A stretch of DNA of 49,512 nt from Acidimicrobiales bacterium (GTDB lineage: Bacteria > Actinomycetota > Acidimicrobiia > Acidimicrobiales > VFJN01). The stretch's first letter is position 1, and each line of letters starts with the position of its first letter. The position numbers and the translations under genes were made by a program. The stretch is taken from the NCBI GenBank assembly GCA_035316325.1, contig DATHJB010000012.1, positions 1 through 49,512 on the forward strand, read 5' to 3'. Shown here piece after piece: positions 1 to 49,512 of this stretch. The notes under the pieces were generated by a model. It saw nothing but the letters and a program-made list of their open reading frames with translations. It searched no databases and was not told where the DNA came from.

Positions 1-2
1 AC

Positions 3-173
3 AAAGGGCCGTGGCGCACGGTCGAAGACGTCGAGCTGGCCACCCTCGGATGGGTCCACTGGCACAACACCGAACGGCTGCACGGCTACCTCGACGACGT
101 GCCACCAACCGAGTTCGAAGCAGCGTTCTACGCTGCCCAACAGACCGACCACACCGTGGTTGGAATCCAATAG
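3..173 (+). CDS. IS3-family transposase OrfB, C-terminal fragment (5' end outside window)
   Basis: About 56 codons are open from the window edge to TAG at 171-173. The peptide contains VHWHNTERLHGYLDDVPP followed by EFEA, the hallmark end of the IS3-family integrase core: the 'W.N..R.H..L...P' tail after the catalytic DDE glutamate, with the usual F/Y-rich end. The N-terminal part with the DDE residues is outside the window, so activity cannot be judged. The stop lies 3 bases before the terminal inverted repeat, the compact arrangement seen in IS6110-type elements. No start codon is given because the gene begins upstream of base 1. Confidence 0.85.
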   Translation, partial: KGPWRTVEDVELATLGWVHWHNTERLHGYLDDVPPTEFEAAFYAAQQTDHTVVGIQ

Positions 174-176
174 CCC

Positions 177-204
177 GAGCCTCCACCAGACCCAGGGCGA
201 TTCA
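177..204 (+). repeat. Right terminal inverted repeat of the IS3-family element
   Basis: This 28-base stretch begins GAGCCTCC and ends GGGCGATTCA. It has the layout I recall for the IS6110 right repeat (GAGTCTCC ... GGGCGGTTCA) and the TCA terminus typical of IS3-family right ends. The left repeat is not in the window, so pairing was not verified. Confidence 0.7.
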
Positions 205-275
205 GACCCCCACCAACCACGACACCAGCTAGATGAGTGATTCCTCCGGTGGGAGTTGTGGCCTCTAGCCCGAAC

Positions 276-1163
276 CTAGATGCGTTCGAGGGTGGTGCCG
301 CCGAACAGGGGCTCGACGCCGTGGGTGGCGACGTCGGCCTGCAGCTCGTCGTCGCGGGGCGGCGTCGGGGGCAGCTGCTCGGCGGCCGCCAGCGTCAGGG
401 CGAGGACGCGGGCGTCGCTGGAGGTGTTGAGGAACACCTGCGGGTTGCCCAGCACCCAGTGGACCGCCCGGGCGACGGCGTCGGGGTCGAGCAGCGGCTC
501 GTACCAGCTGAAGCGGCGGTCGTCGTGGTCGTCACGCCAGCGCCGCCGGGCGACGGCCTTGATGGTCTGCACCGCCACCTGCCGCTCGGCGCACACCGCC
601 AGCAGCTCCTCGACGTCGGCCCGGTAGGCGGCGTCCTGCAGGCCGACGAAGCTGTACGGCAGCAGCACGGAGTCGAACGGTTGACGCTCGAGGCTGCGCA
701 GGTGCATGCGGGCGATGCGGTTGCCGTGTCCCGTCACGCCGACGAAGCGCACGAGGCCCTCGTCCCGTGCCTGCAGGAGGGCCTCCACGGCGCCGCCGGG
801 CCCGTGGGCGACCTCCCACTCGTCGGGCTCGACCAGGTTGTGGAGCTGGATGAGGTCGACCGCGTCGACCCGGAGCCGGGTGAGCGACCGCTCCAGCTCG
901 GCCCGGGCCCCGATGCCCGAGCGCTCGCCGGTCTTGGTGGCGAGGAAGAACCGGGAGCGGTGCTCGGGCATCCAGGCACCGATCCGCAGCTCCGAATCGC
1001 CGTAGCCCGCCGCGGTGTCGATGTGGTTGACGCCGCGCGCCAGCAGCACGTCGAGCAGTTCGTCGGCCCGCTCCTGGCGCATCGACGCCAGCCCCGCCGC
1101 CCCGAAGATCACCCGACTGCTGTCGTGCCCGGTTCGGCCGAACGGCGCCACAGGAAGGCTCAC
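276..1163 (-). CDS. Aldo/keto reductase family oxidoreductase
   Basis: 295 aa, a single (alpha/beta)8 aldo/keto reductase domain. The catalytic tetrad is visible: Asp49 and Tyr54 in HIDTAAGYGDSE, Lys77 in LATKTGER and His108 in LIQLHNLV. Such enzymes reduce aldehydes or ketones with NADPH in the cytoplasm; the substrate cannot be named from sequence. The chosen GTG start at 1161-1163 begins SLPVAPFGRTG, a normal N-terminus (first beta hairpin). A second GTG four codons later is possible. The gene lies 44 bp downstream of the HesB-like gene on the same strand, so co-transcription is plausible. It ends about 70 bp from the IS end. Confidence 0.85.
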   Translation of the reverse strand: MSLPVAPFGRTGHDSSRVIFGAAGLASMRQERADELLDVLLARGVNHIDTAAGYGDSELRIGAWMPEHRSRFFLATKTGERSGIGARAELERSLTRLRVDAVDLIQLHNLVEPDEWEVAHGPGGAVEALLQARDEGLVRFVGVTGHGNRIARMHLRSLERQPFDSVLLPYSFVGLQDAAYRADVEELLAVCAERQVAVQTIKAVARRRWRDDHDDRRFSWYEPLLDPDAVARAVHWVLGNPQVFLNTSSDARVLALTLAAAEQLPPTPPRDDELQADVATHGVEPLFGGTTLERI

Positions 1164-1207
1164 GCCTCCGAACCTACCGGCCGGGGCGTGGCCTCCGCTC
1201 CGCCCGG

Positions 1208-1495
1208 TCAGCTCGGCTGGGTGGCCAGGAGGAACTGCACCTGGCCGTCGGACTCGACCTTGGCGTCGAGCACCATGCCGTCGAGCAGGTCGTCGGCGGT
1301 CGGGTCGAGGAACACGCGGACGCCCTCCTCCTCGACGACGTTGTCCTCCTGCCGGGGAGCGAGCGCCCAGGCCAGCGCCAAGCCGTCGGGACTGTCGGCG
1401 GGGCCGGCGATGCGCAGCCCGGCATCGTCGGGGAGCTCCGGGTGGTCGCTGAGGTTGCGGATCGCCGTGGCGGCGTTGGAAGTGAGAACGAGCAA
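1208..1495 (-). CDS. HesB/IscA-like small protein lacking all cysteines
   Basis: 95 aa, read from a TTG start at 1493-1495 that has a strong Shine-Dalgarno, GGAGGAAG, 4-5 bases upstream; the open frame continues further 5' but without a comparable site. The sequence LTSNAATAIRNL at the N-terminus and GVRVFLDP...LLDGMVLD in the middle match the HesB/IscA (A-type Fe-S carrier) fold. Real A-type carriers hold iron-sulfur through three conserved Cys, the last two in a CGCG motif at the C-terminus. This protein has no cysteine at all and ends VQFLLATQPS, so it probably cannot bind a cluster. I infer a structural or regulatory derivative of the fold. Divergent from the CBS gene across a 337-bp intergenic region. 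Confidence 0.75.
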   Translation of the reverse strand: MLVLTSNAATAIRNLSDHPELPDDAGLRIAGPADSPDGLALAWALAPRQEDNVVEEEGVRVFLDPTADDLLDGMVLDAKVESDGQVQFLLATQPS

Positions 1496-1832
1496 GGAGC
1501 TTCCTCCGGGTCGTGAGTGGCCGGGTCGGGTCTTCCCACCGCGATCCGGGTCAAACACTTCGCCGCCGCCGGGGAGTCCGACGCCCGGCAACCGGGCCCG
1601 GAATGAGAGCGGGTCTCCCGTCACGGCGGAACGACGGGAGACCCGGACTCGATGCGGCCGCGTAGGAACGGCGGGGTGTCCCAGCGTCGCGGCCGCGGTC
1701 GGTCGTCTACCCCCACGAGAACATCCCAATCAGATTCTTCGAAAATCTTTTCGCGATCGTCAGTTTGGGGTGGCCAGGTGGGGGAAGCGGCTGCCTCGAT
1801 GCGGACCGTCGTCGAACGGAGGATCACAACCA
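1496..1832. other. 337-bp divergent intergenic region
   Basis: This region separates the HesB-like gene (minus) from the CBS-domain gene (plus) and should hold both promoters. Visible contents are a perfect 13-bp inverted repeat (1610-1645) and a locally AT-richer stretch at about 1725-1780 that would suit the CBS promoter. I see no convincing -35/-10 pair and no coding potential: open frames here are GC-driven and lack family resemblance. Confidence 0.5.
1610..1645. promoter_or_regulatory. Perfect 13-bp inverted repeat with 10-nt loop
   Basis: CGGGTCTCCCGTC at 1610-1622 is repeated as its exact reverse complement at 1633-1645. In RNA it forms a 13-bp GC-rich hairpin. No T-run follows on either strand, and the repeat sits upstream of both divergent genes, so a classical terminator is unlikely. 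It could be a leader structure of the HesB-like mRNA, a small-RNA hairpin or a protein-binding site. Confidence 0.6.
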
Positions 1833-2219
1833 GTGACCAAGCTCGTGCGCGACGTCATGGCAGTCACCCCCTGGGCGATCGAGGCGACGACCTCCCTCCA
1901 GGATGCTGCCCGGATGATGCGCGTCTGGGATCTGCACGAGGTCTTCGTCGTCGACCAGGGCGTCCTGCGCGGCGTGCTGAGCGACGAGGCGATCGTCGTG
2001 CTCGCGATCGCGTCCGGGCGGTCGCCGTCGAGCGTCCTCGCTGGTGAGTCCTGCAACCCCGACGTGCCGCGCGTCCAGAGCTCCCAGCCCGTGACCGAGG
2101 CGCTCGCCGTCGTGGAGGAGCGCCGGGCGGCCCGGATCCCCGTGGTCGACGGCGACCGGCTCGTCGGCACCATCTCCCTCGGCGACCTCACCCGGACCCG
2201 CATCAGGCCGCGGGGCTGA
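1833..2219 (+). CDS. Tandem CBS-domain protein
   Basis: 128 aa. Two CBS motifs fill the protein. The first (about 1-60) begins LVRDVMAVTPWAIEATTSLQDAA, presented here as LVRDVMAVTP then TSLQDAARMM, and has HEVFVVDQGVLRGVLSDE. The second (about 75-125) has PVTEALAVVEERRAARIPVVDGD and LVGTISLGDL. CBS pairs usually bind adenosine nucleotides and sense energy state or regulate a partner. The GTG start at 1833 was chosen because GGAGGA lies 9 bases upstream and the first CBS motif starts at once. Its last 17 bp overlap the convergent UbiB-type kinase gene. No catalytic domain is attached, so its partner is unknown. Confidence 0.85.
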   Translation: MTKLVRDVMAVTPWAIEATTSLQDAARMMRVWDLHEVFVVDQGVLRGVLSDEAIVVLAIASGRSPSSVLAGESCNPDVPRVQSSQPVTEALAVVEERRAARIPVVDGDRLVGTISLGDLTRTRIRPRG

Positions 2220-3492
2220 GCACGCCCTCGCCGTAGACCCGGGCCTCGTCGAGCAGGTCGAGGTCGGGGGCGAGCAGCTCGACGGTCGACTGCACGGTGG
2301 CGAGGGCCCGGATCGCTCCGAGGACCACCGGTTCGAGCGTCAGGCCGAAGCGGCGCAGGACGTCGCTGAAGGCGGCGAAGAGGGCCAGGTCGGGCGGTGA
2401 TCCCGGCCGCAGGTGCCGGGCGACGAGGCGGTCGAGCGCCGCGGCCAGCTCCCGCCCGTCGGGGGCCGCGCCTGCCCGGGTCCCTGGCCGCGGCTGCGGT
2501 GGCCCGGCGAGGCCCTCGCTCACCGCGGCGGCCATCAGGCGACCGTCGCGTGCGGCGATGCCGACGCACATCAGCCGCAGCCCGGCCTGCTGCGCCGGGG
2601 TCAGCCGGCCGACGGCGCCGCAGTCGAGCAGGGCGATGCGCCCGTCGGCGGTGAGGTGGAGGTTGCCGGGGTGGGGATCGGCGTGGAACACACCGGCGGT
2701 GAAGATCTGCTCGAAGAAGCAGTGCAGGAGGCTGCGGGCGAGGTCACGGCGGTGGTCCGGCGCCAGGCCGGCCGCCCCCGACGACAGCGGTCGCCCCTCG
2801 ATCCACTCCATCACCAGCACCCGGCGGCGGCTCAGCGCCAGGACCGGGGCCGGCACCACGATGCGGTCGTGGCGACCGACGGCGTCGGCGATGGCGCGCA
2901 GGTTGCGGGCCTCGACGCGGAAGTCGAGCTCCTCGGTGACGCTGTCGGCGAAGCCCTGGACGGCCACGGCCAGCCGCTGCTCGGCGGCCCAGCCGGTGTG
3001 CCGCTCGAGCCGGGCCGCCAGGCGGCCGAGGATGTCGAGGTCGCGGGCCACGCGGGCGGCGACGTCGGGGCGCTGCACCTTCACCGCCACCGGGGCACCG
3101 TCGGCCAGCCGGCCGCGGTGGACCTGGGCTACCGAGGCGGCCGCCACGGGGCGGGTGTCGAAGTCGTGCAGCACCTCGGCCGGCGGGCGGCCCAGCTCCT
3201 CGACGAACAGCCGGTGCACCGCGGCGCCCGACACGGGCGGGGCGTCCTGCTGCAGGAACCGGAGCTCGGTGACGACGTCGGAGGGGATCAGGTCGGGGCG
3301 GGTCGACAGGAGCTGCCCGAGCTTCACGTAGATGCCCCCGGCCTGCTCCAGCGCCTGGCGCAGCGACCGGCCCCGGTCGGACTCGTCGGCCCGCCGCCGG
3401 CCCCGCCAGAGCCCGGACCGGGCGACGATCCCGCCCAGCTCGACGTAGCGGGCGAGCCGGTCGGTGCGGGTGTGGAGGGTGTCCCGTCGCAT
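2203..3492 (-). CDS. ABC1/UbiB (AarF)-family atypical protein kinase-like protein
   Basis: 429 aa. Family motifs appear in order: KLGQLLSTRPDLIP (57-70, the KxGQ motif), AAASVAQVH (117-125, the Ala-rich loop replacing the Gly loop), VAVKVQRP (135-142, ATP-site Lys), EELDFRVEARN (187-197), FHADPHPGN (269-277, catalytic loop) and LLDCGAVG (288-295). The family supports quinone biosynthesis or lipid homeostasis; a quinone link is known for UbiB/Coq8 but not shown here. The metal-binding motif is usually DFG or DYG and is DCG here, a conservative oddity. No C-terminal membrane helices like those of E. coli UbiB are obvious. ATG at 3490-3492. Convergent overlap with the CBS gene. Confidence 0.88.
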   Translation of the reverse strand: MRRDTLHTRTDRLARYVELGGIVARSGLWRGRRRADESDRGRSLRQALEQAGGIYVKLGQLLSTRPDLIPSDVVTELRFLQQDAPPVSGAAVHRLFVEELGRPPAEVLHDFDTRPVAAASVAQVHRGRLADGAPVAVKVQRPDVAARVARDLDILGRLAARLERHTGWAAEQRLAVAVQGFADSVTEELDFRVEARNLRAIADAVGRHDRIVVPAPVLALSRRRVLVMEWIEGRPLSSGAAGLAPDHRRDLARSLLHCFFEQIFTAGVFHADPHPGNLHLTADGRIALLDCGAVGRLTPAQQAGLRLMCVGIAARDGRLMAAAVSEGLAGPPQPRPGTRAGAAPDGRELAAALDRLVARHLRPGSPPDLALFAAFSDVLRRFGLTLEPVVLGAIRALATVQSTVELLAPDLDLLDEARVYGEGVLSPAA

Positions 3493-3582
3493 GCCTCGAC
3501 GGTACGGACAACCCGCCGACGGATCGTCGTACGGTCGGCCGATCCTCCCCTACTCCCCCCGCAGTAGGGCGGGTCCTGCGGG

Positions 3583-4005
3583 TCAGGCCTCGACGAGGGC
3601 GCGGAGGTCCTCCATCTGGCCGGCATCGGTACGACGGACGGCGCGGCGGACGACGGGCCCGATGAGCTTCCACCCTCCGTGGGCGTCGACCTCGACGGCG
3701 AGGCGGGCCCGGGTGCTCTCGGGGTCGCCGGTCGGGTCGACCCGGTAGTGGTAGCGGGCGACCACGCCGCCCTGCGTGGACGTCAGCGTGAACGATCGGC
3801 CGGGCTCCACCGCCGTGATCTCGCTCGTGTGGGACTTGCCCCGCGACACGAACGTGAGCGTCGTCCCCACCTCGGTCGGGCCGTCGGCGTGCAGCGACTC
3901 GACGGCCTCCATCCACTCCGGGGCCCGCTCCCAGTCGGTGAGCGCGCCCCAGACGTCGGCGACGGGGCGCTTGATGGTCGTTTCCGTGGCGAAGGCCTGA
4001 CTCAT
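3583..4005 (-). CDS. SRPBCC (START/Bet v1-like) family protein
   Basis: 140 aa from the ATG at 4003-4005; a GTG five codons upstream (4018-4020) is an alternative, and neither has a clear Shine-Dalgarno. The protein is one SRPBCC ligand-binding domain: ATETTIKRPVADVWGALTDWERAPEWM at the N-terminus (here ATETTIKRPVADVWGALTDW), a beta-rich middle and a final amphipathic helix ending MEDLRALVEA. This family includes polyketide cyclases and hydrophobic-ligand carriers, and no catalytic residue can be assigned. It lies 46 bp downstream of the AraC regulator on the same strand, so co-transcription is likely. Confidence 0.75.
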   Translation of the reverse strand: MSQAFATETTIKRPVADVWGALTDWERAPEWMEAVESLHADGPTEVGTTLTFVSRGKSHTSEITAVEPGRSFTLTSTQGGVVARYHYRVDPTGDPESTRARLAVEVDAHGGWKLIGPVVRRAVRRTDAGQMEDLRALVEA

Positions 4006-4051
4006 GCGACGCAGCGTCACCCGGCCGGGCGAGGGGCCGCTTGTACGGAAT

Positions 4052-4897
4052 TCACGTCTCGGGCACGAAGCCCGGGGCCTGCTGGCCGACGTCGAACACG
4101 GCCCGCTGCGCGGCGACGTAGCCGGAGGGCGTCACTCCCGTGTGCCGCTTGAAGTCCCGGATGAAGTGGGACTGGTCGAACCACCCCCACTCCGCCGCCA
4201 GGTCGGTCCAGGTGATCGGGGCGTGGACGTCGACGTCGGCGAGGAGGCGGCGCAGCCGCAGGATCCGCGCCAGAGACCGGGGTGTGAGGCCCACCACCCG
4301 CGTGAACTCCCGGTCGAGGTGGGCGTGGGAGATGCCCATCTCCTCGGCGACGTCCGAGATGCGCCGCCGCGGGTCGCCCTCCAGCGCCGCCACCGCCGCC
4401 GCGCAGCGCTCCCATCCGGGGACGTCGGCCTGCAGCCCCGCCAGGAGCGTGGCTTCCACGGCGTCGAGGCAGGAGAAGGGCGCGATGCCGTCGAGCACCG
4501 CTCCGAGCAGCGCCGTCCGGAGCGGGCCCGCGGCCGGCCACACGCCCGGCAGGTCGACCACCCGGCCCCGCAACGGCGACGGGTCGACGCCGAACAGCGC
4601 CCGGCACCCGAACGGCGTCGTCACGATCCCGACCGCCAGGGTCTCGGCCGTCGGGGCGTTGATCACCGGGCCGTCGTGCGGTCCGGCGAGCCAACCTTCG
4701 GCGGCGACGAACGGCGTGCCGGCGCCGTTGCGGGGCGTCTGCACGATCGGCGACCCGAGCACCACCACCGCCACCGTCGACCCCGTGGGACCGATCCGCT
4801 CCTGCCGGTAGGGGATGTGGCCCCGGGCGAACCACACCGACTCGACGAACGGCTCGAGCGGTGGGTCGGGCCGCCGCGTCTCGAACTCGAACTCCAT
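4052..4897 (-). CDS. AraC-family transcriptional regulator
   Basis: 281 aa from the ATG at 4895-4897, chosen because GAGGAG lies 5 bases upstream; the frame stays open 9 codons further. The N-terminal about 165 residues form a DUF6597-like sensory domain (EPFVESVWFARG...). The C-terminal about 100 residues are a double helix-turn-helix: RRISDVAEEMGISHAHLDREF and WGWFDQSHFIRDFKRHTGVTPSGY (quoted in part), the AraC signature. The gene is divergent from the amidohydrolase at 5014, with a palindrome at 4961-4988 between them. It probably controls itself, the SRPBCC gene and perhaps the amidohydrolase. Confidence 0.85.
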   Translation of the reverse strand: MEFEFETRRPDPPLEPFVESVWFARGHIPYRQERIGPTGSTVAVVVLGSPIVQTPRNGAGTPFVAAEGWLAGPHDGPVINAPTAETLAVGIVTTPFGCRALFGVDPSPLRGRVVDLPGVWPAAGPLRTALLGAVLDGIAPFSCLDAVEATLLAGLQADVPGWERCAAAVAALEGDPRRRISDVAEEMGISHAHLDREFTRVVGLTPRSLARILRLRRLLADVDVHAPITWTDLAAEWGWFDQSHFIRDFKRHTGVTPSGYVAAQRAVFDVGQQAPGFVPET

Positions 4898-4960
4898 GAC
4901 AGCTCCTCGCCCGTCAGCCTGCATCCGGGAGTCGACGGGAGGCCAGCGGGCTCAGTGTTC

Positions 4961-4988
4961 AACAGAATGAACCAGGCTTCATCTTGTT
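4961..4988. promoter_or_regulatory. Operator-like imperfect palindrome between AraC gene and amidohydrolase
   Basis: AACAGAATGAA (4961-4971) and TTCATCTTGTT (4978-4988) are inverted copies with two mismatches around a CCAGGC centre. A nested GTTCA/TGAAC pair lies at 4958-4972. The site is 64 bp upstream of the AraC start and 26 bp upstream of the amidohydrolase start, in the AT-richest part of the gap. It is a candidate regulator site for either divergent gene. Confidence 0.5.
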
Positions 4989-5013
4989 CGCATCGGGATG
5001 TACAGTGACCGGC

Positions 5014-6222
5014 ATGGGCCTCGACGAGCGGGACTTCCCGATGATCGTGAGCGTCGACGACCACGTGGTCGAACCGGCGCACGTGTGGTCGACGTGGCTG
5101 CCCCGGCGGTTCCGCGACCGGGGCCCCCGGGTGGAGCGGCGGGGCATCGGGGCCATGCGCCACGTCGGCGGCGGCGCCTACGAGCAGTCGTTCGACCCCG
5201 ACGGCCCGCAGGCCGACTGCTGGATCTACGAGGACCTCGTCTACATCCACAAGCGCCACGTGGCCGCCGTGGGCTTCGACCGCGACGACATGACGATGGC
5301 GCCGATCACCTACGACGAGATGCGCGACGGCTGCTACGACCCCCGGGCCCGGGTCGCCGACATGGAGCTGAACCACGTCGAGGCGTCGCTGTGCTTCCCC
5401 ACCTTCCCCCGCTTCTGCGGCCAGACCTTCACCGAGGCGAAGGACCGGGAGCTGGGCGAGGCCTGCGTGCACGCCTACAACGACTGGATGGTCGAGGAGT
5501 GGTGCGGCGACTCGGGCGGCCGGCTCGTCCCCCTGACCATCGTGCCGCTGTGGGACGCCGAGCTGGCCGCCGCGGAGGTGCGCCGCAACGCCGCCCGGGG
5601 CGTCCACGCCGTGTGCTTCAGCGAGATCCCCGCGCACCTCGGCCTGCCGTCGATCCACTCGGGGTCCTGGGACCCGTTCTTCGCCGCCTGCGCCGAGACG
5701 GCCACCGTGGTCAACATGCACATCGGCTCGTCGTCGCGCATGCCGGCCACGTCGGGCGACGCCCCCACGGGGGTGGCCGCCACGCTGAGCTTCAACAACG
5801 CCATGGCGTCGATGAGCGACTGGCTGTTCTCCGGCAAGCTCGTGCAGTTCCCCGACCTGCGCCTGGCCTACAGCGAGGGCCAGATCGGCTGGATCCCCTA
5901 CATCCTCGAGCGGGCCGACACGGTGTGGGAGGAGCACCGGGCGTGGGCCGGCACGAAGGAGCTCGTGCCCGAGCCGCCCAGCACCTACTACTACCGCCAG
6001 GTGTTCGGCTGCTTCTTCAGCGACCAGCACGGCATCGACAGCATCGACAAGGTCGGCGTCGACAACACCACCTTCGAGACCGACTACCCCCACACCGACT
6101 CCACGTGGCCCCACACGAAGAAGATCGCCATGGAGATGACCGCCGGCCTCGACCCCGACGTCATCCGCAAGATCATGCGGGGCAACGCCATCCGCATGCT
6201 CTCCCTCGACCTCGCCCCGTGA
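5014..6222 (+). CDS. Amidohydrolase_2 (ACMSD-like) family metal-dependent hydrolase/decarboxylase
   Basis: 402 aa from the ATG at 5014 (MGLDERDFPM); the frame extends 10 codons upstream without a better site. The first metal-site motif is VDDHVVEP near residue 15, and the C-terminal motif is ETDYPHTDSTWP, with the Asp/His expected of the TIM-barrel amidohydrolase_2 family. In that family, members hydrolyse C-N bonds or decarboxylate aromatic and vinylogous acids (ACMSD, 2,6-dihydroxybenzoate decarboxylase types). Related copies are common beside CoA-dependent degradation genes in actinobacteria. It is followed after 36 bp by the P450, but the palindrome between them suggests the P450 has its own promoter. 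Confidence 0.85.
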   Translation: MGLDERDFPMIVSVDDHVVEPAHVWSTWLPRRFRDRGPRVERRGIGAMRHVGGGAYEQSFDPDGPQADCWIYEDLVYIHKRHVAAVGFDRDDMTMAPITYDEMRDGCYDPRARVADMELNHVEASLCFPTFPRFCGQTFTEAKDRELGEACVHAYNDWMVEEWCGDSGGRLVPLTIVPLWDAELAAAEVRRNAARGVHAVCFSEIPAHLGLPSIHSGSWDPFFAACAETATVVNMHIGSSSRMPATSGDAPTGVAATLSFNNAMASMSDWLFSGKLVQFPDLRLAYSEGQIGWIPYILERADTVWEEHRAWAGTKELVPEPPSTYYYRQVFGCFFSDQHGIDSIDKVGVDNTTFETDYPHTDSTWPHTKKIAMEMTAGLDPDVIRKIMRGNAIRMLSLDLAP

Positions 6223-6239
6223 CCCCTCGCCACCACTGT

Positions 6240-6257
6240 CCATAGTGGTTACTATGG
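6240..6257. promoter_or_regulatory. Operator Op1, 18-bp palindrome before the P450
   Basis: CCATAGTGGTTACTATGG: perfect 7-bp arms around GGTT. It is the best copy of a motif found in four promoter regions of this window. TACTAT (6250-6255) inside the right arm resembles a -10 box placed 7 bases before GTG 6262. Transcript and translation start may therefore coincide (leaderless), with the repressor covering the -10. Confidence 0.75.
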
Positions 6258-6258
6258 T

Positions 6259-7455
6259 GTGGTGAGCCCTCTCCTCTACGACCCGTCGTCCTACGCCCTG
6301 CACGACGACCCGTTCCCGACCTACCGGCGACTGCAGGCCGAGGCGCCGCTCTTCCGCAACGAGGAGCTCGGGTTCTGGGCGCTCACCCGCTTCGACGACG
6401 TGATCGGCGGCCTGGGTGACCCCGCCACCTACAGCTCCGCCCAGGGCACGCTCGTCGAGCACATCCAGAGCACCGACCCGCCGCCGGACATGATGATCTT
6501 CGCCGACCCGCCCCACCACGACGTGCTGCGCAAGCTGGTCAGCCGGGCGTTCACCCCGCGGCGGATCGCCGACATGGAGGCCAAGGTCCGCACGATGTGC
6601 GACGACTGGCTCGACCCCCTCGTGGAGGCCCGGGGCGGCGAGGTGGTGGCCGACCTGGCCGGCCTGCTGCCGATGGCCGTGATCGGCGCCCTGCTCGGCG
6701 CGCCGCCCGAGGACAACGCCCGCCTCAAGGCGCTGTCGGACCGGCTGCTGCACCGGGAGGACGGGTCGGTGGCAAGGCCCGAGGACGCGGCTGTGGCGGG
6801 CGCCGAGCTGTGGATGTACTTCAGCGAGCTGGTCGCCGCCCGGCGGGCCGCCCCTGGCGACGACATGATGACCGCCCTCGTCGAGGCCGAGATCCCCGAC
6901 GACGCCGCCGACGGCGCGCCCCGGCGCCTCACCGAGGACGAGATCGTGTACTTCTGCCTACTGCTGGGGGTGGCGGGCAACGAGACGACGGCCAAGATGA
7001 TCGCCACCGGCACCGTGGTGCTGGCCGAGTTCCCGGACGAGCGGGCGCGGCTGGCCGCCGACCCCGGGCTCTGGCCCGGCGCGGTGGAGGAGCTGCTGCG
7101 GTTCGACCCGCCGTCGCACTACCAGGGCCGCGTCACCACCCGGCCGGTGGTGTGGCACGGACACGAGGTCGCCGAGGGCGAGATCGTCCTGCTGGTCAAC
7201 GGCGCGGCCAACCGCGATCCGGCGGCCTTCGACGAACCGGGCCGCTTCGTCGCCGACCGGCGCATCGAGCGGCACCTGGCCTTCGGGCACGGCGTCCACT
7301 ACTGCCTGGGCGCCGCGCTGGCTCGGCTGGAGACCCGGGTCGCCCTGGAGGAGCTGGTGCGCCGCTTCCCCGACTACGAGGTCGACCGCGGCGGGATCGA
7401 GCGGTTCCACTCGACCAACATCCGCGGCCTGTCACGCGTGCCGTTCGCCGCCTGA
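6259..7455 (+). CDS. Cytochrome P450
   Basis: 398 aa, the normal length for a soluble bacterial class I P450. Motifs: I-helix oxygen-binding AGNETT (239-244), K-helix ExxR as E278-L-L-R281, and heme loop FGHGVHYCLG (342-351) with the heme-ligating Cys349. It would hydroxylate a hydrophobic substrate using electrons from a ferredoxin or similar protein; no ferredoxin or reductase gene adjoins it. Start is GTG 6259 or GTG 6262: LLYDPSSYALHDDPFPTYRRL is the usual N-terminus, so there is no room for a later start. Operator Op1 ends 1 base before the start. The 3' end overlaps the convergent SDR gene by 24 bp. Confidence 0.93.
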   Translation: MVSPLLYDPSSYALHDDPFPTYRRLQAEAPLFRNEELGFWALTRFDDVIGGLGDPATYSSAQGTLVEHIQSTDPPPDMMIFADPPHHDVLRKLVSRAFTPRRIADMEAKVRTMCDDWLDPLVEARGGEVVADLAGLLPMAVIGALLGAPPEDNARLKALSDRLLHREDGSVARPEDAAVAGAELWMYFSELVAARRAAPGDDMMTALVEAEIPDDAADGAPRRLTEDEIVYFCLLLGVAGNETTAKMIATGTVVLAEFPDERARLAADPGLWPGAVEELLRFDPPSHYQGRVTTRPVVWHGHEVAEGEIVLLVNGAANRDPAAFDEPGRFVADRRIERHLAFGHGVHYCLGAALARLETRVALEELVRRFPDYEVDRGGIERFHSTNIRGLSRVPFAA

Positions 7456-8249
7456 CCCCGGGTCGCGGGAGGCCGCGGCGATCGCGACCGCCTCCTCGGC
7501 GTCGCCCACGGGGGGCGCCGGCGACCGCAGCGTGAGGCGCTCGATCCCGATCGTGGGGGCCACCAGCAGCGAGCCGAGCGTCGCGGCGAGAACGTCGCAC
7601 ACCTGCTCGGTGTCCATGAAGGCGGCCAGCTGGCGGCCGGAGCTGGTCCAGGCATCCAGCGCCTCGACGATCTCGTCGGCGTCGAAGCCGTGGCCGAACT
7701 CCGTCGGGACCGTGGCGCCCAGCGAGATCGTGGTCAGCCGCAGCCAGGGGTGCTCCTCGCGCCACTGGGCCAGCGAGTGCTCCAGGGCCGCCTTGCTGGC
7801 GCCGTAGGCACCGAGGTGACTGCGCGGCGCCTCGACCACCTCGGACGACACGACGGCCACGACCGACTCGGGCCCCAGGAGGTCGACGAGCGCGACCAGC
7901 ACGCGGTTGATGCCGACGAGGTTGGTCTCGAGGGCATCGCGCCAGTCCTCGGGCCGGGTCGCCACCAGCCGCCGCAGGGGCGCGGCGCCGGCCGACACGA
8001 CGAGCAGGTCGACGTGGCCGAGCGTGGCGCGCACGTCGTCGGCGAGCTGCCGGCACGTCTCGTCGTCGCGGAGGTCGACCACCACCGGGCGGCCGCCACC
8101 GGCCTCGGTGGCGACCTCGGCGAGGCGGTCGGCCCGCCGGGCGGCGAGGACGACGTCGGCGCCGGCGCGGACGGCGCGCACGGCGACGCCCCGGCCGAGC
8201 CCCGACGAAGCCCCCACGACCACGACCCTGCGGCCCGCGAGGGCACTGC

Positions 8250-8253
<4 letters not shown>
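7432..8253 (-). CDS. Short-chain dehydrogenase/reductase (SDR)
   Basis: 273 aa. NAD(P)-binding GASSGLG (14-20), structural Asn111 (ETNLVG), catalytic Ser at 136/137 and the YxxxK pair Tyr150/Lys154 (AYGASKA) are present, as in classical SDRs. It oxidises an alcohol or reduces a ketone. The ATG at 8251-8253 overlaps the aldehyde dehydrogenase stop (ATGA), so the two are translationally coupled. It is last in the minus-strand operon amidohydrolase - ALDH - SDR. A C-terminal extension of about 60 residues (TLRSPAPPVGDAEEAVAIAA) goes beyond the fold and has no recognised role. Confidence 0.88.
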
Positions 8254-9708
<1,455 letters not shown>

Positions 9709-9719
<11 letters not shown>

Positions 9720-10770
9720 AGAGCCGCGACGCGTTGCCGGCGACGATGAGGTCGCGCTCGTCGTCGGGGATCCCGGCGAAGTTCTTCTCGACGATCGCGT
9801 GCGAGTTGGGCCACGACGTCGCCGGGTGCGGGAAGTCGGTGGACCACATGATCCGGTCGACGCCGATGTCGTGGCGGTAGCCGAGGCCGCGGGGGTCGTC
9901 GACGAACGTGAGGTACATCTGCCGGTGGAAGTAGGCGCTCGGCTTGTCGGTGAGGCCCGGGAAGTCGTAGGGACCGGCCGCCATCGAGTCGAGGACGTCC
10001 AGGTAGTGCGGCACCCAGCCGAGGCTCGGCTCGACGAGGACGATCTTGAGCTTCGGGAAGCGCTCGAGCACGCCGGGCAGGATCCAGAAGCCGATCGTCT
10101 CGGCCAGGCGCATGGCCGGCTGCGAGGTGAAGATGCCCTTCTGGGGCGTCGGGTCACGGCGCAGCAGCTCGAACAGCGACTTCACGAGGCCGAGGTGCTG
10201 GCTGATCGACATCCCGGTCTCGGAGATCGCCGACCAGACGGGGTCGTAGCGCTCGTCGTGGTACTCGGCCAGGCCGACCTCGGACGGGAACGTGGGGATG
10301 TGCACCGCCCGGGCACCCTCGGCGGCCAGGGCGTGCACCTGCTTGACGGAGTAGTCGATGTCGATGAGCGGCACCTGGTACGCCGGCACGAGCCGCGAGG
10401 GGTCGGCCTTCGAGAAGTCGAGGAGGACGCGGTTGAACGCCTCGGACGCCTCCTTCCAGCCCTCGCGCATGTGGGGGTAGTGGCGGAACGCGCTGACCTC
10501 GCTGTAGAGGACCTCGGCGTCGACGCCGTCACGGTCCATCGCCTGCAGGCGGGCGACCGGCTCGCTGTAGCCGGGGTTGGTGAACGCCTCGTGGCTGAAA
10601 CCCGCCGCCAGCACCTTGGGATCGGTGTCACCGAACTCCCGGCGGTGCTCGGCGTCCTCGGCCGCGACGGCGTCGTCCCAGACCGTGTGGAACTTCGACG
10701 CCAGGTTGGCCTTGATCTGCTCGGGCTCGATGCGGACGTGCGAATCGACCGAGATCAGCTTGGTGCTCAT
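9709..10770 (-). CDS. Amidohydrolase_2 (ACMSD-like) family protein
   Basis: 353 aa from the ATG at 10768-10770, preceded by an AGGGGGG Shine-Dalgarno; the long open frame upstream is spurious. Metal-site motifs: VDSHVRIEP near residue 8 and WSTDFPHPATSWPNS near the C-terminus. It is the same family as the protein at 5014-6222 but a diverged paralogue. Two such enzymes in one cluster suggest successive hydrolysis or decarboxylation steps, or different substrates. It leads the minus-strand operon with ALDH and SDR, and its promoter region carries operator Op2, shared with the divergent desulforedoxin/ligase/TetR operon. Confidence 0.87.
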
Positions 10771-10807
10771 CGTCCCCCCTTTCGTCGGAGCCGTCCTCGT
10801 GACTACT

Positions 10808-10825
10808 CCATAGTGACTGCTATGG
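10808..10825. promoter_or_regulatory. Operator Op2, 18-bp palindrome in a divergent promoter region
   Basis: CCATAGTGACTGCTATGG: 6-bp perfect arms (CCATAG/CTATGG), identical spacing to Op1 and Op4. It lies 38 bp upstream of the amidohydrolase start on the minus strand and 48 bp upstream of the first desulforedoxin-like gene on the plus strand, so one bound protein could control both operons. Confidence 0.72.
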
Positions 10826-10872
10826 TGACGATAGCGCCGGCGAGAGCCGCCGACAAGCGCCGGAGGTGATCG

Positions 10873-11016
10873 ATGGAACCAGTGCGAACGGGGGCTCGGC
10901 TGACCTGCGCCACCTGCGGCACGCAGGTGATGGTGGTCAAGCCGCCGAGCGCCGTCCCCCACTGCTGTGGCATGCCCCTGTCGGAGGTGGGCCGCGATGT
11001 CGAACGATCTCGGTAA
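10873..11016 (+). CDS. Desulforedoxin-like mini-protein, four Cys
   Basis: 47 aa from the ATG at 10873, with GGAGGTG 6-8 bases upstream. Cys12-x2-Cys15 (LTCATCG) and the adjacent pair Cys31-Cys32 (HCCGMPL) reproduce the FeCys4 pattern of desulforedoxin and of the desulforedoxin-like N-terminus of desulfoferrodoxin. The spacing and the glycine after the second pair also agree. If iron is bound this would be a small one-electron carrier; zinc is an alternative. It is the first gene of the operon with a second mini-protein, an acyl-CoA ligase and TetR. Too short for most gene callers, but the Shine-Dalgarno and the paralogue next door make it credible. Confidence 0.7.
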   Translation: MEPVRTGARLTCATCGTQVMVVKPPSAVPHCCGMPLSEVGRDVERSR

Positions 11017-11140
11017 GCGCTACACGTGCCAGGACTGCGGCGCCATCTACCTGGTCGTGAAGGCGGGCGCCGGCACCGTCGAGTGCCACGGTCGCCCGGC
11101 GTTGCAACAGGCCGCCAAGCAGCTGCCCTCGTCGGACTGA
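10997..11140 (+). CDS. Desulforedoxin-like mini-protein, Cys3His variant
   Basis: 47 aa, overlapping the preceding gene by 20 bp in another frame. It aligns with its neighbour without gaps: YTCQDCG matches LTCATCG, VVK matches VVK, and ECHGRP matches HCCGMP. The metal site is therefore Cys11, Cys14, Cys30 and His31 in place of four Cys. That change would alter redox potential or favour zinc. The two look like a tandem duplication followed by divergence. The acyl-CoA ligase starts 1 bp after its stop, so the three are co-translated. Confidence 0.68.
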   Translation: MSNDLGKRYTCQDCGAIYLVVKAGAGTVECHGRPALQQAAKQLPSSD

Positions 11141-11141
11141 C

Positions 11142-12596
11142 GTGAACCTCGCCATCGCGCTGGCCATGGCGGCCGACGGGCACGGCGACCGGACGGCCGT
11201 GGTCGACGCCGAGCGCTCCCTCTCCTACCACCGGCTGCACGAGGTCGCCGAGACCGTGGCCGCCCGACTGCCCGACGACGCGGACACCGTGGTGGCCGCC
11301 GGCGTCCACGGCACTGCGCTGGCCGCGTCCCTGTTCGGCGCGGCGTGGGCCGGGCGCTCGTTCGCACCGGTCAACCACCGCCTGCCGGCCGACCGGGTCG
11401 CCTCCCTCGCCCGGCGTCTGGCACCCGCCCAGGGGGTCGCCGCGCCGCCCTACCTGGCGCCGCTCGACCGGGAGCTGCCCGGCAGCTGGAGCGCCGAGGA
11501 CCTGTTCGCCGACACCGGCGGGCGCGGCGCGGCGTTCGTGGAGGAGCCGGTGCGCCCGGCCGTCGTCCTCTACACCAGCGGCACGGCGGCCGAGCCGAAG
11601 GCCGCGGTCGTCGACCACGACAACCTCCTCGCCTACCTCGTGAACACCGTGGAGTACGGCGCCGCCGGAACCGACGAGGCCGTGCTGATCGCCGTGCCGC
11701 CCTTCCACATCGCCGGCGTCGCCGCCGTGCTGAGCGCGGTCTGGGCCGGTCGCCGCATCGTGGCGCTCGACGGCTTCTCCCCCGCGAGCTGGATCGACGC
11801 CGTGCGGGCCGAGTCGGTCACCCACGCCTTCGTCGTGCCGACGATGCTGGCCCGCATCGTCGAGGTCGCGGCGCCGCTCCCGTCGCTCCGCTCGCTCGCC
11901 TACGGCGGAGCCCGCATGCCGGTCCCGGTGCTGGAGCGGGCGCTCGCGCTGTACCCCCACGTCGACTTCGTGAACGCCTACGGGCTCACCGAGACGAGCT
12001 CGACGATCGCGGTCCTCGGGCCCGACGAGCACCGCGCGGGCAACCGGCTCGCGTCGGTGGGGCGGCCGGTGCCGGGCGTGGAGGTCGAGATCGTCGACGA
12101 CGGCCACGTGCCCGTGCCGCCGGGAGCCACCGGACGGGTGCGGATCCGGGGTGCCCAGGTGAGCGGCCGCTACCTGGGCGACGACCCGCGGGCTCCCGAC
12201 GGCTGGCTCACCACCGGCGACCTCGGGCACCTCGACGCCGACGGCTACCTCTACATCGAGGGCCGGTCCGACGACGTGGTGATCCGCGGCGGCGAGAACA
12301 TCGCCCCCGCGGAGATCGAGGACGCCCTGCTGCGGCACCCCGGGGTGGCGCAGGCGGCGGTCGTCGGCGTGCCCCACCCGGAGTGGGGCGAGCAGATCGC
12401 CGCCGCTGTCGTGCTCCACGCCGACGCCGACCCGCCGGCACCGGACGACCTCCGCGCCCACGTGCGGAGCCTGCTCGGCGGCCTCAAGTGCCCCGACGTC
12501 GTCGCTGTGGTCGACGACCTGCCGCTGACGGCGACGGGCAAGGTGGTGCGCCGCGAGGTGCGCCGGCTGCTGTCCGAGCGCGTCGACATAGGGTGA
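11142..12596 (+). CDS. Acyl-CoA ligase (ANL/FadD-type AMP-forming)
   Basis: 484 aa, slightly short for the family (about 500-540), with a trimmed N-terminal region. Motifs: P-loop YTSGTAAEPK (144-153), YGLTETSS (A5 region), the TTGDLG and GRSDDVVIRGGENI hinge region, and the catalytic C-terminal Lys467 in TATGKVVR. It activates a carboxylic acid to its CoA thioester through an acyl-adenylate. GTG start at 11142, 1 bp after the previous stop; no strong Shine-Dalgarno, consistent with coupling. The product of the ALDH encoded across the divergent promoter would be a logical substrate; that is inference. Confidence 0.9.
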   Translation: MNLAIALAMAADGHGDRTAVVDAERSLSYHRLHEVAETVAARLPDDADTVVAAGVHGTALAASLFGAAWAGRSFAPVNHRLPADRVASLARRLAPAQGVAAPPYLAPLDRELPGSWSAEDLFADTGGRGAAFVEEPVRPAVVLYTSGTAAEPKAAVVDHDNLLAYLVNTVEYGAAGTDEAVLIAVPPFHIAGVAAVLSAVWAGRRIVALDGFSPASWIDAVRAESVTHAFVVPTMLARIVEVAAPLPSLRSLAYGGARMPVPVLERALALYPHVDFVNAYGLTETSSTIAVLGPDEHRAGNRLASVGRPVPGVEVEIVDDGHVPVPPGATGRVRIRGAQVSGRYLGDDPRAPDGWLTTGDLGHLDADGYLYIEGRSDDVVIRGGENIAPAEIEDALLRHPGVAQAAVVGVPHPEWGEQIAAAVVLHADADPPAPDDLRAHVRSLLGGLKCPDVVAVVDDLPLTATGKVVRREVRRLLSERVDIG

Positions 12597-13270
12597 CGGG
12601 CGTGACCGACTCCGCTGCAGTTCGACGCGGCCGGCGAGCCGCCGGCGACGGCGCCGACCAGGCCACCCGCCGGGCCGTCATCGACGCCGCCGTGGCCTCG
12701 ATCCTCGAGCGGGGCTTCTACCGGGCCAGCAGCAACGAGATCGCCCGTCGGGCCAACGTGAGCTGGGGGGTCATCCAGCACTACTTCGGCACCCGCGAGG
12801 CGCTGATGCTGGCCGTGCTCCAGGACGGCGCCAGCCGGTTCGCCGACGTGGTCCGCGAGGGGTCGATCGACGGCGAGACGGCCGCCGAGCGCCTCGAGCA
12901 GCTTCTCGACATCCTGGCGCGCCACTACGGCACGCCCGAGTACCTGGCGTACATCCAGGTGACGCTGAACCTGGACCACGACCCCGCCACCAGCGCCGAG
13001 GTGCGCACCACCATGCGGGAGGTGGCCGAGCGCGCCACCGAACAGCTCAGGAGGCTGATCCGCGAGGCGCTCGGGCCCGCGGCCGGCGAGCCCGACCTGG
13101 CGACGACCACGTTCCTCGCCCTCCGGGGCTTCGTCGTGTCCCAGCAGCTCCTCGACACGATGGCCTACGACTCGACGCCACCCAAGACCGACCGCACCGC
13201 CCAACAGCGGCGGCTGCTCAGCCGGATCCTGGCCCCGTACATCGAGCAGGCCGCGTCGTCGAAGGGCTGA
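12593..13270 (+). CDS. TetR-family transcriptional regulator (candidate regulator of the CCATAGT operators)
   Basis: 225 aa from the GTG at 12593, which overlaps the ligase stop as GTGA; GTG 12602 is an alternative. The N-terminal TetR helix-turn-helix covers about residues 25-72 (AVIDAAVASILERGFYRASS, then NEIARRANVSWGVIQHYF and GTREALMLAVL). The C-terminal ligand domain is alpha-helical and not assignable. It is the last gene of an operon whose promoter carries Op2, the classic layout of an autoregulated TetR repressor that releases DNA when it binds a pathway CoA ester. That it binds Op1-Op4 is inference from position. Confidence 0.88.
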   Translation: MTGVTDSAAVRRGRRAAGDGADQATRRAVIDAAVASILERGFYRASSNEIARRANVSWGVIQHYFGTREALMLAVLQDGASRFADVVREGSIDGETAAERLEQLLDILARHYGTPEYLAYIQVTLNLDHDPATSAEVRTTMREVAERATEQLRRLIREALGPAAGEPDLATTTFLALRGFVVSQQLLDTMAYDSTPPKTDRTAQQRRLLSRILAPYIEQAASSKG

Positions 13271-13276
13271 GGTGAC

Positions 13277-14221
13277 TCATCCGCTCGGTCCGCACGACCG
13301 GGCGAACGTGGCCAGGCGGTCCCACAGCTCGGTGCGTCGACCCGCGAGGTTGTGGAGGTGGCCCGACCCCGCCAGCTCGAAGCGGGTCGTCGGCGCGGAC
13401 GCGTAGCGGTTGGCCGCTCCGTCGATGTCGGTGCAGATGTCGTGCTCGCCGAAGGCCAGCAGCACCGGGACGTCGATGGCGGCCTTGTCGGCGTCGGTCG
13501 CACCCGGCACCATCGCGGTGAGGCCGCAGGTGGGGAGCAGCGGTGCCCGTTGGGCGGCGAAGGAGGCCCGGGCCGCGGCCGGCACATCCGGGGCGAAGAA
13601 GGCGCCGTGGGTGAGCGCGCGGCGCTCGACCCTCGAGCCGGGAGCGAAGCGCTGCCGGGCCAGGGCGACCAGCTCGGCGTCCGGTCGGCCGGCGGCGCCG
13701 CGCTCGGCGTCGGTCAGCACCTCGGGCACGCCGGCGCCGCTGGCCCCGAGCACGGCGATCCCGTCGAACGACCGGTGCCGGGCCTGCTGCACGTCCACGA
13801 GCATCCCGCCCATGGAGTGCCCCACCCCCACGACGAGGGACCCCGGGTCGAGCCGCCGGCGCAGGTCGGCCACCGCCGCAGCGTGCGCCGCCGCCACGAC
13901 GCCGGGGGTCAACTGGAAGAGGTCGTCGACCGGCGTCGACCGCCCGAGGCCGGGGTGGTCGAGGGCGACGACCACGAGGCCCTTGCCGGCGAGGTGCCGC
14001 GCCATGCTGTAGCCGTCGAGGCCGGCGGGCGGTTCCAGGTCGAAGTACCCCGTGGTGCAGCCCCCGCCGGCGAGGCAGTACAGCAGCGTGAGAGGCCCCG
14101 TGCCGTCGACCTCCCGCGGCACCCAGGCCCGGCCGCCGAGGCGATGGCGCCCCGGGAACGGCAGCTCCGACGACACGTCGACCTCGACGGGCGACACGGC
14201 GACGGTGTCACGGCGCGGCAT
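13277..14221 (-). CDS. Alpha/beta hydrolase
   Basis: 314 aa. Nucleophile elbow GHSMGG with Ser136, likely acid Asp261 in FGEHD and His288 in GSGHLHN complete the triad. No signal peptide, so cytoplasmic. It could be a thioesterase, esterase or C-C hydrolase. It is the last gene of the long minus-strand operon that begins with the binding protein at 24573. Its ATG (14219-14221) lies inside the thiolase-fold gene (14-bp overlap). The N-terminal region has an extra Cys-rich stretch (LLYCLAGGGCTTGYF) near the oxyanion loop. Confidence 0.82.
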   Translation of the reverse strand: MPRRDTVAVSPVEVDVSSELPFPGRHRLGGRAWVPREVDGTGPLTLLYCLAGGGCTTGYFDLEPPAGLDGYSMARHLAGKGLVVVALDHPGLGRSTPVDDLFQLTPGVVAAAHAAAVADLRRRLDPGSLVVGVGHSMGGMLVDVQQARHRSFDGIAVLGASGAGVPEVLTDAERGAAGRPDAELVALARQRFAPGSRVERRALTHGAFFAPDVPAAARASFAAQRAPLLPTCGLTAMVPGATDADKAAIDVPVLLAFGEHDICTDIDGAANRYASAPTTRFELAGSGHLHNLAGRRTELWDRLATFARSCGPSG

Positions 14222-15368
14222 CGGGATGCTGCAGGACCACGCCCGTCCGGCTGGCGGTCACCAGGGCGGTCCAGGCGTCGGGCACCTGGTTGACCGCGGT
14301 CCCCCGGAGCTGACGGACGGCTTCGAGCGTCAGGTTCAGGCCGTGGATGTACCCCTCGCCGATGAGCCCGCCGTTGGTGTTGCAGGGCAGCGAACCCTCG
14401 GGGCCGAGGTGGCCGTCGGCGACGAAGTCCTTCGCCTCGCCGAAGCCGCAGAAGCCCAGTGCCTCGAGCTGCATCAGCAGGATCGGCGAGAAGGCGTCGT
14501 AGACCAGGGCGACGTCGACGTCGTCGCGGGCGATGCCGGTGGCGTCGAAGAGCCGTTTGGCCAGGGCCACGGAGCCGTCCATCACCGCCAGGTCGGGGCG
14601 GTAGTGGTTGCTCCCGATCTCCTCCTCGAAGAGACCCGCCCCGGCCGCCGCGGCGATGGCGACCGGGGCGGGCGTGTCGCCGGCCCGGTCGGCGCGGGTG
14701 ATCACCAGGGCCGCGGCGCCGTCGGTCTCCTGGCAGCAGTCGAACAGCCGGATCGCGGGCTCGGCGATCCAGCGGGAGGCCTGGTGGTCCTCCAGCGTGA
14801 TGGGCCGGCCGTAGAAGTGGGCCGCCGGGTTGGTGGCCGCGTACGCCCGGAGCTGCACGACCGCCCGCCCGAAGTCCTCGTTGGTGGCCCCCGAGGCGTG
14901 CATGTACCGCACGGCGTTGAGCGACATCCACGACGCCGGCGTGATGACCCCGAACGGGTTGGACCACTGCATCGCCGTCGACCCCGAATGGGCGGAGGTC
15001 GGGCGCCCGCTGAGCTGGGCGGCGCCGAAGCGCGAGCCGGAGCGGGCCTTGATGGCCCGGTAGGCGACGACCACGTCGGCGGCCCCGACCGCCAGCGCCG
15101 CGGCGGCGTGCAGGAGGACGCCCTGCGACCCCCCGCCGCCGTACGGGACCCGGCTGGACCAGCCGATCTCCCGGGCGCCCAGGGCCCGCACCAGCTCGGT
15201 CTCCTCGACCGGGTCGATCGTGTAGCTGACGATGCCGTCGACCTGCTCGGGCTTGAGGCCGGCGTCGGCGACCGCGGCGAGGATCGCCTCGCCGGCGAGC
15301 AGCGTCTCGCTCCGCCCGGCCGACTTCGAGTACTCGGTCTGGCCGATGCCCACGATCGCCGCGGTCAT
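14208..15368 (-). CDS. Thiolase-fold lipid-transfer-type protein (Ltp/SCPx-like), probable aldolase
   Basis: 386 aa thiolase fold. The position of the nucleophilic Cys of thiolases reads YGGGGSQG (76-83), with no Cys. The C-terminal half keeps CNTNGG (329-334), YIHG with His342 and VYDAF with Tyr290. This resembles the Ltp proteins of actinobacterial sterol side-chain degradation, which cleave beta-hydroxyacyl-CoA by retro-aldol chemistry and need a DUF35 partner. The gene encoding a DUF35 protein is directly upstream and overlaps it (ATGA at 15365-15368). Retro-aldol cleavage of a CoA ester is therefore my preferred role; the substrate is unknown. Confidence 0.85.
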   Translation of the reverse strand: MTAAIVGIGQTEYSKSAGRSETLLAGEAILAAVADAGLKPEQVDGIVSYTIDPVEETELVRALGAREIGWSSRVPYGGGGSQGVLLHAAAALAVGAADVVVAYRAIKARSGSRFGAAQLSGRPTSAHSGSTAMQWSNPFGVITPASWMSLNAVRYMHASGATNEDFGRAVVQLRAYAATNPAAHFYGRPITLEDHQASRWIAEPAIRLFDCCQETDGAAALVITRADRAGDTPAPVAIAAAAGAGLFEEEIGSNHYRPDLAVMDGSVALAKRLFDATGIARDDVDVALVYDAFSPILLMQLEALGFCGFGEAKDFVADGHLGPEGSLPCNTNGGLIGEGYIHGLNLTLEAVRQLRGTAVNQVPDAWTALVTASRTGVVLQHPDAAP

Positions 15369-15790
15369 CGGTCGTCCCCCACGGGCCGGAACACCGGGAC
15401 GGCCATGTCGTCGACGGTCGGAGCGAACACGACCTCCACCTCCATGCCGATGCGCACCTCCGACGGGTCGATCTCCACGAGGTTCGTCACGACGCGGAGG
15501 CCTTCGTCGAGGTCGACCAGCGCGGCGATCAAGGGATAGTCGAACGCCGGGTTCTGCGGGTGGTGCAGGATCGCGTAGCTGTACACGGTCCCCGTCCCCG
15601 CCAGGTCGAAGAGCTCGTGCTCCAGCGAGTGGCAGTACGGGCAGATGGGCCGGGGTGGGTGCCGGAAGCGCCGACACCCGCTGCAGCGCTGGGCGACGAG
15701 CCTCCCGTCGCTCACCGCCGTCCAGAAGGCCTCGCTGTCGTCGGTGACGACGGGTGCGGGCCGCGTCGCGCTCAGGCGGATCACGGTCAC
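15365..15790 (-). CDS. DUF35 / OB-fold zinc-ribbon protein, partner of the thiolase-fold protein
   Basis: 141 aa. The rubredoxin-like zinc ribbon has Cys36-x2-Cys39 and Cys50-x2-Cys53 (CSGCRR ... CPYCHS), followed by an OB-fold with GTGTVYSYAILHHP. Such proteins bind thiolase-like proteins and are required for Ltp aldolase activity (ChsH2 C-terminal domain is the best-studied case). Here the domain stands alone, without the fused MaoC domain of ChsH2. GTG start at 15788-15790 overlaps the CoA-transferase stop (GTGA), and the stop overlaps the thiolase-fold start, so a stoichiometric complex is likely. Confidence 0.88.
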   Translation of the reverse strand: MTVIRLSATRPAPVVTDDSEAFWTAVSDGRLVAQRCSGCRRFRHPPRPICPYCHSLEHELFDLAGTGTVYSYAILHHPQNPAFDYPLIAALVDLDEGLRVVTNLVEIDPSEVRIGMEVEVVFAPTVDDMAVPVFRPVGDDR

Positions 15791-18198
15791 GGCCGGTCCA
15801 CCGGGGCGTCGAGGACCACCCGATCGGCGGCCATGGCGTCGACCTCGGCATCGCTGTAGCCCAGCTCGCGGAGGATCTCGCGGGTGTGCTCGCCGCACAT
15901 GCTGGGCCCCCGCTGGACGACGCCGGGCGTCTCGCTGAAGTCGACCAGCAGGCCGGGGTCCTCGAAGCGTCCGACGCTCCCGGCCCACGTCGTCGAGGTC
16001 AGGCCCGACGCCCGGGCCTCCTCGTCGTCGAAGAGGCGGCGGCAGAACAGCTCGTCGACGATCTCGACCGGGACGACGGGGTCGAGGTCGGCGAACCAGT
16101 CGGCGGCCGGTCGGCTCGCGAAGCGTTCCTCCAACCGCGCCGCCGCCTTCTCGTCGTCGACGTCGGCATCGCCGTCGACCAGCCGGCGACGGCTCTCGGG
16201 GTCGAGGGCGGCGACGAAGATCCACCGGTCGTCGGCGCACCGGTACATCCGGTAGAAGGGCGAGAGCCCGTACTGGTCACCGTCGACGTGGCCCCACGGG
16301 GCCGGCGTGCCGTCGGCGTGGATCCAGGCGTACGACGTGTGGAGCAGTCCGGCGTTGACGATCGACGTGCTCACCGACTGGCCCTCGCCGGTCCGGTCGC
16401 GGTGGTAGAGCGCGGCGATGATGGCGACGGCGGCGAGCAGGGCGTTGCCGGTGTCGCCCATGTTGGACCGGCTCCACAGCGGAGGGTTGCCGGCGTCGCA
16501 GGCCCCGTCCTCCCACTCGGTGCCGGTCAGCGCCGCGGCGGTCTGGTCGGTGCCGGGCAGGGCCGAGCGCGGGCCCTTCTCGAAGCCGCGGGTGTTGCAG
16601 AAGATCAGGCGGGGGTGGCGCTCGCGCAGGGTGGCCTCGTCGAGCCCCAGCCGGGCGGCGGCACCGGGCCGCCAGTTGGTCATCACCACGTCGGCCCCGT
16701 CGACCAGCCGGTCGAGCACCGTCCGCCCCGCCGGGCTCTTGAGGTTCACGGCGACGCTGCGCTTGCCCCGGTTGGTGCCCAGGCCCATGTGGGTCCCCGC
16801 CCAGTAGGTGTCGTGCAGGGCGTTGACCTTCACCACGTCGGCGCCGAGGTCGGCCAGGACCCGGCCCGTGAACGGGCCGGCGACGCCGAGGCCGAGGTCG
16901 AGCACCCGGATGCCGGACAAGGGGTGCGTCAGCTCGCCGCCGCCGTCCGGCAGAGTCGTCGAGGGGTCGGGCGGCACCCGGGCCGCCTCGGCGAGCACCT
17001 CGTCGGTGTGCTGTCCGGGCCTCGGGGCGGGACCACGCACGGCGCCGGGGGTCGTCGAGAACTCCAGCAGGGTGCCGGCGTGGCGGATCGGGCCCACGTC
17101 CGGGTCGTCGACCTCGACGACGCAGCCGTCGGCGAGGAACGACTCGTCGGCCAGCGCCTCGGCCGGCGAGCGCACCAGCGCCACGCCCATCCCCGCGGCC
17201 TCGCCGGCGCGCACCCAGTCGTCGGAGGGGAACTTCTTGAACGCCTCGGCCAGGAGGGGGTGGAGGTACATCCCGGTGAGCATCCCGTCCGGCTCCATCG
17301 ACACACGGTCCGGGTCGTCACGGTAGGCGCCGTCGAGTGCGGCGGCCGCCAGGTCGTCGCCCTCGGCCGAAGAGAGCACCCAGTTGGGGCGGACCGTCCA
17401 GTGGTGGACCCAGCGCCCGTCGGCGCACTCGTACAGCCCCTCGATCGATCGCCCGTCGGTCGGCCACATCCAGTAGAGGGGCGCATCCGGGTTCTCGACC
17501 CGCTGCCAGTTCAGGCACACGGCCGCCAGCGCACCCTGCAGCAGCGACGTCTCCACGTGCTGCCCCCGGCCGGTGACCTCACGCGCCCGCAGGGCGGCGG
17601 CGATGCCGACGGCCGCGAAGTAGGTGGCGCCGATGCTGGGCCACGGCGACCGGGGGAACACCGGGCTGGGCCGGTCGGCCCCGCGCACCAGGCCTTCGGG
17701 AACGTCCTGCTCGGGGTGGGGCGCCGCCCGCCCACCGATGAGGTCGAACGCGGTGCCGTGGCGGCCCTTGTGGTCGTAGAGAAGTCCGGTGCGGGCCGCC
17801 ACGAGGGCATCGATGCCCGGCCGGTCGCGATGCGCCGGGTGGTCGCCGTAGCCGGAGATCGAGCAGGTGATCAGCCGAGGGTTGGCGTCCGACAGCGTCT
17901 GGTGGTCGACGCCGAGGTACGCCGCGGTGCCGGGAGCGAAGCTCTCGACCACGACGTCGGCCTCCGACGCCAGCGCCCAGAAGGCGGCGAGACCGTCGGC
18001 CGAGGCGAGGTCGAGCCGGGCGCTGCGCTTGCCCCGGTTCCACACCCGGTAGCCGGCCTGCCCGGCGAAGGGATCGCCGCCCGGACGCTCGATGCGGGTG
18101 ACCAGCGCACCGTTGTCGGCGAGCAGCATCGTGGTCATCGGGCCTGCGGTCCCCCAGGACAGGTCGAGTACCCGCAGCCCATCGAAGACTCCTGTCAC
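15787..18198 (-). CDS. Tandem (two-domain) CaiB/BaiF family CoA-transferase
   Basis: 803 aa, about twice a normal class III CoA-transferase. The N-terminal half (1-405) begins GLRVLDLSWGTAGPMTTMLLADNG (quoted to 20: GLRVLDLSWGTAGPMTTMLL). The C-terminal half (427-803) begins GIRVLDLGLGVAGPFTGRVL. Each half has a candidate catalytic Asp: Asp130 in PGIDALVAARTG and Asp551 in PGTDQTAAALTG. Class III enzymes normally work as interlaced dimers, so the fusion may be a covalent dimer or a heterodimer with two specificities. It would move CoA between an acyl donor and the incoming acid. Start GTG 18196-18198 overlaps the transporter stop. Confidence 0.9.
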   Translation of the reverse strand: MTGVFDGLRVLDLSWGTAGPMTTMLLADNGALVTRIERPGGDPFAGQAGYRVWNRGKRSARLDLASADGLAAFWALASEADVVVESFAPGTAAYLGVDHQTLSDANPRLITCSISGYGDHPAHRDRPGIDALVAARTGLLYDHKGRHGTAFDLIGGRAAPHPEQDVPEGLVRGADRPSPVFPRSPWPSIGATYFAAVGIAAALRAREVTGRGQHVETSLLQGALAAVCLNWQRVENPDAPLYWMWPTDGRSIEGLYECADGRWVHHWTVRPNWVLSSAEGDDLAAAALDGAYRDDPDRVSMEPDGMLTGMYLHPLLAEAFKKFPSDDWVRAGEAAGMGVALVRSPAEALADESFLADGCVVEVDDPDVGPIRHAGTLLEFSTTPGAVRGPAPRPGQHTDEVLAEAARVPPDPSTTLPDGGGELTHPLSGIRVLDLGLGVAGPFTGRVLADLGADVVKVNALHDTYWAGTHMGLGTNRGKRSVAVNLKSPAGRTVLDRLVDGADVVMTNWRPGAAARLGLDEATLRERHPRLIFCNTRGFEKGPRSALPGTDQTAAALTGTEWEDGACDAGNPPLWSRSNMGDTGNALLAAVAIIAALYHRDRTGEGQSVSTSIVNAGLLHTSYAWIHADGTPAPWGHVDGDQYGLSPFYRMYRCADDRWIFVAALDPESRRRLVDGDADVDDEKAAARLEERFASRPAADWFADLDPVVPVEIVDELFCRRLFDDEEARASGLTSTTWAGSVGRFEDPGLLVDFSETPGVVQRGPSMCGEHTREILRELGYSDAEVDAMAADRVVLDAPVDRP

Positions 18199-21095
18199 GC
18201 ACGCGCTCCTTCGGTCGTCTCGGTCGTCGCACCGCCCTGGCCGCTGCGAGCGATCGCCCGCTCGTCGGTGCCGAGGTAGCTGGCGATCACCGCGGGGTCG
18301 GACCGCACCTCGGAGGGGGTCCCGGCGGCGATGACCCGGCCGGCCTCCATGCAGTACACCCGGTCGCTGATCCGCATGATCAGGGGCATGTCGTGCTCGA
18401 TGACGACGAGCGCGGCATCGAGGTCGTGCTGCACCTGGCGGATCAGCGGCGCGAACGCCTCGGTCTCGCGCTGCGCCATGCCGGCGGTCGGCTCGTCGAG
18501 CAGCAGCACCTTGGCGTCGGTGGCGATGAGGCAGGCGAGCTCGGCGACCCGGCGCGTGCCGGTCGACAGGTCGGCGGCGAAGTGGTCCGCGTACGGCCCC
18601 AGCCCGAGGAAGGTCAGGATCTCGTCGGCCTCGGTGCGCTTGCGCCGCTCCGACGACGGCGACGGCGGGAGCGCCAGCATCGACGGCACGAGCAGCGAGT
18701 GCTGCCGGGCCTCGAGCGCGACCAGGACGGTCTCGCGCACGGTGAGTCCGCCGAAGAGGCGGGCGTCCTGGAAGCCGCGCCCGAGGCCGGCGGCGTGCCG
18801 GCGGTGGGCCGACCGGTTGGTGACGTCGTGGTCGAGCAGGCGGATCGTGCCGCCGTGGGGCGTGAACCCCGAGATGGCGTTCATCAGCGTCGACTTGCCG
18901 GCGCCGTTCGTGCCGATGAGGCCGACGACCTCGCCCCGGTGGACCTCGATCGACGCGTCGGCGACGGCCCGCACGCCGCCGAAGGTGACCGTCACGTCCC
19001 GGGCCTCCAGCCACGGTCGGTCCCCCTCCGGGAGGGCCACCAGTCGCTCGCGGGTCGTCAGGTGCGGGGTCGCCGCCGGCTCGGCCACCTCGCGGGGGAC
19101 GCGGCGGCCGAGCCAGCTGACGACGAAGTCGCGGACGTTGTAGATGACCTGCACGAGGCCGCCCGGGAAGTACAGGAGCAGCAGCAGCAGACCGACGTTG
19201 GCGGAGAGGAGGCGCACGGTGTCGTTGGCACCGAACGCCGCCGGCAGCCCGACGACCCAGAGCGCGCCGAGGATGCCCCCGGCGACCGTCCCGATCCCAC
19301 CGATGATGGCGATGGCGACGAGCTGGAGCGACGCCTCCGGCGAGAACGGGCTCTCCGAGCCCGAGGCCAGGAAGCCGGGGAGCAGGTAGGAGTACAGGGC
19401 GCCGGCCAGCGCGGCGATGCCACCGGAGACGGCGAAGGCGCTCAGCTTGGTGCGCGTCGGCGACACCGTGGCGGCCGACGTCATGGGCTCGTTGTCGCGC
19501 ACCGCGATCATCGTCCGGCCGGCCCCGGTCCGGCGCAGCCGGCTGACCAGGAGGACGACGCCGACCAGGAAGACCAGGCACAGGTAGTAGTAGTTCGACG
19601 GCTCGCCGAAGTCGACGCCGCCGAGCACCGGCCGGTCGCGGGTCACCGACGGCACCGACGGACGGCCGCCGCTCCAGAACTCGCGGGCGAACATCCAGTT
19701 CGAGGCCATGTTGGCGAAGGCGAGCGTGGTGACGGCGAGGAACAGGCCCTTCACCCGCAACGCCGGCAGGCCCACGAGCACGGCGAAGCCGATGCCGACG
19801 GCCGTGGCGGCGACGAGCGCGGCCAGCCAGGGGAGCTCGATCGTCACCTCCGTCAGCTGGCCGACCCAGGGCGCGCCGATCCCCAGCGTGTGCCCCTGGG
19901 TGAAGGCGATCATCGACAGGCCGCCGACCCCCGCGAACGCGAACTGCCCGAGCGAGAGCTGGCCGGCCCAACCGGTGAGCAGCGAGAGCGACACCGCCAC
20001 CATCGCCACGATCAGCAGCTCGGTCCAGATCAGGAGCTCCGACGACTTGGTCACCACCTGCGGCACCACCAGCGCGGGCACCAGGAAGAGCAGCATGCCG
20101 ATCCCGGGAAGCCGCCCGATCCACCGGTTCCGCTGCAGGCGGTCCGGGATGGGGGCGCGCCGGGCGCCGACGGTGAACCCGGTCTCCTGCCGGGTCCCGG
20201 CCCGGGCCAGCAGGAGGACGAGGACGAGGACGCCGACGAACAGGAACGCGTTGAACACGCCGATGTTCCGGTTCAGGTTCACCGAGACGATCGACTCGGT
20301 CATGCCCAGTGCCAGCCCGCCGAGGATCACGATCGGGATCGAGCGCATCCGCGCCGCCATCGCCACGATCAGCGCCCGGAGCAGCAGGCCGATGGTCGAG
20401 ACGCCGGCCAGGTCGTCCGCGGTGCGGGTGACGACGGGGGCGAGGGCGATCTGGGTGTAGGCGGCGAAGCCGGCCGCCAGCCCCCAGACCAGCGTCGACA
20501 CCCGCTTCGGGCTGACACCGACGAGCCGGGCGTTCTCGGGGCTGTCGGCGACCGCACGGATGTGGAGGCCGAGGCGCGTCCGGCTCAGGAAGAACCCGAG
20601 CGCGACCACGACGGGCACGATCAGCAGGATCAGCGAGCTCTGGCGCGGGCCGATGGTCAGACCGTCGCTGACCTGGATCTCCGCCCACGTCGCGTCGAAC
20701 GCGACGGGGATCACGCCGCCCTGGACGTCGGGCAGGGCCTCGACGATGAGGACGGTGACGAGCTGCGCGACGCCGACGGTGGCGATGAGGAGCACGACGC
20801 GCGGGGCGTCGAACAGCCGCCGGACGACCAGCAGCTCGGTGAGCACCCCGATCGCCACGGCGCCGGCGACGCCGAGCGCCATGGCCAGCGGGTACGGCAG
20901 GTCGTAGTTCTGGAACAGCACCACGAACGAGGCGACGCCGAACGCGCCGATGGCGGCCTGGGCGAAGTTGACGATGCCCGAGGACCGGTAGATCAACACG
21001 ATGCCGGCGGCGATGACCGAGTAGCCGAGGCCGATCGCCAGGCCGTTGAACGCCACCTGTGCCGAGAACGACCAATCGAGGAGGGCGAGGATCAC
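18195..21095 (-). CDS. Fused LivH-LivM-LivG branched-chain-amino-acid-type ABC transporter protein
   Basis: 966 aa. Residues 1-300 are a LivH permease (FNGLAIGLGYSVIAAGIVLI), about 335-660 a LivM permease (LSLLTGWAGQLSLGQFAFAG) and about 693-950 a LivG ATPase. The ATPase has Walker A GTNGAGKST (728-736), a signature that reads LSTGTRR in place of LSGGQ, and Walker B VLLLDEP. Both membrane subunits and one nucleotide-binding domain are thus one chain; the second ATPase is on the neighbouring MFS-LivF fusion. It is placed before the CoA-transferase gene, so imported acid could be activated at once. GTG 21093-21095 overlaps the upstream stop. Confidence 0.92.
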   Translation of the reverse strand: MILALLDWSFSAQVAFNGLAIGLGYSVIAAGIVLIYRSSGIVNFAQAAIGAFGVASFVVLFQNYDLPYPLAMALGVAGAVAIGVLTELLVVRRLFDAPRVVLLIATVGVAQLVTVLIVEALPDVQGGVIPVAFDATWAEIQVSDGLTIGPRQSSLILLIVPVVVALGFFLSRTRLGLHIRAVADSPENARLVGVSPKRVSTLVWGLAAGFAAYTQIALAPVVTRTADDLAGVSTIGLLLRALIVAMAARMRSIPIVILGGLALGMTESIVSVNLNRNIGVFNAFLFVGVLVLVLLLARAGTRQETGFTVGARRAPIPDRLQRNRWIGRLPGIGMLLFLVPALVVPQVVTKSSELLIWTELLIVAMVAVSLSLLTGWAGQLSLGQFAFAGVGGLSMIAFTQGHTLGIGAPWVGQLTEVTIELPWLAALVAATAVGIGFAVLVGLPALRVKGLFLAVTTLAFANMASNWMFAREFWSGGRPSVPSVTRDRPVLGGVDFGEPSNYYYLCLVFLVGVVLLVSRLRRTGAGRTMIAVRDNEPMTSAATVSPTRTKLSAFAVSGGIAALAGALYSYLLPGFLASGSESPFSPEASLQLVAIAIIGGIGTVAGGILGALWVVGLPAAFGANDTVRLLSANVGLLLLLLYFPGGLVQVIYNVRDFVVSWLGRRVPREVAEPAATPHLTTRERLVALPEGDRPWLEARDVTVTFGGVRAVADASIEVHRGEVVGLIGTNGAGKSTLMNAISGFTPHGGTIRLLDHDVTNRSAHRRHAAGLGRGFQDARLFGGLTVRETVLVALEARQHSLLVPSMLALPPSPSSERRKRTEADEILTFLGLGPYADHFAADLSTGTRRVAELACLIATDAKVLLLDEPTAGMAQRETEAFAPLIRQVQHDLDAALVVIEHDMPLIMRISDRVYCMEAGRVIAAGTPSEVRSDPAVIASYLGTDERAIARSGQGGATTETTEGARA

Positions 21096-23212
21096 AGGGT
21101 CACTCCCCCGTTGACGGCGGCGCCGGCGAACACGGTGTCGACCAGGTCAGGGCGGCGGAGCAGCTCGTCGGCGGCCCCTTCGAACACGACGCGACCCTTC
21201 TCGAGGTAGACGGCGCGGTCGCACACCGACAGGGCGATGTTCATCGACTGCTCCACCAGGACCATCGTCTGGCCCCGCTCGCGCAGCCGCTCGACCACCT
21301 CGATGAGCGACTGGACCACGATCGGTGCCAGGCCGAGCGACAGCTCGTCGATCAGCAGCACGTCGGGCTCGTGGACCAGCGCGCGGGCGAGGGCGAGCTG
21401 CTGGCGCTGACCCCCGGACAGGTCGCCGGCGACCGCGCCGAGGCGCTCGTCGAGGAACGGGAAGACCTCGACGGCTCCGTCGATGCGCCGTTGGCGCTCC
21501 TGCCGGCCGAGGTCGAGGGTGGTCAACGACAGCTCGAGGTTCTCGCGCACCGACAGTCCCGGGAAGATCCCCTCGCCGCCGCGGACGGCGACGACGCCGC
21601 GGGCGAAGCGGTACTCGGCCGTGGTGTAGGTGATCGTCCGACCGTGCAGGCGCACCACACCCCGGTCGGGCAGCATCAGCCCCAGCATCGCCCGCAGCAG
21701 CGTCGACTTGCCGGCCCCGTTCGTCCCGAGGACGGCCAGGCTCTCGCCCTGGCGCACCTCGAGGTCGCAGCCGAAGAGGACCTGCACCGGCCCGTAGGAG
21801 ACGTCGAGGTTGCGGACCTGCATCACCGGTACGTCGGAGGTCGCCGCGACGCGCTGGCGCTCGGCGTGCTCCTCCCGCATCTCCTCGGCGACGAGGGCGA
21901 TGTCGGCCGTCAGGAACCGCGATCCGTACACGATGAACGCCGCGCCGACGAGCGCGGCCGGGGGCACGACGAGGGTGAGCGCCGAGCGCTCGCCGATGGC
22001 GTCGCTCAAGGACCCGGCGAGGAGGTTCCCGAGGAAACCGCCCAGCAGGAAGATGTAGAGGCCCACGAGCGCGAACGCCTGGCTCCGCATGCGGGGCGGC
22101 ACCGCCGACGCGATCGCGGGCGACGTCAGCACGAACGCTCCCGCCTGGAGCGCGTTGGCCACGCTGTAGAGCAGCAGGAACCAGGCCGGCGCGTGCAGGC
22201 GCATGGCGACGGTGACGAAGATGCCGTAGCCGAGCAGCAGCAGGCCAGACAGGCGCAGCAACGACGGGGGGTTCTTGGTGAGGAGCCGGTCGCCGACCAC
22301 GCCGATCACCGGGATGGTGACGAGCGAGCCGCTCCACGCCAGCGCCAGCATCCAGCCCCGGGTGGAGGCGCCGTAGCCGTACTCGTCCTCGAGCACGAGC
22401 GACACCAGGTTCGGCACGCTGACGAGGGCGAAGCCGAGCACGCCGATGCCGACCGCCAGCAGGTAGAAGCTCCGGACCTTCCGGAGCCGCACGAAGGCGG
22501 CCGACAGCGAGACGGGCGGGTCGCCGGCGTCGGCATCCATGACCTCGCCGAGCACCTCCCGCTGCTCGTACTGGCCGCGCGGCGGATCGCGGAGGAAGAG
22601 GGCCCAGACGGCGAGCAGTCCGAGCGGCAGGGACAGCACCGCGAAGACCCAGCGCCAGGCCTCGGGCCCGCCGATCGCGGCGGCGACCCCACCGGCGAAG
22701 AGCGGGCCCATGAGCTGGCCGAGCGGCCGGCTGGCGCCCTCGACGGCGAAGACGCGCGCCCGGGCCCGCAGGGGGTACCCGTCGGCGAGCAGCGACGACG
22801 CGTTCGGCAGCCGGCTGCCGACGCCCATGCCGGTCCCCGTGAGGGCGATGCCCATGAGGAACGGGTTGGGGGCCAGGCCGGTGAACGTCGTGAACACGGC
22901 GACGGCCACGGTCCCGTAGCCCACGACCCGGGTGCGGCGCACGCGGTCGCCGAGCGCGGCGGCCGGCAGCGTCGTCAGCACCAGGGCCACACCGACCAGC
23001 CCGATCATGCCCAGCAACACGGTGTCGCTGATGTCGAACGTCGCCTGGATGTCGGGGGCCAGCACCACGGCGGCGGCCCGGGGGAACTCATCGAGGATCC
23101 CGATGAGCAGGAGCACGCCGAGCAGGCCGGCGCCGCCGCCGTCTTGGAGGGCAGCCCGCAGCGGCAGGCGGCCGGCGCTGCTCGACGGCGGCGGCGGCGG
23201 CTCGGTGGTCAC
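21092..23212 (-). CDS. MFS transporter fused to LivF-type ABC ATPase
   Basis: 706 aa. Residues about 28-435 form a 12-helix-like major facilitator domain (ALGDRVRRTRVVGYGTV is the loop between helices 2 and 3), and about 462-700 a LivF ATPase. The ATPase has Walker A GTNGAGKS (496-503), signature LSGGQ (598-602) and Walker B VLLIDE (618-623), followed by LSLGLAP, a LivF hallmark. No frame break is needed. It would supply the second ATPase of the LivHMG fusion encoded just downstream, while the MFS part could be an additional carrier or an anchor. I do not know whether the MFS part transports. GTG 23210-23212 overlaps the binding-protein stop (GTGA). Confidence 0.9.
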   Translation of the reverse strand: MTTEPPPPPSSSAGRLPLRAALQDGGGAGLLGVLLLIGILDEFPRAAAVVLAPDIQATFDISDTVLLGMIGLVGVALVLTTLPAAALGDRVRRTRVVGYGTVAVAVFTTFTGLAPNPFLMGIALTGTGMGVGSRLPNASSLLADGYPLRARARVFAVEGASRPLGQLMGPLFAGGVAAAIGGPEAWRWVFAVLSLPLGLLAVWALFLRDPPRGQYEQREVLGEVMDADAGDPPVSLSAAFVRLRKVRSFYLLAVGIGVLGFALVSVPNLVSLVLEDEYGYGASTRGWMLALAWSGSLVTIPVIGVVGDRLLTKNPPSLLRLSGLLLLGYGIFVTVAMRLHAPAWFLLLYSVANALQAGAFVLTSPAIASAVPPRMRSQAFALVGLYIFLLGGFLGNLLAGSLSDAIGERSALTLVVPPAALVGAAFIVYGSRFLTADIALVAEEMREEHAERQRVAATSDVPVMQVRNLDVSYGPVQVLFGCDLEVRQGESLAVLGTNGAGKSTLLRAMLGLMLPDRGVVRLHGRTITYTTAEYRFARGVVAVRGGEGIFPGLSVRENLELSLTTLDLGRQERQRRIDGAVEVFPFLDERLGAVAGDLSGGQRQQLALARALVHEPDVLLIDELSLGLAPIVVQSLIEVVERLRERGQTMVLVEQSMNIALSVCDRAVYLEKGRVVFEGAADELLRRPDLVDTVFAGAAVNGGVTL

Positions 23213-24573
23213 GGTTCGAGCTCGAACGTGTCCTCGTCGGTCGCCACCGTGTTGGTGGCGCCGTCGTAGATCTGCCTCGCGAAGACGGCGGGACCGGCGT
23301 GCTCGTCGGCCGACCAGTCGATCTCGCCCAGCACCGGCGGGACCCGGTAGGCCGGGAGCTCCTGGAGGGCGGCGACGAAGCGGTCACGGGTCAGGTCGCC
23401 GCCGGCCAGCGACAGGGCCGCCGCCAGCACGTCGACCTGCACGCACGTCGCGGTGATCTGGTTGTAGTCGAACGTCGCGGGCTCGATCTCGTCGCCGGTC
23501 CGGCGGGTCCAGATCTCGTGGCAGGACGCCGCGATGGGGTCGTCCGCGCCCAGCTCGGTGGCGCCGAGCGTGAAGGTCACGAACTCCTGCCCGTCGGCGA
23601 TCTCGCGGGTGCCGAAGCGGTCGGCGAACACCTCGTTCGACGAGTTGGCCGAGATCGGCGCCGAGATGAACCGGGGCGAGAGGCCCTGGGCGTCGAGCTC
23701 GGTCTCGATCCCCGTGTGGTTGGTGTTCTGCACGAACATCAACACCGTGTCGACCTCTTGGCTGGCGAAGTCGGTCGCCGCGGAGGTCAGCACCGTGTTG
23801 CCCTCGGGGTCGCTGGGGCCGGCGTAGTCGGTCCGGTAGGCGGTGTAGTCGACACCGGCCTCGTCGAGCATCGGCAGCACGGTCTCCTCGACGGCGTCGC
23901 CCTGGTTGGGGAAGACGCTGCCGTACCAGACGCCGACCTTGCCCTCCAGGGCGCCGTCGTCGAGAGCGTGCTGGACCGTCGCCGCGTACTGCTCCTCGAG
24001 CACGGGGAACCGCGTGAACAGCAGGCCCTCCGAGTCCTCCAGGTCGGCCTCGGTCACGTCGGCGCCCGTGTAGGCCGGCACCCCGGCATCGGTGAGGCAG
24101 AGGACCTCGTCGTAGGTGGCCGTGTTCACGACGAGGTTGGACCGGTCCTCGGTGGCCTCGACGCAGGCCTGGCCGCCCTGGGCCTGCAGGACGTCGTAGA
24201 CGACCCGCTGGACGTCGACCGTGCGGCCGCAGACGCCGCCGTTCTCGTTCAGCTCGTCGGCGAAGACCTCGTAGGTCTCGGTGGGGTCGACCCCGGCGAC
24301 GGTGAATCCGATCTCGGCGAGCGCAGTGAAGTCGATGCTCAACGTGGCCACGTTCACCGAGTCGGCGCTGACGCCGTCGTCGTCGCTGGCCACGTTGTCG
24401 CCGGAGCACTCGACCGGTTGCAGTCGCCCGACGTCGTCGACGGTGACCTCTCCGGTGAAGTCGGCGTCTCCGCCGGCCGGAGCGTCGCTCCCCGAACCTT
24501 CGTCGTCGTCGCCACCACACGCTGCCATCAGCAGCGCGCCGCACGTGAGCGCCGCGAACAACCGTCTCCTCAT
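23209..24573 (-). CDS. Substrate-binding lipoprotein of the fused ABC transporter (type I periplasmic fold)
   Basis: 454 aa from the ATG at 24571-24573, with AGGGGGA 4 bases upstream. A lipoprotein signal peptide is clear: MRRRLFAALT then LLMAAC with Cys19 as the lipidated residue, then an acidic, Gly/Ser-rich linker. The rest is a Peripla_BP_6 (LivJ-like) ligand-binding fold (ADELNENGGVCGRTVDVQRV in part). It would capture the substrate outside the membrane. It is the first gene of the seven-gene operon ending at 13277, and the degenerate operator pair Op3 sits 33-73 bp upstream. The ligand is not predictable from the sequence alone. Confidence 0.9.
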   Translation of the reverse strand: MRRRLFAALTCGALLMAACGGDDDEGSGSDAPAGGDADFTGEVTVDDVGRLQPVECSGDNVASDDDGVSADSVNVATLSIDFTALAEIGFTVAGVDPTETYEVFADELNENGGVCGRTVDVQRVVYDVLQAQGGQACVEATEDRSNLVVNTATYDEVLCLTDAGVPAYTGADVTEADLEDSEGLLFTRFPVLEEQYAATVQHALDDGALEGKVGVWYGSVFPNQGDAVEETVLPMLDEAGVDYTAYRTDYAGPSDPEGNTVLTSAATDFASQEVDTVLMFVQNTNHTGIETELDAQGLSPRFISAPISANSSNEVFADRFGTREIADGQEFVTFTLGATELGADDPIAASCHEIWTRRTGDEIEPATFDYNQITATCVQVDVLAAALSLAGGDLTRDRFVAALQELPAYRVPPVLGEIDWSADEHAGPAVFARQIYDGATNTVATDEDTFELEP

Positions 24574-24605
24574 GATTCCCCCTAGGTCACCTGAACTGCG
24601 GCTGA

Positions 24606-24646
24606 CCCTAGCAGTTACTATGGAATTTCCAAAGTAGTTGCTATGT
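24606..24646. promoter_or_regulatory. Operator pair Op3a/Op3b before the transporter-CoA-transferase operon
   Basis: CCCTAGCAGTTACTATGG (24606-24623) matches Op1 at 15 of 18 bases. CCAAAGTAGTTGCTATGT (24629-24646) matches Op2 at 13 of 18. Centres are 23 bp apart, about two helical turns, so two dimers could bind on one face. The pair fills most of the 80-bp gap between the AtuA-like gene end (24654) and the binding-protein start (24573). Confidence 0.6.
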
Positions 24647-24653
24647 GTGCAGC

Positions 24654-26399
24654 TCAGAGCAACTCTGAGGGGACCTCGACGAGCTGGGATCGCACCTGCT
24701 CGGCCAGGCTCTTGGCCTGCGGGTCGGGGCGCACGGACGAGGCGACGCCCTCGCCCAGCAGCCCGACGACCACGAAGTTGAGCGCCCGCAGGTTCGGGAG
24801 CGGGTGGCGCCGCACCTCCAGGTCGGCCGCCTCGGGCACGAGGTCCCGGAAGCGCTCCACGGTGAGCTCGGTGGCCAGCCAGCGGTAGGCGTCGTCGCTG
24901 CGGGCCCAGAGGCCGACGTTGGCGTTGCCGCCCTTGTCGCCCGACCGCCCACCGCACACCACGCCGAGCGGCACTTCCTCCGTGGCTCCCCCGGGCCGCC
25001 ACGGCGGCGGCAGCTCCGCAGCGGCGACCGGCGACCCGCCTACGGTCGTGGTGGTGGTGGTCGGCGCGGGTGGGATCCGCTCCCGGGCGCCGTCGGGCAG
25101 CACCACCGCGTGGTCGACAGCGGCTGCCGGCACCAGCGCCGGCCAGTACACGCCGTACTCGGCGGCGTCGGTGGGCGGCGTCGTGGCGTAGGCCCCGGCG
25201 TAGGAGGCCAGCAGCAGCTCCATGACCGCGTTCGAGAAACGGCGGCCGACCTTGTCGCGGTCGCGGTCCTTCACGGTGATCCGCAGGCTCGACCCGACCC
25301 GGCGGATGTCGGACGTCCCGTACTGATCCCAGCCGCCGAGCGCCTCACCCAGCTGGGCGACGGCCCGGGCGGCCTTGTCGTCCTGGTCGAGCCCGGCGAG
25401 CTCCAGGGTCATCGTGTTGCGCCAGCCGCCGACGTGGTTGAGCGCCACCTTCAGCCGGCCCGACGGCGCCTCGCCGCGCACGCCGTCGATCCGCACCCGG
25501 TCCGGCGTCCCCTGCACCAGGCGGATCGTGTCGAAGCGGGCGACGACGTCGGGGTTGGCGTAGGCCGGCTCGGCGATCTCGTACAGCAGCTGGGCGGTGA
25601 CGGTGCCGACCGTGACCGCGCCGCCGGTGCCGGGCTGCTTGGTGATCACGCTCGACCCGTCGGCCGCCACCTCGGCGACGGGGAACCCGGGCGAACGGTG
25701 ATCGGGCAGCTCCTCGGCGGCGAAGCAGTAGTTGCCGCCGGTGGCCTGCGGGCCGCACTCGATCACGTGGCCGGCCACGACGGCGCCGGCGAGGGCGTCG
25801 AGGTCGGTGGGCGACCAGCCGTGCCACCACGCCGCCGGGCCGACGACCAGCGCCGCGTCGGTCACCCGCGGCGTCACCACCACGTCGGCGTCGGCGGCGA
25901 GCCCGGCGGCGATGCCGAAGCCGCCCAGGTAGGCGTTGGCGGTCACCGGCGTGACGCCGGCGTCGGCCAGGTGCCGGCCGGTGTCGAGGTGGGCCAAGGC
26001 CTCGCCGGCGGCCTGCAGCTCGGCGAGGCGCGGCAGCAGGTCGTCGCCCTCGACCACCGCGATCCGCGGGGCGAGGCCGAGCCGACCCGACAGCTCGTGC
26101 AGCCGGCCGGCGAGCCCGTGGGGGTTGAGGCCGCCGGCGTTGGCCACCACGCGCACGCCCCGGTCGAGGCAGGTGCCGAGTGTCTGCTCCATCTGGCGGA
26201 GGAACGTGGTGGCGTACCCAGCCGTTGGGTCCTTCCGCCGCGCCTTCCACAGGATCAGCATCGTCAGCTCGGCGAGGTAGTCGCCGGTGAGGACGTCGAC
26301 GGGGTCCGGCCCCGCCAGCATCTCGGCCGCGACGGCCACGCGGTCGCCGTAGAAGCCCGAGACGTTGGCGATCCTGACCGGCGACCGCGCCGGCGTCAC
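24654..26399 (-). CDS. AtuA-family (DUF1446) acyclic terpene utilisation protein
   Basis: 581 aa. The N-terminal about 440 residues are the AtuA/DUF1446 domain (IANVSGFYGDRVAVAAEML, later GDYLAELTML and VVANAGGLNPHGLA). The C-terminal about 110 residues are the AtuA-like partner domain (CGGRSGDKGGNANVGLWAR). AtuA is required for citronellol/geraniol degradation in Pseudomonas, where it clusters with geranyl-CoA carboxylase genes; its biochemical role is still unclear. Here it ends an operon with biotin-dependent carboxylase subunits, the same association. GTG start 26397-26399 overlaps the previous stop. A Pro/Thr-rich linker (IPPAPTTTTTTVGG) joins the domains. Confidence 0.88.
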   Translation of the reverse strand: MTPARSPVRIANVSGFYGDRVAVAAEMLAGPDPVDVLTGDYLAELTMLILWKARRKDPTAGYATTFLRQMEQTLGTCLDRGVRVVANAGGLNPHGLAGRLHELSGRLGLAPRIAVVEGDDLLPRLAELQAAGEALAHLDTGRHLADAGVTPVTANAYLGGFGIAAGLAADADVVVTPRVTDAALVVGPAAWWHGWSPTDLDALAGAVVAGHVIECGPQATGGNYCFAAEELPDHRSPGFPVAEVAADGSSVITKQPGTGGAVTVGTVTAQLLYEIAEPAYANPDVVARFDTIRLVQGTPDRVRIDGVRGEAPSGRLKVALNHVGGWRNTMTLELAGLDQDDKAARAVAQLGEALGGWDQYGTSDIRRVGSSLRITVKDRDRDKVGRRFSNAVMELLLASYAGAYATTPPTDAAEYGVYWPALVPAAAVDHAVVLPDGARERIPPAPTTTTTTVGGSPVAAAELPPPWRPGGATEEVPLGVVCGGRSGDKGGNANVGLWARSDDAYRWLATELTVERFRDLVPEAADLEVRRHPLPNLRALNFVVVGLLGEGVASSVRPDPQAKSLAEQVRSQLVEVPSELL

Positions 26400-27169
26400 G
26401 AGAACTGCCCCGGCCGGCGGCCCTGGCCGGGCGGGCCGGCGAAGGCCTGGGCGATCGTGAGCCACGCGGAGGCGACGGGGCCCTCCGCGACGAGCGCCGT
26501 GTCGTCGGGGTGGCGGCGCTGGGTGACGACCAGGCAGAAGTCGAGCAGCGGGCCGCGCACCACGTCGGCCGCGCCCTCGGGCCCGAACTCGTAGCCGCCG
26601 ACCTCGACCCGCACGGGTGCCTCGGGGACCGGCCGTCCGTTGGCCCCGAAGGCGTGGGGCAGCGCCCGCCAGCCGAGGAAGGCGACGTGGCGCAGCCGGG
26701 CGGTCGGCGCCCGGGTGACGCCGAGCGCGTCGGCGACGTCCTGGCCGTGGGCCCAGGTCTCCATCACCCGCGCCGTGACCGACGACGCGACCGTCATGTC
26801 GGGGCCGTACCAGGGCACGCGCACCGACGGCCCGACGTCGAGGGCGACGGCGGCCAGGTGCTCGCCGACGGTCTCGAGCCAGGCGAGCGCCTCGGTCCCG
26901 CCCAGGTGGCGGGACGCGGCCGTGGCCCGGTCGACCAGGCCGTCGACGTCGGCGATCGCCTGGTCACGCTCCGCCCGGAAGGCGTCGGGGTCGACGATCG
27001 CCCGCGTGGCGGCCTCGTCGAACCAGGCCAGGTGGGTCACCTGGTCGAGCACCGACCAACCCGGCGCCGGCGTGGGCGTGCGCCAGCCGTCGTCGTCCAG
27101 CGACCCGACCAGGGTGACCAGGTCGGCCCGCTCCGCCAGGAGGTCGGCGCACAGCTCGTCGAGGTTCAC
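26396..27169 (-). CDS. TIGR03084-family protein (DinB/maleylpyruvate isomerase-like fold)
   Basis: 257 aa. The N-terminal part (DELCADLLAERADLVTLVGS, then PTPAPGWSVLDQVTHLAWFD) is the DinB/MDMPI four-helix fold, with candidate metal-binding His residues in QVTHLAWFD and ETWAHGQDVAD. The family occurs in actinobacteria, typically between acyl-CoA carboxylase and AtuA-like genes, which is exactly its place here. The function is unknown; mycothiol-dependent isomerase-like chemistry has been suggested for the wider superfamily. GTG 27167-27169 overlaps the carboxylase stop, and its stop overlaps the AtuA start. Confidence 0.85.
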   Translation of the reverse strand: MNLDELCADLLAERADLVTLVGSLDDDGWRTPTPAPGWSVLDQVTHLAWFDEAATRAIVDPDAFRAERDQAIADVDGLVDRATAASRHLGGTEALAWLETVGEHLAAVALDVGPSVRVPWYGPDMTVASSVTARVMETWAHGQDVADALGVTRAPTARLRHVAFLGWRALPHAFGANGRPVPEAPVRVEVGGYEFGPEGAADVVRGPLLDFCLVVTQRRHPDDTALVAEGPVASAWLTIAQAFAGPPGQGRRPGQFS

Positions 27170-29072
27170 TCGCCGCCCGCCTCGCCGACCACGACCAGCA
27201 CCTGGCCGCTCTCCACCTGGTCGCCTTCGCCGACCCGCACCTCGTCGACGGTGCCGTCGTGGGTGCTGTGGACGCCGTGCTCCATCTTCATCGCCTCCAG
27301 CACCACCAGCGCCTGGCCGGCGGTCACCCGGTCGCCGGGAGCCACCAGCACCCGCACGACCGCGCCCGGCAGGGGCGCGACCGTCGAGCCGGGCACCGTG
27401 GGCCGCTCGGGGGCCGGGAAGCGCTCGACCTCCTCCCACGTGCTGCCGGTCCCGCCACCGTCGACGTAGGCGGTGCGCCCCACCCGGTGCACGGCGTAGC
27501 GGCGGCGGACGCCCTCGACGGTGAGGTCGACGGCGGCCGTGTCGGCACGCCCCAGCTCGACGCCGACCAGCGGCGCGCCGTCGACCTCGATCTCGATGCC
27601 GCCCCGAGCGCACCGGTAGCCCACGTCGACCTGCTGCCCGCCGGTCGTGAAGGCGACCTGCTGGAGAGCCGTCGGCACGTTGCGCCACCCCGAGGGCAGC
27701 GTCGCCTGCACCGACGACGCGGCGCGCCGGACCGCGTGCCCGGCGAGGGCCGCGGCCACGGCGTGGAGCGGGTCCGGGGCCGCACGCCCGCTCAGCTCGG
27801 CGGGGTCGTGGCGGTCGAGGAAGCCGGTGTCGGTCTGCCCGGCGAGGAACTCGGGGTGGCGCAGCACCCCCACGAGGAGGTCGCGGTTGGTCGGCACGCC
27901 GTGCACCTGGGTCGACGCCAGGGCCTCGGCCAGCCGGTGGACCGCGTCGTCGCGGCGGTCGCCGACCGCGACGACCTTGGCGAGCATCGCGTCGTAGAAG
28001 GTCGACACCGACGACCCGGTCTCGTAGCCGCTGTCGACGCGCACGCCCTCGCCCGCGGGGATCGACAGCCGGGCGATGCGACCGCTCGCCGGCACGAAGC
28101 CCGCCGGCACGTCCTCGGCGTAGAGCCGCGCCTCCACGGCGTGGCCGCGGAGCACGGGCTCGACGTCCAGGCGCTCGCCCCGGGCCACCCGCAGCTGCAG
28201 CTCGACCAGGTCGAGCCCGGTGACCAGCTCGGTCACGGGGTGCTCCACCTGCAGTCGCGTGTTGACCTCCAGGAAGAAGAAGGCGCCCGTCGGGTCGAGC
28301 ACGAACTCGACCGTCCCCGCCCCGACGTAGTCGAGCGCCTTGCCGGCGGCGACCGCCGCGTCGCACAGGGCGGCCCGCAGCTCCGGGTCGACGGCGGGCG
28401 ACGGCGCCTCCTCGATCACCTTCTGGAACCGGCGCTGGATCGAGCACTCGCGCTCGAAGAGGTGCACGACGTTGCCGTGCCGGTCGCCGAAGATCTGCAC
28501 CTCGACGTGCCGCGGGCGCTCGACGTAGCGCTCGAGGAACACCGTCCCGTCGCCGAACGCGGCCGCGGCCTCCCGTTCGGCCGACGCCCGCGCCTCGGCC
28601 AGCTCGGAAGGGTCGCGCACGATGCGCATCCCCCGCCCGCCCCCGCCGAAGGCCGCTTTGACCAGCAGCGGGAACCCGTCGGACGGCAGCACCGGCACGC
28701 CGGCGTCGGCCATGAGCTGCTTGGCGGCGATCTTCGAGCCCATCGCCTCGATCGCCTCGGGCGACGGCCCCACGAACACCAGCCCGGCGTCCGCGCAGGC
28801 CCGGGCGAACGCCGCGTTCTCGGAGAGGAAGCCGTAGCCCGGGTGCACCGCGTCGGCTCCCGTGGCCGCCGCGGCGGCGAGGATCCGCTCGACGTCGAGG
28901 TAGGTCTCCTGGGCCGTGCTGCCGGGCAGTCGGACGGCCTCGTCGGCCTCGTGGGCGTGGGGCGCGTCGGTGTCGGGGTCCGAGTGGACGGCGACGGTGG
29001 CGATGCCCATGGCGCGGGCGGTGCGGAACACCCGCCGGGCGATCTCCCCGCGGTTGGCGACGAGGAGCTTCC

Positions 29073-29076
<4 letters not shown>
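27166..29076 (-). CDS. Acyl-CoA carboxylase alpha subunit (biotin carboxylase plus biotin carrier domain)
   Basis: 636 aa. The biotin carboxylase part (1-about 440) starts KLLVANRGEIARRVFRTAR and carries the ATP-grasp loop KAAFGGGGRGMR and EVNTRLQVEHPVTE. The biotin carrier domain at the C-terminus has EAMKMEH with biotinyl Lys597, 39 residues from the end as expected. It carboxylates its own biotin with ATP and bicarbonate. Its partner is the carboxyltransferase encoded immediately upstream (GTGA overlap at 29073-29076). Whether the acyl substrate is 3-methylcrotonyl-, geranyl- or another acyl-CoA is decided by the partner, not by this subunit. Confidence 0.95.
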
Positions 29077-30677
<1,601 letters not shown>

Positions 30678-30685
30678 CGGCAGCT

Positions 30686-30721
30686 ATGTTATTCACCAAT
30701 AACGTTATTGGCCAACAACAT
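30686..30721. promoter_or_regulatory. 36-bp palindromic operator between carboxylase operon and TetR gene
   Basis: The core CCAATAACGTTATTGG (30696-30711) is a perfect 16-bp palindrome. Extending to 36 bp (ATGTT outer arm left, AACAT right) gives 18-base half-sites with only three mismatches. It is strikingly AT-rich for this genome and fills most of the 63-bp divergent gap, so it very probably overlaps both promoters and is bound by the adjacent TetR protein. Unrelated in sequence to the CCATAGT motif. Confidence 0.8.
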
Positions 30722-30740
30722 CCTCCCGAGGTACTCGCTC

Positions 30741-31310
30741 ATGCCCCCGACACCCCGTGGACAGCAGCGGCGGGAGCGGATCCTCGAGGCGGCCGCCGAC
30801 CTCGTCGCCACCCGGGGTTTCCACTCCGTCGGCGTGGCCGACATCGGCGCCGCGGCCGGCGTCAGCGGGGCCGCCCTCTACCGCCACTTCGGGAACAAGA
30901 CGGAGCTGCTCGTCGCGCTCTTCGACCGGGTCGTCGACGAGCTGCTGGCCGCGGCGCACCGGGCCACTGCCGCCGGTGTCGGGCCGCTCGACACGCTGGA
31001 GACGCTGGTGGCGGGCCACGTCGAGTTCGCGCTCCGCGACCGCTCGGTGCTGGCCGTCTACGGCCAGGAGGCCCACAACCTGCTCGCCGACGACCGTCGC
31101 CGGCTGCGCCGCAAGCAACGCCAGTACGTCGAGCTGTGGCGGGCGCAACTCGAGGCCCTCCAGCCGGGGCTGCCGAAGGCGCGGGCCCTCGTGCGCGTCG
31201 AGGCCGTGTTCGGCCTCCTCAACTCGGTGCCGAACCTGTCCCGCTCGGTCCCCGACGACTCGCTGCGGGACGAGCTGTGCCGCATGGCCCTCGCCGCCCT
31301 CGCCACCTAG
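30741..31310 (+). CDS. TetR-family transcriptional regulator of the carboxylase/AtuA operon
   Basis: 189 aa from the ATG at 30741. The helix-turn-helix is residues about 10-58 (RERILEAAADLVATRGFHSV, then DIGAAAGVSGAALYRHFGNK). The C-terminal ligand domain contains YGQEAHNLLADDRR, which resembles regulators of short-chain and branched acyl-CoA catabolism. It is divergent from the carboxylase operon, with a 36-bp palindrome between. I infer autoregulation and repression of the operon, relieved by an acyl-CoA. It ends 6 bp before operator Op4. Confidence 0.88.
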   Translation: MPPTPRGQQRRERILEAAADLVATRGFHSVGVADIGAAAGVSGAALYRHFGNKTELLVALFDRVVDELLAAAHRATAAGVGPLDTLETLVAGHVEFALRDRSVLAVYGQEAHNLLADDRRRLRRKQRQYVELWRAQLEALQPGLPKARALVRVEAVFGLLNSVPNLSRSVPDDSLRDELCRMALAALAT

Positions 31311-31316
31311 AGTCCG

Positions 31317-31334
31317 CCATAGTCACGGCTATGG
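31317..31334. promoter_or_regulatory. Operator Op4, 18-bp palindrome before the ligase-methyltransferase gene
   Basis: CCATAGTCACGGCTATGG: 6-bp perfect arms, same total length as Op1 and Op2. It is 19 bp upstream of the ATG at 31354, so a bound protein would block transcription initiation. The TetR gene just upstream ends at 31310, so the ligase gene has a separate promoter here. Confidence 0.72.
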
Positions 31335-31353
31335 GGCTCGACGAGGGGGCAGC

Positions 31354-33561
31354 ATGAACGGCAGCGACGGAGAGCCCCGCACGATCCCCGAGGCGCTGGC
31401 CCGCGCCGCGGCGCGGTGGCCCGATCAGGAGGCGGTCGTCGGCGACGATGGGCGCTGGACCTACGCCGACCTGCTGGCCCGCTCGCAGGAGGTGGGCCGG
31501 GCGCTGATGGCCAGTGGGGTCGAGCCGGGCGACCGGGTCGCGCTGTGGGCGCCGAACGGCCAGCTGTGGATCGCGGCGTCGTTCGGCGTGTACCTCGCCG
31601 GGGCCGTGCTGGTGCCGCTGAACAGCCGCTACAAGGGCACCGAGGCGTCCCACGTGCTGCGGACCTCGGAGGCCCGGCTGCTCGTCAGCGTGACCGACGT
31701 GGTGGGCCGTGACCCGCTCGCGGAGCTCGACGCGGTCGCCGGCGCCGACGGCCCCACGGTGGGCGGCGAGCGGGTCGTGCTCACGGGGCCGACCCCGCCG
31801 GGGGCCACCTCGTGGGCGGCGTTCCTGGCCCGCGGCGACGCCGTGTCCTCCGCCGAGCTGGCGGCGCGGTCGGCGGCGGTCGGCCCCGACGACCCCAGCG
31901 ACATCATCTTCACCTCCGGCACCACGGGCGCGGCGAAGGGCGTCGTCCTGGGCCACGGCGCCAGCGTCCGGACGTACCTGGTGTGGTCCGACAAGGTCGG
32001 TCTCCGCAGCGACGACCGGTACCTGATGGTGTACCCGTTCTCCCACACCGCCGGGTTGAAGTCGTGCGTGCTCGCCTCCGTGCTCACCGGCGCCACGATG
32101 GTGCCGCACCCGGTGTTCGATCCGACCGCCGTGATGCAGCGGGTGGTCGACGAGCACGTCACGATGCTCCCCGGGCCGCCGACGGTCTTCCAGGCCATCC
32201 TCGACGCCCCCGACCGGCCGGCGTTCGACCTGTCGTCGCTGCGGCTGTCGGTCACGGGGGCCGCGGTCGTGCCCGTGACGGTGGTCGAGCGGATGCGGTC
32301 GGAGCTGCGGTTCGAGAAGGTCGTGACCGGCTACGGGCTCACCGAGACCACCGGCACCGTCAGCATGTGCCACCACGACGACCCGCCCGACGTCGTGGCG
32401 CGCACCGTCGGCAAGCCCCTGCCGGGCGTCGAGGTCCGGGTGGTCGACCCCGACGGTGTGGTCCTCGACTCGGGCGAGCCCGGGGAGATCCAGGTACGGG
32501 GGTTCAACGTGATGCAGGGGTACTTCCGCGCCCCCGAGGCCACCGCGGCGGCGATCGACCCGGACGGCTGGCTGGCCACCGGCGACGTCGGCCTCCTCGA
32601 CGACCAGGGCAACATCCGCATCACCGACCGGCTGAAGGACATGTTCATCGTCGGCGGCTTCAACGCCTACCCCGCCGAGATCGAGGCCCAGCTCCTACGC
32701 CACCCCGACATCGCCCAGGCCGCCGTCGTCGGCATCCCCGACGACCGCCTCGGCGAGGTCGGAGCCGCCTTCGTCATCCCCACCCGGGGCCACGAGGTGC
32801 ACCCCGACGAGATCGTCGCCTGGTGCAGGGAGCACATGGCCAGCTTCAAGGTGCCCCGCCACGTCCACCCGGTCGACGCCTTCCCTCTCAACGCCTCCGG
32901 CAAGGTCGTGAAGACCGACCTCCGCACCCACCACCCGTTCGGTGGCCGGCAGCCGACCAGCCACGAACGGATGACGGGACGGCCCTGGGATGCGTCGTAC
33001 CACGACGGCCCGGCGCCCTGGGACGTCGGCCACCCGCAGCCGGCGGTTGTGCGCCTGGCATCCGCAGGCGGGTTCGCCGGAGCGGTGCTCGACGCGGGCT
33101 GCGGGACCGGCGAGAACGCTCTTCACGTCGCGTCGCTGGGATTGCCGGTTCTGGGCGTCGACGTGGCCGAGACGGCACTGGCGATCGCCCGGGAGAAGGC
33201 CGCCGACCGTGGGATCGAGGCCGAGTTCGCGGTGGCTGACGGGCTCCACCTGGAGCGCTTGGGGCGCAGGTTCGAGACGGTGTTGGACTGCGGGCTGTTC
33301 CACACCTTCGACGGCGACGAGCGACCGGGATACGTGGCGAGCCTGGCGTCGGTGACCGAGCACGGTGGAACCCTGTACGTGCTGTGCTTCAGCGACGACG
33401 GTCCCGACACCGGCCCGCACCCCGTCAGTCGGGACGAGCTGAGAGCGGCGTTCAACCCCGGCGATGGATGGCACGTCGCCGCCGTCGAACCGGACCGGCT
33501 GCAGACGAGGTTCCACGACGACGGCGCACCGGCCTGGTTCGCGACGATCGAACGGATCTAG
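31354..33561 (+). CDS. Acyl-CoA ligase fused in frame to a class I SAM-dependent methyltransferase
   Basis: 735 aa. Residues 1-about 530 are a FadD3-like ligase: FTSGTTGAAKG (186-196), YGLTETTG, GGFNAYPAEIE and catalytic Lys517 in NASGKVVK. From Met540 (MTGRPWDASY) the sequence is a complete small methyltransferase with SAM motif DAGCGTGEN (580-588), VLDCGLFHTFDGDER and a C-terminus reading DGAPAWFATIERI. Free-standing members of that methyltransferase family start exactly at such a Met. There is no stop or frameshift between the halves. The start ATG 31354 has GAGGGGG upstream, and Op4 is 19 bp before it. Either a true bifunctional enzyme or two genes joined by loss of the ligase stop. Confidence 0.88.
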   Translation: MNGSDGEPRTIPEALARAAARWPDQEAVVGDDGRWTYADLLARSQEVGRALMASGVEPGDRVALWAPNGQLWIAASFGVYLAGAVLVPLNSRYKGTEASHVLRTSEARLLVSVTDVVGRDPLAELDAVAGADGPTVGGERVVLTGPTPPGATSWAAFLARGDAVSSAELAARSAAVGPDDPSDIIFTSGTTGAAKGVVLGHGASVRTYLVWSDKVGLRSDDRYLMVYPFSHTAGLKSCVLASVLTGATMVPHPVFDPTAVMQRVVDEHVTMLPGPPTVFQAILDAPDRPAFDLSSLRLSVTGAAVVPVTVVERMRSELRFEKVVTGYGLTETTGTVSMCHHDDPPDVVARTVGKPLPGVEVRVVDPDGVVLDSGEPGEIQVRGFNVMQGYFRAPEATAAAIDPDGWLATGDVGLLDDQGNIRITDRLKDMFIVGGFNAYPAEIEAQLLRHPDIAQAAVVGIPDDRLGEVGAAFVIPTRGHEVHPDEIVAWCREHMASFKVPRHVHPVDAFPLNASGKVVKTDLRTHHPFGGRQPTSHERMTGRPWDASYHDGPAPWDVGHPQPAVVRLASAGGFAGAVLDAGCGTGENALHVASLGLPVLGVDVAETALAIAREKAADRGIEAEFAVADGLHLERLGRRFETVLDCGLFHTFDGDERPGYVASLASVTEHGGTLYVLCFSDDGPDTGPHPVSRDELRAAFNPGDGWHVAAVEPDRLQTRFHDDGAPAWFATIERI

Positions 33562-33737
33562 GCCGAGGGCCGGGTCGGCTCGGTCGGCCCGGTGGGCCCG
33601 GTGGGCGATCCCGGCTTCGCCGCAACGATGTCGACGTGGTCGACCGCCGGAGCCGCGGTGAACAGCTCCGACGCCGTGGCTCTCATCGCCTCACCGGCCG
33701 CGGGCTTGGCTTCGAAATGGACCAGTACACCAACCAT
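33558..33737 (-). pseudogene. Internally deleted antibiotic-biosynthesis-monooxygenase-like (quinol monooxygenase) remnant
   Basis: A 59-codon frame from the ATG at 33735-33737 with GAGAGAGGA 8 bases upstream. The N-terminus MVGVLVHFEAKP and the segment ASELFTAAPAVDHVDIVAAK match the first and last parts of small dimeric monooxygenases of about 95-100 aa. The middle of about 50 residues, with the conserved core strands and Trp/Phe region, is missing. A Pro/Thr/Gly repeat tail (GPTGPTEPTRPSA) is appended. The frame is intact, so translation is possible, but the fold should not form. The stop overlaps the end of the convergent fusion gene. It is 59 bp downstream of the DHFR-like gene on the same strand. 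Confidence 0.6.
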
Positions 33738-33796
33738 CGAACGAATCCTCTCTCCAGTGATCGCTACGGAACTTCGGCACTTCGACCCGGTCGCCG

Positions 33797-34375
33797 CTAG
33801 GTGTCCCGGACGACCTCGTAGGTGAGGGAGGCGAGGCCGTCACCGATGGTCCCGGTGTGGAGGAGACGCAGGGTCTTCTTGTCGCCGGTCTCGCCGAAGA
33901 GGCGCTCGCCGTCGCCGAGCACGACCGGGAAGACGACCAGCCGCAACTCGTCGACCAGGTCGTGGTCGATCAGCGTGCGCCCGAGCTGGTAGCTGGCGTA
34001 GACGACGATCTCCCCGTCGAGCTCCTGCTTGAGCTTCGAGACCTCGGCCACCACGTCACCCTCGAGCACCGTGGACCTCGTCCAGCGGGGCTCCACGAGA
34101 GTGGACGACACGACGTACTTGGGCAGGCTGTTCAACCTGTCCGCCCACTCGCCACCCCGGGACGACCACCGCGTTCCGAACCACTCGTCGCTGCGCCGAC
34201 CCAGCAGGAGGGCCTCGGTGCGCTGCGCCTCCTCGAACTCGACCTCGGCCCACGCTTCGAGGTCCTTGCCCCCGAACTGGCCGAACCAGCCGCCGTGCCT
34301 GAAGCCCTCTTCACCGTCCGGGTCCTGGACGACTCCGTCGAGCGAGACGTTCGTGCTGATCACGATCTTTCCCAT
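33797..34375 (-). CDS. RibD C-terminal/dihydrofolate reductase-like family protein
   Basis: 192 aa. The start MGKIVISTNVSLDGVVQDPD and the segment ALLLGRRSDEWFG, then EIVVYASYQLGRTLIDHDLV and LRLVVFPVVLGDGERLF (quoted as short pieces), are typical of the YyaP/YwjB-like RibD_C group that shares the DHFR fold and binds NADPH. The physiological reaction of this group is mostly unknown. ATG at 34373-34375 with AGGAG 8 bases upstream. It may be co-transcribed with the monooxygenase remnant. Confidence 0.87.
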   Translation of the reverse strand: MGKIVISTNVSLDGVVQDPDGEEGFRHGGWFGQFGGKDLEAWAEVEFEEAQRTEALLLGRRSDEWFGTRWSSRGGEWADRLNSLPKYVVSSTLVEPRWTRSTVLEGDVVAEVSKLKQELDGEIVVYASYQLGRTLIDHDLVDELRLVVFPVVLGDGERLFGETGDKKTLRLLHTGTIGDGLASLTYEVVRDT

Positions 34376-34621
34376 GCCGGTTCTCCTCCGTTGGCGTTGT
34401 CAGCTACGGAGGTAGACACCGCGCCCTCGGGAAAGTGGGCGCCACCACCCGCCCAGTTCTGGAGCCCTCGCCATCACGGGCCGCGGGCTACGTAGGTCGA
34501 TCCTCGTCACCCCGGACCACGCCGGCGACACCCCCAGCCGATGACGTCGCTCGACCTAAGCCGGTCAACCCTCCGAGGCCGTGAGCTGGGCGTTCGGCCT
34601 GCTAGAAGGGTCTCGACAGGG
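34376..34621. other. Intergenic region without recognisable gene
   Basis: 246 bp between the DHFR-like gene start and the 3' end of tRNA-Arg. It should contain the DHFR-like promoter. I see no coding potential, repeat or RNA signature. Confidence 0.5.
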
Positions 34622-34695
34622 CGCCCCCGGTAGGACTCGAACCCACGACATGCTGCTTAGAAGGCAGCCGCTCTATCCATCTGAGCTACGAGGGC
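34622..34695 (-). tRNA. tRNA-Arg (anticodon TCT)
   Basis: A complete cloverleaf reads on the minus strand. Acceptor GCCCTCG pairs with CGGGGGC. The D arm is TAGCTCAGATGGATAGAGC, anticodon stem GCTGC/GCAGC encloses loop CTTCTAA (anticodon TCT), and the T arm carries GGTTCGAGTCC. CCA is not encoded. A possible -10 box TACGGT lies at 34709-34714. TCT reads AGA/AGG codons, rare in DNA this GC-rich. Confidence 0.95.
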
Positions 34696-34801
34696 GTGTA
34701 GCGCACCCACCGTAGCGGTACGTCGTCGCGCTCTGGGTACCGCGGTGGCCGCTACCGGCTGGTCGGCCGTCGGGGGTGGTCAGCTAAGGTGATCCGTTCT
34801 T

Positions 34802-34879
34802 GGTGGCCGTAGCTCAGGTGGTTAGAGCGCCAGGTTGTGGCCCTGGAGGTCGGGGGTTCAAGTCCCCTCGGTCACCCCA
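34802..34879 (+). tRNA. tRNA-His (anticodon GTG)
   Basis: Acceptor GTGGCCG (34803-34809) pairs with CGGTCAC (34869-34875). The extra G at 34802 faces C at 34876, the G-1:C73 pair diagnostic of bacterial tRNA-His. The anticodon arm CCAGG/CCTGG encloses TTGTGGC (anticodon GTG), the T arm is GGGGGTTCAAGTCCCC, and CCA is encoded at 34877-34879. The convergent LuxR-STAND gene ends only 5 bp away. Confidence 0.96.
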
Positions 34880-34884
34880 CCAGC

Positions 34885-37797
34885 TCATGCGGGCGTCGCC
34901 ATCGGGGCGGCGCCCGTCGACGTCATGAGCGCCTCGCCCTCGGCCCGCGCCGGGCCGCCAGCGAGGAGCAGCGTCCGGGCCTGCTGGTAGACGCAGCCGG
35001 CCGACGCGAACGCCTCGGCCAGGGGGACGAGGCCGTCGCCACTCCCCTCCCCCGACTCCGACCCCTGCCCCGACACCGACCGCAGCAGCTCCGCCCGGTC
35101 GACGATGACGCCGGCGACGGGGTTGCCGGCCGTGATCGACCGGGCCGTCGCCAGGCGTTCGTCCTGGTCGTCGAGCCCGGCCAGCACCGCCGACTCGGCC
35201 CACAGGGCGGCGTACCAGTGCCGCCACACCGCGGTGTGCGACCGGTCGAACGACTCCGGCCCGTGCTCCAGCACGGCGACCGCGGCGTCGACCTCGCCCC
35301 GGTGCAGCCGCAGGATCGCCTCGAACGTCGGCTCGTACCCTGTCTCCGGCCCCGAGTAGGCGGAATACGCCGACGACCGCATCGCCGTGAAGACCTCCAG
35401 CCACTCCGCCCGCGCCTCGTCGTCGCCCCGCAGGCCGAACGTCATCGCCGCAGCCGCCGGAGCGACGGCGAACCCGTGGAGCCGCCGCCGCCCGACCCGC
35501 TCCCAGCCGATCCGGAACTGCTCGGCCAGCTTCACCACCTCGTCGAGCTCGCCCGCCAGCGCCGAGCGCACCATGAGCCAGTTGACCAGGAGGTGGTCCT
35601 CGCCCCGGTGGAACAGCAGGTCGCGCCGGCGCTCGGCGTAGCGACGGGCGGTGGCCAGGTCGCCGGCGCCGATGCTGGTCATCGTGGCCATGTGCAGGGC
35701 GTCGGTCAGCTCGAAGGCCAGGTCGACCCTCGCCGGCTGGCCGGCCAGGTACTCGAGCCGGCGCCGGGTGGTGGCGGCACCCTCCAGCACCTGTCCGTGC
35801 GCCAGGTGGATGACGGTGAGGTAGTCGAGGGCAGCGCTCTCCATGCGCTGGTCGTCGACCTGCCCGGCCAGCTCCAGGGCTCGCTCGCCCTCGGCCACGC
35901 TCGACGAGCGCGGTGCACAGCCACCTACCTCCACGGTGAGGACGGCGGCCGCCACCCGAGGGTCGTTGCCGGCGACGGTCCGGGCCTGGGCGAGCAGCTC
36001 CGCCACCTCTTCCGTTGGCGGCAGCTCCGACAGCAGGCCCGGCGACCGGCTGAGCAGCTCGGCCGCCCGGGTGAGCCAGAGCGCCGCGGCGACGTGGTCG
36101 TCGGCTCGGCGGGCGGCGTCGGCGGCAGCCCGGAACAGCCGTAGGGCCTCGTCGCCGTCGAGCCTCGACAGGGCGGTGTCGCCGGCCAGCCCCAGCGCCG
36201 GCGCGGCCACCCGGTCGTCGTCGCCGGCGAGCCGTGCGGCGTCCTCGAACCGGCTCTGCGCCTCGCTGGCCAGGCCCCGGGCGAACGTCAGCTCGGCCAG
36301 CCGCAACGCCAGCTCGTGCGCCTCTACCTGCAGCTTCTCGACTCCCGTGGCCCAGCCGAGCGCGGCCCGGAGGTCGTCGGCGACGGCGTCGAACGACGGG
36401 CCGGCGTCGTCGTCGTCGAGGTCGAGGGAGCGGGCGGTCGCCAGGCACCACGCCAGGTGACGAGTGCGGACGTCGTCGCCCTCGCCGACCTCGTCGAGCC
36501 GCTCCTGGCCGTACTGCCGGATCGTCTCCAGCATCCGGTACCGGGTGACGCCCCGAGCCGGGTCGACACCCACGACGAGGAGGCTGTGATCAGCCAGCCG
36601 GGCCAGGGTCTCCGCCACACCGCCCGACCCAGGGTCAGCCACGCCCGACGACCCGAGGTCGGACCGACCGTCCGTCGCCGTCACCACGACCGTGGCGGCG
36701 TCGGCCGTGAAGGGCGCTGCGAGCACGGCCACCCGCCGGAGGACAGCCTGGTCGTCGGAGGTGAGCAGCTCGTAGCTCCAGTCGAGCATCGAGCGCAGCG
36801 ACCGGTGGCGGTCGTCGAGCCGGGAGCCGCCGGTGAGGACGCCCAGCCGGTGGGCCAGCCCGGCCTCGAGCCCGCCCAGCCCCAGGGCGCTGACTCGAGC
36901 AGCCCCGAGCTCGATCGCCAGGGCCAGGCCGTCGAGGCTCTCGCAGACGGCCTCGACCCGGCGGCGGTCGTCGTCCGACGCCGGCACCCACCCGGCCAGG
37001 CCGGCACGGTCGAGGAACAGGGCCACGGCGTCGCCCCCGTCGTCGCCCGACCGGGACAGGCCGGCCACCGGGAACACCGACTCGTACGGCACCAGCAGCC
37101 GGGCCCGGCTCGTCGCCAGCACCACGACCTGCGGGCAGTCCGACAGCAGCCGCTCCACGAACCGGACGACGCCGTCGACCAGGTGCTCGCAGTTGTCCAG
37201 CACGAGCAGGGCCTCCGCGTCGCGCAGTCGGGCGGTGACAGTGTCGGTGAGCGACTGGCCCGGCAGCTCGCCGTAGCCGAGAGACGCCGCCACCGCCGCG
37301 CCGACCATGGCGGGGTCGGTCACGGGCACGAGGTCGACGTACCGGCTGCCGGCGGCGTAGCGGTCGGCGACGTCGGCGGCCACGGCCAGCGCCAGCCGGG
37401 TCTTGCCCACCCCACCGGGACCGACGGCGGTGACCAGGCGGTTCCGGGTGAGCGCCGCGGCCAGGTCGGCCCGCTCCGACGCCCGCCCCACGAACGACGT
37501 CAACGGCCGCGGCAGCACCGGAGCGACGGCGGCCGGGGTGACGGCGGGTGGCACAACGGAGTCACCGCCATCACTGCCCGCTTCGGCCCCGAGGCTCTCG
37601 GCGACGTCGACCAGGCCCCGGCGGTCGTCCACCATCAACTTGCGCAACAGCGACGACACGTGGCTCTCGACCGTCCGCACCGAGATGTACAGCCGGGCGG
37701 CGATCTCGGCGTTGGTCCGGTGCTCGCCGACCAGGGCCAGCACCTCGGCCTCCCGATCGGAGACCAAGGCATCACGGAGCACGGACGACGACTTCAC
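34885..37797 (-). CDS. Large STAND-ATPase regulator with N-terminal LuxR helix-turn-helix
   Basis: 970 aa from the GTG at 37795-37797 (KSSSVLRDALVS follows); the frame is open 11 codons further. A LuxR-type HTH is at residues 11-68 (REAEVLALVGEHRTNAEIAA, then RTVESHVSSLLRKL), which is the N-terminus, opposite to LAL/MalT regulators where it is C-terminal. A STAND NTPase follows: SFVGR (101-105), Walker A GPGGVGKT (126-133) and Walker B LLVLDNCEH (197-205). The last about 500 residues are helical TPR-like repeats, probably the inducer-sensing arm. Targets are unknown. It could regulate the secreted hydrolase upstream, which lies 63 bp away on the same strand. Confidence 0.88.
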   Translation of the reverse strand: MKSSSVLRDALVSDREAEVLALVGEHRTNAEIAARLYISVRTVESHVSSLLRKLMVDDRRGLVDVAESLGAEAGSDGGDSVVPPAVTPAAVAPVLPRPLTSFVGRASERADLAAALTRNRLVTAVGPGGVGKTRLALAVAADVADRYAAGSRYVDLVPVTDPAMVGAAVAASLGYGELPGQSLTDTVTARLRDAEALLVLDNCEHLVDGVVRFVERLLSDCPQVVVLATSRARLLVPYESVFPVAGLSRSGDDGGDAVALFLDRAGLAGWVPASDDDRRRVEAVCESLDGLALAIELGAARVSALGLGGLEAGLAHRLGVLTGGSRLDDRHRSLRSMLDWSYELLTSDDQAVLRRVAVLAAPFTADAATVVVTATDGRSDLGSSGVADPGSGGVAETLARLADHSLLVVGVDPARGVTRYRMLETIRQYGQERLDEVGEGDDVRTRHLAWCLATARSLDLDDDDAGPSFDAVADDLRAALGWATGVEKLQVEAHELALRLAELTFARGLASEAQSRFEDAARLAGDDDRVAAPALGLAGDTALSRLDGDEALRLFRAAADAARRADDHVAAALWLTRAAELLSRSPGLLSELPPTEEVAELLAQARTVAGNDPRVAAAVLTVEVGGCAPRSSSVAEGERALELAGQVDDQRMESAALDYLTVIHLAHGQVLEGAATTRRRLEYLAGQPARVDLAFELTDALHMATMTSIGAGDLATARRYAERRRDLLFHRGEDHLLVNWLMVRSALAGELDEVVKLAEQFRIGWERVGRRRLHGFAVAPAAAAMTFGLRGDDEARAEWLEVFTAMRSSAYSAYSGPETGYEPTFEAILRLHRGEVDAAVAVLEHGPESFDRSHTAVWRHWYAALWAESAVLAGLDDQDERLATARSITAGNPVAGVIVDRAELLRSVSGQGSESGEGSGDGLVPLAEAFASAGCVYQQARTLLLAGGPARAEGEALMTSTGAAPMATPA

Positions 37798-37860
37798 GCC
37801 CTCAATCCTCGCAGCCCGGCGCCCAACCACCCACGGTGGCGGGCGCCGGGGCGTGCAGGG

Positions 37861-38745
37861 TCAGGGCAGGTTCTTCTCTGCCTGGTTCTCCCAGCTGGTG
37901 TTGGTGTTGATCTCCGGCGGGCTACCGACGTACGCCCCGCGGGCCGTCGCGTTGCCCTGCAGGGTGTACAGCAGCCAGGCGGTGAGGTAGCCGAGGTAAC
38001 CCCCTCCGTTGCCCTGGATGTTGTTGTGACCGGCGCCCTTGAGCGACGCCTTGGCGGCCGGCCCGGGGAGCTGGTTGTAGTAGCCGGTCTGACCGGCGGC
38101 GCTGGCGATGAGCCAGTCGGTGCTGCCGGTCATGAGCAGGACGGGGTTGGTGAGCGCCCCCCAGTTGGTGACGTGCTCGGGGCTGACCCACGTCGGGTTC
38201 GGATAGTTGAAAGCCACCGTGCTCTTGATGAGGCCGCCCGACAGGACCGTGGCGTTGGTCGCACCGGACGCCCCCTGCGAGTGGCCGGCCGCGGCGACCT
38301 TCGTCGTGTCGAGCTTCCCGAAGAAGGTGCTCGACGCGCTGCTGTTCTGGTTCACCAGGTAGTTCGCCCCGGCGAGCACCTCGACGCCGCTGCCGGTCGC
38401 CGTGCTGGTGCTCGCCACCACGGCGAAGCCCCAGCTGGCGAGGTGCTGCAGCACGCCCGTGTAGTTGCTCGGCGTGGCACCGGTGCCGTTGCCCCAGGTC
38501 ACGATCGGGTGGTCGACGCCACCCGCACCGAGGTTGGTCGGGTAGTACAGGACGTACGACCCGGCCGCGTCGCTGACGTTGGCCGTGCTGACGGCCCAGG
38601 TCCCGGCGACCTTGTACTGCGTCTCGATCGCCGAGGCCGCTCCAGCCGGTTGGGGCGCGAGGGCCCCCATCGACGTGATCAGGGCGGCCAAAGCCACCAT
38701 GACCGCGACGTGCCGGCGCCAACCGGCGCTGCGCGCTGCCCGCAT
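37861..38745 (-). CDS. Secreted alpha/beta hydrolase (cutinase/polyesterase-like)
   Basis: 294 aa from the ATG at 38743-38745, with GGGAG 8 bases upstream. A Sec-type signal peptide is present: positively charged MRAARSAGWRRH, a hydrophobic core to about residue 30, and a cleavage site near AGAAS (35-39). The mature domain has GHSQG with Ser156, Asp210 (GSTDW) and His240 (GAGHN). The triad and the N-terminal VLYYPTNLGAGGVDHPIV strand resemble extracellular dienelactone-hydrolase-like esterases, a group that includes cutinases and polyester hydrolases. Those classic enzymes read GHSMGG at the nucleophile, so the substrate remains open. Confidence 0.82.
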   Translation of the reverse strand: MRAARSAGWRRHVAVMVALAALITSMGALAPQPAGAASAIETQYKVAGTWAVSTANVSDAAGSYVLYYPTNLGAGGVDHPIVTWGNGTGATPSNYTGVLQHLASWGFAVVASTSTATGSGVEVLAGANYLVNQNSSASSTFFGKLDTTKVAAAGHSQGASGATNATVLSGGLIKSTVAFNYPNPTWVSPEHVTNWGALTNPVLLMTGSTDWLIASAAGQTGYYNQLPGPAAKASLKGAGHNNIQGNGGGYLGYLTAWLLYTLQGNATARGAYVGSPPEINTNTSWENQAEKNLP

Positions 38746-38882
38746 GTTGTTGTCTCCCAGATGTCCCCATGACGCCGCGGTGCGACGTCGGTTCCCCAAT
38801 AGGTCCGCCCGCCGGACGACCAGTCCGCGCCGCCAGCAGAGCGGGCGTGACCTTACGCTGTATGGCTGCGGCTCGCCCGGGC

Positions 38883-38904
38883 GACTAGAACGGTTGCTCT
38901 AGTC
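38883..38904. promoter_or_regulatory. 22-bp operator-like palindrome before the alcohol dehydrogenase
   Basis: GACTAGA (38883-38889) and TCTAGTC (38898-38904) are perfect inverted 7-bp arms around an 8-bp spacer, ending 19 bp before the ATG at 38924. The half-site TAGAAC recalls sites of TetR regulators of the KstR/FadR-like type, but the spacing differs from the KstR consensus. The regulator is unknown. Confidence 0.55.
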
Positions 38905-38923
38905 ACGGATCGGGAGGACTCGG

Positions 38924-40036
38924 ATGCAGCAACTCACGTGTGTCGGGCCCGGGCGGGTCGAGTGGATCGACGTGCCCGAGCCGGAGATCGAGGGCCCCGA
39001 CGAGGCGCTCGTCCGGCCGCTGGCGACCGCCCGCTGCGCCATCGATCCGATCCTGATGGCCGGCGGTCCTGTGGGCGCGGGCGGGGGCGGGGGCGGCGCT
39101 TCGGGTGGGTCCGGCGACGGCGGCGGGGGTGGGTTCGCCCTGGGTCACGAGGCGGTGGCGGAGGTCGTGGCCGTGGGGTCGGCGGTGACGGGGCTCTCGG
39201 TCGGGCAGGTGGTGGTGCCGGCGTTCCAGGTGAGCTGCGGTCGGTGCGGGCGGTGCGCCCGGGGGCAGACGGCGGTGTGCGAGAGCTACCCGGTGCTGTC
39301 CGACTACGGGATGCAGCCGCTGTCGGGGGTCGAGTACGGCGGGATGCTGTCAGACCTGGTGCGGGTGCCGCACGCCTCGGCGATGCTGCACGTGGCGCCG
39401 CCGGGTGTGCCGCCGGTCGAGCTGGCGGGCGTGGCCGACAACGTGGCCGACGGCTACCGGGCCGTGGCACCCCACGTGGCCGAGCTCCCGGGCGCCGACG
39501 TGTTGGTGGCGTGCCACGGCAACCACGGGATCGGGTTGTTCGCGGCGCAGGCGGCGGTGGCGCTGGGCGCCGGGCGGGTGACGTTCGCCTCCGACGACCC
39601 GGCGGCGCTGGCGCTGGCGGAGCGGGTGGGCGCGGCGCCGTTGCGGACCGCCTTCGGCCGGCGTGACGGCCGCTTCCCCATCGTCGTCGACTGCGGCCTG
39701 CGGGCGGAAGGGCTGCAGTACGCCGTGGCGTCGACCGAGCCGGAGGGCGTCTGCCACAGCGTGTCCGGCTACGTCGACACCCGAGGGCCCGAGTTCGCCC
39801 TGCCGTTCCTGAGGATGTACACGCTGGGGATCCGGTTCCTGATGGGCCGCGTGCACGCCACCGCCGTGATCCCCGAGGTGCTCGACCTGATCGCCGCCGG
39901 CCGCCTCCGCCCCTCCGAGGTGACCACACAGCTCGTCGCCTGGGACGACGCCGCCGCCCGCTACACCGACCCCACCATCAAGCTCGTCGTGGCCCGAGAC
40001 GAGGCCCACAACCAAGTCGAGCCCCCCACGCCGTGA
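38924..40036 (+). CDS. Zinc-dependent alcohol dehydrogenase (MDR superfamily) with a Gly-rich insertion
   Basis: 370 aa, ATG at 38924 with GGGAGGA upstream. Catalytic zinc ligands Cys38 and His75-Glu76 (GHE), and structural zinc cysteines 105, 108, 111 and 119 (CGRCGRCARGQTAVC), are all present. The NAD(P) domain is atypical: the usual GxGxxG reads CHGNHGIGLFAAQAAV. A run of about 22 residues, nearly all Gly, Ala or Ser (49-70), is inserted just before the GHE motif, where most relatives have a short loop. The palindrome 38883-38904 lies upstream. The last codons run up to tRNA-Lys 22 bp away. Confidence 0.88.
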   Translation: MQQLTCVGPGRVEWIDVPEPEIEGPDEALVRPLATARCAIDPILMAGGPVGAGGGGGGASGGSGDGGGGGFALGHEAVAEVVAVGSAVTGLSVGQVVVPAFQVSCGRCGRCARGQTAVCESYPVLSDYGMQPLSGVEYGGMLSDLVRVPHASAMLHVAPPGVPPVELAGVADNVADGYRAVAPHVAELPGADVLVACHGNHGIGLFAAQAAVALGAGRVTFASDDPAALALAERVGAAPLRTAFGRRDGRFPIVVDCGLRAEGLQYAVASTEPEGVCHSVSGYVDTRGPEFALPFLRMYTLGIRFLMGRVHATAVIPEVLDLIAAGRLRPSEVTTQLVAWDDAAARYTDPTIKLVVARDEAHNQVEPPTP

Positions 40037-40058
40037 GCGTTACACTGTCCTGCTCCAC

Positions 40059-40131
40059 GCTCCTCTAGCTCAATTGGCAGAGCAACGGACTCTTAATCCG
40101 CAGGTTCTGGGTTCGAGTCCCAGGGGGAGTA
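40059..40131 (+). tRNA. tRNA-Lys (anticodon CTT)
   Basis: Acceptor GCTCCTC pairs with GGGGAGT (one G-T at the first position, one T-G inside). The D arm is TAGCTCAATTGGCAGAGC, anticodon stem CGGA/TCCG with loop containing CTCTTAA (anticodon CTT), and T arm CTGGGTTCGAGTCCCAG. Discriminator A at 40131; CCA is not encoded. A -10-like TACACT lies at 40041-40046. A strong hairpin follows at 40136-40170. Confidence 0.94.
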
Positions 40132-40135
40132 CGAC

Positions 40136-40170
40136 GAAGGTCCTGGTCAGCGCCCCTGACCGGGACCTTC
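40136..40170 (+). terminator. Terminator-like hairpin after tRNA-Lys
   Basis: GAAGGTCCTGGTCA (40136-40149) pairs with TGACCGGGACCTTC (40157-40170): 14 bp with one T-G pair and a 7-nt loop. It starts 4 bases after the tRNA. There is no long T-run, which is common in high-GC actinobacterial terminators. Confidence 0.7.
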
Positions 40171-40186
40171 TGCGTCATTCCCGGGA

Positions 40187-40234
40187 AGGTGTACCGGGAA
40201 GACCTTCGCGCTTTCCGGGAACGCCGGTACACCT
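40187..40234. repeat. Perfect 11-bp inverted repeat (26-nt loop)
   Basis: AGGTGTACCGG at 40187-40197 is repeated as CCGGTACACCT at 40224-40234. The loop holds a further GGAA/TTCC match, so a larger folded structure is possible. It lies just after the tRNA-Lys terminator. Confidence 0.6.
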
Positions 40235-40278
40235 CCCCGAGTGCCCCGTCTTGAATCGGCCTCCGTCGCGATATGCCA

Positions 40279-40312
40279 GCCGGCCGCCAACTGGGACCCG
40301 CTGGCGGCCGGC
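40279..40312. repeat. Perfect 11-bp inverted repeat (12-nt loop)
   Basis: GCCGGCCGCCA at 40279-40289 and TGGCGGCCGGC at 40302-40312 form a GC-only stem around ACTGGGACCCGC. No T-run follows. Confidence 0.6.
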
Positions 40313-40598
40313 ACTGAGCGTGGCGGTTCAGCCGGACATCGACCGACACACAGGGTGAGCGGGATCACCCTGATGGAGGATTGCTTCGGGCGTTGTGGGT
40401 GTGGTCGTAGCGTCGGGGGTCTGGTGGGTGGCCGAGGGCTTGCCGACGATCCCCGCCGGCGACGGCCGGTACGCGGCACCGACCGGTGAGAGCCGCATCA
40501 CGTTCCTGCCATGACCGACGGTCTGCCTCAGTTCCAGGACTCGGGTCGGTGTAGGCGTCGGCGAAGGCCGTGATGCGCTCGACCGTAGGATCCCGGCG

Positions 40599-41234
40599 AT
40601 GCCGCCATCCTCGGAGGAGACCCGCCGCAAGCTGATCGACGCTGCGGCTCGGGGCTTTGCCGACGAGGGGGTGTTCACGGCGTCGCTCCTCGACATCACC
40701 CGCCGGGCGGGCCAACGCAACCGGGGGGCGCTGCACTACCACTTCGGGTCGCGCGACGGGGTGCTGTGCGCCGTGCTGGACCGTCACGTCGACTTCCTCC
40801 GCCGGCGTGAGGGCGAGCTGCTGGGGGTGGCCCGCCGGTCGAGCGACGACGATGTGCGCTCGGTGGTGGAGGCCATCGTCCGCCCTGCGGTGGAGCTGGC
40901 CGAGACCGGATGGCGCGGGCGTTGCTTCCTCGTGATCCTGGCTCAGCTGGTGGAGGAGGACCAGGCCTCGCTGGCGCCCGAGGTGCAGGAGGTGCTGTCG
41001 CGCACCGGCGGTTACGAGGTCTACGCCCTGTTGGCCGAGCGCATGACGCCGGTGGCCGACGACGTCGCCACCGAACGCATCTCGCTCGTGACCACCTTCA
41101 TCCTCCGCGCGGTGGCCGACCGGGCCCGCGCCCGCGAGCGCACCACCCGCGGCGGTCGACGCCAGCTCGACCTCGACGGCTTCACCGCCAACCTCGTCTC
41201 CCTCGTCACCGCCATGGCCACCGCCCCCGCGTGA
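40599..41234 (+). CDS. TetR-family transcriptional regulator
   Basis: 211 aa from the ATG at 40599, AGGA 8 bases upstream. The HTH occupies about residues 8-56 (RRKLIDAAARGFADEGVFTA, then DITRRAGQRNRGALHYHFGS). The ligand domain is helical, with EDQASLAPEVQEVLSRTGGY typical of the TetR_C group. It is followed after 86 bp by the quinone oxidoreductase and sulfotransferase genes on the same strand, with a consensus -35 box and an imperfect palindrome in the gap. It most likely controls those two genes. Confidence 0.87.
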   Translation: MPPSSEETRRKLIDAAARGFADEGVFTASLLDITRRAGQRNRGALHYHFGSRDGVLCAVLDRHVDFLRRREGELLGVARRSSDDDVRSVVEAIVRPAVELAETGWRGRCFLVILAQLVEEDQASLAPEVQEVLSRTGGYEVYALLAERMTPVADDVATERISLVTTFILRAVADRARARERTTRGGRRQLDLDGFTANLVSLVTAMATAPA

Positions 41235-41255
41235 CGACGTCCGCCGTCGCGAGCG

Positions 41256-41277
41256 TTGACATAAGGACCCCTCTTTA
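41256..41277 (+). promoter_or_regulatory. Promoter with consensus -35 and overlapping dyad before the quinone oxidoreductase
   Basis: TTGACA (41256-41261) is a perfect -35. A weak -10 TTACGG lies 17 bp downstream (41279-41284). In the spacer, TAAGGA (41262-41267) and TCTTTA (41272-41277) form an imperfect dyad around CCCC, where a repressor would block RNA polymerase. Confidence 0.45.
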
Positions 41278-41320
41278 GTTACGGTCACGCCAGGGGAACG
41301 GCGAGCGTAGGGGGACGGTC

Positions 41321-42349
41321 GTGCAGGCAGTTCGGGTCGTCCGTCACGGGCGACCGACCGAGGCCATCGAGCTGGGCGACGTCGAGGTGCCCGAGCCGGG
41401 GCCGGGCCAGGTGCGGGTGGCGGTCAGCGCCGCGTCGCTGAACTTCGGCGACATCGCGCGCTGCCGTGGCGGCGTGGCGGCGGTGATGGCCGAGCCCCCG
41501 TTCACGCTGGGCATGGACGTGGCCGGCACAGTCGACGCCGTAGGTGACGGCGCCGATGCCACCGTCGGTCAGCGGGTAGTTGGCATCGCCTCGCAATCGC
41601 TCGGCGGGATGGCCGAGTACGCGCTGTGCGGTGCCGTGTTCGAGGCGCCGCCGGAGCTCGACGACGTGCAGGCCGCGGCGTTCACCCTGCCGTTCCACCT
41701 CGGCTGGCTGGCCCTGCACGAGCGGGCCCGGCTGGAGGCCGGCGAGACCGTGCTGGTGCGGGCCGGGGCCAGCGCCGTCGGCACCGCCGCCATCCAGCTC
41801 GCCGTCGCTGCCAAGGCCCACGTGCTCGCCGTGGCCGGCGGGCCCGACAAGGCGAAGCTGTGCCTCGACCTCGGCGCCGAGCGGGCGATCGACCACACGG
41901 CCGACGACGTGTTCGACGTCGTGATGGACCACACCGACGGCCACGGAGCCGACGTCATCTACGACCCCATCGGGGGCGAGCAGACCGAGGCCATGTGGAC
42001 GTGTGCGGCCCTTGGGGGGCGCTACCTGCCGGTGGGCTTCAACGACGATCCCGAGTCGGGGCTCACCGGCCGCCCGCTGCGCAAGGTGTCGATGGCGAAC
42101 GTGTCGGTGGTCGGCGTGATCCTCGCCTACCTCGAGGCGCCGCTCGAGTTCCGGCGCTTCGGCATCAACCCGTTCCCGCCCGAGACCGGTCGGCGGGTCC
42201 ATGCGGCCCTGCTCGAGCTGGTGGCCAGCGGGGCGATCCGCCCCACCATCGGCCGTCGCATCGGCCTGGCCGACGTGGCGTCAGCCCTCGAGGACCACGA
42301 GGCCCGGCGCACGTCGGGCCGCACGGTCGTCGACCTCTCACGCTCGTAG
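41321..42349 (+). CDS. NADPH:quinone oxidoreductase-like zinc-independent MDR protein
   Basis: 342 aa, GTG at 41321 with GGGGGA 8 bases upstream. The N-terminal GroES-like domain (RVVRHGRPTEAIELGDVEVP) lacks the zinc ligands of alcohol dehydrogenases. The Rossmann part has VLVRAGASAVGTAAIQLAVA and ALGGRYLPVGF. Typical reactions are NADPH-dependent reduction of quinones or of enoyl compounds; a trans-enoyl-CoA role is possible because the neighbourhood is lipid-oriented. A sulfotransferase gene follows after 9 bp, so the two form an operon. Confidence 0.88.
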   Translation: MQAVRVVRHGRPTEAIELGDVEVPEPGPGQVRVAVSAASLNFGDIARCRGGVAAVMAEPPFTLGMDVAGTVDAVGDGADATVGQRVVGIASQSLGGMAEYALCGAVFEAPPELDDVQAAAFTLPFHLGWLALHERARLEAGETVLVRAGASAVGTAAIQLAVAAKAHVLAVAGGPDKAKLCLDLGAERAIDHTADDVFDVVMDHTDGHGADVIYDPIGGEQTEAMWTCAALGGRYLPVGFNDDPESGLTGRPLRKVSMANVSVVGVILAYLEAPLEFRRFGINPFPPETGRRVHAALLELVASGAIRPTIGRRIGLADVASALEDHEARRTSGRTVVDLSRS

Positions 42350-42358
42350 GACGCAGAC

Positions 42359-43528
42359 ATGGGTGCACTCGACGCCGACGCCGAGGCCCTCCTGGGCGAG
42401 GCGGTGGCAGCCACGGGCCTCGACGACCCCGGCCCCGGGGACTTCCGCGAGGGCCTGGAGACGTACGTGGCGTCGGTCGAGGAGGAGGCGCAGCTGACCG
42501 AGCTCGGTGGCCTCGCCATCCACTCGACGATCGTGGCCGCGCTGGCCAACCGGCTGCGTGTCGCCGACTGGGCTAAGTCGCACCCCGAGGTGGCCGATGA
42601 GCGGATCGAGGCGCCGGTGGTGGTGATCGGCATGTTCCGCGCCGGCACCACGTTCCTCAGCAACCTGCTCGACCGGGACCGGACGAACCGGCCGCTCCTG
42701 CGGTGGGAGGCGACCGACAGCGCGCCGCCCCCCTCCCCCGCCGACCACCGGGTCGGGCCCCGGGTCGACGAGGCGCGGGTCGCCGGCGAGATGCTGGAGG
42801 CGTTCAACCCTGCCGTGCGGGCGATCCACCACGAGGAGGCCGACGGCCCCACCGAGTGCATCGCGGTGATGAGCCAGGACTTCAAGAGCCTGTCGTGGGA
42901 GGCCATCGCCAACGTGCCCACCTACGGCGCCTGGCTCCGGGCCGCCGACCAGCGATCGGCCTACGAGTACCACCGCACCGTGCTCCAGGTCCTCCAGAGC
43001 GCCGGCGTCCGTGGTCGGTGGACGCTCAAGAGCCCCCACCACGCCCTGGCCCTCGACGCCCTCACCGCCGTCTACCCCGACGCCCGCCTGGTGCTGCTGC
43101 ACCGCGACCCGGTGGTGCTGTCAGCGTCGGTGTGCAGCCTCATCTCGACCCTGTCGGGCACGTTCACCGACGCCGACCACCAGCGCTACATCGCCGACCA
43201 CTGGACGTCGATGCTCGAGGAGTCGGTGAACCGCATCGGCGCCTTCCGCGACCGCCACCCTGAGCACCCGATCACCGACGTGCGCTACGCCGACCTCGTC
43301 AGCGACCCGCTCGAGGCGATGGGGTCCCTCTACGACGCCCTCGGCGAGGAGCTCACGGGCCCGGCCCACGAAGCCATGGCCCGCTACGTCGAGACCCACC
43401 CCAAGGGCACCTTCGGCACCCACGGGTACGACCTCGCCTCCCACGGCCTCGACGCCGACGAGCTCGCCGACCGCTTCGCCGCCTACACCGCGCGCTACGA
43501 CGTCCCGGCCGAGTCCCTCCGCATCTGA
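42359..43528 (+). CDS. Sulfotransferase-family protein (PAPS-dependent)
   Basis: 389 aa. The 5'-phosphosulfate loop reads GMFRAGTTFL (91-100), with MFR where most relatives have LPR. The 3'-phosphate motif is around RLVLLHRDPVVLSASVCSL, about residues 240-258. Length and the SPHHALALDAL segment match mycobacterial-type Stf proteins that sulfate lipids, sterols or small alcohols. ATG at 42359, 9 bp after the quinone oxidoreductase stop. The product is cytoplasmic. No PAPS synthesis gene is in the window. Confidence 0.87.
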   Translation: MGALDADAEALLGEAVAATGLDDPGPGDFREGLETYVASVEEEAQLTELGGLAIHSTIVAALANRLRVADWAKSHPEVADERIEAPVVVIGMFRAGTTFLSNLLDRDRTNRPLLRWEATDSAPPPSPADHRVGPRVDEARVAGEMLEAFNPAVRAIHHEEADGPTECIAVMSQDFKSLSWEAIANVPTYGAWLRAADQRSAYEYHRTVLQVLQSAGVRGRWTLKSPHHALALDALTAVYPDARLVLLHRDPVVLSASVCSLISTLSGTFTDADHQRYIADHWTSMLEESVNRIGAFRDRHPEHPITDVRYADLVSDPLEAMGSLYDALGEELTGPAHEAMARYVETHPKGTFGTHGYDLASHGLDADELADRFAAYTARYDVPAESLRI

Positions 43529-43547
43529 ACCCGCTGGCCCCGGTGGG

Positions 43548-43940
43548 TCAGTCGGGGCGGCCGGCGGCGTCGACGGCGCGCTGCTGGTCGTAGGACTGGC
43601 GGAGGAGCCAGAAGCGGAGGAACTGGGCCAGCGAGTAGCGCAGGAACACGAAGCCGCCGACCACGCTCGTGGCCACGCCGACCAGGGCCAACGCCTCGTA
43701 GGAGTTCGAGTTGAGGACATCGACGTTGGTGCCGGGGGTGGCGGCCACGTCGAGCGAGGCCGCGTACGCACCCAGCGCCAGGACGATGCCGCCGACCATG
43801 AGCACGACGCCCACCACCTGGAGGACGTGTTCGGTGCGGGTCCGGCCGGTCTTGAGCTTCATGTCGGCGACCTCGGCGGTGAACCGGATCATGCGATCGC
43901 TGGTCCCCGTCGCGGTCTCGGCGGTGTTCGTGTCGGTCAT
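43548..43940 (-). CDS. Small two-helix membrane protein at the end of the ABC operon
   Basis: 130 aa with two predicted transmembrane segments at about 40-62 (VLQVVGVVLMVGGIVLALGA) and 82-105 (EALALVGVATSVVGGFVFLR), flanked by charged cytoplasmic ends. I do not recognise a family. The ATG at 43938-43940 overlaps the LivF stop (ATGA), so it is translated with the transporter and may be an accessory subunit or stabiliser. Convergent with the sulfotransferase, 19 bp apart. Confidence 0.7.
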   Translation of the reverse strand: MTDTNTAETATGTSDRMIRFTAEVADMKLKTGRTRTEHVLQVVGVVLMVGGIVLALGAYAASLDVAATPGTNVDVLNSNSYEALALVGVATSVVGGFVFLRYSLAQFLRFWLLRQSYDQQRAVDAAGRPD

Positions 43941-44695
43941 GGTCGCGCCCCTCGAGCGCCCAGATATGCGGTAGAGAGCTCGGCTTCGATGTCGGCAGGC
44001 GTGCCCACCGTGGTGACCCGACCGTGCACCACGATGGCGGCCCGGTCGGCCACGCCCAGGACGGCCCGGGCGAACTGCTCGACCACGAGGATCGAGACCC
44101 CGGCGGCGGCCAGCCGGGCCACGAGCTCGTAGAGCTCGCCGACGACGATCGGCGCCAATCCCATCGACAGCTCGTCGAGGAGGAGCACCGCCGGGTCGGT
44201 AGCGAGAGCCCGGGCCATGGCCAGCATCTGCTGCTCGCCGCCCGACAGGGAGCCGGCGAGCTGCGTGCGCCGCTCGCCGAGCCGGGGGAACCGTGCGTAG
44301 GCGATCTCCTCGATGTCATGCACCGGGACGCCCCGGTGCGAATCCATCCACAAGTTCTCGCGCACAGACAGGTTCGGGAACACGCCCCGGCCCTCGGGCA
44401 CGAGGCAGAGCCCGAGCCGGGCCAGGACGTCCGGGGCCGCGCCGTTGACGACGCGGCCGGCCAGGACCACCTCGCCGGCCGTCGCCGGCACCTGGCCGGC
44501 CACCACCCGCAACGCCGTCGACTTGCCGGCACCGTTCGGGCCGAGCAGCGCCACGACCTCGCCAGGTGCGACGACGAGGTCGAATCCGTGCAGGACCTCG
44601 ATCGAGCCGTAGGTCGCTCGGACGCCCCGCAGCTCCAGCGCGGGCACGGTCACGGGCGCGGACGCGTCGGCCTCCCCACGCCTGTCGACGGTCAC
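43937..44695 (-). CDS. livF: LivF-type ABC transporter ATPase
   Basis: 252 aa from the GTG at 44693-44695, which overlaps the LivG stop. The opening about 14 residues are a spacer before VPALELRGVRATYGSIEVLH. Walker A GPNGAGKST, signature LSGGEQQ, Walker B VLLLDELSMGLAP (the LivF-type LSxGLAP) and the switch His replaced by Gln in VVEQFARA are all typical of LivF. Together with LivG it would energise the fused permease encoded upstream. Confidence 0.92.
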   Translation of the reverse strand: MTVDRRGEADASAPVTVPALELRGVRATYGSIEVLHGFDLVVAPGEVVALLGPNGAGKSTALRVVAGQVPATAGEVVLAGRVVNGAAPDVLARLGLCLVPEGRGVFPNLSVRENLWMDSHRGVPVHDIEEIAYARFPRLGERRTQLAGSLSGGEQQMLAMARALATDPAVLLLDELSMGLAPIVVGELYELVARLAAAGVSILVVEQFARAVLGVADRAAIVVHGRVTTVGTPADIEAELSTAYLGARGARP

Positions 44696-45447
44696 GCGCC
44701 CGGGGCCCCGAGGTAGGCCGCGAGGACACGCTCGTCGGCCCGCACCTCGTCGGGCGTGCCGTGGGCGATGACCTGGCCGAAGTCGAGGACGTGGACGTGG
44801 TCGCAGACCTCCATCACCAGGGTCATGTCGTGCTCGACCAACAGGACCGTGACGCCCTCGTCGTCGACCAACCGTCGCAGCAGCACGCCGAACGCCTCGG
44901 TCTCCCGCTCGGTCAGCCCCGAGGCCGGTTCGTCGAGCAGCACCAGCCGAGGCCTGGCGATCAGGGCCCGCCCCAGCTCCACCAGGCGAGCGGTGCCCGT
45001 GGGGACCTCGCCCGCGTCGACGTCGGCGACAGCGCGGAGGCCCAGCAGGTCGAGCAGCCGCTCGGCCTCCCGGTCGACGTCGAGCCGGCCGCCGCCGACC
45101 CCGAGGAATCGCCACCGGTTGCGGATCTCGCCGGCCACCCGCACGTTGTCGCGCACGGTCAGGTCGCCGAACAGCTCCAATCGCTGGAACGTGCGGCCGA
45201 TGCCCCGGCGGGCGCGATGGTGGGTGTCGAGGCGGCTGATGTCGACCCGGTCGAAGCGCACCCGTCCCCGGGTGGGGCGCTGGAGCCCGGTCACCACGTT
45301 GAACAAGGTGGTCTTGCCGGCACCGTTCGGCCCGATGAGGCCGACCACCTCGCCGGCCGGCACCACCAGGTCGACGTCGGTCAGTACCTGGTTGGCCCCG
45401 AACCGCACGGTGACCTCGTCGAGCGCCAGGAGCGGGTGGCGGCTCAC
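44692..45447 (-). CDS. livG: LivG-type ABC transporter ATPase
   Basis: 251 aa. Walker A GPNGAGKTT, Q-loop GRTFQRLELFGDLTVRDNV, Walker B LVLLDEPASGL and the H-loop VEHDM are present. The signature reads VPTGTARLVELGRAL in place of LSGGQ, close to LivG-type variants (LSTGTRR in the other system). GTG 45445-45447 overlaps the permease stop (GTGA). It is the LivG half of the second transporter. Confidence 0.92.
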   Translation of the reverse strand: MSRHPLLALDEVTVRFGANQVLTDVDLVVPAGEVVGLIGPNGAGKTTLFNVVTGLQRPTRGRVRFDRVDISRLDTHHRARRGIGRTFQRLELFGDLTVRDNVRVAGEIRNRWRFLGVGGGRLDVDREAERLLDLLGLRAVADVDAGEVPTGTARLVELGRALIARPRLVLLDEPASGLTERETEAFGVLLRRLVDDEGVTVLLVEHDMTLVMEVCDHVHVLDFGQVIAHGTPDEVRADERVLAAYLGAPGA

Positions 45448-47864
45448 CAGCCGCGCTCCCCCAGGTCGAGCACCCGCTCCATCTCATGACGGTCAGCGTC
45501 ACCGAAGGGCCGGGCGATGCCCACCAGCTCGAGCGGCACGCCATCGGCCGCGGGCGACGAGCGTGCCGCGACGGGCGGGCGCCCGTAGGCCTCGGGCCGG
45601 AGCAGCGCCGCCGCCCGAGGCGCGGCCCAGGCGAGCGCGATCGTGGCCAGCGCGAACGTCCAGTTGCCGATCGTCCCCCGCACGGCCAGGGCCCACAGGA
45701 CGACCTCGGCCGCCACCCAGGCGGCCAGCACCGGCTTCACCGAGCGGAACAACGGCCGGTGGTCGGCAAAGAGGTCGCTGAGGAACCCGCTGGGGTTGCG
45801 CCCGAGTCCGATGCCGATCAGGGCCGGCAGCACAGCAGTGAACTGCGCGAGCCACCGCAGTGACCCACCGAACGCCTCTTGGTTCTCGCCGACCGACACC
45901 AGCACGTTCTGGAGCACCACGAAGGCGGCGCCGTAGAGCAGGCCGGCGGTCAGCCCGCCCGACACGAACCCGGCGCCGGCCACCACCAGCAGCATCAGCA
46001 ACGACATCGACTCGAACAGGCTGAACCGGTCGGCGGTGACCGAGCCGATCTGTTGGGCGTAGAGGCACCCACCGAGCCCGGCGACGGCGGCCGACAGCAT
46101 GAACACCGAAAGCTTGAGCCGGACGATGTCCATGCCGAGCGTGGCGCAGGCCGCCGGGCTGTTCTTCATGGCCGTGAGGCGGCGGCCGTACGCGCCGCGG
46201 CGGAGGCCCACCAACAGCAGGCCGACGGCCACGAAGACGGTCGACAGGAGTAGGAGGAAGTTGGCCTGCGGGGCGAAGTCGATCCCGAGGAGGCGGGGCC
46301 GGGGCACGGTCAGGTTGCCGTTCGGGAAGATCGGGCTCCACCGCTCCCGCTGGAGCCACCCGTTCGTGGCGGCCAGGACGATCACCGCCGCCGACACGGC
46401 GAGCGACGCCGTGCCGGCCCGCAGACCCCGGGACCGGGCCACCGACCACGTGACCAACGCACCGAGCCCCGCCAACACGACGAGCGACGCCGGGTAGATC
46501 CGCCGGGACTCGGCGAACTCCTTGAAGACCAGCTGCTCCACGCCGAGCGAGAACGCCGCGGTGGCCAGCGCCAGGTACAGGCCCCGCAGGCGCAGGGCGG
46601 GCAGAGCCATGGCCGCCCCCACCAGCGCGCAGACCACCACCGCGATCAGATACGCCATCGGCCCGGCTCGATCGGCGGCGTCTCGACCGACGTGGTGGAA
46701 GAGCACCGTGCCCCCGATGCCGGCCAGCGCCATCGTGGCCAGGCTGACCTCGCCGGCGTAGCCCACGAGCAGGACCAGCGACAGCAGGATGATCCCCGCC
46801 GCCACCGCGTTGCTCACCAGCAGGAGAGGCGACGGCTCGAGGATCCGGGTCAGCCCGAAGGTGATGACGAGGAAGGCGGCGCCGGCGACCACTGCGTCCC
46901 GGCCGCTCGGCAGGGCGAAGCGCTCACGGTCGCGCCGCTGCACCGCTCCCCGCAGCCGGTCCTGCGGCAGCACCAGCAGCACCACGAACAGCAGGATCAT
47001 CGGCACCGCCACCCGGAGGTTGCCCCGCCAGTCGAACGACGTGGGCATGAGCCCGGTCGGCCGCTCGAACGCCATGCGGGTGGCCAGGCCCAACACGATC
47101 GCGCCGACGAACGTCAGCGGGAGGTTGCGCAAGCGGCCGAACATGGCGGCGGCGAAGGCGTTGATCACCAGCAGGGTGAGCAGCGTGGTGCTGAGCGAGC
47201 CGCCGTTGAACGGCGTGATGAGGATCCCGGCCAGCGCCGACAGCGAGACGCCGAGCATCCAGCTCACCAGCGAGGTGCGGTCGGGCCGGCCGCCGGTGAG
47301 CTCCAGCAGCGGACGGTCGTCGACCACGGCCCGCATGGCCACGCCGGTGCGGGTCCGGTACAGCAGCAGGCGCAGGCCCAACGCCAGCCCGACGGCCACC
47401 GCGACCACGGTCAGGTCGTGCCACAGGAGCACGACGCCGAAGACGGTCACCTGGTGGTCGGCCCCGAAGAAGGGCTGGATGGTGTGGGGCCGGTCGGTCT
47501 TCCAGATCCAGTTCGCCAGGCTGATGAGAGCGAGCAGCACCGAGATGGGCACCACCAGCTTCACGATCTCCGACGAGTCGACGATGCCGCCGATCACCGC
47601 TTTGTACAGCCCGGCGCCGAGCAGCGGAGCGACGACCAGGAGCACGGTGGCCAACGCCACCGGAGCCGGCCACGGCCCGTCGGGCACCAGCGGCCAGTCA
47701 CGCGCGGCGTTGTACCGCAGGTCCCAGTAGACGTAGGCGCAGAACATCCCGAGTGCCCCGTGGGCGAAGTTGAAGATGCCCGACGTCGAGTAGGTGACCA
47801 CCAGCCCGCAGGCCGCGATGGCGAAGATCGCGCCGGTCACGAGGCCGTTGACGAGCAGGTTCAC
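45444..47864 (-). CDS. Fused LivH-LivM permease of the second ABC transporter
   Basis: 806 aa. Residues 1-about 300 are LivH (NGLVTGAIFAIAACGLVVTY, GIFNFAHGALGMF), and about 330-720 are LivM (LLVGYAGEVSLATMALAGIG, LRLRGLYLALATAAFSLGVE). A further hydrophobic segment at about 725-770 and a short cytoplasmic tail end the protein. Unlike the first transporter, the ATPases remain separate genes. It probably imports a carboxylic acid or amino-acid-like solute. GTG 47862-47864 overlaps the binding-protein stop. Confidence 0.92.
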   Translation of the reverse strand: MNLLVNGLVTGAIFAIAACGLVVTYSTSGIFNFAHGALGMFCAYVYWDLRYNAARDWPLVPDGPWPAPVALATVLLVVAPLLGAGLYKAVIGGIVDSSEIVKLVVPISVLLALISLANWIWKTDRPHTIQPFFGADHQVTVFGVVLLWHDLTVVAVAVGLALGLRLLLYRTRTGVAMRAVVDDRPLLELTGGRPDRTSLVSWMLGVSLSALAGILITPFNGGSLSTTLLTLLVINAFAAAMFGRLRNLPLTFVGAIVLGLATRMAFERPTGLMPTSFDWRGNLRVAVPMILLFVVLLVLPQDRLRGAVQRRDRERFALPSGRDAVVAGAAFLVITFGLTRILEPSPLLLVSNAVAAGIILLSLVLLVGYAGEVSLATMALAGIGGTVLFHHVGRDAADRAGPMAYLIAVVVCALVGAAMALPALRLRGLYLALATAAFSLGVEQLVFKEFAESRRIYPASLVVLAGLGALVTWSVARSRGLRAGTASLAVSAAVIVLAATNGWLQRERWSPIFPNGNLTVPRPRLLGIDFAPQANFLLLLSTVFVAVGLLLVGLRRGAYGRRLTAMKNSPAACATLGMDIVRLKLSVFMLSAAVAGLGGCLYAQQIGSVTADRFSLFESMSLLMLLVVAGAGFVSGGLTAGLLYGAAFVVLQNVLVSVGENQEAFGGSLRWLAQFTAVLPALIGIGLGRNPSGFLSDLFADHRPLFRSVKPVLAAWVAAEVVLWALAVRGTIGNWTFALATIALAWAAPRAAALLRPEAYGRPPVAARSSPAADGVPLELVGIARPFGDADRHEMERVLDLGERGW

Positions 47865-49387
47865 GGTGTGAAGGTGCCGTACTCCGTGGCCACGCGGTCA
47901 CCGTCGAGCCTCGCCAGGTCCAGCGCGTCGGTGCTCAGGCCGTCGATCAGGTAGTCGTCCCGGCAGTCGAACCCGTCCTCACCGTCGGCGGGGACCACCT
48001 GCTCGAAACCGTCGCCGTCGAGCTTGAGCAGGATCCCGCAGGTGGCGGCCTGGTTCCCCGTCGGGTTGGTCGGCGAGTGCAGCCCGCCGGCGGTCCACTC
48101 GTCCTGCTCGCCGATCTGCTCGAACACGCAGGCGGCGGTCACGTCCGACCCGCAGCCGTCGACGGCGGTGGCCCACAGGAGGAAGGCGGACGTGGCCTGC
48201 ACCCCCAGGAGCGCCGGGGTGCCACCCGAGCCCTCGACGAGGTCGAGGTACTGCTGCACCGCCGGCACCGAGTCGGCCTGCTCGAACGGCGTGGTGGCGA
48301 TGCGCACGTACACGTCGTCACCGACCCCGCCGTTCTCGCCGTTCCACTGGGCGAAGGCAGCGTCGTACTGGTTGGCGTCGCTGAGCCACGCCTGCGGCTC
48401 GAAGCCCACCTGGTCGGCGGCGGCCAGGAAGTTCTCGAAGTTCGGGTTGGGCGAGCCGACCCAGACCACGGCCTCGATGCCGCAGTCCTTCAGGTTGCTG
48501 GCGAACGGCTTCCAGTCCGACTCACCGGCGATGTTGTAGATCTGGTCGCAGTCCTGGAACTCCCAGCCGGCCTCGGGGAACGAGGCCTCGTACTTGTCGC
48601 GGGTCTCCCGGGTGGCGGGGAACTCGGCGAACACGAACGCCGCGTGCGTCACCGCCTCGGGGAACAGCTCGGCCAGCTGGAAGGCGGCCGAGGCCGGCAC
48701 CTGGTCGCCCGGGTTCGGCAGCGGCTGCACGATGCCCGGGCCGTGGGCGACGGAGGTGGCCACCGTGTAGCCCGGCACCGACGGCAGCTCGCACTCGATG
48801 CGCGCCGTCTCCTGGCCGCTGTCGAGCACCCAGCCCTGACCCACGAGCATGAACACTCCGTCGTTGCAGGCCTGCGTGATGGCCGCGCTCACCTCGGTGG
48901 CCTTGGCGTCGTAGTAGTTGCCGACGATGTCCCGGCCGTTGATGCCGCCCTGCTCGTTGCACCACTCGATCATCGGCGCCATGGCGTCGGAGAGCTCCTT
49001 GTCGAGCCCGGGCGCCGCCGCATAGCCGGCGTCGTCGCCGTAGCCGATCGTGATCGCGTCGTCGGTCACCCCGGTGGCCGTGGCCCCGGCGGCGTCGCCC
49101 GCGCCGCACGGCGATGCGAGCGTCCCGAACGCCTCGCCGTCGCCCGCGCCGCCCGCAGCTTCAGTGGTCGTGCTGGCGCCGGGCGCCGCGGCCTCGGTGC
49201 CGTCCGACGAGCCGTGGTCGCCGCTGCACGAGGCGGCGACGAGTCCGACCACGGCGAGGCACGCGACGGTCGCCGCCCGCCGGCCGCCCCTCGGCCGCCG
49301 GGGTGCCAGGCGTCCGGCCGTGGTCGATCGTGGAGCCGGCGGCGCGCCACGCGTCCCCGACATCGGCGAACCGGTCCCCTCAACCAT
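47861..49387 (-). CDS. Substrate-binding lipoprotein of the second ABC transporter
   Basis: 508 aa. ATG 49385-49387 with GGAGGG 4 bases upstream. The N-region is unusually long, about 38 residues with an RRPRGGRR stretch, before the hydrophobic core and lipobox VAASC (Cys54). An internal ATG at codon 9 is an alternative start. The mature part is a Peripla_BP_6 fold (TIGYGDDAGYAAAPGLDKEL, EQGGINGRDIVGNYYDAK) with several Cys likely forming disulfides. First gene of the operon binding protein - LivHM - LivG - LivF - small membrane protein. The ligand is unknown. Confidence 0.9.
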   Translation of the reverse strand: MVEGTGSPMSGTRGAPPAPRSTTAGRLAPRRPRGGRRAATVACLAVVGLVAASCSGDHGSSDGTEAAAPGASTTTEAAGGAGDGEAFGTLASPCGAGDAAGATATGVTDDAITIGYGDDAGYAAAPGLDKELSDAMAPMIEWCNEQGGINGRDIVGNYYDAKATEVSAAITQACNDGVFMLVGQGWVLDSGQETARIECELPSVPGYTVATSVAHGPGIVQPLPNPGDQVPASAAFQLAELFPEAVTHAAFVFAEFPATRETRDKYEASFPEAGWEFQDCDQIYNIAGESDWKPFASNLKDCGIEAVVWVGSPNPNFENFLAAADQVGFEPQAWLSDANQYDAAFAQWNGENGGVGDDVYVRIATTPFEQADSVPAVQQYLDLVEGSGGTPALLGVQATSAFLLWATAVDGCGSDVTAACVFEQIGEQDEWTAGGLHSPTNPTGNQAATCGILLKLDGDGFEQVVPADGEDGFDCRDDYLIDGLSTDALDLARLDGDRVATEYGTFTP

Positions 49388-49458
49388 GTGCCCTCCGGTT
49401 GTTCTGCCCCCGCGGGCGGGCCGTCAGGGCCCGTCCCCAGATCCCCCTTGCCGGACCT

Positions 49459-49487
49459 AACCTAAGCACATCTCTCTAAGTCCGCAA
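49459..49487 (-). promoter_or_regulatory. Possible promoter of the second ABC transporter operon
   Basis: On the minus strand TTGCGG (49482-49487) and TAGGTT (49459-49464) are separated by 17 bp, in an AT-richer stretch 72 bp upstream of the start codon. Matches to consensus are only moderate. Two CTTAG direct repeats occur here, a possible activator site. Confidence 0.35.
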
Positions 49488-49512
49488 GCACCTTCTTTCA
49501 CTCGGCGTGGTC

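Follow-up and report, generated by a model that had tools for sequence, protein, structure and literature searches.

A split pair of desulforedoxin-like genes in an Acidimicrobiales genome belongs to a family co-inherited with one clade of AMP-forming acyl-CoA ligases

Two overlapping genes, each encoding a desulforedoxin-like protein of 47 amino acids, precede an AMP-forming acyl-CoA ligase gene in the 49,512-nucleotide stretch of an Acidimicrobiales bacterium analysed here (the window). We propose that their products form a split, metal-keeping accessory protein with a desulforedoxin fold that works with the adjacent ligase, and we give this reading a probability of about 0.6. The preliminary description of this DNA described the genes correctly, but the pair is no local oddity: it belongs to a large family, of which it represents a split form that keeps its metal site. 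This desulforedoxin-fold family was previously unnamed as far as our search reached, and its novelty is provisional. A literature search returned no paper that links desulforedoxin to CoA ligases, to mycobacteria or to P450, and among the desulforedoxin papers, judged by titles and abstracts in literature open without subscription, no such pair was found.

The first gene, ORF1 (10873-11016, forward strand), encodes a tail-less N-type protein with the ligand pattern CxxC...CC, and the second, ORF2 (10997-11140, forward strand), encodes a C-type protein with the pattern CxxC...CH and the C-terminal signature AAKQLPSSD. The two genes overlap by 20 nt. Four cysteines (C12, C15, C31 and C32) had been claimed for the first member and a histidine, His31, in place of the last cysteine for the second, and both claims agree exactly with the sequences (C11, C14, C30 and H31 in ORF2). 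Each gene is preceded by a strong Shine-Dalgarno sequence: GGAGGTGA at 10862-10869, upstream of the ATG at 10873, and GGAGGTG at 10983-10989, upstream of the ATG at 10997. The closest relatives are two MAG loci of Acidimicrobiales (L036 and L037), in which both ORFs are present and ORF2 is 72% and 66% identical, respectively. When the window ORFs were compared with these relatives, in-frame dN was 0.17-0.34 and dS ranged from 0.6 to saturated, giving dN/dS of approximately 0.23-0.33 wherever dS was measurable and approximately 0.1 in one comparison. Shifting the frames raised dN above dS, which was not the case in frame, and both frames are therefore under purifying selection as protein. The preliminary description had made its proposal depend on conservation in relatives, and that conservation is present. 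Chance ORFs were ruled out by the homologs, the dN/dS values and the Shine-Dalgarno sequences; ORF1 and ORF2 are real genes, conserved as a pair.

A search of genome contigs with the family tail signature ([KQ]xAK[PQ]LP[SAT]SD) yielded at least 279 relatives. The 80 kept for analysis came from Actinobacteria, Binatia, Deltaproteobacteria, Chloroflexi and a few Proteobacteria, and further copies were found on Sphingomonad and Rhodococcus plasmids, labelled "hypothetical protein" on every annotated plasmid examined. The desulforedoxin-like character noted at the outset was borne out by a profile of 22 unfused members, for which the best PDB match was desulforedoxin (1cfw/1dxg group, E = 6.9e-6), followed by desulfoferrodoxin; 1DXG and related entries are the desulforedoxin of Desulfovibrio gigas. 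The Pfam model Desulfoferrod_N (PF06397) was matched at E<0.01 by 17/22 unfused members. The window proteins scored 14.8 and 20.6 bits, under its gathering cut-off of 23 (ORF2, E = 3.4e-4), and their paralogs on contig C79 of the same genome passed it with 24.0 and 25.9 bits. ORF2 also stayed below the cut-off of the NCBIfam model TIGR00319 (E = 3.7e-5, 23.3 bits, cut-off 36.05), and ORF1 was not among the TIGR00319 matches in that profile search. The family shares with the desulforedoxin/desulfoferrodoxin N-terminal domain (PF06397, TIGR00319) the domain length and the spacing from CxxC to the vicinal CC. Unlike desulforedoxin, it shows a heterotypic gene pair, CH in the tailed member, an AKxLPxSD C-terminal tail, fused metal-free descendants and a link to acyl-CoA ligases.

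Three architectures were found: tailed Cys4 proteins that stand alone, split pairs, and tandem fusions approximately 100 amino acids long, the last being the usual form in Actinobacteria. Fused and unfused profiles match within the C-type half (hhalign, probability 99%). Metal ligands were kept by 36/36 unfused C-type domains, 31 of them Cys4 and five Cys3His, and the four-ligand site was lost in 61/61 fused C-type domains, a count that includes by inspection two Chloroflexi entries (L113 and L115) that a script had scored as separate. Four cysteines at desulforedoxin spacing are found in ORF1 and those 31 unfused domains; ORF2 has CH for CC, and the fused homologs are without any ligand. Throughout the family the tail is retained together with the GKRY motif, which in rare cases reads GKRL or GKRF.

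The preliminary description had pointed to conserved pairs elsewhere, and a separate homologous pair was found at nine other loci (C79 in the source genome itself, L036, L037, L039, L061, L067, L072, L189 and L190). Including the window, 9/10 split pairs are adjacent on one strand with a spacing of -20 to +48 nt; the eight adjacent pairs outside the window range from an 11 nt overlap to a 48 nt gap. At L189 an SDR-like ORF sits between the two members. The CxxC...CH pattern occurs in five distinct C-type members (window, L036, L037, L189 and L190), and at all five loci the first member keeps CxxC...CC. Five further family copies are present in the source genome, namely the split pair on C79, which includes a paralog of ORF1 (43.7 bits, 45%), and fused copies on C20, C60, C172 and C93. 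The fused copy on C172 (46264-47383) is followed by a 176 aa ORF resembling a truncated ligase, whose gene may have decayed or been deleted. The one on C93 (20854-22514, minus strand) stands beside an acyl-CoA dehydrogenase-like ORF, with no ligase, a possible change of partner.

The window ligase (11142-12596, forward strand, 484 aa; PF00501, 1.4e-57; PF13193, 5.7e-24) starts with a GTG at 11142, one base past the stop codon of ORF2. The start of a TetR-type regulator gene (12593-13270, forward strand) overlaps the ligase stop, in keeping with the CoA-ligase/TetR operon first reported. Fused copies usually have a ligase neighbour too; some lineages have it upstream and others downstream, so the association does not reflect a single frozen gene order. 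In a tree of 116 ligases, the family-neighbour ligases and the window ligase formed one clade (100% SH-aLRT, 40 rows), with 48/49 other ligases of the source genome outside it; its sister group (98%) consisted of Binatia and Deltaproteobacteria ligases that lie approximately 2.6 kb from a lone copy. Against family-linked ligases the window ligase scored a median of 388 bits; none of the other ligases in its genome gave more than 229 bits. That genome has 76 AMP-binding matches, and adjacency to this particular clade is therefore specific.

Across 296 actinobacterial genomes, the family and the ligase clade (threshold at least 398 bits; next-best match 250 bits) were each present in 15 genomes, and the two sets were the same (Fisher p = 1.6e-25). 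A family copy lay within approximately 100 bp of 16/18 clade ligases, and the remaining two had one on the same contig at 11 and 24 kb. In genome G302 the clade ligase begins 12 nt after the fused copy; G303 has one clade-like ligase with no tail ORF beside it. Distances between the desulforedoxin-like proteins were strongly correlated with those between the ligases (Mantel r = 0.94; shuffled maximum 0.44), which shows co-inheritance and is not evidence of contact; both the co-occurrence and the distance correlation could stem from joint operon transfer. Co-occurrence and adjacency with a single clade of adenylate-forming enzymes, the pattern by which we would recognise an accessory subunit, were both found. 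In Actinomadura physcomitrii, three near-identical units of ligase and fused partner (L079, L080 and L073) lie in one genome, which suggests, from their similarity, a recent duplication.

Within the exact subfamily of the window, the ligase is adjacent in the window only. In neither L036 nor L037 is a ligase adjacent to the pair, and the 13 kb around the C79 pair contains no similar ligase. The window pair might therefore serve another enzyme, and our confidence in the ligase-subunit reading is limited accordingly.

We hypothesize that the two domains assemble into a pseudo-dimer akin to the desulforedoxin homodimer; a hetero-dimer of ORF1 and ORF2, as first suggested, is plausible from their sequences. 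The invariant GKRY motif and the AKxLPxSD tail would dock on the ligase, and docking would aid ligase folding or the handling of substrate or CoA. Zinc or iron would only stabilise the small separate fold, a structural role that could be dispensed with after covalent fusion of the halves. Physical contact between pair and ligase is something we infer from these sequence patterns. An accessory subunit is the most economical reading because the domain, GKRY, the tail and the ligase all survive fusion and metal loss. The wider proposition, which stands in our judgement at roughly even odds, is that across several phyla a distinct acyl-CoA ligase clade has this family for its obligate partner subunit, and that two metal proteins, ancestrally a pair, became joined by fusion, after which the metal disappeared entirely and the docking tail stayed.

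Comparable arrangements exist at the level of function. MbtH-like proteins are small, and their genes sit next to, and are inherited with, that of an adenylate-forming enzyme, their partners being NRPS adenylation domains; the likeness is that of a small protein co-inherited with an adjacent adenylate-forming enzyme, and since the sequences are unrelated it is a function-level analogy only. DUF35 (Zn-ribbon OB-fold) partners of thiolases accompany one enzyme of CoA metabolism and can lose their metal ligands. They resemble the present family as small zinc-ribbon companions of a CoA enzyme with dispensable ligands, but fold and partner differ. Annotated OB-fold genes stand separately in the same clusters as family copies.

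An amidohydrolase gene (Amidohydro_2, PF04909, 2.2e-20; 9709-10770, reverse strand) is transcribed divergently from the window pair and is a conserved divergent neighbour in L036 and L037. Between it and the pair lies the operator-like palindrome CCATAGTGACTGCTATGG (10808-10825; CCATAG-N6-CTATGG), and operator-like sequences similar to it precede the pair in L036 and L037. Only four exact sites were found in the 6.37 Mb assembly: 6240, 10808 and 31317 in the window, and C214:18977. The site at 31317 is associated with a second ligase, and a variant at 24606 precedes a gene (23209-24573) for the binding protein of an ABC transporter of branched-chain type. The palindrome, which has three of its four exact genomic sites in the window, marks a small regulon, and the TetR-type protein is likely its binder; a closely similar TetR gene (6188-6868; PF00440, 2.8e-10) follows the L037 pair. 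The region 23209-30677, which includes the ABC transporter, an AtuA-family gene (24654-26465) and a carboxyltransferase (29073-30677) beside a biotin-dependent-carboxylase-like ORF (27166-29076, judged on its N-terminal sequence only), looks like acyclic-terpenoid-type acid catabolism. Because of the AtuA-family protein, the carboxyltransferase and the carboxylase-like ORF, the substrate may be a terpenoid-type acid, and the pair and its ligase would then serve a catabolic regulon under TetR control that acts on a hydrophobic acid, possibly a terpenoid one. Elsewhere in the window, an ORF at 37861-38799 (reverse strand) matches PF12740 "PETase" (PET hydrolase-like; E = 7e-12).

The preliminary description had suggested, as a speculative link, that the pair might be a hetero-dimeric desulforedoxin-type electron carrier reducing the cytochrome P450 at 6259-7455 (forward strand; PF00067, 8.3e-22), which we judge to be a co-regulated neighbour outside the ligase unit. 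Part of this stood: the same palindrome precedes both the P450 (6240-6257) and the pair, as had been claimed, the Cys4 and Cys3His sites of the pair are intact, and an orthologous P450 (72%) adjoins the pair, though in L036 only. However, the L037 genome, a MAG that is possibly incomplete, has the pair and no P450 ortholog (best match 40%), P450 matches occur near only 9/80 family loci, eight of them mycobacterial, and the metal site is gone from approximately 60 fused homologs that are still associated with the ligase. Those counts led us to reject the P450 as a family-wide partner, and the literature search returned no paper connecting desulforedoxin with P450. The missing ferredoxin neighbour had been cited in favour of a donor role. 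The source genome has approximately 28 P450 genes (33 matches) and six Fer4_15 ferredoxins, so in this genome it is nothing unusual for a P450 to lack an adjacent ferredoxin, and the argument was dismissed. A helper subunit of the ligase is likelier than a P450 electron carrier because the family is co-inherited with one ligase group; the donor idea is weak, improbable for the pair itself, and fails as a general explanation of the family.

We consider it slightly less probable still that the protein acts in the manner of LysW, as a small Zn-ribbon carrier whose C-terminal tail holds the substrate and is acylated or adenylated by the ligase. The tail is invariant at the extreme C-terminus even in metal-less copies, and there is weak profile similarity. 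The LysW model cut-offs were not reached, either by ORF2 (NF041070, E = 0.05) or by the best match in the family, a C79 paralog (PF21344, E = 0.0034, 17.4 of 27 bits), and other zinc ribbons match at least as well. Small size, zinc ribbon and extended C-terminal tail make up a marginal likeness; the family tail ends in Asp, unlike the EDWGE-type C-terminus of LysW, and the partner enzyme belongs to another class, being CoA-type with AMP-binding_C and not ATP-grasp. Equally doubtful is a role as metal- or redox-sensing partner of TetR, whose gene neighbours the pair in the window and in L037 and C79, or as a subunit of the amidohydrolase that is encoded divergently in the window and in L036 and L037, as the constant family-wide partner is the ligase.

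Acyl-CoA ligases are generally regarded as self-sufficient enzymes. The split genes score under the family cut-offs, are too short for common length filters and are missed by ordinary annotation. The clean switch that the family shows, from a metal-binding pair to a metal-free fusion, offers a natural experiment on the purpose of the metal site. If the accessory-subunit reading is true, a co-inherited small partner could explain why some ligases of this clade might fail when expressed alone.

Follow-up and report, generated by a model that had tools for sequence, protein, structure and literature searches.

HAAT-type ABC importers (LivJ/LivK-LivHMGF and the urea importer UrtABCDE) share five parts with the locus described here, namely, a Peripla_BP_6 binding protein, two BPD_transp_2 permease domains and the ATPases LivG and LivF. 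Spinster carriers (HnSpns, SPNS1 and SPNS2) are secondary transporters of the MFS. In HnSpns, the intracellular master switch is Glu129, which is under the control of Asp41 and Arg122; the outer side is closed by the Asp60:Arg289 pair (PMC9440201). The proton network has been termed conserved across Spns (PMC13192786). Sensor kinase–MFS proteins (TC 2.A.1.34, named in PMC3924187) also hold an MFS domain and a functional partner in one chain; however, that partner is neither an ATP-binding cassette nor part of an ABC complex.

In this study, a window of 49,512 nucleotides (the whole stretch of DNA that was analysed) from an Acidimicrobiales bacterium was investigated, in which an MFS domain and a LivF-type ATPase are encoded by a single gene. 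Both halves are of known kinds, and their joining is apparently undescribed in the literature searched. No description of an MFS–ABC or MFS–LivF fusion was found in that literature, which lay mostly outside subscription journals; the fusion may thus have been recorded before without being noticed, or listed in a catalogue only.

The MFS–LivF gene and its operon

The fusion gene, its domains and the neighbouring genes of the same run are as follows.

21092..23212, minus strand: MFS–LivF fusion gene, 706 aa, GTG start at 23212, stop codon ending at 21092
21893..23153, minus strand: Spinster-like MFS domain (residues about 20-440), modelled by AF2 with 12 transmembrane helices
21826..21905, minus strand: inter-domain linker, residues about 436-462, modelled by AF2 as one helix continuous with TM12
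21113..21823, minus strand: LivF-type ATP-binding cassette (residues about 464-700) with Walker A at 496-504, LSGGQ starting at 598 and Walker B at D622/E623
18195..21095, minus strand: LivH-LivM-LivG in one chain, 966 aa (two BPD_transp_2, ABC_tran and BCA_ABC_TP_C)
23209..24561, minus strand: substrate-binding protein (Peripla_BP_6), the gene preceding MFS–LivF
13277..18198, minus strand: downstream genes for an alpha/beta hydrolase, a thiolase-like protein, a ChsH2-type OB protein and tandem CoA-transferases III
24654..30677, minus strand: upstream genes for AtuA (acyclic terpene utilisation), an MDMPI_N protein, a biotin carboxylase and a carboxyltransferase

The earlier note on this DNA had described an MFS domain followed in frame by a complete LivF ATPase in one chain at 21092-23212, and a next gene supplying LivH, LivM and LivG as a second chain. 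The coordinates are exact, and the gene lies on the minus strand, which that note had left unstated. Both Pfam MFS_1 (residues 35-395, E 2.8e-39) and ABC_tran (residues 482-623, E 3.5e-27) were matched in the fusion protein, its ATPase was classed as LivF/UrtE-type over residues 464-684, and the Pfam domains of 21095-18195 (minus strand) agree with a LivHMG chain. Walker A, LSGGQ and Walker B, which the note had called intact in the LivF part, are all intact by motif check. A stop or frameshift between the two domains would, according to that note, have refuted the fusion; the frame is open throughout the 706 aa with no internal stop, within a stop-to-stop frame of 763 aa. The fusion gene overlaps the gene on either side by 4 bases.

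The operon contains two BPD_transp_2 permease domains, LivG- and LivF-type ATPases and a Peripla_BP_6 gene, as expected of a HAAT-type importer. It differs from described importers of this type in that an MFS domain is attached to the N-terminus of LivF, a single chain comprises LivH, LivM and LivG, and the LivF Q-loop reads GG, whereas most ordinary copies have EG. The signature of the LivG part reads LSTGT. A second, ordinary Liv operon was also observed in the window at 43937-49252, with LivF and LivG separate and LivH-LivM in one chain; upstream of it lies the gene of a 463-aa protein with no Pfam match. Elsewhere in the window (31354-33561), a 735-aa chain unites an AMP-binding acyl-CoA ligase and a methyltransferase domain.

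Architecture, distribution and origin of the fusion

Fusion loci occurred in several gene arrangements. In type A, MFS–LivF lies beside LivH-LivM-LivG, as in the window, and most loci include a binding protein gene within the flanking sequence retrieved; in type B, LivH-LivM lies beside MFS-LivF-LivG, and most loci have no binding protein in the flanks. A third set comprises three genes, namely, MFS-LivF, LivH-LivM and LivG. At L157:7370-12556, a 1729-codon open frame reads LivH-LivM-MFS-LivF-LivG, so that the MFS lies within a complete importer chain, possibly because of an indel joining two genes.

Of 137 fusions, 129 have LivH or LivM within 4.5 kb on the same strand. A contig end truncates seven of the remaining eight loci, and the last one is L035, considered below. 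From this adjacency and the partner LivHMG chain, a single membrane complex containing MFS and ABC permease domains together, as the earlier note had proposed, is most likely. No unfused MFS gene was found in one operon with LivF, the loci L141, L143 and L145 being cut by or lying at contig ends. At L232, a stand-alone MFS gene and a one-chain LivH-LivM-LivF-LivG gene lie on opposite strands, about 2.9 kb apart.

In the window, the operon (AtuA, acyl-CoA carboxylase, CoA-transferases and thiolase) suggests a branched or terpenoid acid as the substrate. Among the 93 type A loci other than the window, AtuA and carboxylase genes were each present at one and a CoA-transferase at 10; the metabolic neighbours vary among loci, and therefore a common substrate does not emerge.

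How widespread the fusion might be was a question that the earlier note could not answer, and genome sampling now does. Six sites in the source genome matched the query across both domains and represent six fusions, and many more were found in 41 relatives. In a sample of 296 Acidimicrobiia genomes, 96 matched the fusion profile at 1e-85, and about 80 hold the fusion, a count that omits genomes whose best match spans one domain only. In a sample of 396 Actinomycetota genomes, the fusion was present in 19, six of which lie outside Acidimicrobiia. One small class carried it in all three genomes, with four to seven copies each. The fusion is carried by 80 named loci, which set the window within or close to Acidimicrobiia and include one of Nocardioides marmoriginsengisoli. 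On the complete replicon of Embleya sp. NBC_00888 (5.73 Mb), the order of MFS-LivF, LivH-LivM-LivG and binding protein is as in the window; among the 5000 best plasmid records, none besides Embleya covers 80% of the query. The fusion is thus common in Acidimicrobiia and scattered in other Actinomycetota, its carriers being mostly uncultured. Five metagenome genomes labelled Bifidobacterium breve (L071, L072, L109, L110 and L128) have fusions arranged as in Acidimicrobiia, and these labels look wrong.

An artefact, in which two genes were joined by a frameshift, a misassembly or an over-called open frame, deserves mention since the window belongs to an assembly of 244 contigs. Against it stand more than 100 further loci from different assemblies, which also settles the question of whether the fusion was restricted to one assembly; they include the single-contig genomes G008 and G012 and the complete Embleya replicon. 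A few fusion matches have a stop within the aligned stretch, and the great majority of these further loci have none. This recurrence therefore excludes chance, frameshift and misassembly, and the artefact can be rejected with near certainty.

Nearly all of 139 fused LivF domains have intact ATPase motifs (Walker A, LSGGQ/E and Walker B including the Glu). The source genome also encodes one-chain LivH-LivM-LivF-LivG importers without an MFS domain (L007-L010, on contigs C235, C6, C35 and C40). Their LivF domains fall inside a supported clade of fused LivF (99*) and share its Q-loop variant. In this Q-loop (window residues about 541-550), GG occurs in fused and one-chain LivF, and EG in most ordinary LivF of the same genomes; the GG variant, as aligned, tracks the LivF clade and not the MFS domain.

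With HnSpns taken as the root, the MFS tree separates the type A and type B fusions from HnSpns and the stand-alone carriers by a branch supported at 99*. The possibility that types A and B each gained the fusion fully independently was considered and set aside, given that the HnSpns-rooted tree favours a single origin. A few stand-alone copies are nested among type B, and these, together with the one-chain LivFs devoid of MFS, mean that later losses or splits must be allowed. A single old joining followed by losses or splits would be the simplest reading of types A and B. L035:9366-11579 (contig C60 of the source genome) has a longer linker, intact Spinster proton residues and an MFS domain that groups with the stand-alone carriers; LivH/M was not found nearby. 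It looks like a second, independent MFS–LivF fusion because its MFS falls on the other side of the 99* branch.

Spinster affinity and the proton-switch residues

The profile of the fused MFS domains, searched against solved structures, matched HnSpns first (6e8j, 7.6e-38) and then human SPNS1 (2.8e-31). In the AF2 model of the window protein (pLDDT 87.5, pTM 0.82), the ATPase follows twelve long helices, the last of which, TM12, extends unbroken over residues 408-457. By VIA-align, human Spns1 with lysophosphatidylcholine was the closest to the MFS part among the structures compared (Z 41.0, 410 residues, 3.0 A), followed by Spns2 (Z 40.6) and, at slightly lower scores, by other MFS proteins; the LivF part matched 1ji0 (Z 33.7). 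The best rows of Foldseek covered the ATPase only, and the MFS matches came from VIA-align. The window protein thus has a 12-helix MFS fold closest to Spns structures, and its MFS part is Spinster-derived, with HnSpns the nearest by sequence and human Spns1 by fold. The C-terminus of a twelve-helix MFS protein is cytoplasmic, where LivF must be, and the topology therefore fits.

Apart from the nearest profile and fold, the fused MFS domains share REPxRG after TM6 and motif A with Spinster proteins. They differ in being joined to an ATPase, in the replacement of Glu129, in a mostly acidic residue at the Arg289 position, and in the loss of Asp41/Arg122 in several clades. The Glu129 position was acidic in none of the 81 MFS domains of named loci and in three of 68 in the tree set. 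The window copy carries D41P, R122L, E129V and R289D, so that the Asp41-Arg122-Glu129 network is absent (Pro, Leu and Val), as is the Asp60:Arg289 salt bridge (Asp/Asp); Arg was found at the 289 position in 0/81 loci. Asp41 and Arg122 were mostly retained or lost together (Asp/Arg 49, Pro/Asn 13 and Gln/Thr 10 among the 81 domains), and in type B both were kept in 27 of 30. Motif A, Asp142 and Arg376 are conserved in the fused domains. Judged by the aligned residues, the proton network is altered in most fused copies and gone from the window copy. In stand-alone Actinomycetota relatives, Asp41 and Arg122 are present in every readable case, and position 129 is often Gln, which indicates that the Glu129 change is partly older than the fusion. 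With Asp41/Arg122 retained in many copies and Gln129 in stand-alone relatives, proton coupling by another route is conceivable.

Possible roles of the MFS domain

The reading that we favour, with a probability of about 0.5, is that the locus encodes a HAAT-type ABC importer whose LivF bears the Spinster-derived MFS as an auxiliary membrane part, no longer proton-driven in the manner of HnSpns. MFS–LivF would be the LivF subunit, with the MFS domain on its N-terminus; it would assemble one to one with the LivHMG chain and with the binding protein, thereby placing the MFS domain beside LivH/LivM in the membrane. TM12, prolonged as a stiff helix in the model, would tie the MFS domain to LivF. Although the sequences differ widely, 133 of 138 fusions place Walker A 55-58 residues after the end of the MFS domain; this near-constant spacing and the unbroken helix favour a fixed geometry over a loose tether. 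The MFS domain may be an auxiliary that the ATPase cycle drives or gates, or it may offer an amphipathic substrate or product a passive route. Either role is likelier than that of a free proton-coupled carrier because the HnSpns-type master switch is missing, and the window copy is without the TM1 Asp/TM4 Arg pair too. In this reading, the MFS domain may move substrate, and the ATPase cycle may move the MFS domain. A specific form, in which the LivF cycle drives the Spinster-like MFS through alternating access via the stiff TM12-LivF helix, is unlikely as it stands; if true, a secondary-carrier fold has joined a primary active transporter.

The MFS domain could instead be a normal secondary transporter, exporting a by-product or taking up the importer's own compound, with the fusion securing only co-expression and co-location with the importer. 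The retention of motif A and Asp142, the Asp41/Arg122 pair of type B and the existence of stand-alone relatives of the fused MFS, including the one near the one-chain importer gene at L232, are consistent with such a tethered carrier. However, the non-acidic E129 position in nearly all copies, the loss of D41/R122/E129 from the window copy and a rigid linker of near-constant length argue against it, and we consider it a minority possibility. If the MFS domain did not transport at all, it might act as a sensor, regulator or membrane anchor, sensing a substrate or lipid and modulating the LivF ATPase. The coupling residues have been lost in several clades, and the MFS domain diverges faster than LivF (window versus relatives, 25-48% for the MFS alone and 33-52% for both), both of which favour this reading; yet the fold, motif A, Asp142 and Arg376 are still conserved, which makes a non-transporting domain improbable.

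MFS carriers and ABC pumps are treated as distinct mechanistic classes, and the fusion joins both in one conserved natural chain. Having altered proton switches, it lends itself readily to the question of whether an MFS protein can be powered or gated by ATP hydrolysis. For freshwater and marine Acidimicrobiia, the label 'MFS transporter' or 'ABC ATP-binding protein' covers half of such proteins.
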